Assembly (NCBI GenBank): GCA_013368375.1 | Contig: JAACJP010000066.1 | Span: 62,001 to 126,000 of the forward strand | DNA from: Tricholomella constricta | Lineage: Eukaryota > Basidiomycota > Agaricomycetes > Agaricales > Lyophyllaceae | Direction of reading: 5' to 3' | DNA length: 64,000 nucleotides | Shown: piece by piece, positions 1 through 64,000 of the stretch | Layout: every line of letters begins with the position of its first letter | Position numbering within the stretch: position 1 is the stretch's first letter | Program-made: the position numbers and the translations under genes | Notes under the pieces: generated by a model | What the model was told of the DNA's origin: nothing | Seen by the model: the letters and a program-made list of their open reading frames with translations, nothing else | Databases searched by the model: none

Positions 1-2869
1 CCGTGTTTCCCTCGTCTGCCTTGTGGTGAAATTTGAAGATGTCATCGCCGATGAGGTAGGTCGCTCTGCCCATGGCGTTTGCTGTCGGGCAGTCGCGCAT
101 CCAGTGCTCCAGGTTACCACATAGGATGCAGGCCTTGTCCCGAATCCGTTGTTGTTTTACGTCTTTGTCGATCTTCACCCAGGGGCGTGTTGACTTCTTG
201 AACCCGAAGTTGTTGGCTTGTAGGGCCTCCTCATCGTCCCATGCGATTTCCTGGTCTTGCGCTTTACTTTCCTTACCTGAGTCCGGGTCCTGATCATGAC
301 TTTCGGCGTTCAAGTGTGCATTCCTGTTCCCTTGAGCCGTTTGCGGCGTCGTGCAGTTTGCGGGTCCGGCCGAAGGTCCAATCGGAGGTCGTGCGGAGGT
401 GTTGGAGGCGTTCGCGTTATTCGCCCAGAGGGGTTTGTAGGACTCTGGATTTTCTATGCGATGTTCCCAGTACCTCCGGTCGATTTGAGTGACCAGATCT
501 CGGTAACCTTCGTAGGTTTTGGGGCTTGGTGCGATGGCCAGGACGTTGAGGATTCATTGGGGGAGCGCTTTTCGCAGCGTGAACTGTAGCGCTACCCAGT
601 TCCAGCCTGTTTCGTACGCTTCCTGTTCGAACTTGATGATGAATGCTGTGAACTTTTCCCATTCCTTCATTTTCTGTCGCGAGATGTTATTCTCGGCTTC
701 CACCCTGGAGTTCGGTATGCTGAAGCGTGATCCCAATTCGTGTACGAACCCTTCCCAGTTCGTGAACATTGGGTGTTGTGGGTTGTACGTGAGTTGCAGG
801 CGGAAGTAGTCCATGGCTCCGTCTTTTAAGTAGGAGCTCGCGAATGATACCTTCAGGTGGTCCTGTTCGTAGGTAATCGTCTTGGCTTGAAACGTTACCA
901 GGCATTCTGTGACGAAGGTTTTCCATCTCCTCGGTTCTTTTCCAGTGAAGGGGTCCGGTTTCCTGATGTCGATTTTCGATTCCAGGTTTAGGAGGTGTCG
1001 GTACTGTTCCGGGGTAAGGTTTTGATTTGGGCCTAAGAATTGTTGCGGTGGAGGTGGAGGTCGTTGAGGGTTTGCGAAGTGGCCTCCCCCTGGATTTCCA
1101 GGTGGGCCTCCTCCTCCTCCTCCTCCGGGACCTCCCCCTCCCCATCCTGGGCCTCCTCCTCCCCATCCCGGACCTCCGGGGCCTCCTGGTCCTCGTGGTG
1201 GTCCGTATCCTCTGTGACCTCCTCCTCCTCCGGGCCCTCCCTGTCCTCCGGGACCTCCTCCGCCTCCGCCGGGGCCTCCCCCTCCTCCTCCGTAACCTCC
1301 TCCTCCCCCTCCTGGTCCCCCGGGGCCGTTTCCCCATTGAGATCTCGGGGTAGATGGTCCCGAAGGTCCCGGAGGTGGTTGTGGCTGTGGAGATGGTCCG
1401 TTATACTGGGGGTTTGGTCGTTCGCCGGGTATTGGTGGGGCTGGTCCGCGGTTGTAGCCAGTTCTGTATTGTTCGAACTGAGGGAACTGTTGTTGGGTCC
1501 CTTGCCTTCCTTCGAGGATGTTCACGTTTTGACCGGGGCCGGGGTCCGCTCCGATTCCACGTCGTTCTCTTGGGGAGATTGGGCGTGGGCCTTGCGGTGA
1601 CCTCCTGTTCTGATTCGCCAGGTGAGGTGGTGTTTGGCGCCAGTCTTCTCGTGTCCTAGGGGGTGCTCCTCCTTCTTCCCGGTTTTCTTCGCGTAATTCG
1701 TAGCTATGAGCATACGATAGCGGCGTTGGGATTCCTTGTTCCGACGGAGGTAGGGGAATATTCTCGGATTCCCTCTGAGGAGCTCCTTCTTGCATTGCGG
1801 AGGTCCTTTGTGGGCCTTGAAAACCCGAGTTTGGCCTGGAAAACGGTCCTTCGAAAGAGGGGTTCTCTTCGGGGATCCTTTGCAAATTGTGGGCTCCCCA
1901 GAACCCAAACGTCGGAGCTCTTCGAGCGTCCATCTCTAGCGTGATGGTGGGTTCGAACCCTTCTTGACTTGGGGGTGCGTTCCCTTGGTTCATCCTCCGG
2001 AGTAGAGCCGAGGCTGACTGCGTATTGACGGTGCTCGTCGCTCGTGGAGGTTCCTCGAATCTCGTTTCGATTCTGGAGGGAATGGGTTCCTGAATGGGCA
2101 TGTGGAAAGAACGTCCCGCACTTTGGGGGTCAGAGAATCTTCTTCTCTTGTTGGACGTCTGTATTTCTCCCGCCAGGGCATGTAATCTTCTTTTGTTTCC
2201 CCCCATTTGCAACAACACCGTCAGTTGTGGGGGTAGTCGATGGGCTTCGTGCAACTGCATGGTCGACAACACGAGATTGGCCCATTGTTCCGGTGTTCTG
2301 GGTTGGTGGTCCATCCCCATGGTCTCGACCAGGAGCTCGTGTGCTTGACGTGAAAACTCCTCTCGTGACATGCGGAGCTCGTATAGTATCCTCTCGTGGT
2401 CTGAGCCGTGTAGAAAGGGGTTTTGTTGACGAGCGAACTGTCCTTGTCCCTCCTCTTGAGCCCTATCCCTCCTTTGGAACATCTCCGGGTTCCTCAGCCT
2501 GTCGTAATACGACCCGGGAGTCTGGTTGCTTGATGGCGAAGGTCCGGAGGTCGTTGCTGATGGTGGTAAGGGGGGATAGCTGGGGGTGGCGAGTTGGTAG
2601 GAGGGGTTGAATATGTTTGAGGGGGTCCGGGGTAGGGGTCGTCGTGGGTCCTGACTGACTGAGGAAAAATCCCCCTCGTGTTGGCCGGGTTGGAAGATCT
2701 GGTGTTCCAGCCTGGACCTGTTGGATCCGAAAGTCCCTTGCATCGGAGGTCCTGTTGAGGCAGGGGAGGTTTCGAAAGGTGGTGGTGAAGGTCTCCGTTG
2801 AGTGAAGGAGGGACCTTCGAAGTTTTGATAGCGGATGGTGGTGTTGGGCTCCACTATCGTCGAGGACAT
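1..2869 (-). pseudogene. gag: Gag polyprotein of element A, interrupted by a nonsense codon
   Basis: Translation starts at 2869 and stays open for 771 codons. It has a Pro-rich N-terminal region, then a long Gly/Pro-rich low-complexity stretch (about 1080-1330), then a capsid-like region with the [18 protein letters not shown] motif. It then hits TGA at 554-556, where the intact homologue in element E reads CGA; the preceding codon also differs. Homology to the E gag continues without a break to the window edge, including the zinc-knuckle segment near 100-130 with Cys and His codons still recognisable. I therefore read the whole stretch as one gag gene broken by one stop rather than a short protein. 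The C-terminus and pol are outside the window. Confidence 0.85.
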
Positions 2870-2898
2870 GTCCGGTGGGTGGGAGGACCTCGATATTA

Positions 2899-3249
2899 TG
2901 TTAGGACCTGTGTAACACGCCGGTTACAGAGTTGTTCTGGAACCACCGAAGCGGACAGGCCTGACGTTTGTCGAGGAAGACGGCCTTCAAATGGGATATC
3001 CGGAGGTCGTGAGCGTCGACGAATGCGTTCACAAGAGCGTTTACGAGAACGTGTGGAGCTCAAGGGATACGAGTAAGAGAAACAGAATAGATTGAGAGCA
3101 AAAGGAATCGAGAACAGAGACTGGTCGTAACAATAAGCAATATCAAGGTAAAGAGTCAGGAAAGAAGTGGTGTCATATTATATACAGTCGTGCGGGAAAA
3201 CGTAGTGGGATGTGAGTTTTAGGGGTGGTCGTTAGGGGTGGTCGTGACA
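2899..3249 (-). repeat. 5' LTR of element A
   Basis: A 351-bp sequence with TG...CA ends, homologous along its length to the two 358-bp LTRs of element E. The 12 bases immediately internal to it (2887-2898, ACCTCGATATTA) are identical to the E leader. The complementary self-primer segment inside this LTR has decayed to CAATATCAAGGT. The right edge abuts TGAGC; the partner target duplication lies outside the window. Confidence 0.88.
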
Positions 3250-3870
3250 TGAGCTTTCTCCTTTTCCTGTCTCCTTCGATATTCTCATCAGGAGAGGGAG
3301 ACCTCTCATGGATGCGGTTGGATTCTTCGGCTCGGTCAAGGAATTCATTGAGTTCTCGGTCCGCTTGCGAGCCTGTTGGGGATTGATAGGATTCCAGCCA
3401 CGGGCGAGGTCCGAACGCTTGAGTTCCTTCAGACTGCTGCGCTCTGTTCCCCCGTCAACTCGACGCTTTAATTTCTCTTTGAATCCCGTCAATGGAAGAA
3501 AGGTACTCTTTGATGACGAGTTCCCTCGCCAGTTCGTCTTCTGTCTCAAAGCTAAGAATTTTGAAGACCGCAAGAATGGCATCCCCTTTTTCGGTCTTTC
3601 CTTCTCGGAAGTCTTTGAGGACTGCTTCGACTTGGTTGGAGATATGAAATTGGAATTGTTGGTTTCTCCCATTGGGTTGTTCATCCGAGCCAAGAGTTCC
3701 GGAACCGGACTGGTCTCCCTCTGTACTTCCGTGGGAGAACGAATCCGAGTTAAAAGACTCTCAGGTTCTTGGCCCGAAGACCTGCGGTTGTCGCTGTCCA
3801 TAGGAGGCATGCTGCCTCGGCGCGCTCCCTCCCGTCGTCCCTGAATTTTGTTCGGACGCTCCTTGGGCAT
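3250..3870 (-). pseudogene. Remnant of a gag-like N-terminal ORF, cut by element A
   Basis: An ORF starts at 3870 and runs about 207 codons before entering the element A LTR, where it stops after a few LTR-derived codons. The protein is basic and rich in Ser, Arg and Lys, with repeated short segments of the type LLTRIRSP and LLARMNNP. Such phrases are common in N-terminal gag regions of other mushroom retrotransposons, and this is the only basis for the call. No catalytic domain or zinc knuckle is present in what remains. It could instead be an unrelated low-complexity host ORF. Insertion of element A removed its downstream part. Confidence 0.4.
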
Positions 3871-4487
3871 CGCTCGACATGTCCTAATGTCTTAGAATGT
3901 AAAACCGAATTTATTTGAGCTAAAGCGATGAGACGAAGGATTGGGACTCGAAAAATGGAGAGTGACAAAGCTGTGCGAAGCAGTCAACAACGAAATTCCC
4001 TGAGGATGAGAACAGATCTGCTTACCCAGAGAAGGGGGGGGTCAACGATGAAATCCCAGGGGGAGTTTCAGTTCCTCACCCTTCTTCTAGGGCAAGAGAA
4101 GTCTCGAATTCGTCACAGCCAGAATCAAGCGTGATCGGCGCGTCACCGCGGGTCGCCCAAAAACGCGCGGCGTTTTGTTTGTGTTTGGTTTGCATTTGAT
4201 GCGTGATGTGCCGTGCCGCCAGGTCACCCGGCTGCATTGGACTAGAGTAAATAAAAATTTAAACAACGATGATTGGTCACATTATGATTCACATCTCCTT
4301 TACTATTATCACGGTCTCTTATGTCTCATTCTTCTCCTTTACTAAAACCCCTTTTCAATTACCTATAGAAACCCTCTTATTTCGTAGACAAAGTTAGTAG
4401 AGTTAACTAGCGTCAAGAATCAAACTTCGAAAACTCACATTCTCTAGATTCTTACAGATCGACTGTAATCAACTCTGGAGTCTAAAC
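3871..4487. other. Intergenic region with the presumed promoter of the 4488 gene
   Basis: No coding region is supported here. An AT-rich segment near 4247-4264 (AAATAAAAATTTAAAC) and pyrimidine-rich stretches about 4290-4380 precede the start codon at 4488 and may hold the promoter and 5' leader of that gene. A poly-G run lies at 4037-4044. Confidence 0.5.
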
Positions 4488-6214
4488 ATGTCTGTTATCC
4501 CCGCACTCGCCCTCGGCTCACAAGACAGCGATTCGACTGTTGTCTCCCCTTACGCTGTCTCGGAGTACGAGAAGATTGCGTACTACAACGGCATCACCGA
4601 CAACGACGACCACCCCAACCTCCTTTACCGGTCTGATCTTTTCACCAATCCCTTCCCCAAGCCCCAGGGCAGATTCGCCAATCTCCCCTCCAAGTCGCTT
4701 CGAGAAGTCTACGACACCTCGCTCAACAAGGTCTGGCACACTGTCGGTCCCGAGATCCGCGACCTGGTGAAAGGTCGCAAGCTTCGCTATTCGTCCATCG
4801 ACCCTGCTCGCTTTGTCAGCTACGGAGAGGACGACGAGCAGACTCTCGGTCCACCCGTCATTTGGGTCGGTGTCTATCCCAACTCTACCTCTCCCGACAC
4901 CGCCCACGAGGTCTCCCAGGACATCCTTGCTCTTCTCGCGCAGAATGGAGTCCAGGATGTCGTGGTGGAGTGGCGTGAGGCCGTTTTGTCCAAGCTAACA
5001 GGTCCACCCCTCATGCGCGTTGTCGGCAGCCACAACCCTACCGCCCACGTCCGTCGTATCTTCACTGCCGCTCTCAACATTCCCCTCGCCACCAAGGAGA
5101 GGGAGACCGATGATGCCCAGGGTAGCCTCACTCTCTTCTTTCACGAATGCAAGGACAAGCACGGCAACCCCAGCGATAAGGTGTTGGGCGTCAGCAACTG
5201 CCACGTCCTCCGGAAGGACACCACCGTCGACTACGACTTCAAGGGGTCTGGCGCACCTAAACAGTATGTTCGTGCCAACGGAATGCGTCGCTTCCAGCAG
5301 GGTTTGGACGAAATCAGGACTCTCATTGGCAACCACGGCATGGTTGCCGACGCCTACATCAGAGGAATCGTCAGGTTGGAGGCGAAGCAGAACCGGGACA
5401 GAGATGACGATAGAGAGCTTCGCAAAAATAAAGACCTCTTGCTCGAGAGGCAAGAGGCTATCGCCGAGCTCGAGGAATTCTATGGTGAGGTCAAGAACCA
5501 GTGGAGCGACATTGGGCTCCGCAACATCGGTCACGTTCGTTACGCTAAGGCCATCTCCGTCGACATTGAGGGTGGAACACGGTATACGGAGGATTGGGGT
5601 GCTTTCGAAGTTGATGAGACGAAGGTCAAGGCCGAGTTTGAAGGCACATTCGTAGATCTGGGTGCGGTTTGACTCATTTTTATCATTTACTTTGTTTAAC
5701 AAAACTTTATTCAGGAACTGACATTTCTCTTGACAAAGTGACCGCCGTGTTCTATCCTCAGAGTAATACTAGGACCACTTTCGAGTATCCCGACGATCGA
5801 AAGCTCAAGATCCAAGGCGTCGTCACGCACGAACTCCTCGCCAATCCTGACTTGTTCGACAGCGAGAACCGGCCCTGCCTTATCGTCGGAAAAGACGGTA
5901 CCAAGACTGGCCTCACCTTCGGACGCTATGCGGGCCTCGAGTCCTTCCTCTGCGACGAACTCGGTGTTGAGTCCGTCGAGCTCGGAATCTACAACTGGGG
6001 GAAAAATTCGGGTGTCTTTGCAGGCAAAGGAGACTCTGGGGCCCTCGTCTGGGACGGCAATGGCCGTGTCGTTGGCCAACTCCACTCTGGTCAGTCGAAA
6101 GGCGGCTCAAGCAGCTCCCATGTCGCCTACGCCACCCCTGGCTGGTGGCTCCTGGAACGTATCAAGCTCCACTTTCCTTACGCCGTCTTCTTCCGCGACA
6201 CCTGGTCTGCGTGA
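4488..6214 (+). CDS. Trypsin-fold-like hypothetical protein of a multi-copy basidiomycete family, 557 aa
   Basis: Two exons, 4488-5661 and 5715-6214, join in frame across a 53-nt intron with a GTGCGG donor and TTCAG acceptor; the sum is 1674 nt. The N-terminal 200 residues are a family-specific domain (region around HEVSQDILALLAQNGVQDVV). The middle holds VSNCHVL, a plausible catalytic His, then a charged helical insertion around residues 290-330 and EDWGAFEVD, a plausible Asp. Exon 2 contains GKGDSGALVW, a classic serine-protease nucleophile motif, followed by QLHSGQ. The order His-Asp-Ser matches chymotrypsin-like folds. I recognise similar proteins as common uncharacterised mushroom genes. 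Whether it is an active protease is not known; the function is inferred from the motif only. No signal peptide is apparent. Confidence 0.82.
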
Positions 6215-6661
6215 GAACAACATTGTTGGCCTCCTGCCTTTGAGATGTCCACTTAGAGATGACTTTAATGAAGGAATCTGCTCAAAGCAATAGACAGCTT
6301 GTTGAAAATAGAATTATTGTGTACCATATGCTGCCATCATCTGACATTTTGCTCGTTACATGCAATGTCCGGGCCGCTTGATTGTCATAGGCGAAAATTT
6401 GTTCTGACCACAGGCAAGTAGCGTGGTGAGAACATCTTTATTCGATTGCTACGGAGGTCTGGAAGTGAGTATGACTTTGGTGTTTTCTGGGGGTTATTAA
6501 TATGAGCGGATTGCTGAAGATTTGCAGGAATTCAATCATGGGAGAAGCCGAGGTTTCTCAGGCCATAGGAGACCAAGAGGGAGGGATTGATGAATAGAAC
6601 TTCAGTGCAACACTTTGCGCGAAAGCTGTGAGATTATCTGGAACATACAACAATGATCCCG
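6215..6661. other. Intergenic region between convergent genes
   Basis: This 447-bp stretch holds the 3' flanks of the protease-like gene (plus strand) and of the PUP1-like pseudogene (minus strand). No coding potential or repeat was recognised. Confidence 0.5.
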
Positions 6662-7593
6662 CTATGTAGTATCCATCGCGTCCCCACCGACAAACGTGAT
6701 CTGCTCATTGACGACGAGATCGCGCACATTCTCGGTCTTCCACGCGGTGGTGCCACGGCGGAAGGCGTACTTGCGCTCCTTCTGCACGCGCATGTTGGGC
6801 ATCTCGACGTTCCGCAGCATCTCAGTGTGCGAAGCGGTGATGATGCAGGCGTCGATGTTTGAGCCGGAGCCGAGATCGTTGAAGATACCGGCGGAGATGG
6901 CGGCTTTCACGAGGTTGAGGGCATCTTCGCGCTATGGAGATAGATTTAACCATGCGGGTGATGAGGGCTAGTAGTTATAGGGTACGTACCTCCATGTTCG
7001 CTCGCCAGCCGCTTTCAAAAACGGCCATGGCGGCTAGACTACCTGAGCCCATCGTCACGTACGGGAGCTTGTCGGTGGAACCGTGTGGGTGGATTGTGAA
7101 GAGGTGGGGACCTGTGGCGTCTACTCCTCCAAGAACAAGTGCTGCACCTACTTGGCCCTGGTATCTATTGTGACTGCTGCTCTAGTTCGATTCGTGGTCG
7201 AGAAAGATGTGTTACGCACCTGAAGAGCATCTGCTTCAGCATCGTCATCGCCGTGACTACCCGCGGTTTGGAACCAGTCGAGAGCGCGTGCAACTCCATG
7301 TTTGATGAAATCAGGGCGGTGGTGAATTCAGTGTCTGCTGCCGTGCCAGCACCACAGCAACGAATGGACTCGGTGATGTGGTGGATCTGAAAAGGACATG
7401 GTCAGGAAGGTTGCAAGAGCGAGGTGAACGCGCGTCCTGGCATACCTTTTCGCAGTTCTTGTCCGCGACGATGGGTCCCTCTGTCGCTCGCGTATCGGCA
7501 CCGAGGGACTATTCCATCTTTGAAAAGGCATCCGACGATCGTGGTACCTGTGCTTGTGGCTTTGGGAAGAGGCCAGGCTATACGGTCATAATG
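6662..7593 (-). pseudogene. PUP1: Proteasome subunit beta2 (PUP1/PSMB7-type), 5'-truncated and frameshifted copy
   Basis: Reading right to left, exons at about 7446-7572, 7220-7386, 6990-7164 and 6662-6931 encode a recognisable beta2 proteasome subunit. They include ATSTGTTIVG with the N-terminal catalytic Thr of the mature chain, [54 protein letters not shown] and GIFNDLGSGSNID, ending MDTT. Introns are short with canonical ends. Directly after the catalytic segment one extra base (in the GAGGGAC run near 7503-7508) shifts the frame between FKDGIV and GADTRATEG. The 5' coding part with the propeptide start is missing: homology stops close to 7593, exactly where the Crypton-like array begins. 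Since beta2 is essential, another intact copy is expected elsewhere. A sequencing error at the indel cannot be excluded. Confidence 0.82.
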
Positions 7594-8162
7594 ATGTACC
7601 TGGGTTGTGGTGGCCACCGCGGGCACCTGCCGGTGACGTGCACGTGACCGGCTTCCCGCGCCAAAATCTCATGTCTGGGAACGTCGCCGAGACGCACCAC
7701 CCGTCGACCGTATACACCCCGGAAGAGGCAAGGTCTCACTCGTTGGAAGTGCCGATGGGAGAGAACGAGGAACCTTCGTTCGAGCAGTGTTCGATCGAAG
7801 GAAGCCGGTGAGTACCAATGTCTTCAAACGAGCGTTTGATTGACTTGGGGGGGCCGCAGGTTATCTTCTATTTAGATTGTGTTCGTTTTATTCAATCTAT
7901 TCGACTATTCGATCTCTTCGAACTCGCCGAACACGAAAGACCAAGGCTGATTGAAGTGTTTGGCGGGGTCGATCATCGCAAACGACGTCGGCGCGTGCGA
8001 TCGAAGGTATCGCAGCCACTGGACCCCGTCTAACCCCCGATCGAGCGATCGCCTGTTTCGTTTTCTTCGAGAGCGATGTGGGAGGCGTCTCAGCTGCGTC
8101 TCAGCTTGTTGCCCGTCTCCCGTTGTTTTCTGTTCCAGTGACAACACATCTAGCCCGGTACC
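7594..8162. other. Left end of Crypton-like copy 1, non-coding, with presumed promoter
   Basis: The first 50 bases form an imperfect inverted match to the right end of the unit and contain the palindromic segment GTGGCCAC. The rest has no convincing coding exon joined to the downstream gene; short ORFs here are not supported by splice sites or family resemblance. It probably holds the recombination site and the promoter of the 8163 gene. Confidence 0.5.
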
Positions 8163-9803
8163 ATGCCCAACGTCGTCGAGAGGCCGTATGAAGCCAGTGA
8201 TCTGTGAGTAGACAATTTTCATAGTGAGAACAGGCGTTGCTGAGTGTTTCAGCACTGTGAAGAAGGCGGTGCTCCTCGAGATGGTCAAACGGCAGCGCGA
8301 CAAATGGCCTCTCGCCTCGTTCAACCCGTCGAAGATCCGAGTCGAGACTCTGAGGGAACACCTCCTGTCAGGAGGATTCACGAAGCAGGTGACCTTCGAC
8401 AATACCACACTTGAGCCCCCTTCTATTGCCGTTGCCGGCCCTCAGAGCTCACCAGCACCTGCAACAGGTACGTGCTTTGCATGCACTGGCAAGCCCGTTC
8501 AGGTCTACCAATGACACCAATTAGATTGGCCCGAGAACATGACGAATCCTTCGCTCCTGGAGGCGGAGGGAAGTGACTCGAGGCATGAGCGAACAGGTAA
8601 GTCCATTGGAATTCACACTTTCGCAGTCATCTCATTGTCCAAGTCGGCATAGAAACTACTTCTCCTCGAACAGCAGCACCGCGTCTGACTGCAGCACTGC
8701 TCGAACTCCAGGCATCGAAGGATGAAGAGGACAAGGTAAGTCATTGTCTCAGGATCAACGCTGCTGCTTCGAGAGTTCAAATCAATTCTCCAGCTCCACA
8801 GACGACGCGAAGACCTTCACGCCTGCCGGATCCGTCTGTTGATCGAGGAATGGGTTGACACGTCGGCCGTCAAGAGGCATGTTGAAGACGTAGATCTGCG
8901 ACCGCTTGAAGTTCATCCAGCGGGTGATTGGGATATTCGAGCCACTGAGGTTCTCTGCGCGCTCCAAAACTCATTTTCGGCTATCGAAGGTAGGTCCTTT
9001 GTTGATTTACGAGATGTTGCTTATGCCGCTTGTACTTGACAGGCGTTGTGAAGGTCTCTGTCCCTGACACGATTGACCCCGAATATCGACGATGCTTTGC
9101 GAACATGGCTCGTGATGGAAATCCGTTGGTCAATACCGAGACCAATCCAGCCATTCTGAGAGTTCGAGACGCGTCAATGAAACTAATCATCGAGCATGTG
9201 CGTATCTTTTCCTGTTTGCTCAGCTATGTGTACTTTTTATGGTCAGTAATAGATACCATCTAGAGTGGTGCATATGCGTGAAACGGCTCATACCACACGC
9301 ACGGGCCACAATCGCAGTCACGACAACTCTGAAATCGCTCATACTGCGGGCCACAAACGCAATCGCGATGATTCTGACAACGAGTGTCCTCTGCAGAAAG
9401 CGACGAATCGAAAACAGGCGAGGACTACAGCTGCCTCCGAAGGAGAAGAGCGAGAAGATGTCGAGTGGCTGAAGCGTAAAGCAGCTACTCGGCCTGGCTA
9501 CATCGAGTTCTGCGCCAATCGCAATCGAAAGCTGAACAACCCCGCACGAGCCCGGTTTTGGAGTTTCGCTGCTTGTTTTTCCAGTACTTATTACAAGACA
9601 TACATCGACATTCCTGTACGAATTTCTCTTACTCTTCGATGCCACACGTGAATAAATATTTCGACCAGGGCATTTGCCATAAGGTTCGGGTCACCAAGAA
9701 GGCAATCATGGACGCTCTAGGCGTCGGAACCACAGCTCTTGCGGAGGCAGAGAACATGAGCAGGATAATGGATATGTATGGTGAACACGGCGGCCTCCAC
9801 TGA
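8163..9803 (+). CDS. Element-borne conserved protein of unknown function (gene X), copy 1
   Basis: Start MPNVVERPYEASDL at 8163 fits because its 41-nt exon splices in frame to 8253-8467, 8525-8596, an exon ending before GTAAGTCATTG (about 8733), and then 8794-8989, 9044-9203 and 9266 onward. All have clean GT/AG ends. Readable segments include a helical KKAVLLEMVKRQRDKW region, a RRREDLHACRIRLLIEEWVD segment, SVPDTIDPEYRRCFANM, and a basic region HKRNRDDSDNE that may be a nuclear localisation signal. I recognise this as a family that recurs in mushroom genomes near transposons, but know no function. The 3' end is uncertain: the frame stops at 9803, and a further exon to 9902 is possible. It lies about 145 bp upstream of the TET/JBP-like gene on the same strand. 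Confidence 0.68.
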
Positions 9804-9947
9804 TCTCAGGAGGTCATCGACACACTGCAAGATGACGAGCTTGTAGGCTCGGGAATTCTGGCATCGTTTCTGATACAATGGGAGAGGGACCACCCAATCT
9901 AACATCTATTATCTCTCTGACTTGATGTAATACTTTGAATGACAGAT

Positions 9948-11907
9948 ATGTATTCTAGTGGGCGTGAGGAAAGAAAATGTGTCGTGTTGCGCGGCTTCAC
10001 ATTTTCTCGTGATCAAGAACTTCTGTTTGCTACTCTACAACCACTGCTGCCGCCACTATCAAAAAACTTCTTTTTGCACCTCCCTCTTCTCAAGGCGCAC
10101 TGAGGCCAGTACTACATACAAGGTGAAGTGTCGTACTTTTTTTCTCGGGCTGTTGCTCTCAGCCCACTGCGATACAGCGTGTTTGGCTACTTCAGGCATC
10201 AAACCTGGGGCCAAGGAGACAAACACGCTGTATCGCAGTGGGCTGGGAGCAATGGCCTTCCGTAGTCAAGTTATTCACTGATATTGTGCATTGATAGTGT
10301 TGATAACTCTTTCTTGAGCTCAAGTTTGACTATGCGTTCTGTACGTTTTCTCCAGCACTTCCTACAGCTTGAAGCGGGACAGGCTAATCTAATGGGACTG
10401 AAGACGCGTTCTGGCGTCACATTCTCGCCGTACGACATGATACCCATCTATTGCGCCAAGGACTTCGACTTCGCATCGCTGCTTCAGCAGTCAACGCGCC
10501 TGGAGTCCGAGGATCTTGAGGACGACAATACCACCTGCGATGCTGCTGAAGTGGCGATGGTTGAACATGAAGCCTCATCTGAATCAGGGATCAGCGCCTG
10601 CCGAAACGACTGCGGGTGGCTATTCCTAGCTCATCCATCGCCCCACAAATTCCTGAGGCCGTTTCTCTGAGCACGTCCCGCCGGCATTCTATTCGACGAA
10701 AGAAGCGAGCACTCCGCATACTCGAAGAAGGCCATGTACCGCGTTCGAAAACACACGCGAAGTATGTTCGATCCTCCTTCCCGATTGCGACATCTCTCAA
10801 AAGTGAAGACCTTCCGACCACAAAGGGCGCCTACTCTGCGACGAACACCAAACAGACAGCTGGTGATAGGAAGGCCTGGACTGTCGATGAGCTGCTGAGA
10901 GAAGGGCTTAGTTACGTGCACTGGGATGGATTGTGAGCACCTGTGCACGCCAATTGCGCACTGTGCCCTTTTAACATTTTTCTTGCAGTAAAGATATGCC
11001 ATTGATTGATAGCGAGGGTCGAATCATAGCCGTCCTCGTTGGTCAACCGAATGACTCAGGCTACGCTCAGGCTGTGGCAGCAGTGTATGATGCTATGGCG
11101 TGCGAGGCCCAGGCCACTACTTTTCATCAACGCGATGCAAACCATCGGCGTGGGGACTTTCCTGCTCTCAACGTTGGCGTCACCTACGGCAAGGGCACGA
11201 TCAAACCAGTAACAATCAACAATCATGGCTATAGCGAGATGGTCTCTCGCCTTCTGTCCAATAAAGACCTTCAGCGACTGGCTGCCTTCGACAGCGGTAA
11301 GCTCACATTTACGTTGCAAAATTGGTTTCTCTGATAGTCTTGCCAAAAAATAGCTAGCTTTCAATTATGGGCGCCTGATGTCTACGGGTACTACAAAAGC
11401 CATCTCGATCCTCTTTGGGCAAAGATGCCTGATCTCCGACGTAACTTCAAACGCAGCATCTTCACAAGTGCTGCCTTTAACTTTGGCCCGAACGTTTGGA
11501 CTTTTCGCCACCGTGATGCACAGAACTGTCCCTTTGGCTGGTGCGCTATCAAGGGCCTGGGGCCGTACGATTCCACGAAAGGCGGCCACCTCATTCTCTG
11601 GGAGCTTGATCTTGTGATTGAGTTTCCTTCAGGTGCTCTTGCTCTAATTCCGTCTGCGACCATTTCCCACTCCAACGTTCCTGTGCAACCGGGGGACAGC
11701 CGTGCATCCTTCACGCAGTATTGTGCAGGTGGGCTATTTAGATATGTCGACAATGGATTCAAAACAGAGGGTGAGCTTGAAAAGATGGACAAGGAGAGAT
11801 ACCAAGAAATGTGCGAAATGAAGAAGACACGGTGGGAGATGGGGCTGAGTCTTCTTAGCAAATTTGATGATATTGTGAAGTTCTCGAGCACAAATGTACC
11901 ACTGTAA
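9948..11907 (+). CDS. TET/JBP-type 2-oxoglutarate/Fe(II) dioxygenase, copy 1
   Basis: The last three exons are secure: about 10595-10932, 10989-11296 and 11354-11907, spliced in frame. The final exon encodes the double-stranded beta-helix oxygenase core: FRHRDAQN (the HxD iron ligands), then KGGHLILWELDLVIEFPSG, ATISHSNVPV (distal iron His) and DSRASFTQY with the Arg expected to bind 2-oxoglutarate, followed by GGLFRYVDNGF. This is the mushroom TET/JBP family, whose studied relatives oxidise 5-methylcytosine or thymine in DNA. The 5' half is uncertain: exons around 10163-10260 (GYFRHQTWGQGDKHAVSQW) and 10325-10551 look coding. The most upstream ORF from 9948 changes frame near an A6 run at 10061-10066. 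The reaction on this enzyme's own substrate is inferred from the family. It is convergent with the recombinase gene. Confidence 0.8.
10161..10244. repeat. 24-bp inverted repeat in the TET/JBP gene, copy 1
   Basis: Arms at 10161-10184 and 10221-10244 are perfect reverse complements (first arm begins AGCCCACTGCGATACAGC) around a 36-nt spacer. The segment overlaps a probable coding exon and the adjacent splice acceptor, so the transcript could form a strong hairpin. In copy 2 one arm base differs (C to T at 18916), silent in the preferred frame. Confidence 0.85.
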
Positions 11908-12029
11908 TGTAATGTCATTCCACTTCAGCAATTATACGAGGCAGTAAGTAAGAGTAGGAGAATTAATTTGTAAAGAGAACTAAGGGTACGATTCTGCTAC
12001 TTTGAGAACTTCAACCAACCCTGTGCCAT

Positions 12030-14966
12030 TCAGAAATCGCAGAACCCACGAGGCGTAAACTGATGCTCATATCGCTCACGAATAAACCTAAGAGCAAGTT
12101 GAACGTTCCAGCGGTGTTTTGCGGCAAGCTTCTCCACCAAATTCACAACCTTACTTCGCCAAGAGGCTTCTGTCTTTGTGCGTCCAAGGTTCCTCTTCCA
12201 TCTTGCTCCCCAAGTGATGTTCAATTCACGCACGGGGAGGTGTCCATTGAGCCCATCAGAATACTCGTCCCAGATGTGCGTGATTTTTGTGACGGTCTGA
12301 AATTCATAGTGGGGGAGCCAGGTTTCTGATGATGAAATCCAGTCCCATTTGTGTGCTCGAAGACGCGCCTCAGGATATTTCTTCCCAAGCTCGAACCAAG
12401 CCGTCGTTGAAAGCGATGGAGTAGGTGAAGGCGTAGGCAGGATTGGGAGGACTGGGTTAGCAATAAGAGGTGTTGACAAAGGCAGAGGCGGAGGGGACAT
12501 CGAGAAGAGTGGCGGGGCAAACGGCAAACTGGAAGACATATCAACCTCCGTTTCTAAAGGTGACCTTGAGGCATCTGGCTGGCCCACGAGGGGGACTGCG
12601 GAAGTTGCAGCTAGAGGTTGGAATGAAGGCTGAGTGGACGTCATTGAAGGGGGAGGGTGGACTGGAGATAACGTCAGACTACAAGGAACAGAGGCAGATT
12701 ATTGATACAAACCAAAATCATTGACATCGACATGTCTTGTCCTTCTTTGGCGTGAGCGTGCTTGCGAAGTGGTACAAGCAAACTCCTCCAGCTGTCTCTC
12801 CATCCGGTCCTGGTAAGCCCGATTCTCCGCTCGTTCCCGCTCCTGCTCGAGTGAGAAGTTGGTAACAACCCCCCGAAGAGACTCAACCAGGTGCCCTGGC
12901 AGGTTTTTCAAAACCAGGGCTGCTTCCTCTTCTGCTCGCTTGATTTGTGCTCCTGCAGCTGCAGCGTACACGCGAAAGGCTAATGTGTTGAAAGGAGGAT
13001 ATTCGAAGAGCGAGCAGTCTGGGTGGCTTGAGTAGAGTACTGCTGCATCTTGAAGGAGAACTATGCGAAACCAAATTAAGAGTTGCAGGAAGTGCCAGAG
13101 GGCAATATCCTGTGATAGCCGGTCAGCATTCCGACGTTCATCGAGCACATCAATTTCTGCCTCCACCCATGGGAAGAGCGCATCGGAAAGCTCACACGGA
13201 GGATCTAAAATATGTCATCTTGTCATTGAAGATATGCGGTGAGATTATTGAGTTAAAAGCTTACCGAGGCAAGCACGGGGCACAAAGTATGTCTCAGGCT
13301 TACGCCCGTTGAACATTGCTGCGCCAAGTAGTGCGTCGACTGGTAGGGTCCGGTCATAGCACCTCCGAAATGAACCACTCTCGCTCCACCCTCCAAGGGC
13401 CTTCGTGCCGTCGCTACTCGCTCCGTTCTCGCGTGCTATCCTTGCAGACGAAGTGCGCCCACCATGAGTCACTTTGCTGATGTGCACGTTATTCTTCGCA
13501 TGCAGGAGGTTGACTTGATCACGGTGGTCTAAAAAGATAGGTTAGTCGATGCAGCAGGGAATCATGTCCCACATGGGTGCTTACTGTCGTAAGACATGGC
13601 TTTTGAGATACTACTGGTTGAAAAGACGTAGTGCTCATACCATTCACGTCTGCCGTACTCCCCGTATCCGGGGTCTTCGAAGTCGGGCTTGAAATTCGGT
13701 ACAGGCGTGTTCAAAACGTGAAAGATTGAAAAAAAGAGCATGGCCAGGGCACCGACAGGACACAATTCAACGAAACGGTGACGGAAGGCACCGTGTTCAT
13801 CGACTCGCCCGTCCTGATTAGTCTTGGTGTTATCAGCAAGAATTACAAGAGCCTATCAAATAACGAACGTCAGATGTGGGTGAGACAGATTTGAGGTGAA
13901 GCACGGAAGCACACCTTAACTTCTGCGCCAAGGTGGATATCATTCATTGGCACGTCAACAAAAAAAAGATCAGACCAAAGCAGATCTCGCGAGCTGTCTC
14001 CTCGGAAGGCAATACTCGACGAGACCAACAGCATTGCTCGATCACGTACACCAACAAAGGTTTGACGTGGGCCCGAGAAGTTCTTCAGGCACCAGATAGA
14101 GCATTGGATAAGTTGCTCTCTTGTGTAAGTGTCTGTACAACATGCATAAGAAACATGTAGAGGATAGCTAGTCAGTCAGAATGAACATACCCGCAATAGT
14201 GCCTGCAGCTTTCAAGGCCTGTGATTTCTCGACACGCATTGGCTCGTTGTGGGATATGGCATCCTCAAATTTCTTGATTCGTTCGTCCCAACGAAGCGGG
14301 CGCTGGGCATCGAAATCGTTGGGGTAGTCACTCTGGTGGTTCAGCCGGTGGTGTTCGAGGGCAGAAATCACTTGTTTGAGGTGGGAACGACCAACGAACG
14401 AGCCTTCAATGATCATAGTCTTGCTTCCCTGCTTACGCTAAAGAAGAAGAAGTGAGTACGGTTCAGCAATGAGGAGGAGAGCGACACGGTACCTTTGGGC
14501 GAGTAGCCTCGTAGTCAAGATACATCATCACTTTTGCTGCGGTAATGGGAAATGACGGGAGGACCTCTCGTGTCGGATCTGCAGTTACTACACAAGGCTG
14601 ATAGACTGTATCCCACCAGAGCTGATAGGCAGAGACATGCCTCCCATAAGATGCCTTGGTTCCCTTATCTTCCTGCTCTCTTACGGCGTATTCCTTTCGC
14701 TTCTGATGAGCTTCCGCATGCAGCAAGTCCTTCGAACGCTGGGCACGGTCAAGCAACGAGGTAGTGCTCTTGGTGTTCACAGGCGTTGCAGTCGTAGCTA
14801 CGGCTTGTACAGGAGGGCTTGAATCAAACAGAAGAGGCGGCAGGGGCGCGTAGGGAACAAACTGGACTTCGGCACTGGTCAGTCGAGTTCGTTTGCGGCT
14901 GAGCGGGCTCTGGGCCTGGCCAGGGTCGAGGTGAACGGCCTTTGGTGGTGTAGTAGGGAGACTCAT
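12030..14966 (-). CDS. Crypton-type tyrosine recombinase with GCR1_C-like DNA-binding domain, copy 1, 864 aa
   Basis: Seven exons on the minus strand, 14493-14966, 14191-14437, 13915-14132, 13585-13852, 13265-13528, 12713-13204 and 12030-12661, all with GT/AG introns, sum to 2595 nt in one frame. After a Pro-rich start comes a core-binding helical region (ASYGRHVSAYQLWWDTVY). The catalytic domain follows: Arg in SIAFRGDSSRDLLWSDL, then DNTKTNQDGR and FRHRFVELCPVGALA, then THGGRTSSARI (the HxxR box), LGGW, and RRCYDRTLP with the likely nucleophilic Tyr. The C-terminus (ITHIWDEYSDGLNG, LNITWGARWKRN) resembles the GCR1_C domain found in Cryptons. It should cut and rejoin DNA through a phosphotyrosine link, moving the element by a circular intermediate. 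All catalytic positions are present, so it may be active. It converges with the dioxygenase gene, 122 bp apart. Confidence 0.9.
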
Positions 14967-15376
14967 GCTTCTTCAGAAGGAATCAGCACGATGCATGATA
15001 GTGAGCGGGACACGCAAACAGGGCTTACATAGCTAATGGATAATTATGTTGGGGAGTGGGAGTGGGCGTCGTCGTCAAGACACAGCTGAAGTCGAGTTGA
15101 GCTGGCTTCAGCGGATCCGAAATTTGATGTGAAGAGACGAAACAAAAACACGCACATTATGCTGGATATTAAGGTAAGGAGTCCTGGCTCGCTGTCAATT
15201 AGCGCCTGATCATGTCAATGTGATGGCGTGCACGAGAGACGGGGATGTAGACGGGGACGGGGATGTTACAAAGATTGCGAAAAAATTGCCAGCGCCGTAC
15301 TAGGGTCGAGGGTTCGTCCGCGAAAAAATGTCCTAAAGATTTGACCCGCGTTGATCTGAGAGAGACGTTCAGAAAT

Positions 15377-15615
15377 CAATGCGTGTGTCGTCGCATTGCG
15401 CAACGCAACGTGATGCTCACCGGAGAGGGCAATCCCTTCTTCGTGTTGTTGCCTGAGGAGGCGCACGAAGGACGGGAGTCTGAGTAACAAGAGCAATGAA
15501 ATCAGTGCATGTTTCGTCGCATTGCGCAACATGATGCTTACCGGAGAGGGCAATGGGGCAATCCCTTGATCCTTTTTTGTGTTGCTTTGAGGCGCGCGAA
15601 GGACCAGAGTCTGAG
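15377..15615. repeat. Imperfect direct repeats in Crypton right end, copy 1
   Basis: Two units of about 110 bp share a GCGCAAC-centred core, a TGATGCT(C/T)ACCGGAGAGGG segment and a GCACGAAGGAC/GCGCGAAGGAC segment. The same pair occurs in copy 2 at about 24067-24305. Confidence 0.7.
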
Positions 15616-16062
15616 TATGGAGGACAAGAGCACGGTGTGTGTGGAATGATTATTTATTGGGCGTAAGGAATATCAATATCTTATAATCTGGTACAAGAGA
15701 GTCTTCAAAACTCGTTAGGGGGTCGTTAGGTCAGGTCGCGCGCGTTTGCGGGAACGGAAGCCTGAGAGAGAGGAGAGAGCCTTCATTCTTCTTCGTTTGG
15801 GCGTGCTGCACGGTGCTGCACGCGTCTTTTTTTCTTCGTTCACGCGTTCTTTTGACGTTGCTAAGAGCGCGAGCACACGACGGGGAGGGCAGCGGCAGAC
15901 GGGCAGCGAGCGCGAGCAGAGAAGAGAAGAGAAGAGAAGACGACGAACGGCCGTGTGCAGAGAGAGTTCGGGCTCAGGCCTAGAGACAGAGAGAGCTCCA
16001 ACCCTAGAGTGGGGGCACAGTTGGGGGGCGGCCGAAGATGCCGCTCCGTCACGCGATCGGCG

Positions 16063-16202
16063 AGCCGAGAGGGGGAGCCGAGACGGTCGAGGGAGCTGAG
16101 ACACTGTTCAGACCCGGGAGTATCAGCATGTAGCCGAGAGAGGGAGCCGAGACGGTCGAGGGAGCCGAGACTTGTTGTTCGGACCCGGGAGTATCAGCGT
16201 GT
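16063..16202. repeat. Tandem 70-bp repeat near Crypton right terminus, copy 1
   Basis: Two adjacent units, 16063-16131 and 16132-16202, share AGCCGAGAG, GAGCCGAGACGGTCGAGGGA and CCCGGGAGTATCAGC. Similar sub-terminal repeats can be recombinase or accessory-factor binding sites; that role is inference. Confidence 0.75.
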
Positions 16203-16284
16203 ATCGGGCTGGTGACGCCGCTTGGCTTACGCGGGGGTCACCGGCGAGGTCACCAGCGCTGGCCGGTAACCCGGTGTATACTCT

Positions 16285-16853
16285 ATGTACCTGGGTTGTG
16301 GTGGCCACCGCGGGCACCTGCCGGTGACGTGCCCGTGACCGGCTTCCCGCGCCAAAATCTCATGTCTGGGAACGTCGCCGAGACGCACCACCCGTCGACC
16401 GTATACACCCCGGAAGAGGCAAGGTCTCACTCGTTGGAAGTGCCGATGGGAGAGAACGAGGAACCTTCGTTCGAGCAGTGTTCGATCGAAGGAAGCCGGT
16501 GAGTACCAATGTCTTCAAACGAGCGTTTGATTGACTTGGGGGGGCCGCAGGTTATCTTCTATTTAGATTGTGTTCGTTTTATTCAATCTATTCGACTATT
16601 CGATCTCTTCGAACTCGCCGAACACGAAAGACCAAGGCTGATTGAAGTGTTTGGCGGGGTCGATCATCGCAAACGACGTCGGCGCGTGCGATCGAAGGTA
16701 TCGCAGCCACTGGACCCCGTCTAACCCCCGATCGAGCGATCGCCTGTTTCGTTTTCTTCGAGAGCGATGTGGGAGGCGTCTCAGCTGCGTCTCAGCTTGT
16801 TGCCCGTCTCCCGTTGTTTTCTGTTCCAGTGACAACACATCTAGCCCGGTACC
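16285..16853. other. Left end of Crypton-like copy 2, non-coding
   Basis: Same content as 7594-8162, with one substitution seen (16333). Its first bases form the inter-copy junction. Confidence 0.5.
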
Positions 16854-18493
16854 ATGCCCAACGTCGTCGAGAGGCCGTATGAAGCCAGTGATCTGTGAGT
16901 AGACAATTTTCATAGTGAGAACAGGCGTTGCTGAGTGTTTCAGCACTGTGAAGAAGGCGGTGCTCCTCGAGATGGTCAAACGGCAGCGCGACAAATGGCC
17001 TCTCGCCTCGTTCAACCCGTCGAAGATCCGAGTCGAGACTCTGAGGGAACACCTCCTGTCAGGAGGATTCACGAAGCAGGTGACCTTCGACAATACCACA
17101 CTTGAGCCCCCTTCTATTGCCGTTGCCGGCCCTCAGAGCTCACCAGCACCTGCAACAGGTACGTGCTTTGCATGCACTGGCAAGCCCGTTCAGGTCTACC
17201 AATGACACCAATTAGATTGGCCCGAGAACATGACGAATCCTTCGCTCCTGGAGGCGGAGGGAAGTGACTCGAGGCATGAGCGAACAGGTAAGTCCATTGG
17301 AATTCACACTTTCGCAGTCATCTCATTGTCCAAGTCGGCATAGAAACTACTTCTCCTCGAACAGCAGCACCGCGTCTGACTGCAGCACTGCTCGAACTCC
17401 AGGCATCGAAGGATGAAGAGGACAAGGTAAGTCATTGTCTCAGGATCAACGCTGCTGCTTCGAGAGTTCAAATCAATTCTCCAGCTCCACAGACGACGCG
17501 AAGACCTTCACGCCTGCCGGATCCGTCTGTTGATCGAGGAATGGGTTGACACGTCGGCCGTCAAGAGGCATGTTGAAGACGTAGATCTGCGACCGCTTGA
17601 AGTTCATCCAGCGGGTGATTGGGATATTCGAGCCACTGAGGTTCTCTGCGCGCTCCAAAACTCATTTTCGGCTATCGAAGGTAGGTCCTTTGTTGATTTA
17701 CGAGATGTTGCTTATGCCGCTTGTACTTGACAGGCGTTGTGAAGGTCTCTGTCCCTGACACGATTGACCCCGAATATCGACGATGCTTTGCGAACATGGC
17801 TCGTGATGGAAATCCGTTGGTCAATACCGAGACCAATCCAGCCATTCTGAGAGTTCGAGACGCGTCAATGAAACTAATCATCGAGCATGTGCGTATCTTT
17901 TCCTGTTTGCTCAGCTATGTGTACTTTTTATGGTCAGTAATAGATACCATCTAGAGTGGTGCATATGCGTGAAACGGCTCATACCACACGCACGGGCCAC
18001 AATCGCAGTCACGACAACTCTGAAATCGCTCATACTGCGGGCACAAACGCAATCGCGATGATTCTGACAACGAGTGTCCTCTGCAGAAAGCGACGAATCG
18101 AAAACAGGCGAGGACTACAGCTGCCTCCGAAGGAGAAGAGCGAGAAGATGTCGAGTGGCTGAAGCGTAAAGCAGCTACTCGGCCTGGCTACATCGAGTTC
18201 TGCGCCAATCGCAATCGAAAGCTGAACAACCCCGCACGAGCCCGGTTTTGGAGTTTCGCTGCTTGTTTTTCCAGTACTTATTACAAGACATACATCGACA
18301 TTCCTGTACGAATTTCTCTTACTCTTCGATGCCACACGTGAATAAATATTTCGACCAGGGCATTTGCCATAAGGTTCGGGTCACCAAGAAGGCAATCATG
18401 GACGCTCTAGGCGTCGGAACCACAGCTCTTGCGGAGGCAGAGAACATGAGCAGGATAATGGATATGTATGGTGAACACGGCGGCCTCCACTGA
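16854..18493 (+). pseudogene. Gene X, copy 2, frameshifted
   Basis: Exon structure and sequence match the 8163-9803 gene, but one C is missing in GCGGGCACAAACGC (copy 1 has GCGGGCCACAAACGC) near 18042. The frame changes after HTAG, inside the basic region, and ends within about 40 codons at 18160-18162. Everything downstream of that point in copy 1 (the WLKRKAATRPGYIEFCANRN region) is out of frame here. Unless this is a base-calling error, only one of the two tandem units can make the full protein. Confidence 0.7.
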
Positions 18494-18637
18494 TCTCAGG
18501 AGGTCATCGACACACTGCAAGATGACGAGCTTGTAGGCTCGGGAATTCTGGCATCGTTTCTGATACAATGGGAGAGGGACCACCCAATCTAACATCTATT
18601 ATCTCTCTGACTTGATGTAATACTTTGAATGACAGAT

Positions 18638-20597
18638 ATGTATTCTAGTGGGCGTGAGGAAAGAAAATGTGTCGTGTTGCGCGGCTTCACATTTTCTCGT
18701 GATCAAGAACTTCTGTTTGCTACTCTACAACCACTGCTGCCGCCACTATCAAAAAACTTCTTTTTGCACCTCCCTCTTCTCAAGGCGCACTGAGGCCAGT
18801 ACTACATACAAGGTGAAGTGTCGTACTTTTTTTCTCGGGCTGTTGCTCTCAGCCCACTGCGATACAGCGTGTTTGGCTACTTCAGGCATCAAACCTGGGG
18901 CCAAGGAGACAAACATGCTGTATCGCAGTGGGCTGGGAGCAATGGCCTTCCGTAGTCAAGTTATTCACTGATATTGTGCATTGATAGTGTTGATAACTCT
19001 TTCTTGAGCTCAAGTTTGACTATGCGTTCTGTACGTTTTCTCCAGCACTTCCTACAGCTTGAAGCGGGACAGGCTAATCTAATGGGACTGAAGACGCGTT
19101 CTGGCGTCACATTCTCGCCGTACGACATGATACCCATCTATTGCGCCAAGGACTTCGACTTCGCATCGCTGCTTCAGCAGTCAACGCGCCTGGAGTCCGA
19201 GGATCTTGAGGACGACAATACCACCTGCGATGCTGCTGAAGTGGCGATGGTTGAACATGAAGCCTCATCTGAATCAGGGATCAGCGCCTGCCGAAACGAC
19301 TGCGGGTGGCTATTCCTAGCTCATCCATCGCCCCACAAATTCCTGAGGCCGTTTCTCTGAGCACGTCCCGCCGGCATTCTATTCGACGAAAGAAGCGAGC
19401 ACTCCGCATACTCGAAGAAGGCCATGTACCGCGTTCGAAAACACACGCGAAGTATGTTCGATCCTCCTTCCCGATTGCGACATCTCTCAAAAGTGAAGAC
19501 CTTCCGACCACAAAGGGCGCCTACTCTGCGACGAACACCAAACAGACAGCTGGTGATAGGAAGGCCTGGACTGTCGATGAGCTGCTGAGAGAAGGGCTTA
19601 GTTACGTGCACTGGGATGGATTGTGAGCACCTGTGCACGCCAATTGCGCACTGTGCCCTTTTAACATTTTTCTTGCAGTAAAGATATGCCATTGATTGAT
19701 AGCGAGGGTCGAATCATAGCCGTCCTCGTTGGTCAACCGAATGACTCAGGCTACGCTCAGGCTGTGGCAGCAGTGTATGATGCTATGGCGTGCGAGGCCC
19801 AGGCCACTACTTTTCATCAACGCGATGCAAACCATCGGCGTGGGGACTTTCCTGCTCTCAACGTTGGCGTCACCTACGGCAAGGGCACGATCAAACCAGT
19901 AACAATCAACAATCATGGCTATAGCGAGATGGTCTCTCGCCTTCTGTCCAATAAAGACCTTCAGCGACTGGCTGCCTTCGACAGCGGTAAGCTCACATTT
20001 ACGTTGCAAAATTGGTTTCTCTGATAGTCTTGCCAAAAAATAGCTAGCTTTCAATTATGGGCGCCTGATGTCTACGGGTACTACAAAAGCCATCTCGATC
20101 CTCTTTGGGCAAAGATGCCTGATCTCCGACGTAACTTCAAACGCAGCATCTTCACAAGTGCTGCCTTTAACTTTGGCCCGAACGTTTGGACTTTTCGCCA
20201 CCGTGATGCACAGAACTGTCCCTTTGGCTGGTGCGCTATCAAGGGCCTGGGGCCGTACGATTCCACGAAAGGCGGCCACCTCATTCTCTGGGAGCTTGAT
20301 CTTGTGATTGAGTTTCCTTCAGGTGCTCTTGCTCTAATTCCGTCTGCGACCATTTCCCACTCCAACGTTCCTGTGCAACCGGGGGACAGCCGTGCATCCT
20401 TCACGCAGTATTGTGCAGGTGGGCTATTTAGATATGTCGACAATGGATTCAAAACAGAGGGTGAGCTTGAAAAGATGGACAAGGAGAGATACCAAGAAAT
20501 GTGCGAAATGAAGAAGACACGGTGGGAGATGGGGCTGAGTCTTCTTAGCAAATTTGATGATATTGTGAAGTTCTCGAGCACAAATGTACCACTGTAA
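18638..20597 (+). CDS. TET/JBP-type 2-oxoglutarate/Fe(II) dioxygenase, copy 2
   Basis: This is the second copy of the gene at 9948-11907, with the secure exons at about 19285-19622, 19679-19986 and 20044-20597. The oxygenase core is unchanged: HRD iron ligands, distal His in SHSNVPV and the Arg of SRASFTQY. The only difference seen is C to T at 18916, which is silent in the frame giving GDKHAVSQW; this supports that exon being translated. The same doubt about the 5' exons applies. Two intact, nearly identical cores in tandem suggest that dosage, not just presence, of this gene has changed. Confidence 0.78.
18851..18934. repeat. 24-bp inverted repeat in the TET/JBP gene, copy 2
   Basis: Arms at 18851-18874 and 18911-18934, identical to copy 1 except T at 18916, which leaves one mismatch in the stem. 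Confidence 0.8.
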
Positions 20598-20719
20598 TGT
20601 AATGTCATTCCACTTCAGCAATTATACGAGGCAGTAAGTAAGAGTAGGAGAATTAATTTGTAAAGAGAACTAAGGGTACGATTCTGCTACTTTGAGAACT
20701 TCAACCAACCCTGTGCCAT

Positions 20720-23656
20720 TCAGAAATCGCAGAACCCACGAGGCGTAAACTGATGCTCATATCGCTCACGAATAAACCTAAGAGCAAGTTGAACGTTCCA
20801 GCGGTGTTTTGCGGCAAGCTTCTCCACCAAATTCACAACCTTACTTCGCCAAGAGGCTTCTGTCTTTGTGCGTCCAAGGTTCCTCTTCCATCTTGCTCCC
20901 CAAGTGATGTTCAATTCACGCACGGGGAGGTGTCCATTGAGCCCATCAGAATACTCGTCCCAGATGTGCGTGATTTTTGTGACGGTCTGAAATTCATAGT
21001 GGGGGAGCCAGGTTTCTGATGATGAAATCCAGTCCCATTTGTGTGCTCGAAGACGCGCCTCAGGATATTTCTTCCCAAGCTCGAACCAAGCCGTCGTTGA
21101 AAGCGATGGAGTAGGTGAAGGCGTAGGCAGGATTGGGAGGACTGGGTTAGCAATAAGAGGTGTTGACAAAGGCAGAGGCGGAGGGGACATCGAGAAGAGT
21201 GGCGGGGCAAACGGCAAACTGGAAGACATATCAACCTCCGTTTCTAAAGGTGACCTTGAGGCATCTGGCTGGCCCACGAGGGGGACTGCGGAAGTTGCAG
21301 CTAGAGGTTGGAATGAAGGCTGAGTGGACGTCATTGAAGGGGGAGGGTGGACTGGAGATAACGTCAGACTACAAGGAACAGAGGCAGATTATTGATACAA
21401 ACCAAAATCATTGACATCGACATGTCTTGTCCTTCTTTGGCGTGAGCGTGCTTGCGAAGTGGTACAAGCAAACTCCTCCAGCTGTCTCTCCATCCGGTCC
21501 TGGTAAGCCCGATTCTCCGCTCGTTCCCGCTCCTGCTCGAGTGAGAAGTTGGTAACAACCCCCCGAAGAGACTCAACCAGGTGCCCTGGCAGGTTTTTCA
21601 AAACCAGGGCTGCTTCCTCTTCTGCTCGCTTGATTTGTGCTCCTGCAGCTGCAGCGTACACGCGAAAGGCTAATGTGTTGAAAGGAGGATATTCGAAGAG
21701 CGAGCAGTCTGGGTGGCTTGAGTAGAGTACTGCTGCATCTTGAAGGAGAACTATGCGAAACCAAATTAAGAGTTGCAGGAAGTGCCAGAGGGCAATATCC
21801 TGTGATAGCCGGTCAGCATTCCGACGTTCATCGAGCACATCAATTTCTGCCTCCACCCATGGGAAGAGCGCATCGGAAAGCTCACACGGAGGATCTAAAA
21901 TATGTCATCTTGTCATTGAAGATATGCGGTGAGATTATTGAGTTAAAAGCTTACCGAGGCAAGCACGGGGCACAAAGTATGTCTCAGGCTTACGCCCGTT
22001 GAACATTGCTGCGCCAAGTAGTGCGTCGACTGGTAGGGTCCGGTCATAGCACCTCCGAAATGAACCACTCTCGCTCCACCCTCCAAGGGCCTTCGTGCCG
22101 TCGCTACTCGCTCCGTTCTCGCGTGCTATCCTTGCAGACGAAGTGCGCCCACCATGAGTCACTTTGCTGATGTGCACGTTATTCTTCGCATGCAGGAGGT
22201 TGACTTGATCACGGTGGTCTAAAAAGATAGGTTAGTCGATGCAGCAGGGAATCATGTCCCACATGGGTGCTTACTGTCGTAAGACATGGCTTTTGAGATA
22301 CTACTGGTTGAAAAGACGTAGTGCTCATACCATTCACGTCTGCCGTACTCCCCGTATCCGGGGTCTTCGAAGTCGGGCTTGAAATTCGGTACAGGCGTGT
22401 TCAAAACGTGAAAGATTGAAAAAAAGAGCATGGCCAGGGCACCGACAGGACACAATTCAACGAAACGGTGACGGAAGGCACCGTGTTCATCGACTCGCCC
22501 GTCCTGATTAGTCTTGGTGTTATCAGCAAGAATTACAAGAGCCTATCAAATAACGAACGTCAGATGTGGGTGAGACAGATTTGAGGTGAAGCACGGAAGC
22601 ACACCTTAACTTCTGCGCCAAGGTGGATATCATTCATTGGCACGTCAACAAAAAAAAGATCAGACCAAAGCAGATCTCGCGAGCTGTCTCCTCGGAAGGC
22701 AATACTCGACGAGACCAACAGCATTGCTCGATCACGTACACCAACAAAGGTTTGACGTGGGCCCGAGAAGTTCTTCAGGCACCAGATAGAGCATTGGATA
22801 AGTTGCTCTCTTGTGTAAGTGTCTGTACAACATGCATAAGAAACATGTAGAGGATAGCTAGTCAGTCAGAATGAACATACCCGCAATAGTGCCTGCAGCT
22901 TTCAAGGCCTGTGATTTCTCGACACGCATTGGCTCGTTGTGGGATATGGCATCCTCAAATTTCTTGATTCGTTCGTCCCAACGAAGCGGGCGCTGGGCAT
23001 CGAAATCGTTGGGGTAGTCACTCTGGTGGTTCAGCCGGTGGTGTTCGAGGGCAGAAATCACTTGTTTGAGGTGGGAACGACCAACGAACGAGCCTTCAAT
23101 GATCATAGTCTTGCTTCCCTGCTTACGCTAAAGAAGAAGAAGTGAGTACGGTTCAGCAATGAGGAGGAGAGCGACACGGTACCTTTGGGCGAGTAGCCTC
23201 GTAGTCAAGATACATCATCACTTTTGCTGCGGTAATGGGAAATGACGGGAGGACCTCTCGTGTCGGATCTGCAGTTACTACACAAGGCTGATAGACTGTA
23301 TCCCACCAGAGCTGATAGGCAGAGACATGCCTCCCATAAGATGCCTTGGTTCCCTTATCTTCCTGCTCTCTTACGGCGTATTCCTTTCGCTTCTGATGAG
23401 CTTCCGCATGCAGCAAGTCCTTCGAACGCTGGGCACGGTCAAGCAACGAGGTAGTGCTCTTGGTGTTCACAGGCGTTGCAGTCGTAGCTACGGCTTGTAC
23501 AGGAGGGCTTGAATCAAACAGAAGAGGCGGCAGGGGCGCGTAGGGAACAAACTGGACTTCGGCACTGGTCAGTCGAGTTCGTTTGCGGCTGAGCGGGCTC
23601 TGGGCCTGGCCAGGGTCGAGGTGAACGGCCTTTGGTGGTGTAGTAGGGAGACTCAT
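20720..23656 (-). CDS. Crypton-type tyrosine recombinase, copy 2, 864 aa
   Basis: Exons 23183-23656, 22881-23127, 22605-22822, 22275-22542, 21955-22218, 21403-21894 and 20720-21351 repeat the copy 1 model with an offset of 8690. I saw no difference in the coding sequence, so the catalytic Arg, HxxR, Trp and Tyr positions and the GCR1_C-like C-terminus are intact. With two complete recombinase genes and three potential recombination ends, excision of one unit as a circle, or further array growth, would be possible in principle. Confidence 0.9.
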
Positions 23657-24976
23657 GCTTCTTCAGAAGGAATCAGCACGATGCATGATAGTGAGCGGGA
23701 CACGCAAACAGGGCTTACATAGCTAATGGATAATTATGTTGGGGAGTGGGAGTGGGCGTCGTCGTCAAGACACAGCTGAAGTCGAGTTGAGCTGGCTTCA
23801 GCGGATCCGAAATTTGATGTGAAGAGACGAAACAAAAACACGCACATTATGCTGGATATTAAGGTAAGGAGTCCTGGCTCGCTGTCAATTAGCGCCTGAT
23901 CATGTCAATGTGATGGCGTGCACGAGAGACGGGGATGTAGACGGGGACGGGGATGTTACAAAGATTGCGAAAAAATTGCCAGCGCCGTACTAGGGTCGAG
24001 GGTTCGTCCGCGAAAAAATGTCCTAAAGATTTGACCCGCGTTGATCTGAGAGAGACGTTCAGAAATCAATGCGTGTGTCGTCGCATTGCGCAACGCAACG
24101 TGATGCTCACCGGAGAGGGCAATCCCTTCTTCGTGTTGTTGCCTGAGGAGGCGCACGAAGGACGGGAGTCTGAGTAACAAGAGCAATGAAATCAGTGCAT
24201 GTTTCGTCGCATTGCGCAACATGATGCTTACCGGAGAGGGCAATGGGGCAATCCCTTGATCCTTTTTTGTGTTGCTTTGAGGCGCGCGAAGGACCAGAGT
24301 CTGAGTATGGAGGACAAGAGCACGGTGTGTGTGGAATGATTATTTATTGGGCGTAAGGAATATCAATATCTTATAATCTGGTACAAGAGAGTCTTCAAAA
24401 CTCGTTAGGGGGTCGTTAGGTCAGGTCGCGCGCGTTTGCGGGAACGGAAGCCTGAGAGAGAGAGGAGAGAGCCTTCATTCTTCTTCGTTTGGGCGTGCTG
24501 CACGGTGCTGCACGCGTCTTTTTTTCTTCGTTCACGCGTTCTTTTGACGTTGCTAAGAGCGCGAGCACACGACGGGGAGGGCAGCGGCAGACGGGCAGCG
24601 AGCGCGAGCAGAGAAGAGAAGAGAAGAGAAGACGACGAACGGCCGTGTGCAGAGAGAGTTCGGGCTCAGGCCTAGAGACAGAGAGAGCTCCAACCCTAGA
24701 GTGGGGGCACAGTTGGGGGGCGGCCGAAGATGCCGCTCCGTCACGCGATCGGCGAGCCGAGAGGGGGAGCCGAGACGGTCGAGGGAGCTGAGACACTGTT
24801 CAGACCCGGGAGTATCAGCATGTAGCCGAGAGAGGGAGCCGAGACGGTCGAGGGAGCCGAGACTTGTTGTTCGGACCCGGGAGTATCAGCGTGTATCGGG
24901 CTGGTGACGCCGCTTGGCTTACGCGGGGGTCACCGGCGAGGTCACCAGCGCTGGCCGGTAACCCGGTGTATACTCT
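23657..24976. other. Right end of Crypton-like copy 2, non-coding, repeat-rich
   Basis: Same content as 14967-16284: paired direct repeats at about 24067-24305 and tandem 70-bp units at about 24755-24894. A GA run near 24455 is two bases longer than in copy 1. The terminus is followed by ATATATAAAG of the flank. Confidence 0.7.
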
Positions 24977-25653
24977 ATATATAAAGTGCTTGTGATTACA
25001 GGCGAGACCTTGATACATTATTTGTTGCAATGACAACATCACGTGATAAATCTCACACGCCCAAAAAGACGCACCGTCCCGCTCGTTGGTGCATCGGTGC
25101 GCCTGCCTACGCGCCGCCCCGCCCTGCGCCCTTGTTTGTTACATTTTCACGATCAGAATTCTGCGCCCTTTTTTGATACTTTTCGATCACGATCAAAAGT
25201 CTACCTGTACCTGAAGGTGGTCCGAAGCATTGCCATCTATAATTGTCCTCCGCCTATAAATATCTGAATGCTGATCCAAAACATTCCCTAAATAAAATAA
25301 TGGAGAACAACATACTAGTACCCCTCCTGCTCCTCCGTACAGAAATACGGCGCCAACTATTCACGTAGTTGAGACATGCGGCAAAAACAAAACATATGCA
25401 AAATCTCGGGGGTTATCACGCGCATGACAGGCGTTTCTTGCGTGATTTTCAAAACCTTCGGCGTCAAAATGCAAAACACTATGCAAAACACTAAAGTATA
25501 TTAACAACTAAAGTACCAAGATACAAGATAAACATAATATGCATCAAAAATAATACAGTAAGTCTTGCCATTCAAGCCCTTGCTTTTTTTGCAGCTCTAC
25601 AATACAAAGTTCGTCGAAAATCAGGATAAGGTACTACTGAGGCATGAAACGGC
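24977..25653. other. Intergenic region right of the Crypton array
   Basis: No gene recognised. It is AT-rich in its second half (about 25480-25620). The sequence immediately right of the array does not show the missing 5' part of the PUP1-like gene found at the left boundary. Confidence 0.5.
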
Positions 25654-27864
25654 TTACTTTGTATTTTGCTTCCCTTCACTCTTGCGCTTCGTTGCCTTCG
25701 AGCTCATGCGATTTCCGTATGCATCCCGTGTTTGTTGACCGTTCTCGTCCACAGTCAAAGGGAGAACCTCTCTTGTAGCGGGAACTTTGCGCGCTTGCAT
25801 CCCGCGGCCAGAAGGACCAGATTCGATGTTCGTTTCTTGTGTAGGTGCAGCCTTCGTGGCTCTCGGCTTCCTCGGCCTTGACACTTTGGGTGCAGGTGGG
25901 GTCGGTGGGGTCGGCAGTTTCTTGAGACTGACTAAGAGCGCTTCCCAATCTGTGTTGGGCGAGCGAGACGTTTGCCGATGATGATCCGATGCACCTGAAA
26001 ACAAGGGGGAGGATGGTTGGTCCGTGGGATACATATCGGAAGGGAAGATGAAGGGGATACTAGTCGGACGCTCCGGGACTTGACGGGATGACACGTGACA
26101 TTCATCTTGTGGCGAGAGATCCAGAGCGACAGCGCCGGATAGGTCTGGTGGGGGCACGAGTGGTATGGGGAGTGATGCAGGTGTTGCTGCAGGGTCTGGT
26201 AGGGACATGAATGGTATGGGGACTGATGTAAGTGTTGTAGTCGTTGTTGTAGGGTCTAGTGAGGACACGAATGGTATGGAGATTGGTGCAGGCATTGCTG
26301 CAGGCGAAAACTGCGGAGTGGCAGGCATGGGTGAGGCCAGTGAGGCCGGCGAGGAAGGTGAAGTACTAGGCGCGAACGATACTAAAGACGCCGAGGGTGA
26401 GGCAATGGACGTGAGTAAGGCCGGCGAGGAAGGTGAAGTACTAGGCGCAAACGAAACTAAAGACGCCGAGGCAGGCATGGGAGAGCTCAAGGAGGGACTG
26501 GGCACGAGTGTTGTAAGTGACGTAGGGGGCACCGAGGGAGGTGCTGGCATGGGCAATCGTAAGCTTGGATCGATTGACAAGTTGTCCGCGTCATCGATGG
26601 CGGCCATTGAATACATCTCGTTGAGGGTTTGAAGCGTGGCCTCGTCGTCCTTGTTGTTATGAAGCATGCGTGATTTGCATACACTCAGGGCTGAAGATGC
26701 TGTCAATACAGAGATGATTAAGTCGAAGCCAAGGACGTACGAAATACACTCTCGACAAATTGGGCATACAGGCGAAGAAACTTCTTGTTATAGTCCCCGT
26801 ACGCCTTCCGAAAAGAATGGCTGACTTCGTTCTCTCCGTAGTGGAATCTGTGAGAGTGGAATAATCAGGACTGGTAGCGGAATTTCAAGATAAGAAACCT
26901 ACGCTAGAGTCGTCGGCTTTCCGCCATTGACAGGATCTGGACCACCGCCAATTATGGTCCATATCCAACCCGTTTGCTGTCCGAGAGACTCGGTGAGGCG
27001 GAACATGGCATCAGGGATGCATTCAATGGCTCTAAATTGGAAGACTTAGTATCACTAAGGCAAGGATTGAGAATAGAACATACGATGCATATTGCTCCGC
27101 TGTACGCTTCACCATGCCACCAGGCTCGACGGACGCGGCTTTCCCCTTCTTGAAGGCATCCCTCTCGGCAATGAGCTCCTGGCGGAGCTCCTCAGGCTCA
27201 GCGTCAAATGCCTTCTGTAGTTCGGCCTTGACAACACCGATAGCCTTCCTGTGTTGAGTGGAGGTCATTGTGTCCATGGTGGCTTGAACATGGGCTCGGA
27301 CTTTGTCGGCATAGAATTTCTTCGAGTATAATTCCAGAAGCTGGGGGCCACGAGTAGGCTTCGCTGGATTGAGTTGCAAAGCGAGGTTGTTCGCTTTGGC
27401 CTTCTTTGAACCTTTCTTGCTGTTGACACGATTGTTGAACCACTCTTTGAGCCGCTGAATCAAAGTTAGCAGGGAACGGGAAATGAAAAGTGAAGATAGC
27501 GCACCTTTTTTTGAAGCGCGACATGGTTCAAGACCTTCTTGGGGGGCTTCTTCGGTTTTTCCTGCTCATTGCTGGCGGTCGTTTGGAGTCCCGAATCCAA
27601 ATTGGGTGTGACCAATGTCTGTGACACATGATCGCTTTCCTGGGCGCTCGGGGCGCTTTCCTGGGCAGTTTCTGGGGCAGTTTCTTGGGCACTTTCTGAG
27701 TCTGGAAGATCCTGTGGCGGAGGAGGCCAGCGTGCAAACCATTCACGTTCTACAAGATGCCAAAAGGTATATGTCAAATTTCGCTTCTGGTGCTCAATAA
27801 ACAAGTCAAGATACGATTGTAGGAACACTGTCTGATCAGGACTGGCCCAGGTATTCGGCGCCAT
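25654..27864 (-). CDS. Hypothetical multi-copy basidiomycete protein, 670 aa, with Pro/Ser-rich repeats
   Basis: Five exons, 27505-27864, 27084-27454, 26903-27031, 26741-26847 and 25654-26699, join in one frame (2013 nt) with GT/AG introns. The N-terminal part (SPDQTVFLQSYLDLFIEHQK, then FWHLVEREWFARWP) and the middle (RLKEWFNNRVN, then QTGWIWTIIGGGPDPVNGGK) match the layout of a large uncharacterised mushroom family; I know no function. The last exon is low-complexity, rich in Pro, Ser and Ala. It has a near-identical repeated block ASLVSFAPSTSPSSPA (DNA at about 26340-26410 and 26415-26480), and ends in basic KATKRKSEGKQNTK, a possible nuclear localisation signal. The N-terminal helical region may be Myb/SANT-like, but this is weak. 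Confidence 0.72.
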
Positions 27865-28123
27865 CTACATTTGGAATAAGCCCCGAATACAATTTTGGAA
27901 TAACCGAATATCTCACTTTGATGACCTAAATGCCGATCTTGACATTGTAAGTTGCTCACATAATCATACCCCTCGGGACAATCGGGCAAAGCCGATCAGC
28001 TGTATAGCCTGAACCAATAGGCTTGCTGAACAGGCCATCCGGCCATATCCGAGCAACTGTACAGCTGGCCTGATTTGAAAATATCGGGATATCGGTAAAA
28101 ATCAACCTTGATCGTTCAATCAA

Positions 28124-29098
28124 ATGGTCCAACTGAACTGTCCTGCCGGTGCCGGCGCCAACGACGTGATCACTACCGATCACATCGTTGCCGCCCTCCA
28201 AGAGCTTGGTTTATCCCTGAGGCAAAACTTCGGCAGTAATGATCTGCCGTTCTCCGTTTATATTCCTATTTAACATATTCCTAGATGGGACTGTGACCAT
28301 CACCATAGCCGGCGCGAGCTCTCAGAACTCTCCTACTGAGCTGGCTGATACTCCTGAAGCTACAAGCCAACCACAGGTTGCTGTAAACAGTCTCGCAGCT
28401 AGGGAGCGCACCCATGGGCAAGGTAAGCTTTCCAACCTTCCGATTTTTACATTGTTGACTTTTAACTAGGGTTCTTTGTCACCGATGCTCCAGCCTCTGT
28501 CGCCGCCTCCACTCCTGAAAATGTGAGCGCTGACACAAGCATCGAAACAAGCATCGACATGCAAACCAACCCAAGCACCGACACGAGGGCCGACGCGAGC
28601 ACCGACACGAGGGCTGACATGAGGGTCGACACGAGCACCAACAAAAAAACCAACCCAAGCACCGACGACAGTGATAATGGTACTGGTACTGTTGCGCCGC
28701 CTACCAGCCCTGTCGACGACACCGAGTTTGTGGAACCTGAGACCCACCTTTGCGCGCGCTGTGCCGCCATCATCCCTTCATCTGATGTGACGTCTCCTGG
28801 ACCAGCTCCCATGTCCATGTCTGCATCCTCTGGGCCCACTCCCACCATGTCCACTGTCTTGTCAAACACTACAAGGTGGTACGCGGTGGTCATTGGCCAT
28901 GCTGTCGAGGTGTTCCAGGGCTGGTAACTACATTTCTTTGTTTTATTGATGCATTCTGAGTATTTACACAGGCCCACTGTCGATCCTCTTGTCAAAGGGG
29001 TCTCCGGCTTCCGATGTAAGCAATACATCTCATATGAAGACGCTCTTGCGGCCTTTGAAGAGGCTCGCAGCCTGGGTTTGGTAGCTGTCAGGAACTAA
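28124..29098 (+). CDS. Protein with C-terminal RNase H1 N-terminal-like (hybrid-binding) domain, 276 aa
   Basis: Exons 28124-28235, 28285-28422, 28470-28923 and 28972-29098 join in frame (831 nt). The N-terminal 200 residues are polar and low-complexity, including repeats of the form STDTRAD and STDT/NKKTNPSTDD. The C-terminus reads RWYAVVIGHAVEVFQGW, then PTVDPLVKGVSGF and SYEDALAAFEEARSLG. This is the signature of the RNase H1 N-terminal / caulimovirus-VI-type fold that binds RNA-DNA hybrids or dsRNA. No RNase H catalytic domain follows, so a binding role rather than cleavage is likely. Proteins of this architecture are frequent in mushrooms, but their role is unknown. An HLCARCAAIIP CxxC pair precedes the domain. 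Confidence 0.78.
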
Positions 29099-29229
29099 AG
29101 TAGCCGTCTATAATATCATCTTTATTGTCGTACCTTGCTTGTAGCTTTTGAATGGGTCCAGTTGGGTGCGCGACCCTCAAATAAAATTTATTGTCAAAGG
29201 AAACGGTTTATTGACAATCAAGGGACAGT

Positions 29230-29976
29230 CTAAGCTACTTGGTACAGAAGGCCCTGGTTTTGATGAATGGTCGCGAGGCCACTAGGATCGAGCATGGCAG
29301 AAGCGAGCAAATCTTCGAGTGAACTCAAGAGACTACTGACCATGCCTGCCACGACCTCGGAGTGTTTCCATTCAGTGCCAACACCTGCAAGTTGAAGAAT
29401 CTCAGACTGATAGCGGCGGACCGATGACTGGAGCTTAGAGGTGCCAAGAATAGCGTCATGAATGTTGTTCGCATCGTGACTGATGGAAAATTGGTGATAC
29501 AGGGCATCCACATAAGCGAAGGGTAGCTTGCCACCAATGAAGGTTGTGTATCGAGCGGCAATTCGTTCGACCCTCTCGCACCAGTAAGAAAGGTGGTCTC
29601 GGTTGCTAGAATATAAATACATTTAGCGCACGAGAGGCCTACAGACCGTGCAGAGCATACCCTGTGTTGTCGAGCATTTTGCGGGTGGTTTGATTGCTCG
29701 TTGGCCGTGAAACAGTGACCGGCAGCACTTGTCTAGCACTATAGGGATGGCAACGTTAGTGTGACAATGTTGGTAGAAGTGATTGCCGAACCGTAAGACA
29801 TTTTGGCGATATTGTTCACTCCGTCGCACACCAATGATTGCCCGGTTTCTAAAAACAATGATTCAGTAAGATTGCAGGGAATTCAGTGAGCCTTACCTGT
29901 CATAAATACGTTTGCTTTTGGCATTGTTGGCGGCTCGTTGTTCCTCTGGGGTAAAGTAGAGACGAGGGCGGGCCAT
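29230..29976 (-). CDS. Small hypothetical protein of a multi-copy mushroom family, 196 aa
   Basis: Exons 29897-29976, 29792-29848, 29661-29738 and 29230-29605 join in frame (591 nt) with GT/AG introns. The start MARPRLYFTPEEQRAANNAK followed by a basic RSEQYRQN region is typical of a mushroom family that looks bZIP-like at its N-terminus; the C-terminal half is helical (YCERVERIAARY-type and SSLLSSLEDLLAS). DNA binding is a guess. A solo LTR sits directly upstream, and its target duplication (GCCAT, i.e. ATGGC on the gene strand) overlaps the start codon. The natural promoter and leader have therefore been replaced by LTR sequence. Confidence 0.68.
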
Positions 29977-30335
29977 TGTTAGGGCGACCCTTACAGTGGA
30001 GCGCTATCGCACTGGCAGAGGGGAATCCAATGTTATATTATGTACAATAGAGGGAGCGTAAGTATGACCTACCTGGCAGAGGGGAATCCAATGAGAATAG
30101 AGTAAGGATTCCCCCATGTCAGGAGGTTGACTATATACAAGTATGATACTTGAGGGCCGGCAGTATGTTACTTGAGGGCTGGCAGTATGTCACTTGAGGG
30201 CCGGTTGGTTGGTCACGTGATCACCTGAGGAATCGGACAGTCACGTGATCACCTGAGAAATTTGGACGGTCACATGATCGCAGTTGGGGGACAGTTGGTG
30301 AGTGTCGGAGGGCGTGAACGGGAGTTTCCCTGACA
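29977..30335 (-). repeat. Solo LTR, element B family, on the start codon of the 29976 gene
   Basis: A 359-bp sequence from TGTTAGGGCG to CCTGACA matches the B-family LTRs at both ends and includes the self-primer segment AGAATAGAGTAA. It is flanked on both sides by GCCAT (29972-29976 and 30336-30340), a perfect 5-bp target duplication. This shows insertion followed by LTR-LTR recombination. It contains three spaced copies of a TCACGTGATCAC-type palindrome, not prominent in the other B LTRs. Confidence 0.92.
30213..30281. promoter_or_regulatory. Repeated CACGTG-containing palindromes in the solo LTR
   Basis: TCACGTGATCACCTGAG occurs at 30213-30229 and 30241-30257, and a variant TCACATGATCGC at 30270-30281, about 28 bp apart. 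CACGTG is an E-box core bound by bHLH factors; binding here is inference. The segment lies upstream of the 29976 gene. Confidence 0.45.
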
Positions 30336-31659
30336 GCCATGACCGGATGGTAGAAGTCAAGGGTCGATGACCTGTGTTAGATCATAATAGCAATCCACAA
30401 CACTGCTGTCCGACCTTTACAGGGTTGTCTGACCTTTACTGCCGGCATTGATCCACGCCAAATTTGCCGCTCCAGATGAAAGCTGAGACCTTCAAGTCAC
30501 CATTTGATGCTTAATATCACTCATTCAAATGTGTCTACAGGTATAGAAAGGAGCTATGTTTTCTCCTTGACGTTCAGCCACTGATCTGTTTGTACATGCA
30601 TTTGCCATCAAACTTGATCGTTCAGGAGTTTTGGTTTAACCGACGCTTCAACATTCGCGTATCGTATCGGGGTAAAAACAAATCGGTGGGTGTTCCTCGA
30701 TCAACTGTTGCTGTCCATGTGTCCTACCTAACTGAGATATAGATGGCACCTGTCAATATTGACATTTTCGAGAATGGGCGCAAAGAGTCGCCGGCACAAT
30801 TCCAGTTCTTGAAGTATCTTGCACCCATCTACAGGCGTGCTAGCAAGGAATCAAAAAGAACTCTTTTTCAGGGCAGGGCACTACAATGTAATGTGACCGA
30901 CGCTCTGGCGGGCCTATACAGTGTACCGTAGTTGACGCATCGAGCGAGTCCTCTGTGTCGTAGCGGACACCTATACAGTGTGTTGTTGTTGACGGAGCAG
31001 CGGACTTCATACACTGTAAGGTACGTTACCGCAGCAGCGGGCTCGCTACGCAGCCAGAGGGCCCTCATGGTCAAACCATTACCGCCACGGCCGGATTTTG
31101 TTCCGGATCCGTGTATTCCGGGTCGAGATTGATTATCCGGATTAGCATTGGCAGCGCAATTCCGGGCCCGTATAGCAATCCGTGAATTCTGTGCTCTGTC
31201 CCGGGTCCATTACCGCTGCGGCCGGATTTTGTTCCGGATCTGTGTATTCCGGGTCGACATTGGTTATCCGGATTAGCATTGGCAGCGCAATTCCGGGCCC
31301 GTATAGCAATCCGTGAATTCTGTGCTCTGTCCCGGGTCCATTACCGCCGCGGCCGGATTTTGTTCCGGATCCGTGTATTCTGGGTCAAAAATTCGTTTCC
31401 GGGATTTAAATATCTGGCTCCGGACTCAGGCAGTCAAGGTGTCCCGCAATCTGCATATACTTGAAGGTAACACAGTTACGCCATCGTTTTGCTGCACACT
31501 TTCAAGCCTCATTATTTATCCAAAGTCACTCACACTCCAGTGGAGATTGATTGTAATAGGGTACAAAGCTTTAATCAAATTTTAATCAAATATCACAGTG
31601 CATAGATAGATACAGCAATCAATGTTTTCATAGTAATGGCATTTTTCTGTCTCTTGATC
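30336..31659. other. Intergenic region with tandem repeat
   Basis: No gene is supported. Short ORFs such as one at 30743 lack family resemblance. Two copies of CCTATACAGTGT lie at about 30914-30925 and 30970-30981. A 131-bp tandem repeat occupies 31076-31390. The right end is the 3' flank of the minus-strand 31660 gene. Confidence 0.5.
31076..31390. repeat. Tandem repeat, 131-bp period, about 2.4 copies
   Basis: Units start CCATTACCG at 31076, 31207 and 31338. The first two are nearly identical over their full length (CGGATTTTGTTCCGGAT, then GCAGCGCAATTCCGGGCCC), and the third is partial. Confidence 0.9.
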
Positions 31660-34273
31660 CTAGTTATCTCCTTCATTCAGCTCATCCACATCTTCACCCA
31701 AAATAAGTGCATCGGAGAAGTCGGCAAAATGGCCAGCGGAGTAGGGGCCATGGACTGGATCCGGAGCCGGGCTCTCATCCGAATCCGAATCCGGGTCTGT
31801 CTCTGAGGCCTCTTCCGAGTCCGTATTGGCATTGCCATCCATTTCTGTGTCCGTGTCTGTGTCCGTATCACTTTGATGCTCGAATAAGCTTTCATGCTCA
31901 TCAGTGTCCCCTGCGCCTACGCTTACCTCATTGTCGATGTCCATTCGGTCAGAGGCGTCAAAGTCAAAATGGGATCCGGCTTCGCTTGGGATGGCTACCG
32001 GGTCCGGCTGGGAGGTGAAGTTGAAGTCTGATCCCGCTGCGCTTGGGGCCTGGACAGTGGCGTTGGATATTGTGGGGGCGATGGATGGCATCACGAAGTC
32101 AAAGTCGGATCGCGCTTCACTTGCAGCGCGGATGACAGGGCGAGTGGGCGACATAGAGAAGTCGAAATGGGAATGTGCCTCACTTGCAGCGCGGATGGAT
32201 CTGCCGGGTAACCGGATTGAAAAATCGAATTTGGAACCCGCCTGACTGCTGAGGTGTGGGCCAGGGCCAGTAGTATGTCTGGTGGGAGTGGGGGTAGCTG
32301 CGGGGTCAACATTGGGCACGGTGTTGACATTGAAGTCGAAGTCAGAACCCACCTCACTTTGAGGACCGGGATTGCGATCCGGATTTGTAAGCTCGACATC
32401 CGAACCCAGTTTGCTTGCCATATGAGCCGGGGGCACTTGACCAGCTGACGGGACAGAAAAGTCGAAATCCGAGGCGGCTTGGCATGCAGCGCGACCCGGC
32501 GGGATTGGAATAGCTCCGAAGTCAAAGTCCGAACCCGCCTCACTTGCAGGGCGAGGGGGGGCGATGGGAATGGCAAGGGGGACTTGACTGCCTAATGAGA
32601 AGTCGAAGTCCGAACCCGCCTCGCTTGCAGGCGGAGGGGCGGCGTCCGGAAGCGGCACGGAGAAGTCAAAGTCCGAACCCGCTGCGCTTGCAGGGCGAGG
32701 GGCGGCATCCGGAAATGGTGGGGAGAAGTCAAAATCCGAACCCGCTGCGCTTGCAGGGCGAGGGGCGGCATCCAGAAATGGTACGGAGAAAAAGTCCGGA
32801 CCTGCCTGGCTTGCGACGGGAATGTCACCCAACGCCGAGGAGATGTCACTGGCCTGTCCCACGGAAGAGTTGAGATCCAAGGGAGGCCTAACATCCTTGA
32901 ATTTGTTTTTTTTGGCCGTCCTTCCCTGCCCGGTAGCAAGAGTTTGCTTGGGGGGAGGCCAGCTCAGTCCTTGGCGGTCGGATGGCACATGGGGAGGGTC
33001 AGGAATCTGGAATGGGAGGGGAGGGGGCCCAGGGGAAGGTGGCCGGTACGATGGGACTCCGTGCCAATCCGGGAAACTCTTCGGATTCAACTCCGGAGGA
33101 GGTGCATTGTCAGCCGCAAGCTCCTCGAATCTTGGTCGCCGGGTCACATGCATAGACTCCGCTTCTGACCATTCACCTGTCAAGGTCCCCACAGGAAGAT
33201 CCCGTGCGTAATCGGAGAAGTCTCCCTCGGCTGCAGCACGCTGGAAGGCTGCAATAGCCTCCGCCCGGCTTAATCGAACGGGAGGCGTCCGGCCGCTTGA
33301 ATCCGGATCCGGTGTTCCGCCGCTCAAACCCGCCGTTCCCGTCATTCCATTTTCTGCCACATGCTTCTCCTTGAGGGCACCAATAAAGTGCAGTCGATGA
33401 AATCCCGCAGTGAGTCGAAGGTCTTGCAAGCGGCGGGTGCGGAATGTGGAGTGAGCACCTTGGACTTGCAGCCGCGTGTCAAGAAATGAATGTGCCGTTG
33501 CGGGTGGGGCAGCGGGGACAGACAGCCTACCAGCGACCGGGGCCTGACTCCGATGCACAGCAAGTGCATTCGCAATGTTAGCACTGTCCAGCAACGGAGA
33601 ATCTTCAAAGTCGGCCCACCAGACGCACTCGTAGTTGTCAACCCGGCGGGAAGGGTGACCGGATGGCAACCCGATGTCGAGGACAGTCCAGATTGCGGGC
33701 GACAGGAGCTGACTCAGTGTCCATCGTGGATGGTAGAAAAGGTCGTGAGACATGATTCGGATAAGGGGGGGTATATCACAAGCATGTGCCAGAACCGCAG
33801 CTGCACCGATGTGCGCCAGCACAAAGTCCTGGTTAAGGTGAGTAGAGGCAGGCGCGGATCACTGAATTTCATACCAGTTCGGCCGAAATATTTTCAGCCG
33901 CAAGTGTTTTCTGCTCTCGAGTCAGATTGGATTTACTGAGCAGGCTCGCAAATGCACAACGGAGGCGAGATTCGACATAGTATATGACCTCCTGTGCAAA
34001 TCTTGCATTCTCAGAGTGGTTACCCAGCTGCAAGTCTAGTGGCGTTGTCGGGTACAGTCCGGCCATGAGTGTAACTTCAGAAAGATCAGATTGTTGAAGA
34101 TCAGATTCCGTCAGGTAACAGTTTGTGTGACAGATGTGATGCCACTTGCCATATTTGGGCAATATAAAATGCCGGATCTGGGACCGGACACACATTTCGG
34201 AATCCGAATCCGATTCCGGTCCCGGACATTCATTATTTATCGTAGGCACAGACAGGTTCGTCCCTCCTGACAT
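31660..34273 (-). CDS. Hypothetical 855-aa protein with about a dozen SDFDF-type repeats
   Basis: Two exons, 33875-34273 and 31660-33828, join in frame across a 46-nt intron. The N-terminal 250 residues (for example IRHFILPKYGKWHHICHTNC and LRLTAGFHRLHFIGALKEKH) resemble an uncharacterised mushroom family with a small globular domain. From about residue 430 the protein is disordered and repeats a motif like (P)ASEAGSDFDFS with Pro-rich spacers, roughly 13 times. An Asp/Glu-rich tail ends DVDELNEGDN. The repeats look like short linear interaction motifs (acidic plus paired aromatic residues), but no partner is known. Element B is inserted 20 bp upstream of the start codon, so expression may be disturbed. 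Confidence 0.66.
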
Positions 34274-34293
34274 TTGAAATTTACATAGCTATC

Positions 34294-34769
34294 TGTTAGG
34301 GCGACCTCCAGTAGAGCTTAGTCGTACTGGCAGAGGGGAATCCAATGTTATTATTATGTACGGTAGAGAGAGCGTAAGTAAGGCCTACCTGGCAGAGGGG
34401 AATCCAATGAGAATAGAGTAAAGGATTCCCCCATGTCAGGAGGACGACTATATACGAGTATAATACGTGAGGGCCGGCTCTCTGGGTTGTATGGCACGTA
34501 AACGATAACGGGTGGACAGTGGCGCGTGTATGTACACGTTCCCGACGCTGTCCGATCCTCGTGGCTCAGGGTGCGGGCACGAGGTCAGGCGACCGATGTC
34601 GGGACGTCGGGCGTCGGGATCGGGCGCGCGCTGGAGGGAGAAGTAACGACAGGACTGTATAGGTATATACACCGACGCTTGGGTCGGAGCGTCGGGGGTC
34701 GGGAGCGATCGCACGCGTCGGGGGACGGTCGGTGAGCGTCGGAGGGCGCGAACGGGTGTTCCCCTAACA
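34294..34769 (-). repeat. 3' LTR of element B
   Basis: A 476-bp TG...CA sequence. It contains the self-primer segment AGAATAGAGTAA and TATATA, as in the 5' LTR. The adjacent internal sequence is a plus-strand TCACCCCCCCTTTT, the polypurine tract on the element strand. Confidence 0.93.
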
Positions 34770-34783
34770 TCACCCCCCCTTTT
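34770..34783 (-). promoter_or_regulatory. Polypurine tract of element B
   Basis: On the element strand AAAAGGGGGGGTGA abuts the 3' LTR, the expected site for priming plus-strand DNA synthesis. The same tract lies beside the LTRs ending at 41582 and 43998. Confidence 0.8.
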
Positions 34784-37700
34784 GAATCGCAACGACTCGG
34801 TGCGGGGTAGTGGTGGCGAAGACGGCCGGGGATAACGTGAATATGCCACGAATGTGGCGGGCAGCGTCGGGGTTGTCGCGGTGGAACTTGCGTACCAGGT
34901 CGGGGGCAGCGACATTTTCGCGAGGTTCCCATGAAGCTTCCTCGTAACCGTAGCCTTTCCACAGGACTTTGTACTGTAGTTTCTTGCGGAAGGTTCGGCT
35001 ATCGAGGATCTTTTCAACTTTGTAATGGGGTTCGTCGTCGATTATGTCGGGGGGAGGAGGGGGATCGGACCGACGACCTTCGATCGGATCAGCGACGGCG
35101 GGGATGAGCTTCACGACGTGGAAGACTGGGTGGATGCGCTTCATGGACTGAGGCAACAGGAGGCAGTATGCGAGTGAGCCGACTCGCCTTTGCACGACGA
35201 AAGGGCCAAGGTAGCGATGCGACAATTCCTTAGACGGTCGGGTCGTAGAAATGTCGGTCGCGTCCAAGTACACCTTGTCGCCAGGCTGGTAGTCGGGCGT
35301 CGGGGCGTGTCGCTGGTTGTAGTACCGCTCCATGTCGTCTTTGGCCTTTGAAAGCGCTGCCTTGGCTTCTTCCTGTGCTTCCTTCATGCGCTCCACGAAC
35401 TCGTCGGCCGACTCGTTCTTGGAAGTGCCCCGGCGCGGCTCAAAGCCCATGCGCGGATGTCGACCAGTGTCGAGCAGGAAAGGGGTCTGTTGTGTCGCCG
35501 AATGTACATGGTTATTGTAACTGAATTTGGCATCAGGCAGGAGATCCTCCCAGTCGTTCTGACGCTCGTTGCAGAAGACCCGCAAGAACTGTTCCAGCTC
35601 CTGATTGACGCGCTCCGTCTGTCCGTCGGTCTGTGGGTGGTACGCCGTCGAGGCCGACAGCTTGATACCCAGGAGTCTGTACAGTTCGCGCGTGAACTCG
35701 GCGACGAACTGTGGACCTCGATTGGAGACGAATGCGTCGGGGAGACCGTGCAGCTTCCAGACGTGGCGACGGTAGAGGTTCACGGCTCCCAAGGCCGAAC
35801 AGGTCGTGTGCGACGCGATGAAATGCGCGCGCTTTCCGACCGAATCCACAACGTTCATGATCGCGTCGTGGCCATTGGACTCGGGGATTTCGGTGATGAA
35901 GTCCACCGATACGATGTTCCATCGGCCTTCCGGGATTGGGAGCGGCTGCAGCTGTCCGACAGGGAGTTGGCGTCGTGGCTTTGTGCGCAAGCACATGTCG
36001 CAGGTGCGGGTGTAGGACCCAATGAAACGCGACACCTGGGGCCACCAGTAGTTGCGCGATACCAGTTCTAACGTCTTCCAGCGACCGGGGTGACCGGCGA
36101 CCTTGGAGTCGTGGTGCTGCTCCACAATGCGTCGGCGGAGGTCTGGGACGTTCGGGACATAGATTCGTCCACGAAACGTGAGCAGACCGCCTTCCTCTCC
36201 CCACTCGCCGAAGCGTAGGGAGCGACCGGCGATCTTGGACGCCTTGACCAGTTGCGCCGCTTTCGCGACCGCATCCTCCTGCGCTCCGTCGCGATTGCCT
36301 TTGCGGATCGCTTTCAGCACGTCGTCCTCTTCTCCGACCGGTGCAAGACCTTCGGTCGCGCGAACGGCAAAGAACTCGGGTTTGAGCAGTACGATGTCGG
36401 CGTTGTCAGCACTTCCGTCGCCGTGGTCGGAGCGACGCGATAGCGCATCGGGTTTGCCCATGCTATGGCCAGGACGGTGGTGGAGGGCGAAGTCGAAGTT
36501 GGCGAGGTAGAGCGACCATCGGGCTTGCCGCCGATTGAGTTTCTTTGCGGTGAGGAAGTACTCGAGGTTCTTGTGGTCGGTCCAGATCTCCACCTTGTGC
36601 TTTGCGCCTTCTACGAAGTGTCGCCACTCCTCCAGAGACCAGATGATCGCTAGCATCTCCTTGTCATGGATCTCGTAGTTCTGCTCGACGGCGTTCAAGC
36701 TCTTCGAGTAGAACGCGACCGGATGCCACTTGCCATCGGCCGGCGACTCTTGCGACAGGACCGCGCCCGTGGCGAAGTCGGACGAGTCCGCTTCGATGCG
36801 GTACGGTCGGTCATCGTCGGGGAACGCGAGCACCGGTCGCGACGTGATCGCAGACTTCAGGAGGCCAAAGGCCGACTGCTCCGACTCTCCCCATCGCCAG
36901 GCGATGTCCTTGCCCGTCAGATCGAACAGGGGTCGGGCGTGATGCGAGAAGTCCTGGATGAACCGTCGGTAGAAGTTAGTGAAGCCGAGGAACGCTTGCA
37001 CTTCCTTCTTGTTCTTCGGCGCCGGCCATTCCAACACTCCAGCGACTTTAACCGGGTCCATCTCCGCTTGCCCTTGCGAAATGATCAGCCCAAGATACTC
37101 GATCTTGGTCTGTTCGAATTCGCATTTCTCGGGCTTTAGGAACAACTGATGTTCGCGGAGTCGGTCCAGTACCAGTCGCGCGACCCGACGGTGGTCCTCT
37201 AGAGTCTTGGTATAAATCAAGATGTCGTCGAGGTACACGCAAACCACACCTTCGGCGATCAGATCGCGGAAGATATCGTTCATCATGGTCTGGAATGTGG
37301 CGGGGCTGTTCGTGAGGCCGAAAAACATGACGAGCGGCTCGAAGAGACCGCGGTTCGTCCGAAACGCTGCCTTCCACTCGTCGCCTTCCTTGATCCGAAC
37401 GTTGTTGTACCCCCATCGGACGTCCAACTTGGTGAAGTACCGCGCGCCGCGAAGGTTATTCACCAGTTCGCTAATGAGGGGCAGCGGGTATCGGTTCTTC
37501 ACTGTGAGTGCATTGAGCGTCCGATAGTCCTGAACCAGTCGGAGCGACCCATCCTTCTTCTTGATGAAGAACACCGGCGACGCCATAGGCGACTTCGACG
37601 GTCGGATCCGACCCGACTCGAGGTTCTCTTTGAGGAACGCGTCGAGTTCAACCTGTTCCGCCGGGGACAGCGGGTAGACCTTCGTGCCGGTCGGCGACGC

Positions 37701-38789
37701 GCCCGGCTCCAGTTCAATGGCGTGGTCCCATTGCTTGCGCTCCGGGAGCTCATCAAACGCGACTTTGGAGAATACATCTTCAAAGTCATGGAGGTGGGTC
37801 GGTACGGCGTCACGGAACGTTTTGGGCACGGAGTTAGCAGCGTGCGCTTCCGCAAGTCGCTGCGATGTCGTTTGGCTGGCCCGAATATGTTCGGCGGTCG
37901 GGGTCGGGTGTATCGCGGTCGCGAAGATGCGATCACCGTTAAGGAAGGTCTCCGTCAGGAAGTCGTCGGACTCTGGGTCGGGTTCCTCCAGGATCGGAGT
38001 GTAGGGAAGGAACTCGTCGTCATCAGAGTCGTCCTCAACGTACGGGTTGGTCGGGACGCGCAGGTCGGGCTCAGTCATCGGAATACCATCGGCTCGACAG
38101 GCGCGGACCGCTGCGCGCACTTTGGTGCGTGCGCGCCGATTGGCTTTGACCTCATCCTTGCAGGTGTCGCACTGCGTCGGACAGCGACTCATTTTCACCT
38201 CCTTGGTCTCCCAGTCGATCTCGGGGTTGTGGTTTTTAAGCCAGTTGAACCCGAGGATCATGTCGAGCTTGCCTAACTGGGTGACCCCGAAGACGGCTCG
38301 TTCGGTGTGGCCATCGTATCGCAAAACGGCTTCTACGATGCAAGAGACCGAACCGCCTTCGTTAAGGGTGCCGTCTACATTGTAAACCGGGGATGGCCGA
38401 CTAAGCGCCTTGGTCGTGAGCTTGTGTTTCTCGACGAACGCGACATTGAGAAAGCTGCCGGTCGCTCCGCTGTCCACTAGCGCAGTGACGGCGTGCGACT
38501 CCTGGGTGTCGGTGGTCTCCAGTTCAACGTTGAGCCACAAGGATCTGGGACAGGGGGAGGCGGCGGCGATGAAGCGACTCGGAAGTCGCTTTTCCCAGCG
38601 GGGTAGGCCGCGACGCGACGGAGCGATCGGCTTTGCAACTGCGATTGGTGTCATCGGGTCGGAGGGGTTTTGTACGTCTTTGTCGGTCGGTTCACTCGTA
38701 GGAATAGCAGCAATATTAGGTGTATTGGCGTATTCTACGGATAAAGGAGCGAACCGATTACGACTAGACAACGGGGGCGTACGTTCCAC
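34770..38789 (-). CDS. pol: Pol polyprotein of element B (protease-RT-RNaseH-integrase-chromodomain), 1339 aa
   Basis: Domains in order: a variable N-terminus, retropepsin (LVDSGATGSF, about residue 107), RT (FGLTNSPATFQ and VYLDDILIYT), RNase H (RIEADSSDFATGAVLSQ), integrase zinc finger (HHDSKVAGHPG to CDMC), DDE core (SVDFITEIPES, then FVSNRGPQF, then AYHPQTDGQTERVNQELE) and a chromodomain ([27 protein letters not shown]). The second catalytic Asp of the integrase is Asn here, while elements C and D keep Asp at this site; integration by this copy should fail unless helped in trans. Pol is in the -1 frame relative to gag and its open frame overlaps the gag stop, so 38789 is only the first in-frame start-like codon. 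The true product is likely a gag-pol fusion. Confidence 0.92.
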   Translation of the reverse strand: MERTPPLSSRNRFAPLSVEYANTPNIAAIPTSEPTDKDVQNPSDPMTPIAVAKPIAPSRRGLPRWEKRLPSRFIAAASPCPRSLWLNVELETTDTQESHAVTALVDSGATGSFLNVAFVEKHKLTTKALSRPSPVYNVDGTLNEGGSVSCIVEAVLRYDGHTERAVFGVTQLGKLDMILGFNWLKNHNPEIDWETKEVKMSRCPTQCDTCKDEVKANRRARTKVRAAVRACRADGIPMTEPDLRVPTNPYVEDDSDDDEFLPYTPILEEPDPESDDFLTETFLNGDRIFATAIHPTPTAEHIRASQTTSQRLAEAHAANSVPKTFRDAVPTHLHDFEDVFSKVAFDELPERKQWDHAIELEPGASPTGTKVYPLSPAEQVELDAFLKENLESGRIRPSKSPMASPVFFIKKKDGSLRLVQDYRTLNALTVKNRYPLPLISELVNNLRGARYFTKLDVRWGYNNVRIKEGDEWKAAFRTNRGLFEPLVMFFGLTNSPATFQTMMNDIFRDLIAEGVVCVYLDDILIYTKTLEDHRRVARLVLDRLREHQLFLKPEKCEFEQTKIEYLGLIISQGQAEMDPVKVAGVLEWPAPKNKKEVQAFLGFTNFYRRFIQDFSHHARPLFDLTGKDIAWRWGESEQSAFGLLKSAITSRPVLAFPDDDRPYRIEADSSDFATGAVLSQESPADGKWHPVAFYSKSLNAVEQNYEIHDKEMLAIIWSLEEWRHFVEGAKHKVEIWTDHKNLEYFLTAKKLNRRQARWSLYLANFDFALHHRPGHSMGKPDALSRRSDHGDGSADNADIVLLKPEFFAVRATEGLAPVGEEDDVLKAIRKGNRDGAQEDAVAKAAQLVKASKIAGRSLRFGEWGEEGGLLTFRGRIYVPNVPDLRRRIVEQHHDSKVAGHPGRWKTLELVSRNYWWPQVSRFIGSYTRTCDMCLRTKPRRQLPVGQLQPLPIPEGRWNIVSVDFITEIPESNGHDAIMNVVDSVGKRAHFIASHTTCSALGAVNLYRRHVWKLHGLPDAFVSNRGPQFVAEFTRELYRLLGIKLSASTAYHPQTDGQTERVNQELEQFLRVFCNERQNDWEDLLPDAKFSYNNHVHSATQQTPFLLDTGRHPRMGFEPRRGTSKNESADEFVERMKEAQEEAKAALSKAKDDMERYYNQRHAPTPDYQPGDKVYLDATDISTTRPSKELSHRYLGPFVVQRRVGSLAYCLLLPQSMKRIHPVFHVVKLIPAVADPIEGRRSDPPPPPDIIDDEPHYKVEKILDSRTFRKKLQYKVLWKGYGYEEASWEPRENVAAPDLVRKFHRDNPDAARHIRGIFTLSPAVFATTTPHRVVAIQKGG

Positions 38790-38800
38790 CTGTTGTGCGA

Positions 38801-39994
38801 TTAAAAACCCTCCTCGGCGTCGGAGGCGCCCTCGTCGGCGGGGACTGCGTCCTTGCGGGCTAGACGTTCCATGATAAGCGCCTCTAGCTCGTCATCGAGC
38901 ATGTGGCGCACGTCCCAGCGCAAAGGGCAGTCGCGAGAGTAGTGACCCTTCTTCTTGCACCGGAAGCAGTGGTCGTCAGCAGGCGCGGCTTTGTCGCGCA
39001 TGCGATCTACGTCCATCGGGACGCCTTGGGGGAGCGGCTTCGGTGCCGGTGCGACAGGAGCGCGAGGGGCGGGGGGAGCGGGAGCGGGAGTGGGAGTGGG
39101 GGCGGTAGCGAACACCCATCGTGCAGCTACAGCGGCGGTCGGGCGATTGTCCGACGCCTTTGTCTGGACCATCCGACGGTGGAAGTCGTCCTCCGACCTC
39201 ATGATAAAATCTTGAGAGCGGGCGATCCTCAGCCACTCCTCAATCTTCTCGTCGTGCGGGCGACCCGTGGTGATGCTTCCGAGTCGCCTCGAAAGCTTCG
39301 GGTCCATGCCCCAACGGAATTTGAGGACCAGGTGGCGCCCATCGGGGTAACCTGCCTTGACCCACAAGGATCGGAACGAGTCGATGTACTCGTCGATCGA
39401 CCGACCGTTCTGGAAGTACGCCGTCGACTCCAAGATGAGCGCGGCATCGGCGACCTCGTCGAAGAGGAAGAACTCGCCGCGGAAGGTGCTTTCGAAGTCC
39501 TTCCAGGTGGGAAAGACGTCCTTGGCGGTTCCGAACTGGAACACCCGACTGACGAAGTCGGCGGCTCGTCCATGCTGCATGTACGACAGCACCCATATGA
39601 TTCGGGCGTGGTCGTCGGCGAAACTTCCCCCGCACAAGGAGAAGTAGAGGTTGCAGGCGTTCCAGAACGCGCGACCGCCCGATCGGGCGCCGTCGTAAAT
39701 GGGAGGGGGCGACGGTCGGAGGTGGTGCGATCCCGATCGCGGAGGGCCTGGCGGCGGAGTGGACATCTCAGGCGGCGGAGGGGTCGTGTCTGCTTCGGGA
39801 GCAGCGGGGGTGGGGTCGGGGGGAGTTCCCGACATGAATCTTTCGAAAAGAGCGGAGAGGCGGTCCATAGAGGCCGAGTTGGAGGTGTTGGAGGCGGAGA
39901 GAGCCGAAATTGTGGCTTCCATATTCGCCAACCGCTCCTCCGTCGTGAGGAAGGGAGAGAGCGGTCGCTGCGACATGTCACCAAATTCGGACAT
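38801..39994 (-). CDS. gag: Gag protein of element B, 397 aa
   Basis: It starts MSEFGDMSQRPLSPFLTTEE, with a short coiled-coil-like segment (ERLANMEATISALSAS), then a Pro-rich linker, a capsid-like helical domain (PPPIYDGARSGGRAFWNAC to EEWLRIARSQDF) and a CCHC zinc knuckle CFRCKKKGHYSRDC near the C-terminus. It would form the virus-like particle and bind the element RNA. The last codons read GGT TTT TAA; pol is open in the -1 frame across this stop (TTT TTA ATC), so slippage on the T run could make gag-pol. Confidence 0.93.
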   Translation of the reverse strand: MSEFGDMSQRPLSPFLTTEERLANMEATISALSASNTSNSASMDRLSALFERFMSGTPPDPTPAAPEADTTPPPPEMSTPPPGPPRSGSHHLRPSPPPIYDGARSGGRAFWNACNLYFSLCGGSFADDHARIIWVLSYMQHGRAADFVSRVFQFGTAKDVFPTWKDFESTFRGEFFLFDEVADAALILESTAYFQNGRSIDEYIDSFRSLWVKAGYPDGRHLVLKFRWGMDPKLSRRLGSITTGRPHDEKIEEWLRIARSQDFIMRSEDDFHRRMVQTKASDNRPTAAVAARWVFATAPTPTPAPAPPAPRAPVAPAPKPLPQGVPMDVDRMRDKAAPADDHCFRCKKKGHYSRDCPLRWDVRHMLDDELEALIMERLARKDAVPADEGASDAEEGF

Positions 39995-40107
39995 CTCGAA
40001 ACGGGACTGGGCGGGCGATCGGAGCGAGCGCGCGTTGGACGGTCGCGTGTAGCAGACGCGTGTTTCGGCACGGAAGCGGATCGGTCGGCTTCGTCGGGTT
40101 TCTAGAG

Positions 40108-40119
40108 TTACTCTATTCT
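40108..40119 (-). promoter_or_regulatory. Self-priming primer-binding site of element B
   Basis: TTACTCTATTCT (plus strand), 2 nt from the 5' LTR, is the exact reverse complement of AGAATAGAGTAA inside the LTR (40237-40248). No tRNA-type TGG site is present. This is the arrangement of Tf1/sushi self-priming elements. Confidence 0.75.
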
Positions 40120-40121
40120 GC

Positions 40122-40612
40122 TGTTAGGGCAACCTCAGAGCAGAGCTTAGTCGTACTGGCAGAGGGGAATCCAATGTTATATTAGGTACGATAAAGAGAG
40201 CGTAAGTAAACCTACCTGGCAGAGGGGGATCCAATGAGAATAGAGTAAAGGATTCCCCCATGTCAGGAGGACGACTATATACGAGTATAATACGTGAGGG
40301 CCGGCTCTCTGGGGTGTATGGCACGTAAACGATAACGGGTGGACAGTGGCGCATGTATGTACACGTTCCCGACGCTGTCCGATCCTCGTGGCTCAGGGTG
40401 CGGGCACGAGGTCGGGCGACCGATGTCGGGACGTCGGGCGTCGGGATCGGGCGCGCGCTGGAGGGAGAAGTAACGACAGGACTGTATAGGTATATACACC
40501 GACACTTGGGTCGGAGCGTCGGGGGTCGGGATTGCGAACGGTCGGGAGCGATCGCACGCGTCGGGGGACGGTCGGTGAGCGTCGGAGGGCGCGAACGGGT
40601 GTTCCCCTAACA
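40122..40612 (-). repeat. 5' LTR of element B
   Basis: A 491-bp TG...CA sequence. On the element strand TATATA (40276-40281) lies about 28 nt upstream of the self-primer segment 40248-40237, so transcription probably starts at or close to that segment (start of R). Flanked by the target duplication CTATC. Confidence 0.93.
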
Positions 40613-40616
40613 CTAT

Positions 40617-41077
40617 CTATGATTGAGATACATGTGTCGGATTAATTTTCAGAAAGGTTTGATCCGCCCTGGCAGCCAGGAGCTCATAGGCAGCCACTTT
40701 CCGCGCGGCATAAGCAGCGGGCCCGGCTTCCGGTCTCATTCCGCGCTCCTTCCAGATGTTTGATTGATGGTGAAGGTATCTGACCGTCCAGTTCATCTCG
40801 TATCCGAGCAGTTGGAACTCTTCCCGCCACCGCTGCCGTTGTGCACGAGCCCGCAAGAAGTGAACCCGGTTGACTGAGTAGAAGTTCAGAAAAATGTAGA
40901 CGGGTTAACAGAATACATACACTCGACGACTGCCCTCGGGTTATCAGCGGGAAGGTCATTGACCCGCCAGATCCACGAGAGACGTTGTGTGGATGCACCT
41001 GCAAGATTTGGATCCCGGATTGCTGTACTGCTGTGCAGATCCTGTGGCTCCAAGACCTTGTACATTTGCAATACTTC
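40617..41077 (-). pseudogene. C-terminal fragment resembling KDZ-type transposase proteins
   Basis: Two exon pieces, 40921-41077 (cut at its 5' end by the LTR at 41078) and 40617-40873, splice in frame and end at a TAG at 40617-40619. The encoded segment includes QRLSWIWRVND, NRVHFLRARAQRQRWREEF and LLGYEMNWTVRYLHHQSNIW. This resembles the C-terminal tail of Kyakuja-Dileera-Zisupton (KDZ) transposase proteins of mushrooms, though I rely on remembered family character, not an alignment. The catalytic part is missing. Before the insertion of element B its stop lay about 25 bp upstream of the region before the 34273 start codon. Confidence 0.5.
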
Positions 41078-41582
41078 TGTTAGGGCGACCTTCGGAGCGG
41101 AGCTGGGTCGCACTGGCAAAGGGGAATCCGAAGTTATATTGATGTACAGTAACAAACGTAGGTAAGGCTCACCTGGCAAAGGGGAATCCGAAGAGAATAG
41201 TGTAAAGGATTCCCCGATGCCAGAGGGCTGACTATATACGAGTGTAGGACGTGAGGGCCGGTCCTCCAGAGTGTACTGTACATGTAATAATAACGAATGG
41301 TGTGCGGCGCGTGTATGGACACGTTCCCGACGCTGTCCGATCCTCGTGGCTCAGGGTACGGGCATGAGGCGGGACAGCCGACATCGGGATGTCGGGTGGT
41401 CGGGATCGGCGTCGGGCGCGCGCAGGGAGAGATGGGAAACGACAGGAAGTGTGTAAGTATATACACCGACGCTTGGGTCGGGGCGTCGGGGTCGGGATCG
41501 CGATCGGTCAGTCGGGGGCGATCGCATGAGTCGGGGAACAATCGGTGAGTGTTGGAGGGTGCAAACAGGAGTTCCCCTGACA
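41078..41582 (-). repeat. Left LTR of element C (D-type)
   Basis: TGTTAGGGCGACCTTCGGAG to CCCCTGACA. It is almost identical to the LTR at 59231-59761 apart from one missing 26-bp internal repeat. Followed by the polypurine-tract complement. Confidence 0.92.
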
Positions 41583-43430
41583 TCACCCCCCCTTTGAATC
41601 GCAACGGCTCGGTGCAGGGTGACAGTGGCAAAGACGGCGGGGGATAGCGTGAATATGCCACGAATGTGGCGGGCGGCGTCAGGGTTGTCGCGGTGGAACT
41701 TGTGTACTAAGTCGGGTGCTGCGACATTCTCCCGGGGCTCCCACGAAGCTTCTTCATAGCCGTAGCCTTTCCACAAGATTTTGTATTGCAGTTTCTTGCG
41801 GAAGATGCGACTGTCAAGGATTTTGTGGACTTCGTAGTGGGGCTCATCGTCGATGATATCTGGCAGCGGCGGTGGGTCGGACTGCCGACCTTCAATCGGG
41901 TCAGTGACGGCGGGGACAAGCTTCACAACGTGGAAGACTGGGTGGATGCGCTTCATGGACTGAGGCAGCAGGAGGCGGTATGCGAGCGGACCGACTCGCC
42001 TTTGCACGACGAAAGGGCCAAGGTAGCGATGCGACAACTTCCTAGATGGTCGGGTCGTAGAAATGTCGGTCGCGTCCAAGTACACCTTGTCGCCAGGCTG
42101 GTAGTCGGGCGTCGGGGCATGTCACTGGTTGTAATACCGCTCCATGTCATCTTTGGCTTTTGAAAGCGCCGCCTTGGCTTCCTCCTGTGCTTCCTTCATG
42201 CGCTCCACAAACTCGTCGGCCGACTCGTTCTTGGAAGCGCCCCGACGCGGCTCAAAGCCCATGCGTGGATGCCGACCAGTGTCAAGCAGGAAGGGGGTCT
42301 GCTGCGTCGCTGAATGTACATGGTTGTTGTAACTGAATTCGGCGTCGGGCAAAAGGTCCTCCCAGTCGTTCTGACGCTCATTGCAGAAGACCCGCAAGAA
42401 CTGTTCCAGCTCCTGGTTGACGCGTTCGGTCTGTCCGTCGGTCTGCGGGTGGTACGCCGTCGAAGCTGACAGCTTGATACCCAGGAGTCGGTACAGTTTG
42501 CGCGTGAACTCGGCGACGAACTGTGGACCTCGATCAGAGACGAAGGCATCTGGGAGACCGTGGAGCTTCCAGACGTGGCGCCGGTAGAGGTTCACAGCCC
42601 CCAAAGCCGAACAAGTCGTGTGCGACGCGATGAAGTGCGCCCGTTTTCCGACCAAATCCACAACGTTCATGATCGCGTCGTGGCCATTGGACTCGGGGAG
42701 TTCGGTGATGAAGTCCACCGATACGACATTCCATCGGCCTTCGGGAATTGGGAGCGGCTGCAGCTGTCCGACGGGGAGTTGGCGGCGGGGTTTTGTGCGC
42801 ATCGTCGATCGACCGACCGTTCTGGAAGTACGCCGTCGACTCCAAGATGAGCGCGGCATCAGCGACTTCGGCGAAGAGGAAGAACTTGCCGCGGAAGGTG
42901 TCTTCGAAGTCCTTCCAGGCGGGAAAGACGTCCTTGGCGGTTCCGAACTGGAACACCCGACTGACGAAGTCGGCGGCTCGTCCGTGCTGCATGTACGACA
43001 GCACCCATACGATTCGGGCGTGGTCATCGGCGAAACTTCCCCTGCACAAGGAGAAGTAGAGGTTGCAGGCGTTCCAGAATGCGCGACCGCCTGACCGGGC
43101 GCTGTCGTAAATGGGAGGGGGCAATGGTCGGAGGTGGTGCGATCCTGATTGCGGAGCGCCTGGCAGCAGAGGGGTCATCGCAGGCAACGGAGGGATCGTC
43201 TCAGGCGGCGGAGGGGTCGTGTCTGCTTCGGGAGCAGCGGGGGTGGGATTGGGGGGTGTCCCCGACATGAGTTTTTCGAAAAGAGCGGAGAGGCGGTCCA
43301 TAGAGGCCGAGTTGGATGTGTTGGAGGCGGAGAGAGCCGAAATCGTGGCTTCCATATTCGCCAACCGCTCCTCCGTCGTGAGGAAGGGAGAGAACGGTCG
43401 TTCGAGCGGCATGTCACCAAATTCGGACAT
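41583..43430 (-). pseudogene. Gag-integrase fusion remnant of element C
   Basis: Gag begins at 43430 (MSEFGDM...), runs through the capsid-like region and stops matching after TAYFQNGRS near 42800, where integrase sequence starts at TKPRRQLPVGQLQPLP. RT, RNase H, protease and the rest of gag are absent. The integrase part keeps FVSDRGPQF and the DGQTERVN segment, but a CGA to TGA change at 42122-42124 (after MERYYNQ) stops translation before the chromodomain, which is still readable at 41700-41870. It cannot move without help, and may be a byproduct of reverse transcription. Confidence 0.85.
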
Positions 43431-43556
43431 CTCGAAACGGGACTGGGCGGGCGATCGGAGCGAGCGCGCGTTGGACGGTCGCGTGTAGCAGACGCGTGTT
43501 TCGGCGTGGAAGCTGGTCGGTCGGCTTCGTCGGGTTTCTAAGAGACACGATTCTGC

Positions 43557-43998
43557 TGTTAGGGCGACCTTAGAGCAGAGCTTAGTCGTACTGGCAAAGG
43601 GGAATCCAAAGTTATATTGATGTACAGCAAACGAAGGTAAGTAAGGCTTACCTGGCAAAGGGGAATCCAAAGAGAATAGTGTAAAGGATTCCCAGATGCC
43701 AGGGGGCTGGCTATATATGAGTGTACTGTACATGTGATAATAACGACCCTGTGATAACAACGACATGTGATGATACGAACGGTTCCGGATGCTGTCCGAT
43801 GGTAACCGTCGTCGGGATGTCGGGTGATCGGGAGTCAGGGAACAGGGAAGCGAGGGAAACGACAGGAGGTGAGTAAATATGTACACCGATGCTTGGGTCA
43901 GAGCGTCAGGGTCGGGATCGCGATCAGTCGGGAGCGATCGCACATGTCGGGGGACGGTCAGTGAGCATCGGAGGGCGTGAATGGGAGTTCCCCTAACA
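43557..43998 (-). repeat. Right LTR of element C, shared with a B-type pol remnant
   Basis: A 442-bp LTR of B type by sequence, followed by the polypurine-tract complement and by pol 3' sequence (43999-44255). It thus serves both as 5' LTR of C and as 3' LTR of the unit to its right. Confidence 0.88.
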
Positions 43999-44255
43999 TC
44001 ACCCCCCCTTTTGAATCGCAACGACTCGGTGCGGGGTAGCGGTGGCGAAGACGGCCGGGGATAATGTGAACATGCCACAAATGTGGCGGGCAGCATCGGG
44101 GTTGTCGCGGTGGAACTTGCGTACCAGATCGGGGGCGGCGACATTTTCGCGAGGTTCTCATGAAGCTTCTTCGTAACCATAGCCTTTCCACAGGACCTTG
44201 TACTGTAGTTTCTTGCGGAAGGTTCGGCTATCGAGGATCTTTTCAACTTCGTAAT
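43999..44255 (-). pseudogene. pol: Pol C-terminal remnant (chromodomain end) left of element E
   Basis: This 257-bp piece matches element B from its 3' LTR boundary to about 35025, covering the end of the chromodomain (readable YKVLWKG-type segment). It is cut at GTAAT by the 3' LTR of element E. Its sequence is B-like, while the pol on the other side of E is D-like, and about 700 bp of integrase between the two is missing. Confidence 0.8.
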
Positions 44256-44613
44256 TGTTAGGACCTGTGTAGCACGCCGGTTACAGAGTTACTCTGGAAC
44301 CACCGAAGCGGACAGGCCTGACGTCCGTCAAGGAAGACGACCTACGAAGGAGTATTCGGAGGTCGTGAGCGTTGACGGAGGTGTTCACCGGGGCTGATTC
44401 GAACGAAAGAGCTCAAGTGATACGGGCGTGAAGCCAAATAGATTGAGAGAGAGAGAGAGAAACGAGAACGAGAATCGAGAACTAGTCTTAACAGTAGGTA
44501 ATATCGAGGTGAGGTGTCCGAAAAGAAAGTGGTGTCATATATGTACGGCGGACGTGCGTGGGAAAGCGTAGTGGGTGTGACTTTAGGGGTGGTCGTTGGG
44601 GACGTTCGTGACA
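44256..44613 (-). repeat. 3' LTR of element E
   Basis: 358 bp, TGTTAGGACC to TTCGTGACA. It contains an (AG)n run near 44444-44460. It is followed internally by TTACCCCCTCCTCAAG, the complement of the polypurine tract. Confidence 0.94.
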
Positions 44614-44630
44614 TTACCCCCTCCTCAAGC
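44614..44630 (-). promoter_or_regulatory. Polypurine tract of element E
   Basis: On the element strand CTTGAGGAGGGGGTAA abuts the 3' LTR, the expected plus-strand primer site. Confidence 0.78.
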
Positions 44631-44833
44631 GTCGAGCCACTGAGACGCGGAAAAATGTTCGGATACGGGGAGTGTAGCGTTTGTTTTTCCTTTTTGGTGC
44701 GCGCGCGCGGTCACGTGAGGGGCACGTGAGGGCCTCGGTTGTGGGTCCTTGTGGGTGTTTTGAGGATCTCGGAGATCGAAAAAGGAGAAAAACTTGGTCG
44801 TTTTTCTTCTTCTGTTTCAATTCTGTTGACCTC

Positions 44834-46831
44834 ATGTCGCCTCCTATGCCCCGTGTCGCGTCTCCTCCTCCTAATGCCCCCGCTTTGCGAGATCCGGACG
44901 TGGCGCCTTTGATCGACGAAGATCGGTCGCGCGTCGCGTCCTTAGACGCGCCTCAACCCGTTTCCCCGGCGCCCTCTCTCCCTGGGATTGCCACCCTTCT
45001 CGATGGGAGTGTCGGGGCGGTCCCCGAGTCGTCCCCCGTTCCTCTCCCACCTCCTGTCCCTCGTCTGATCATCCGCCTGCCCGTCCGATCCCAACAGATC
45101 CGTCGCCCTCGTTCCACCACTCCCGAGGCCGATTTCGAGTTTGCTAGTGACCCTGTGTCGCGTCCGGCGGCGACTTCGTTGTCGTGGGGGCCCCTCTTCA
45201 CTGATGCAATTTTGGCGGAGGTGTTGCGTACCGCTGTGCGGGTTCCTCCCTCCTTGGCCTGGTGTGAGGCGCATGAGCCGGTATGTCGCCCTTCTTCTGC
45301 GATCGAGTCCAGCGTTTCAGCTGATTCCTTTTCGGGGTCTTCGTTAGTGTGATCGGTGTCGGACGCGTCGGCTGTCTTGTCGATTTCAGGAGGTTCATCT
45401 TCGTGGGACCCTGCCCTGTGTTGAGTGTCGTGCGGCGCATTCCCTGTGCTCGCTTTCGTTGGACCATGGCCTAGAGGTGGCAGCTAGGCAGTTGGGAATT
45501 CCGTTGGAGTGGCTTCGCTCTCGCGCCAAGGGTTTTACTTTCTCCCGCCCTGGCGTTGCGATGTCTTTTACCAGCATCCGTCGCGCCCTGCATTTGCCAA
45601 TCCCGCCTCCTCTTCCCGCCGCCTCTTCGTCCGTTGTAGGGACTGGTGCCGTTTCACTTCCTCCTGCTCCCCCTCCTCGTGCTATTTTCCGTGGTACGCG
45701 AGGTCAGGGACGAAGGTCTGTGCCTGTCGGTCGTGGGGGTGCGCGCTTGTCTGTTCCGGAGGCGCGCCCTTCGCCTATGCCTGGTTATTCCCCTCCCCCC
45801 TCCGATAGCTCGGTTTCCCCTTTCCCTGTTCGTCGTCTTGGGGCCGCCATGCGTGCCGCTTCTCCGGATTCTCCCATCGTCGGGCCCTCGGAGCCTCTCT
45901 TTTTAAAAGGGTCGTCCGCCTCGGTCTCTCCTTCACCGGTTCTGCACCAGGCTTCCCCTCCCACTATGTTGATGTCGTCCCCCCCCGCTGCTCCTGCTCT
46001 TCTTGCTCCTTCGCCTGAGGAGCACCTTCGTCTTCGGCGCCTCTATGACCAGGAGGTCGTGCGTGCGCAGGCTTTGTTCGTCCAGGTAGAGCGTCTCCAG
46101 GCCGAGGGCGAACGCAACAAGGGTCGTTTTCGCGGAGTCTTATCCCAACTCGCCGACAAGCGTGAGCGTTTTCTTCATCTGCAGGCGCAGACATCGAGTG
46201 TCGTGGAGGTCGTCGACGTCGATCGTGACGCCGAGGTCGAGGATCTGCGGATGCAGGTTATGGGTCTTGAGGATGAGGTTGCTGGTCTTCAGGGGCACGT
46301 CGTCCATCTTCAGGAGGTCCGGAACCATTGGCGTGGTCAAGCCTTGGACCTTCGCGTTCGCACCGATGGTGAGTCTTTCTTTTGTCTTCTTTCGTTCTCT
46401 TTTTTTCACCTCCAGAATTTGTTGTAGCCCTTGAGCTTGCGCGTGTTGCTTTCGCATCCGATATGTTTGTTGCGGATGGCGCTCTGCGTCGCGCCCTCGT
46501 CGAGATGGAGGCGTCGCCGGTCCGGGGTATCGTCGACGCTGCTCACCAGATTCTTGAGCAGCATTCTCTCCGCGAGCTTTTTCGCCCTCCCATCGATCCC
46601 GAGTCCCCTTTTCCCGCCTTCGAGCATTTCCTTGCTCTTCATCGTCCATCTCTCACTCGTGAAGACGCCCTTGCGGAGTTCGTGTCTCAGTCTCAATTGA
46701 TCGCCGACGACGAGCAGGACATCGCGTCGATGCTTCCTCTGGAGGTAGGGGTGGTTGGGGAGGTGGGGGTTGGGCGCGAGGACGGTTCCTCTGCCAGTGC
46801 AGGTCCCTCCAAGCGTCGTCGCATCGAGTAG
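44834..46831 (+). CDS. Antisense gene inside element E: Cys-cluster/coiled-coil protein, 613 aa
   Basis: Exons 44834-45280, 45390-46368 and 46416-46831 join in one frame (1842 nt) with GTATGT...CAG and GTGAGT...CAG introns, on the strand opposite to gag-pol. Introns readable only on this strand show it is a real gene, not read-through. The protein has a Pro-rich N-terminus, a cysteine cluster directly after intron 1 (LPCVECRAAHSLCS, CxxC-x6-C), a long Pro/Ser/Ala-rich part, a coiled coil (about residues 330-450, with LRLRRLYDQEVVRAQALFVQ and MQVMGLEDEVAGLQGHVVHL) and a basic end PSKRRRIE, a likely nuclear localisation signal. The layout (intron, then Cys cluster, then coiled coil) matches the gene at 60597-61896. 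Function unknown; a nuclear or chromatin role is inference. Confidence 0.8.
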
Positions 46832-47033
46832 ACGGTCTTTTTCGCAGTGTCTTGGACTTCTTTCATTTCCTCTTGCCAAATATTTACACTTGAAGTTCGT
46901 TTATTTTTTCTTGGTATCGTTTCTCTTTCGTAATGTTGTTGTCAGGAGGTACGAATACATATAACACAGTTTGTCTTCTTGAAATGGATTTGCATAATTT
47001 TTCGTGATGTGCATGGGTGTTCGTCGAGTCGTT

Positions 47034-50000
47034 TTAAATCGTGGGGTCCCGTGGCTTTCTTGGGAAAAGTCGGTGGAATTCGAGGGCCATGTCTTTTGCT
47101 CCCTCTATATTCTCCGCTGGTTCCCAGGTATCGTCTTCGGGGCCATACCCTTCCCATCGTACCAAGTAGAGGACGTGTTTCCCTCGTGTTCGGGAATCTA
47201 GGATTTGTCCCACTTCGTAGTGTTCTTCGCCCTCGACTTCGATCGTCTGCGGAGGTGGTTTCGATCGTCTGGGGAAATTCTCGTGTTGGTGCTTCTCGAG
47301 TAACTTGACGTGGAAGATGTTGTGAATCCCTTTCAGTGTCGGAGGTAGTTCCAGTCGATACGCATGGCTGGAAATCTTCTGCAGGATTTTGAAGGGGCCC
47401 AGTCTCCGGTGGTCTAGCTTTTTGGAGGGGCGTTTCGTTTTGATGTTCCGGCAGTCGAGCCATACCTCCGTTCCTACAGCCCAGTCAGGTGTAGGGTCCC
47501 GCTTCTTGTCCGCGAATCGTTTGTAGGCTTTGTTTGCGATCTCTATTTCTTTGCGGAGGTAGTCCTGGAGGGTCCGGAGGTCTACGGCTACCTCCTGGGC
47601 TTCTTTCGCCGGTATATCTTTTATAGAGATTGTCAAGCGGGGGTGATAACCCTTGTTCGCAAAGAAAGGGGAAACTCCCATGGTCGAATGGGTCGTATTG
47701 TTGTACGTGAATTCCGCCAGAGGGAGCTGTGTTCGCCAGTTGGTCTGGAGATAGTTCACGTACATCCGGAGGTATTGTTCCAGTGTCTGATTTACTCGTT
47801 CCGTCTGGCCGTCGGTCTCCGGGTGATACGCTGTCGAAAGGTTCAATTTGATGTCCAGGGCTTTACATAGCGAGCTCCAGAAACGGGAGACGAAGAGGGT
47901 GCCTCTGTCGGAGATGATGTCATCAGGCAGTCCGTGTTTGGAGAAGACATGTTCCAAGAATAGCTGAGCAAGTTCCTTTGCTGTGTCCGTTGTGTGACAG
48001 GGTATGAAGATGCCTTGCTTGGTGAGGCGGCATACTACGACCAGTATGGCGTCGTACCCATCCGATTCCGGTAATTCTACGATGTGGTCCATGGATATGG
48101 AGGCCCACGCCCTTCGCCCGATCTGGAGTGGTTTCAATAATCCGTATGGGCTATGGCGTGGGACCTTCGCTCTTTTACAGGTATGACAGCTTCGGACGTA
48201 TCGAGTGACCTCCTTCCGTAATCCGGGCCAGAAATAAGTCCTCATGATGAGTTGTGTGGTCTTTCTGATCCCTGGATGTCCGCGCAGTTTGTGATCGTGG
48301 TGTTGCTGTAGGATGTCGAGTCGTAATCTGGAATGGTCCGGTACATAGATTCTTCCGTCGCGAAGGAGTAGTTTGTGATCATCGGATAGGGAGAATGCGG
48401 AGGTCTCTTCTCCGGGTTTGGGTGCATGCCTTTCGAAGAAATCGTCTCGGGGTGCGTTCCGAACATTGTTTAGTAGGAGCTCCTCGTTCAGTATTAGGGC
48501 CGCGTTCAATCGTTCGGGGGGTATGATGATGCGGTTGTTGAAGGAGTTGTGATCCTGCTCGAAACCCTTCTTTGGATACACGTCCGCTCTTCGCGTAAGG
48601 GCATCTGGCTTCGCTCCCAGTCTTCTGGGTCGATAGTTTATCTGGAAGTCGAAGTTTGCCAGGCATTCCGACCATCGTGCTTGTCTGCGACTGAGTTGTT
48701 TGGTCGTGGAGAAGTACTGTAGGTTGTTGTGGTCGGAGTACACTTGAATGCGGTGGGGAGATCCCTCTAGGTAGGCCCTCCATTGCTTAAACGCTTCCAC
48801 GATTGCTAGGAGCTCCTTGTCATAGATGTCGTAGTTGAGCTCCGCATCTATCATAGTTCTCGCGTAGAAGGCGACCGGACGTAAGTCTTGTGATGTCTCG
48901 TCAAATTGGGAGATGATCCCCGCTATGGCGAAGTCGGAGGCATCGCACTCTAGTATCACCGGTAGTTGAGGATCGAAGTGTCGTAGGATGGGTGCGGAGG
49001 AGAATGCTTTCTTCAATAGCTCGAAGACTCCTTCGCATTCGGAATCCCATTTCCAGATTGTGTCCTTTTGCGTGAGTTTGTTTAACCTCTTCGTTATGCC
49101 CGAGTAATTGTCGATAAACCGCCGATAGAAGTTTGCAAAGCCTAGGAAGGATTGGAGTTCTTTGACCTTCGTGGGTCTAGGCCACTTCCGGATCGCGTCG
49201 ACTTTTCCTGGATCCATTTTTACTCCGCCAGGGGATACAATGACGCCTAGATATTCGATCTCCGTAGTGTGAAATGTGCATTTCTCCGGTTTCGCATGAA
49301 GGTTATGTTTCCGGAGCCTCTCGAGGACCTTCCGAACGTGTCCGTGATGTTCCTCTAAGGTCTCCGAGAAGACCAGGATGTCGTCGAGGTAGATTATTAC
49401 GAACACGTCGTTCATGTCGTGAAAGATGTCGTTCATGAAGTGTTGGAACGTCGCGGGTGAGTTTGTCATGCCGAAGGGCATTACCAGGTATTCGAAAAGT
49501 CCGTATCAAGTGCGGAAGGCTGTCTTCCATTCGTGTCCCGGAGCTATGTGGACGTTGTTGTAACCCACTCGGAGGTCGATCTTCGAGTATACTTTCGCTT
49601 TTTGAAGTCGGTCTATGAGGTCTCCGATCAGAGGTAGAGGGTAACGGTTTTTCTTGGTGATTCGATTTAATCCTCTATAGTCCACGCATAGTCGGAGTGA
49701 TCCGTCCTTCTTCTTTGCGAATAGTACCGGAGCTCCCGCTGACGAACTTGAAGGTCGGATGAACCCTTTTCCGAGCATCTCGTCGATGTAATCCTTCAAT
49801 GCTTTCAACTCCAGTTCGGACATGTTGTATATCTTTCCGAAGGGAGGGGTAGTGTTTTCGTCGAGTTCCACTGTGTGATCGTAGGGTCGGTGTGGGGGGA
49901 TGGTTTTCGCTTCGCCCGCTGAGAATACGTCTTCGAAGTCCCTGTACTCCGAAGGTACGACTTCCTCAAAGATTTCCTTTTCTGTCTTTGGTTGCTTGGG

Positions 50001-51499
50001 TTCGTCGTCGGAGGTGTTATTGGCATGGAGGTGTTCTTCCTTTTCGGTGGGGGAGATGTGTAGTTGGAACGCTGTGGCTCCGTCCCTGATGAGGTTCGCG
50101 AATGGCGCCGCTCCGATCAGGCGGATGTTTTGTGTTTCGACATCCTCTTCTCCCTCTCCGGTTTCATCTTCGACCTCCGTTTCCGGGTTGGTTTCCTCTT
50201 CTTCCTGTGTTTCTGTCGTTGGGGACGTTGCGGATTTCCGTTTGGGGTGGGGTTTGAATTTGGACCTCGGAACGTTTGGAGGGAAGTAGTTCGGTGGGGG
50301 TGGTTTTCGGGTGCGTTTCCGTCCCGTTACCTCCTCTGGCGACTCGGTTGTCGGTGTTGGTACTTCCTCTTGGGGTTCGTTGGTGTTTGGGCGGGTGTCT
50401 TCCTCCTTCTTGATGTCGTTGGAGGTGTCGTTCTGGTCGTTATCGTTGTCCAGGATGTCCCTGAGGAGGGGTTGTTTTTCCGAAAGGGGGTTGGCTGGTT
50501 TCGGAGCTTCGACGTCTTCCTCCTCCTCCAGGGTCACGGTTCCCCATTGCGTCTTCTGGGAAAGCGATATCGCGGCTAGTCCTGCCCCTTGTTCCATGGT
50601 CATGGACATTTCCCGCCAGTCGATGTCCGGATTTGCTTCCCGTAACCAAGGTAATCCAAGCACTACTGGTGTGGCTGGATGTAACTGTGTTATGAGGAGG
50701 TCGACCTTATACTCTAGTCCGTTCTCGAGTTTGATCGTTTCGGGACTATGGTGTGAAATGGCTCCGCCTCCGCTGGGGTTTCCGTCGAACAGTTGTAGGG
50801 TCATGGGGTTGGCGAGAGGTTCCGGCTTCGTACACGAGGATTTTGTTATGAAGTTGCCCGCCGCCCCACTATCAATAAGTGCCCGTAGACGCGTTGCAGA
50901 TCCCTCCAACTGTACTTCGATCGTGAAGGAGCGAGCCGACCGCGAGGGTAAGCGTTGAGCTCCTGTGCCTGTTGTTGTTGGAGCGACTTCCTTTTTTCTT
51001 CGGAGGTCCGGTAGTGATCCTTCGATTTTGCCGTTTGACCCCCGTCGTAGCGTGATGCAGAGGTCTTTCCAATTTATGCGGGGGTTGACCTCCTTCAGCC
51101 ATGATAGTCCCAGTACTATCGTCGCTGTCTCGTGGAGTTTCGTTATGAGGAATCTTATCCTCTGAGTGGTGCCGTCGCTGAATTCGACGTCGTTGGTGGT
51201 ATAGTGTGTGATTTTGCCTGATGCGGAGAGTTCTCCGTCGAATGGGCAGAGGTTTATTGGGGGGTTGAGCTCCTCAAGGTGGAGCCCACGTGATGTCGCC
51301 ATGACGGAGTCCATGAAGTTGTCGGTAGCTCCGCTGTCGATGAGCGTGTTTTCGGGATCTTCTCCTCCTCCGTTTGGCGTGAGGTGTATTAGGAATGCCA
51401 GTGACGAATGGGAGGAGAGGGTTACTGTGCGGGTGTCCGTTGTCGATAATGCCGTTGCGCGTAGTTTAGTGTTAAGGTCCGGTTTTAGGTCTTCGCGAT
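47034..51499 (-). pseudogene. pol: Pol polyprotein of element E, two retropepsin domains, one nonsense codon
   Basis: The frame is open from the gag end (in -1 relative to gag) to 49509, is stopped by TGA at 49506-49508, and continues to 47034. In this family the position reads CGA in FRT-R-YGLFEY, so this is one CpG transition. Domains: a first retropepsin ([10 protein letters not shown] to [16 protein letters not shown]), a second retropepsin ([10 protein letters not shown] to [17 protein letters not shown]), an acidic linker, RT (MPFGMTNSPATFQ, YLDDILVFSE), RNase H (ECDASDFAIAG), integrase zinc finger (HHDHKLRGHPG to CHTC), DDE core (SMDHIVELPES, IISDRGTLF, AYHPETDGQTERVNQTLE) and chromodomain (VGQILDSRT, YLVRWEGYGPEDDTWEP). 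All catalytic residues seen are intact. Only the stop inside RT makes it defective. Confidence 0.9.
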
Positions 51500-54409
51500 T
51501 CAGAGCCCGGGCAAGTCCTGAATCGCCCCCGCGTTTCCCTCTTCTGTCTTGTGATGGAATTCGAAGATGTCGTCGCCGATGAGGTAGGTGGCTCTGCCCA
51601 TGGCGTTTGCTGTTGGGCAGTCGCGCATCCAGTGTTCCAGGTCACCGCATAGGATGCAGGCCTTGTCTCGAATTCGTTGTTGCTTTACGTCTTCGTCGAT
51701 CTTCACCCAGGGGCGTGTTGACTTCTTGAACCCGAAGTTGTTGGCTTGTAGGGCCTCCTCGTCGTCCCATGCGATTTCCTGGTCTTGCACCTTACCTTCC
51801 CTACCTGAGTCCGGGTTCTGATCATGACTTTCGGCGTTCAAGCGTGCTTTCCTGTTCCCTTGAGCCGTTTGCGGCGTCGTGCGGCTTGCGGGTCCGGCCG
51901 AAGGTCCCATCGGAGGTCGTGCGGAGGTGTTGGGGGCGTTCGCGTTATTCGCCCAGAGGGGTTTGTAGGACTCTGGATTTTCTATGCGATGTTCCCAGTA
52001 CCTCCGATCGATTTGAGTGACCAGATCTCGGTAACCTTCGTAGGTTTCGGGGCTTGGTGCGATGGCCAGGACGTTGAGGATTCGCGGGGGGAGCGCTTTC
52101 CGGAGTGTGAACTGCAGCGCTACCCAGTTCCAACCTGTTTCGTACGCTTCTTGTTCGAACTTGACGATGAATGCTGTGAACTTTTCCCAGTCCTTCATTT
52201 TCAGTCGCGAAATGTTGTTCTCGGCTTCCACTCTCGAGTTCGGTATTCCGAAGCGTGATCCTAGTTCGTGTACGAATCCTTCCCAATTCGTGAACATTGG
52301 GTGTTGGGGGTTGTACGTGAGTTGCAGTCGAAAGTAGTCCATAGCTCCGTCCTTTAAGTAGGAGCTCGCGAATGACACCTTCAGGTGGTCCTGTTCGTAG
52401 GTGATCGCCTTGGCTTGAAACGTTACTAGGCATTCCGTGACGAAGGTCTTCCATCTCCTCGGTTCTTTTCCCGTGAAGGGGTCCGGTTTCCTGATGTCGA
52501 TCTTCGATTCCAGGTTTAGGAGGTGCCGATACTGTTCCGGGGTCAAGTTTTGGTTTGGGCCTAAGAATTGTTGCGGTGGAGGTGGGGGTCGTTGGGGGTT
52601 TGCGAAGTGGCCTCCCCCTTGGTTTCCGGGCGGGCCTCCTCCTCCTCCTCCTCCGTGACCTCCCCCTCCCCATCCTGGGCCTCCCCCTCCCCATCCCGGA
52701 CCTCCGGGGCCTCCAGGGCCTCCTGGTCCTTGTGGTGGTCCGTATCCTCCGTGACCTCCTCCTCCTCCGGGACCTCCTGTTCCCCCGGGACCTCCCCCGC
52801 CTCCACCGGGGCCTCCCCCTCCTCCTCCGTAATCTCCTCCTCCCCCTCCTGGTCCTCCGGGACCATTTCCCCATTGAGATCCTCTCGGGGTAGGTGGTCC
52901 CGAAGATCCCGGAGGTGGTTGGGGCTGTGGAGGTGGTCCGTTGTACTGAGGGATTGGTCGTCGGCCGGGTATTGGTGGGGCTGGTCCGCGGTTGTAGCCA
53001 GTTCTGTATTGTTCGAACTGGGGGAACTGTTGTTGGGTCCCTTGCCTTCCTTCGAGGATGTTCACGTTTTGACCGGGGCCGGGGTCCGCTCCGAGTCCCC
53101 GTCGTTCTCTTGGGGAGATGGGGCGTGGGCCTTGCGGTGACCTCCTGTTCTGAGTCGCCAGGTGAGGTGGTGTTTGGCGCCAGTCTTCTCGTGTCCTTGG
53201 GGGTGCTCCTCCTTCTTCCCGGTTTTCTTCGCGTAATTCGTAGCTATGAGCGTACGATAACGGCGTTGGGACTCCTTGTTCCGACGGAGGTAGGGGAACA
53301 TTCTCGGGTTCCCTCTGAGGAGCTCCTTCTTGTCTTGCGGAGGTCTTTTGTAGGCCTTGAAAACCCGAGTTTGGCCTGGAAAACGGTCCTTCGAAAGAGG
53401 GATTCTCTTCGGGGATCCTTTGCAAATTGTGGGCTCCCCAGAACCCGAACGTCGGAGCTCTTCGAGTGTCCGCCCCCAGCGTGATGGTGGGTTCGAACCT
53501 TTCTTGACTAGGAGTTGCGTTTCCTTGGTTCATCCTCCGAAGTAGAGCAGAGGCCGACTGCGTATTGACGGTGCTCGTCGCTCGTGGAGGTTCCTCGAAT
53601 CTCATTTCGATTCTGGAGGGAATTGGTTCCTGAATTGGCATGTGGAAAGAACGTCCCGCGCTTTGGGGGTCGGAGAATCTTCTTTCGTCGTTGGACGTCT
53701 GGATTTCCCCAGCCAGAGCGCGCAACCTTCGTTCGTTTCCCCCCATTTGTAGCAACACCGTCAGTTGTGGGGGCAGTCGATGGGCTTCGTGCAGTTGTAC
53801 GGTCGACAACACGAGATTGGCCCATTGTTCTGGTGTCCTGGGTTGGTGGTCCATCCCCATGGTTTCGACCAGGAGCTCGTGCGCTTGGCGTGAAAACTCC
53901 TCTCGCGACATGCGGAGCTCGTATAGTATCCGCTCGTGGTCTGAGCCGTGCAGGAAGGGGTTTTGTTGTCGAGCGAATTGTCCCTGTGCCTCCTCCCGCG
54001 CCCTATCCCTCCTTTGGAACATCTCCGGGTTCCTCAGTCTGTCGTAGTACGACCCGGGAGTCTGGTTACTCGATGGCGGAGGTCCGGAGGTCGTTGCTGA
54101 TGGTGGTAAGGGGGGATAGTTGGGGGTAGCGAGTTGATAGGACGGGTTGAAAACGTTTGAGGGGGTTCGGGGTAGGGGTCGTCGAGGGTCTTGACTGACA
54201 GAGGAAAAGTCCCCCTCATGTTGACCGGGTTGGAAGATCTGTTGTTCCAGCCTGGACCTGTTGGGTCCAAAAGTCCCTTGCATCGGAGGTCCTGTTGAGG
54301 CAGGGGAAGTTTCGAAAGGTGGTGGTGAAGGTCTCCTTTGAGTGAAGGAAGGACCTTCGAAGTTTTGATAGCGGATGGTTGTGTTGGGCTCCACTATCGT
54401 CGAGGACAT
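51500..54409 (-). CDS. gag: Gag protein of element E with long Gly-rich region, 969 aa
   Basis: Starts at 54409 ([20 protein letters not shown]). The N-terminal 480 residues are Pro/Arg/Gln-rich and disordered. A stretch of about 100 residues made mostly of Gly with Pro, Tyr and Trp follows (DNA about 52600-52870). Then come a capsid-like domain ([19 protein letters not shown] to [16 protein letters not shown]) and a CCHC knuckle [14 protein letters not shown] close to the end. At 969 aa it is more than twice the length of the B gag. The frame is intact, unlike the copy in element A. The stop CTC TGA is overlapped by pol in the -1 frame. Confidence 0.93.
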
Positions 54410-54426
54410 GTCCGGTGGGTGGGAGG

Positions 54427-54438
54427 ACCTCGATATTA
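54427..54438 (-). promoter_or_regulatory. Self-priming primer-binding site of element E
   Basis: ACCTCGATATTA (plus strand) directly abuts the 5' LTR and is the exact reverse complement of TAATATCGAGGT inside the LTR (54682-54693). A TATA-like CATATATG (54719-54726) lies about 28 nt upstream of that segment on the element strand, so the transcript should begin with the primer sequence. Confidence 0.78.
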
Positions 54439-54796
54439 TGTTAGGACCTGTGTGGCACGCCGGTTACAGAGTTACTCTGGAACCACCGAAGCGGACAGGC
54501 CTGACGTCCGTCAAGGAAGACGACCTACGAAGGAGTATTCGGAGGTCGTGAGCATTGACGGAGGTGTTCACCGGGGCTGATTCGAACGAAAGAGCTCAAG
54601 TGATACGGGCGTGAAGCCAAATAGATTGAGAGAGAGAGAGAGAAACGAGAACGAGAATCGAGAACTAGTCTTAACAGTAGGTAATATCGAGGTGAGGTGT
54701 CCGAAAAGAAAGTGGTGTCATATATGTACGGCGGACGTGCGTGGGAAAGCGTAGTGGGTGTGACTTTAGGGGTGGTCGTTGGGGACGTTCGTGACA
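54439..54796 (-). repeat. 5' LTR of element E
   Basis: 358 bp, identical to the 3' LTR except for G for A in the first 20 bases and A for G near 54554. It contains the TATA-like box and self-primer segment described for the primer-binding site. Confidence 0.94.
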
Positions 54797-57700
54797 GATC
54801 GGAGACAAATGCGTCGGGGAGACCGTGTAGCTTCCAGACGTGGCGACGGTAGAGGTTGGCAGTTCCCAAGGCCGAACAGGTCGTATGCGATGCGATGAAG
54901 TGCGCGCGCTTTCCGACTGAATCCACGACATTCATGATCGCGTCGTGGCCGTTGGACTCGGGGAGTTCGGTGATGAAGTCCACCGATACGACATTCCATC
55001 GGCCTTCGGGAATTGGGAGCGGCTGCAGCTGTCCGACGGGGAGTTGGCGGCGGGGTTTTGTGCGCAAGCACATGTCGCAGGTACTGGTGTATGAACCAAT
55101 GAAGCGCGACATCTGGGGCCACCAGTAGTTGCGCGACACCAGCTCTAATGTTTTCCAGCGACCCGGGTGACCAGCGACCTTGGAGTCGTGATGCTGCTCC
55201 ACGATGCGTCGGCGAAGGTCAGGAACATTCGGGACATAGATCCGTCCACGGAACGTGAGCAGACCGCTTTCCTCCCCCCACTCGCCGAAGCGTAGGGAGC
55301 GGCCGGCGACCTTGGAAGCCTTGACCAGTTGAGCCGCCTTAGCGACTGCATCTTCTTGTGCGCCGTCGCGATTGCCCTTGCGAATCGCCTTTACCACATC
55401 GTCCTCCTCTCCGACCAGTACAAGACCCTCGGTCGCGCGAATCGCGAAGAACTCGGGCTTGAGGAGCACGATGTCGGCATTGTCGCCGCTTCCGTCGCCA
55501 TGATCGGCGCGTCGTGATAGCGCGTCGGGTTTGCCCATGCTGCGTCCAGGACGGTGGTGGAGGGCAAAGTCGAAGTTGGCGAGATAGAGCGACCATCGGG
55601 CTTGACGCCGATTGAGTTTCTTCGCGGTGAGGAAGTACTCGAGGTTCTTGTGGTCGGTCCAGATCTCCACCTTGTGCTTAGCGCCTTCTACGAAGTGTCG
55701 CCACTCCTCCAGAGACCGGATGATCGCCAGCATCTCCTTGTTGTGGATCTCGTAGTTCCGCTCAACTGCATTCAAGCTCTTCGAGTAGAACGCGACCGGG
55801 TGCCACTTGCCATCGGACGGCGACTCTTGCGACAGGACCGCGCCCGTCGCGAAGTCGGACGAGTCAGCTTCGATGCGGTACGGTCGGTCGTCGTTGGGGA
55901 ACTTGAGCACCGGTCGCGACGTGATTGCAGACTTCAGGAGGTCAAAGGCCGACTGCTCCGACTCTCCCCACCGCCAGGCGACGTCCTTGCCCGTCAGATC
56001 GAACAGGGGTCGGGCGTGATGCGAGAAGTCCTGGATGAACCGTCGGTAGAAGTTAGTGAAGCCTAGGAACGCTTGCACTTCCTTCTTGTTCTTCGGTGCT
56101 GGCCATTCCAACACTCCTGCGACCTTCACCGGGTCCATCTCCGCTTGCCCTTGCGAAATGATCAGCCCAAGATACTCGATCTTGGTCTGTTCAAATTCGC
56201 ATTTCTCGGGCTTTAAGAACAGCTGATGTTCGCGGAGTCGGTCCAGTACCAGTCGCGCGACCCGACGGTGTTCCTCTAGAGTCTTGGTATAAATCAAGAT
56301 GTCGTCGAGGTACACGCAAACAACACCTTCGGCGATCAGATCATGGAAGATATCATTCATCATGGTCTGGAATGTGGCGGGGCTATTTGTGAGGCCGAAG
56401 AACATGACGAGCGGCTCGAAGAGACCGCGGTTCGTCCGAAACGCTGCCTTCCACTCGTCACCTTCCTTGATCCGAACATTGTTGTACCCCCATCGGACGT
56501 CCAACTTGGTGAAGTACCGCGCGCCGCGAAGGTTATTCACCAGTTTGCTAATGAGGGGCAGCGGGTATCGATTCTTCACCGTAATCGCGTTGAGCGTCCG
56601 ATAGTCCTGCACCAGTCGGAGCGACCCGTCCTTCTTCTTGATGAAGAACACCGGCGACGCCATAGGCGACTTCGACGGTCGGATCCGACCCGACTCGAGG
56701 TTCTCGCTGAGGAACGCATCGAGTTCGACTTGCTCTGCGGGCGACAGAGGGTAGACCTTCGTGCCAGTCGGCGACGCGCCTGGTTCCAATTCGATCGCAT
56801 GGTCCCACTGTTTGCGATCGGGAAGCTCGTCAAACGCGACCTTGGAGAAGACGTCTTCAAAGTCATGGAGATGCGTCGGGACAGCGTCGCGGAATGACTT
56901 GGGCACAGAGTTCGCAGCATACGCTTCAGCGAGTCGCTGTGATGTTGTCTGACTGGCACGGATGTGCACTTCGGTCGGAGGAGGGTGGATCGCAGTCGCA
57001 AAGATGCGATCACCATTCAGGAAGGTCTCCGTAAGGAAGTCGCCCGACTCTGGATCGGGTTCCTCCAGGATTGGGGTGTAGGGGAGGAACTCGTCGGTGT
57101 CGGAGTCGTCCTCGACGTAGGGACTGGTCGGGGCTCGCAGGTCGGGCTCGACTGTCGGGATTCCTTCCGCCCGACAAGCCCGAATGGCGGCTCGCAATTT
57201 GGTGCGTGAACGACGATCCTCCTTGACTTCAACCTTGCAGGTGTCGCAGCGTGTCGGTGCTCGACTCATTTTCACCTTTCCCGTCGCCCAATCAATGTCG
57301 GGGTTGTGGTCTCGAAGCCAGGTGAATGCGAGAATGAGATCCTGCTTCCCAATACCCGCGACCGCGAACAGAGCTCGCTCGGAGTGTCCGTCGTAACGTA
57401 AGACTGCGTCCACGACATATTCGATGGCGCCGGCTTCGTTAGGGGTTCCATCAACATTGTAGGCACGCGTCGGGCGATTCAGCCGTCGCGTCTTCAGCTT
57501 GTGCTTTTCAACGAAGGCAGTGTTAATGAAGCAGGCCGAAGCCCCACTGTCAACGAGGGCAGTGAGCGAATGCGTCTCTTGGGTGTCGGTGGTCTCGAGC
57601 TCGACCTTGAGCGACAGGGATAAGGAGTCGGGGGAGGCGGCGATCACGAAGCGACGGGGCAGTCGCTTTTCCCAGCGTGGTAGTCCGCGACGCGACGGTA

Positions 57701-57872
57701 CGGTCAGCTTGGTCGGAGTGACCGAAGGAGATGGCGGTTGGTCGTGAGAGGGTTGTACGTCTTCGTCAATTGGTTCACCCGTAGAAGTAGCAGCAATATT
57801 AAGTATATTGGGGTACTCTACAGATAGGGGGGCGAACCGATTACGACTAGACAACGGGGGCGTACTTTTCAC
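54797..57872 (-). pseudogene. pol: Pol of element D, truncated in integrase by element E
   Basis: Open from 57872 to the E LTR: retropepsin (LVDSGASACF), RT (FGLTNSPATFQ, VYLDDILIYT), RNase H (RIEADSSDFATGAVLSQ) and integrase zinc finger (HHDSKVAGHPG to CDMC) are complete. The DDE core runs to FVSD, where the second catalytic Asp codon is the last but one before the LTR. The third catalytic residue and chromodomain are missing, and the ORF ends with LTR-derived codons at 54525. It shares most of its length with B pol but diverges strongly in the N-terminal 300 residues. The gag-pol joint again is a T run at the gag stop (GAT TTT TAG, pol in the -1 frame). Confidence 0.9.
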
Positions 57873-57883
57873 CCGTTGTGCGA

Positions 57884-59104
57884 CTAAAAATCCTCCTCTG
57901 TGTCCAAGATGGTCGGGTCGGCCGACTCTGGCGTCGGGTCGGCCGGGATCGCATCCTTTCGCGCCAACAGCTGCATGATCAGCTCATCCAGCTCCTCTGG
58001 CATGATGTGGCGCAGGTCGAAGCGCTTTGGGCAGTCACGCCAGAAGTGCCCCGGCTGCTTGCACCGACGACAGGTGTCGTCCTGAACAGGACGTCCGCGG
58101 AGCCGATCGATGTCCATAGGGACACCTGGGGGGAGAGACGGCGTCACGGGCGTGTTGATAAAGTGCGCCGGTGCCGACACACGAGCGGGAGCGGTCGGAG
58201 GGGCAGTGGGTCGCCATCGGAGCATGGGCGCGACCACCGGCATCGGGACGGGGGCAGTCGGGCGACTCGCAGTCGGGACTGTCGGGGCCGACCGACGGTG
58301 GAAGTCCTCCTCGGTCCTCATGATGAAGTCCTGCGAGCGGGCGATTGCTAGCCAGTCCTCGATCTTAGAGTCGTCGGGCCGACCCGTGGTGATGCTCCCA
58401 AGTCTCCTTGAGAGCTTCGGGTCCATGCCCCGACGGAATTTGAGGACCAGATGGCGGCCGTCTGGGTAATCGGCCTTGATCCACAGGGCCTTGAACGAGT
58501 CGATGTACTCGTCGATGGTGCGCCCATTCTGGAAGTACGCTGTCGACTCAAGGGTGAGCGCAGCGTCGGCGACTTCGTCGAACAGGAAGAACTCCTTCTC
58601 GAAGTTCGACGCGAAGTCCTTCCAGGTCGGGAACGCGCGCTTTACCGACCCATACTGAAAGACCCGACCGACAAAGTCGGCGGCGCGACCGTGTTGCATG
58701 TACGACAACACCCAGCTGATTCGGGCATGGTCGTCGGCGAACTGTCCGACGCTCAGGGAGAAGTAAAGCTGGCACGCGTTCCAGAAGGCGCGGCCGCCCG
58801 ATCGAGCGCCGTCGTAAACAGGAGGGGGCGACGGCCGAGTGTGCGATCCCGACCGCGGAGGGGGAGGGGACGTCGGCAGGGGCTGCGCCGGCGTCGCGGG
58901 GGTCGTAGGTGCTGCTGGGGAGGCAGCGGAGGGGTTCCCCAAAACGATGGTATCTAAAAGAGCGGCGATGCGGTCCATGGTGGCCGAGTTGGTGGTGTTG
59001 GATTGGGAGAGAGCCGACATTGCAGTTTTGAGGCTTGCCAGTCGTTCCTCTGGCGTGAGCGCAGCAGGAGACGGAGGCGTGTCGAATTCACCGAAGTCGG
59101 ACAT
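57884..59104 (-). CDS. gag: Gag protein of element D, 406 aa
   Basis: Starts MSDFGEFDTPPSPAALTPEE. It has a short coiled-coil-like segment, a Pro-rich linker, a capsid-like domain (PPPVYDGARSGGRAFWNACQ to EDWLAIARSQDF) and a CCHC knuckle CRRCKQPGHFWRDC. It aligns with B gag throughout but with many replacements in the N-terminal third and the linker, so D is a separate subfamily. The frame is intact. Stop and -1 overlap with pol as in B. Confidence 0.93.
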   Translation of the reverse strand: MSDFGEFDTPPSPAALTPEERLASLKTAMSALSQSNTTNSATMDRIAALLDTIVLGNPSAASPAAPTTPATPAQPLPTSPPPPRSGSHTRPSPPPVYDGARSGGRAFWNACQLYFSLSVGQFADDHARISWVLSYMQHGRAADFVGRVFQYGSVKRAFPTWKDFASNFEKEFFLFDEVADAALTLESTAYFQNGRTIDEYIDSFKALWIKADYPDGRHLVLKFRRGMDPKLSRRLGSITTGRPDDSKIEDWLAIARSQDFIMRTEEDFHRRSAPTVPTASRPTAPVPMPVVAPMLRWRPTAPPTAPARVSAPAHFINTPVTPSLPPGVPMDIDRLRGRPVQDDTCRRCKQPGHFWRDCPKRFDLRHIMPEELDELIMQLLARKDAIPADPTPESADPTILDTEEDF

Positions 59105-59215
59105 CTCGAGACGGGACTGGGCGACGATCGGAGCGGGCGCGCGCTGAACGGGTTGCGTGTAGCAGACACGTGTTTCGGCGCGGAGGCTGATCGGTCAGCT
59201 TCTTCGGGTCTCAGG

Positions 59216-59228
59216 TTTACACTATTCT
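59216..59228 (-). promoter_or_regulatory. Self-priming primer-binding site of element D
   Basis: TTTACACTATTCT (plus strand), 2 nt from the 5' LTR, is the exact reverse complement of AGAATAGTGTAAA in the LTR (59347-59359). Relative to element B, both partners have changed together (CTC/GAG to CAC/GTG). TATATA at 59386-59391 lies about 27 nt upstream of the primer segment on the element strand. Confidence 0.8.
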
Positions 59229-59230
59229 GC

Positions 59231-59761
59231 TGTTAGGGCGACCTTCGGAGCGGAGCTGGGTCGCACTGGCAAAGGGGAATCCGAAGTTATATTGATGTAC
59301 AGTAGCGAATGTAGGTAAGGCTCACCTGGCAAAGGGGAATCCGAAGAGAATAGTGTAAAGGATTCCCCGATGCCAGAGGGTCGACTATATACGAGTGTAG
59401 GACGTGAGGGCCGGTCCTCCAGAGTGTACTGTACATGTAATAATAACGAATGGTGTGCGGCGCGTGTATGGACACGTTCCCGATGCTGTCCGATCCTCGT
59501 GGCTCAGGGTACGGGCATGAGGCGGGACAGCCGACGTCGGGATGTCGGGTGGTCGGGATCGGCATCGGGCGCGCGCAGGGAGAGATGGGAAACGACAGGA
59601 AGTGTGTAAGTATATACACCGACGCTTGGGTCGGAGCGTCGGGGTCGGGATCGCGATTGGTCAGTCGGGGTCGGGATCGCGATCGGTCAGTCGGGGGCGA
59701 TCGCATGAGTCGGGGAACAATCGGTGAGCGTCGGAGGGTGCAAACAGGAGTTCCCCTGACA
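59231..59761 (-). repeat. 5' LTR of element D
   Basis: 531 bp, TGTTAGGGCGACCTTCGGAG to CCCCTGACA. It carries one more copy of a 26-bp GGTCAGTCGGGGTCGGGATC-type repeat than the LTR at 41078. Confidence 0.92.
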
Positions 59762-60596
59762 GGTGCAGAGACGACAGAGACAACGGTTTTTGAGCTATTC
59801 ACTCTGAGTGTGAGGGAAAATACGGGCTGTAATTCACTGCGGGAAGTAGGTACTACATGGGTATGTTTTATACTATGCAACCGACTCGTCTTTCGCGAGC
59901 CGGCGAGGCAGGTGTTATTACTGGTTTATTGAGAGAAGTGCCGCCAAGCTTGGTACCGCGCGACCCTTTTTAAGGAGTGTGGCGCTCGTCGACTTGGCAA
60001 AGGGAACTTTTGATCGGCTGGAGTCGTCGGGTCGGATTCGTGATCGGGTTGAGCTCGTGATCAGGCGTGGCTCCTGGAGGCGGGACTCCGTGGTGCGGCC
60101 GGATCTTCGGCGAACGACTGGGCAAGATGTTTTCGTAGGTTAATTTCCAATCGGGTCTGGTTGTCGCCAGGTTGGGGCCTTGGCATGCGAATGTGCGTGG
60201 TCGTCGACAGGCTATCCGGCGTCCCGTACTCCGTGCGCCCAGAGAGGAGAACTGGTGTTTCTAGTTACCTCGTCTCTCGGTCGGTGCGTCGGTCGTATTG
60301 TCGGGTGGTCGGTCGTGTAGTCGGTCGGTCGTGTAGTGCTTCGGTCGTGTTCGGTACCGTGTTCGTCGTGGCGCAGCGGTTGATGTCCGTATTATGGGCT
60401 GGTTCGGTGTACAGCGCGGGACGGTGCTCATCATCTCCTCCTTACTTGAAATACCGACTGTCCTCAGTCGGTCCCGTGCGTCTGTCAGGGGGCGTACGTC
60501 TTGCAAGGGGCTGAGATAGGAGGGAGTGGCGGTGCCGATGCGCTGGCAACATATATATATATATACCCAGGTCCCTGTTTGGTTTTACCCATCGTT
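59762..60596. other. Region between element D and the Cys-cluster genes
   Basis: No gene is supported. GGTCGGTCGT-type short repeats lie at about 60277-60350. A leader segment shared with the downstream paralogue (CTCCTCCTTACTTGAA, then a small hairpin GACTGTCCTCAGTC) lies at about 60436-60471. An (AT)8-like run at 60549-60564 could serve as a TATA box for the 60597 gene. Confidence 0.5.
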
Positions 60597-61896
60597 ATGT
60601 CGGGACCTCCTGTCGATCTTCGTCGTATTCTCCGCAATTTGGACCGAGACTGGGGGGAATGGCAATCGCTGTCGGCCGACTCGCCTCGTTACGAACGCAC
60701 TCGCATACTGCAATACTTGTCAAACAGCGTCGAAGTGCTTAGGTCGCCGACAGCTAGCCCCTGGCGTTGGATGTGGCGCGACGAGGAAGAGGCATTGTTC
60801 AACGTATGGTCTACGATCAAGTCCGACTCCGAATAGTCCGAGCGGTTCGCGGTCCTACAACCGAGTGTGCGTTCGTTCTTTGGTTATTTGGTCGTTCCTG
60901 CAGGGTACTAACGCGCTAGTTGGTAGTCTGATTACCCCCGCCGAGAGACGGTCGCTCGGGAGCGTATGCGCGCCGCCTCAGCTGAAGAAGAGGCAGAGCC
61001 CGTCGTTTGGCGTGCGTGTGCCCCTTCTGTTGGAGACGCGGACGAGGAAGAGTCAGTGGTCGAGATCTCTGGGGAGTCGGTATTGGCAGCGCAACGGAGA
61101 CGACGCAATTTGTGGGCGACACGTCTTGAGGAATTTAAGGAGGAGTACCCCGAGCATTACACTCGTAGTGAAGCGGTAAGCCGTCGGTTCTCGTGCGACC
61201 TTGCTCCCTCGCTCATTTATTGGCTAGTGCGACCGTTGCGTGAGCTACGCGTTGGACTGCGTTCAGCGCCTCGGGATCGACGCTTGCGCGGTTTGTGAGA
61301 TTCAGTCGAAGCGATGCGAGACGAACGAGGTGGGGTCGTTTCTGCCCGCTCCGCACCACTTTGTGTCGTGCTCGGGAGAGGGACACTTTTGTGACGCGTG
61401 CACGCCACCCTTGCCGTTCGCTGAGGTCCGTTCCCCCGATCTGGCGAGAGCCGCCCAGCGCCTTGCTGTGACTCGTTCTGCGGGCTCGGCGGACCTGAGC
61501 GCGGGTCTTCTTTATCAGGGTCCGGTGCTTCGCCCGGAAGACCTCCTTCATAACGAAGATTTGCGGGGCCTGGGCTTCACCCAGCCGCTGTCGGTTATTC
61601 CGCGGTTCGGTCTTGCGGATGTCGATCGGGCGTTATCGGCACGCACCGTTTTCCTGCGTACTTTGGTCCAGGAGGCTCAGGTCCTCGAATCACGCCAGGA
61701 GATCATGCGTTCGTCGGCCCGTCAGCTTTACCAACAGGTCGTAGCTACATCGACCGCCCTCGATTTGCTCCGGGCCCGGCGTGCGGAATTAGTTCTTGGG
61801 CCTCCCGGGGGCGGCGTGATCAGTGGGGGCAGCGGCAGTGCGATCGGCGCCGACGGTGGCATGAGCGACGGCGGCAGCGAGGGTTCGTCGGTCTAG
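60597..61896 (+). pseudogene. Zn2Cys6-like cysteine-cluster/coiled-coil protein gene with an amber codon
   Basis: Exons 60597-60866, 60927-61175 and 61228-61896 join in one frame (396 codons) but contain TAG at 60834-60836. The paralogue at 62694 has TGG in a matching position (GDKEWSVQF), so this is probably a Trp to stop change. Exon 1 encodes LDRDWGEWQSLSADSP; exon 2 ends LEEFKEEYPEHYTRSEA. Exon 3 opens with CDRC-x6-C-x8-CAVC-x6-C, the cysteine spacing of fungal Zn2Cys6 clusters, but lacks the usual basic residues between them. A coiled coil follows (RALSARTVFLRTLVQEAQ to LLRARRAEL), then a Gly/Ser-rich end. Function unknown; zinc and DNA binding are inferred from spacing only. Confidence 0.65.
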
Positions 61897-62693
61897 GGCT
61901 CCGGGTTGCGCAGTTTGGTCGGGTATTCCTTGTGTACTTGTTTTTAGTCGTATGGACCCTAAAATTGTGGTCGTCCTCCCGTAGCTCGCGTTTTGTTCTT
62001 AGGTGTCGCAAGGCAGTCGTCTGTGTCGCCGCTTCCGTTGTCGGGTTGATTGTGTCGGCCGCCGTACGTAGGCCATTTCCGTGCCGGTTACTTGGGAGAT
62101 AATCGCCGCTCGTCATGAAGACCTGCACGACTCGAGCTATGTGTCGCCAATTGTCGGTTGTGTCACGCATGGGTCGCGCTTTGTCTGCCCGTCGTGCCTT
62201 TCTGCAATTTCCAAGTCGGGACACCCCTCGGGTCGCTACAGGGGATCCTGTGCTTATCGGGTCGACAATTTCGAGTTAGTGCGCGAGATCTTCGGGGGCC
62301 GTGTAGAGGGTGGGGCTATGGACCCCGACAGGAGTGGGAGTTTTTCAGGGGCGATGGTGGCGGAGGCGACGGTGCTGCCGAGGGTGGGAGCGGTGGCGAC
62401 GTCGGCGTCGGGTCGGTCGTGTTCGTCTCGTTTTGTGAAGGTGAGTCCGACCGTTTGCGCCACTGTTTGTAAGGATGTATGGTCTGTTTGAGTCATGTGA
62501 CTTGTTGGTCCATGTGGGCGCCATGTGTGCGCCACGTCTCCTCTCTCCTCCTTACTTGAACTGCTGACTGTCCTCAGTCTAGGCGTCGCGCGTGTGTGGC
62601 GTGGGAGGAGGTGGCGGTGCGAAAAATTTTTGGCGCCTTGTTTTGGTTCAATTTTTTTTTTTTTTCATCTCCCTCTCTTCCTGTTGACTCGCA
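61897..62693. other. Region between the two paralogous Cys-cluster genes
   Basis: It contains the 3' flank of the first gene, no supported exon, and from about 62540 the same leader as upstream of the first gene (CTCCTCCTTACTTGAA, then GACTGTCCTCAGTC at 62567-62580). A T15-type run lies at 62651-62665, just before the start codon. Confidence 0.5.
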
Positions 62694-64000
62694 ATGACCC
62701 CTGCCCCCGACTACTCGCTCGTCTTGGAGAACTTGGGAAAGGACTGGGCCGACTGGCAATCGCTTCCCGCAGACGCGGCACGCCCTATGCGTGCTGATCT
62801 CTTGGAGGACATTCTGGAGGGCGTGGAGTCCCTGCGCTCTCAGGTGGCCGGTGGGGAGCGCCGAGTGTGGGGTGACGAGGCGGAAGCCCTAGCGTCGATC
62901 TGGGCCGGCATTGAGGGCGACAAGGAGTGGTCTGTGCAATTTCTGGGCCTTCGTCCCGAGGTACGCTCTGCTGTTCGTGTTCTTACGTTTATTGACGTGT
63001 TTGCCTCTTAGGACGAGTACACTCGCCGACGTCGGGAGCGGCATCAGCGTCTGGGTTCGGGGATCGGTAGCCGCGCATCGCAGTCGGTGGCGCCCGAGGA
63101 GCCCGCGGCGTCGTCAAAGGTTGTGGTCACTCCCGTTGCCGAGTCGGCGGCATCGGTGGAGACGAGTCTTATGGATGTGGACGACGAGGCGGGCGGGGTG
63201 CCCCCCGTGGTTCCCGACCTTGGTGGCCCCGCGGCTGACGGTACCGCTTCCGTAGTTCCGGCGGGCGCTACTATGCAAGAGTTGGCAGCGAAGGTGGCGA
63301 CTGATGGTGTTTCGCGTACGGTCGAGGAATTTTGTCGGTCGTCGGAAGCAGCGAGCGTTGCCGCCATGGCCGCGCGGATGGCGCGGGAGGTCGAGGAGCC
63401 TATGCGGGACCCGCTCGCGCCTCTCTCGCGCGCCGTCTCTGAAGTCGCTCTGGACGGTCGATCGCACGCCGCCGTTGGTGGGGGAGAGTCGTCGGTGCGC
63501 CCGCGGGGAGAGGGCAAAAAAGGCGGTGGTGCGCGTAAGATGGCCTACATCTCCGCGGGCGGAGGGCGCCCGACAGCGCTTCCTTTCCCTGTGGTGCCCG
63601 GTGTAGGTCCTCGTTGCGCCCATTCCCTTGTTCGCCTCCTGACTACATTTTGACAGACGTCCCGTCCAGTGGCTCGCCCCGTGGGGTCGGGTGAGTCCAC
63701 CCTCTGTCCTGGCGTCGTGTTTTGTCCTGTGAGCGGGCGACGCTTAACTCTTTTCTCAGGTGCGAAGCCAGCGACACCGTCGGCCGCCCCGGAACCCGAC
63801 AAAAAACGCAAGCGTGTGATGGGGGAGGACGATGAGGGATCGGTCGTAATCGTCGAGGCAGGGAAGAAGCGGAAGATGACCGCGGTCCCCAGCGCCTGGG
63901 AGCTGAAGTTAGAGGAGTTCAAGGTCGAGTGTCCGGATTGGTTCGCTCGCGACATTCCGGTACGAGGTGTCGGTCGGCTCCTCTGTCGGGCGCTTCTTTC
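62694..64000 (+). CDS. Paralogue of the 60597 gene, intact in the window, 3' end outside
   Basis: Exons 62694-62960, 63012-63602, 63657-63690 and 63760-63959 join in frame (364 codons), with a donor GTACGA at 63960 leading out of the window. Exon 1 (LENLGKDWADWQSLPADAAR and GIEGDKEWSVQFLGLRPE) matches exon 1 of the upstream copy. The middle is longer: Ala/Val/Ser-rich and disordered, with two basic stretches (PDKKRKRVMG, GKKRKMT) that look like nuclear localisation signals. The last exon ends WELKLEEFKVECPDWFARDIP, matching the sequence just before the Cys-cluster exon of the upstream copy, so that exon is expected just beyond 64000. No stop or frameshift is seen. Confidence 0.68.

Follow-up and report, generated by a model that had tools for sequence, protein, structure and literature searches.

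How a gene for a TET/JBP-type DNA dioxygenase comes to lie inside a transposon of the tyrosine recombinase type is the question raised by a stretch of 64,000 nucleotides from the mushroom Tricholomella constricta (Lyophyllaceae). This stretch, referred to here as the window, corresponds to C66:62001-126000 of an assembly of 44.1 Mb in 118 contigs, and a preliminary description had read in it a Crypton-like element carrying such a gene, present as a tandem pair. TET-carrying DNA transposons of fungi are reportedly the subject of work by Iyer et al. in 2014. The CryptonF elements, as characterized in passages of Kojima and Jurka 2011 (PMC3212892), encode a tyrosine recombinase with R-H-R-Y catalytic residues and a GCR1_C domain, have no terminal inverted repeats that could be found, have direct repeats of 4-6 bp at their termini, and are proposed to move by a circle model. 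Those passages record extra cargo in two cases, a C48 peptidase in elements of oomycetes and, in Fusarium, a fusion with Mariner, and Crypton integration has so far been argued by analogy to prokaryotic elements. For fungal DNA transposons, passages of Kojima 2025 (PMC12730594) name DDD/E elements and Helitrons as the carriers of TET genes.

A tandem pair of three-gene units

Unit 1 spans positions 7594-16284 of the window (8691 bp, plus strand) from the left end ATGTACCTGGG to the right end GTATACTCT, and unit 2, its head-to-tail copy, spans 16285-24976 (8692 bp, plus strand). A single BLAST alignment of 8695 columns with 2 mismatches and 2 gap openings (99.94% identity) confirms the 8.69 kb tandem pair at 7594-24976 that had been reported. 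Each unit carries, from left to right, an accessory gene (plus strand), a TET-fold gene (plus strand) and a seven-exon recombinase gene (minus strand). At the left insertion junction (7592-7595) the flank AATG meets the element start ATGTACC, the two units meet head to tail at 16282-16287 as CTC-TAT-G, and at the right insertion junction (24974-24981) the element sequence CTCT is followed by the flank ATATATAA. The exact direct repeat at the ends of the window element is AT only, extended imperfectly to ATGTA/ATATA, and a TET-less relative on C9 has TATG on both sides. As for terminal inverted repeats of the unit, no end-to-end inverted pair occurs among the 25 of 51 pairs listed (minimum 14 nt). 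Elsewhere in the window, repeat blocks ~77-99% identical (1-3249 with 51529-54796, plus 34279-59761) are probably retroelements, some perhaps nested, and a tandem repeat of 131 bp period and ~2.5 copies lies at 31076-31406.

The recombinase and the accessory gene

The recombinase gene of unit 1 occupies 12030-14966 on the minus strand, where the exons 14966-14493, 14437-14191, 14132-13915, 13852-13585, 13528-13265, 13204-12709 and 12678-12030 join into an open frame of 871 residues; its counterpart in unit 2 lies at 20720-23656 on the same strand. The last exon matches GCR1_C (PF12550) with an E-value of 4.1e-10 (40.2 bits versus a cut-off of 23), one single exon matches NDC10_II (E 1.5e-10), and three further exons, each scanned alone against Pfam, gave no match. 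With the catalytic R-H-R-Y residues all present in the open frame, the seven-exon tyrosine recombinase with all catalytic boxes and a GCR1_C-like C-terminus is as first described. Relatives of the protein number 48, with both NDC10_II and GCR1_C precomputed in 30, and in the alignment, which took in 23 of them, the His, the second Arg, the Tyr and a Lys are found in all 23 and the first Arg in 20. One relative (P0149) has a weak match to Phage_integrase (E 2e-5) that falls under the profile cut-off. Those relatives that carry names we take to be Agaricomycetes, one alga excepted.

The third conserved gene that had been claimed for each unit is likewise present, and is annotated. It lies at 8163-9803 (plus strand) in unit 1 and at 16854-18493 (plus strand) in unit 2, is P0169-like, and has a product 97% identical to D9615_010588, the locus to which P0169 corresponds. 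In both window units the gene stops ~33 codons sooner than in the copies on C2 and C6, and in unit 2 one more single-base deletion relative to unit 1 shifts the frame further. No Pfam family matched the product, and its structure model, with a mean pLDDT of 39.1, was unusable. A search for homologues returned E-values from 1.7e-139 (the query itself) to 1.2e-8, and in all nine TET-less Crypton units (on C9, C24, C3, C50, C12 and C5) a homologue adjoins the recombinase gene in convergent orientation; two more homologues, on C22 and C51, have no recombinase nearby among the loci listed. The stops of the two convergent genes are 27 bp apart in the TET-less unit on C9, and it is this place between accessory gene and recombinase that the TET gene occupies in the Crypton-TET units.

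A dioxygenase of the TET fold

The TET-fold gene lies at 10332-11907 (plus strand) in unit 1, with catalytic exons 10989-11296 and 11354-11907, and at 19022-20597 (plus strand) in unit 2. It is P0001-like, and its core is 100% identical to D9615_010589 of T. constricta. The HxD...H metal site and downstream Arg of TET/JBP dioxygenases are present in the window protein: all 38 aligned relatives share H346, D348 and H399, and 35 of them R410, in agreement with the HxD...H...R core first described for the convergent gene. The preliminary description would have taken the lack of a TET/JBP profile match for exon 11354-11907 as a refutation. The Pfam Tet_JBP profile indeed has no match in the single window protein, and searches of PDB sequences, whether started from the protein or from the profile of its family, retrieved no TET enzyme; the Tet_JBP profile does match eight of the 38 family members at E <= 0.01 (best 4.8e-6), and the fold comparison outweighs the missing direct match. 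In that comparison CcTet, NgTET1, TET2 and CMD1 outrank FTO, ABH3 and PHD2, and the best 25 Foldseek rows are all CcTet, NgTET1, TET2 or CMD1.

In each of the window units the catalytic exons form open frames. The N-terminal part has no single frame in either, is open in the allele on C64, and is bridged in the annotated model P0001 by a 14-base 'intron' that, on manual reading, spans the frame break; an assembly error may possibly account for the break. Because of this break and the shortened third gene the activity of the window copies is uncertain, and single genes are better preserved in other copies of the element.

CcTet of Coprinopsis cinerea (7w5p, 7vpn, 8jkk) acts on 5mC and needs Asp337, whereas the window protein, 13-14% identical to it, differs at two substrate-pocket residues, with Asn351 for Gly331 and Cys357 for Asp337, and all 38 relatives have these two replacements. 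These equivalents were read by offset from HxD, and the same reading gives Ser and Asp in another gene of this genome (L001). According to passages of Kojima 2025 (PMC12730594), the AG type of transposon TET, to which CcTet is related, has Asp at the position of CcTet 337 and Gly or Ser at 331, the PE type replaces HxD by HxE, and a PU type is distinguished as well; for the AG and PE types the window protein has neither mark, having Cys357 and Asn351 for the former and H346-R-D348 for the latter.

CpG counts gave no indication of protection from methylation. Three TET units have observed/expected CpG ratios of 0.93-0.96. For two TET-less Crypton pieces the values are 0.95 and 1.08, one KDZ element has 0.92, and four window repeats that are putative retroelements range over 0.85-1.23. 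Two whole Crypton pairs give CpG to non-CpG transition ratios of 1.51 and 1.84, the left half of one of them taken alone gives 1.21, and five other repeat pairs give 0.79-1.43; between copies, CpG transitions are at least as common as in other pairs of repeats from the window. If anything, these ratios, in which age and coding content are uncontrolled, would run against protection from methylation.

The original proposal that a Crypton had captured a modified-base oxidase is therefore upheld as far as a TET-fold dioxygenase in one mobile unit is concerned; its erasing or rewriting of 5mC is not, since the AG mark is absent and the CpG test was null, and the suggested self-protecting epigenetic system finds no sign of protection in the CpG counts. 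We consider it quite possible, though short of an even chance, that the enzyme has a different target, be it another base (e.g. 6mA), host chromatin at large or RNA, or that it is a mere DNA-binding protein. The replaced residues, which serve 5mC and 6mA in CcTet and are fixed across the relatives, and the CpG test without effect favor such a reading; the conserved iron- and 2OG-binding residues and a fold nearest to enzymes acting on methylated DNA speak against it.

Other copies and tandem arrays

Recombinase genes of this kind occupy 11 loci in the genome (C66, C64, C2, C6, C11, C24, C9, C12, C5, C3 and C50). A DNA search with the unit found it at C64 (99-100% identical) and at C6 (pieces 89, 83 and 90% identical), with partial copies at least at C11, C115, C44 and C8. 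This search missed a triple array on C2, which was detected through the TET and GCR1_C searches, and copy counts are accordingly lower bounds; in the one C2 unit compared, identity is 87.9% for 1-8494 and 90.8% for the right end. With flanks 99.3-99.75% identical to those around the window copy, C64 is read as the other allele of the window locus, hence as no independent site. The single copy there (C64:65024-105635) is broken by three insertions at unit positions 68, ~2573 and ~5513, and the window pair is unbroken. The C6 copy is likely dead, because its recombinase has, relative to unit 1, one insertion, frame-shifting gaps and one stop.

The element starts as ATGTACC at C66, C6, C2, C11 and C44, each time with a different left flank, and at C66, C6 and C2, the three independent sites with both ends read, it finishes with the right end given above, followed by ATATA in the target. 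Since a unit with identical ends recurs elsewhere in the genome, the association of its genes is not due to chance, and the comparison supports the Crypton-TET unit as one mobile element.

Tandem arrangement is likewise shared. Four of the 11 recombinase loci are arrays: C66 with two units, C2 with three (period 8682), C9 with two (period 6000) and C12 with three (period 5815). The last two, at C9:779987-791935 and C12:567985-585429, are exact head-to-tail arrays of TET-less Cryptons. Read once per array, the joint is always CTC-TAT-G at the element ends in these four arrays of three families, and these Cryptons seem prone to form arrays in this genome. Inverted half-sites at the joints, considered as a general feature, were rejected: shuffles reached the score 49 (C66), 113 (C12), 1333 (C2) and 4527 (C9) times in 5000.

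The window pair could also have arisen by unequal crossing-over or slippage, or be an assembly error, rather than reflect site-specific integration. Two existing copies can yield a third by crossing-over, as may apply to C2 and C12, and the alleles do differ, C64 being single and C66 double. The first duplication, though, requires homology between the ends, and where the repeats at the ends are just two to four bases long an exact duplication by homologous crossing-over is hard to get; the joint is nonetheless exact, with its CTC-TAT-G core, in three families and four arrays, and a few base differences separate the copies of an array. We therefore hold these origins to be unlikely. Site-specific integration, in which a circle enters at the end of a resident copy, would yield the exact joint directly. 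The C66 units have five differences over 8.7 kb and C64 differs from C66 by 18 substitutions over 4.7 kb; because the units differ far less than the alleles do, the C66 pair is younger than the allele split.

Origin of the dioxygenase gene

The 41 TET loci analysed in this genome, picked from 93 match rows of a search, fall into eight at 103-329 bp from a recombinase, at least 17 that have a KDZ transposase match no more than 6 kb away, and 16 near neither; 59 KDZ places, from 157 KDZ matches, were used, and the KDZ-linked count is for this reason a lower bound. At nine places the TET catalytic exon is 75-78% identical in protein to that of the window. Four of these are KDZ-linked (C18:481k, C18:667k, C18:675k and C7), the assignment at C18 resting on PF18758 in L053 (E 3.4e-62); the other five (C51, C75, C15, C71 and C82) have no KDZ match within 6 kb among the matches listed. 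The KDZ element with its sister TET gene at C18:667501-675400 (L053) recurs with a spacing of 7132 bp. A quick tree of 128 rows unites the four Crypton TETs (SH-aLRT 98) and nests them in a group of 12 (SH-aLRT 96) with three KDZ-linked genes, further genes of the same genome, one Hypsizygus protein and one Termitomyces protein; the branches on which a position inside the KDZ-linked genes would depend are weak (27 and 36). A transfer from KDZ to Crypton is the direction we infer, helped by the existence of TET-less Cryptons, of which the one on C9 has the right-end sequence GCGAGGTCACCAGCGCT in common with the TET units.

A hairpin upstream of the gene extends this connection. It lies at 10148-10257 (plus strand) in unit 1, with 45-nt arms, ends ~75 nt upstream of the TET start, and recurs at 18838-18947 (plus strand) in unit 2. 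The same type stands upstream of KDZ-linked TETs at C18:483k, C18:669k and C7, and occurs at related TET genes outside Cryptons (L053:1794-1917, L054:7827-7950 and L032:1488-1611). Seven copies, of which four are from Cryptons, two are KDZ-linked and one is unassigned, could be aligned and keep 45 pairs. Of the alignment cells 96.7% pair, versus 88.3 (sd 1.1) in shuffles, and 30 are changed on both sides, versus 11.8 (sd 2.3), values that none of 500 shuffles reached in either case, with the reservation that correction between palindrome arms can mimic compensation and that related rows inflate the contrast with shuffles. Further pair types were not above shuffles (139/500). Two DNA searches place the hairpin at 10 Crypton sites and 10 others, nine of which adjoin TET matches; the tenth, at C51:68097, has a KDZ match near and a TET piece far. 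A hairpin model run on more distant TET genes with 1.5 kb flanks (L001-L008 and L034-L038) found none, and Rfam returned only mir-609, below threshold and on both strands, which we take as a generic stem match. The hairpin marks the 5' edge of the TET module common to Crypton and KDZ-linked genes.

The copies have evolved unevenly. Between unit 1 and C6 the TET core has a dN of 0.008 and a dS of 0.114, and between unit 1 and C2 0.064 and 0.438; the recombinase has 0.017 and 0.062 versus C2 and 0.020 and 0.065 versus C6, and the third gene has dN and dS of 0.106/0.363 and 0.111/0.409 in the two comparisons. Identity between copies changes sharply at ~2600 and ~4400 of the unit (window ~10190 and ~11990), which are the flanks of the TET gene. 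The uneven dS and these breaks suggest that third-gene, TET and recombinase modules have been exchanged among related elements.

That some of the closest TET kin are KDZ-linked, and that the shared stretch starts at a hairpin also present at KDZ-linked genes, could be taken to mean that the TET gene belongs to an element distinct from the Crypton, either a KDZ transposon or an independent TET module, that is merely nested in it. We judge this very improbable: the window element contains no KDZ transposase, the nearest match among those listed being 49 kb from the window copies, no long inverted repeat surrounds the TET gene among 25 of 51 pairs listed, and the position of the gene between accessory gene and recombinase is constant in C66, C2 and C6 despite a dS of up to 0.44. 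A segmental duplication uniting an unrelated Crypton with a host TET gene by chance has in its favor the near-identical C64/C66 flanks, which make one further copy allelic or a segmental duplicate; the identical ends and unrelated flanks of C2 and C6 refute it, and we give it almost no probability. A nested KDZ element, a host gene in a segmental duplication and a chance tandem were in this way set aside on ends, flanks, KDZ distances and the listed inverted repeats.

Discussion

Taken together, the unit, its ends, the three independent sites, the TET-less relatives, the KDZ-linked sister genes and the fold are best explained, in our view with high probability, by a CryptonF-like transposon whose body, recombinase plus convergent accessory gene, gained a TET/JBP-fold gene and its upstream hairpin from a TET lineage that is partly KDZ-carried. 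After a two-gene Crypton had acquired this module, the recombinase would excise the element as a circle with the joint CTC-TAT-G, and the circle joint would recombine either at an ATATA-like target or at the terminus of a copy already in place; the second route would give head-to-tail arrays. More tentatively, the dioxygenase may oxidise modified DNA bases and so aid the element against silencing.

The element resembles CryptonF in its R-H-R-Y recombinase with GCR1_C and in having no terminal inverted repeats found, and differs in having a TET-fold dioxygenase gene and one further gene; the cargo in passages of PMC3212892 includes no dioxygenase. With the fungal TET transposons, as passages of Kojima 2025 (PMC12730594) present them, it has in common the carriage of a TET/JBP dioxygenase, a conserved frame and gene transfer between superfamilies. 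It differs from them in that the carrier is a Crypton and that the protein is without the AG-type Asp337 and has HxD, not the PE-type HxE. The KDZ elements of the same genome (C18:481k, 667k, 675k and C7) have the sister TET exon and the hairpin type, with a KDZ transposase beside the TET gene in place of a tyrosine recombinase, and the TET-like enzyme of the window Crypton was probably taken from another type of transposon.

The main text of Kojima 2025 (PMC12730594) names no Crypton and no tyrosine recombinase, and the combination of Crypton and TET is not described in passages of Kojima and Jurka 2011 (PMC3212892) or of a 2026 review; an earlier mention in Iyer et al. 2014 is possible. No title in the literature listings names the combination, and the excerpts of literature joining Crypton, JBP and transposon have JBP in reference lists only. 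Nor was linkage of TET and recombinase found outside this genome among 120 of 573 TET homologues listed, at one contig per protein: the length of the longest contig never coincided between these homologues and the recombinase relatives. Read jointly, and with fair rather than full confidence, the evidence points to the first tyrosine-recombinase transposon known with a TET/JBP-fold dioxygenase, to passage of the gene with its structured leader between KDZ and Crypton, to an as yet unassigned TET subtype (HxDxxN...C), and to circles that also enter resident copies, forming arrays with a higher dose of both enzymes at one locus.

The Crypton is a new class of mobile element among the known carriers of TET-like enzymes. 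That a mechanistically unrelated recombinase element carries one too suggests that TET cargo does not depend on DDE transposases or Helitrons, and it strengthens the case that a DNA-base dioxygenase benefits the transposon itself. The arrays provide sequence evidence on the mode of Crypton integration, and the genome of T. constricta offers a matched set for testing that idea of a benefit: Cryptons of related body and ends that do or do not carry TET, and KDZ elements that carry the sister gene.
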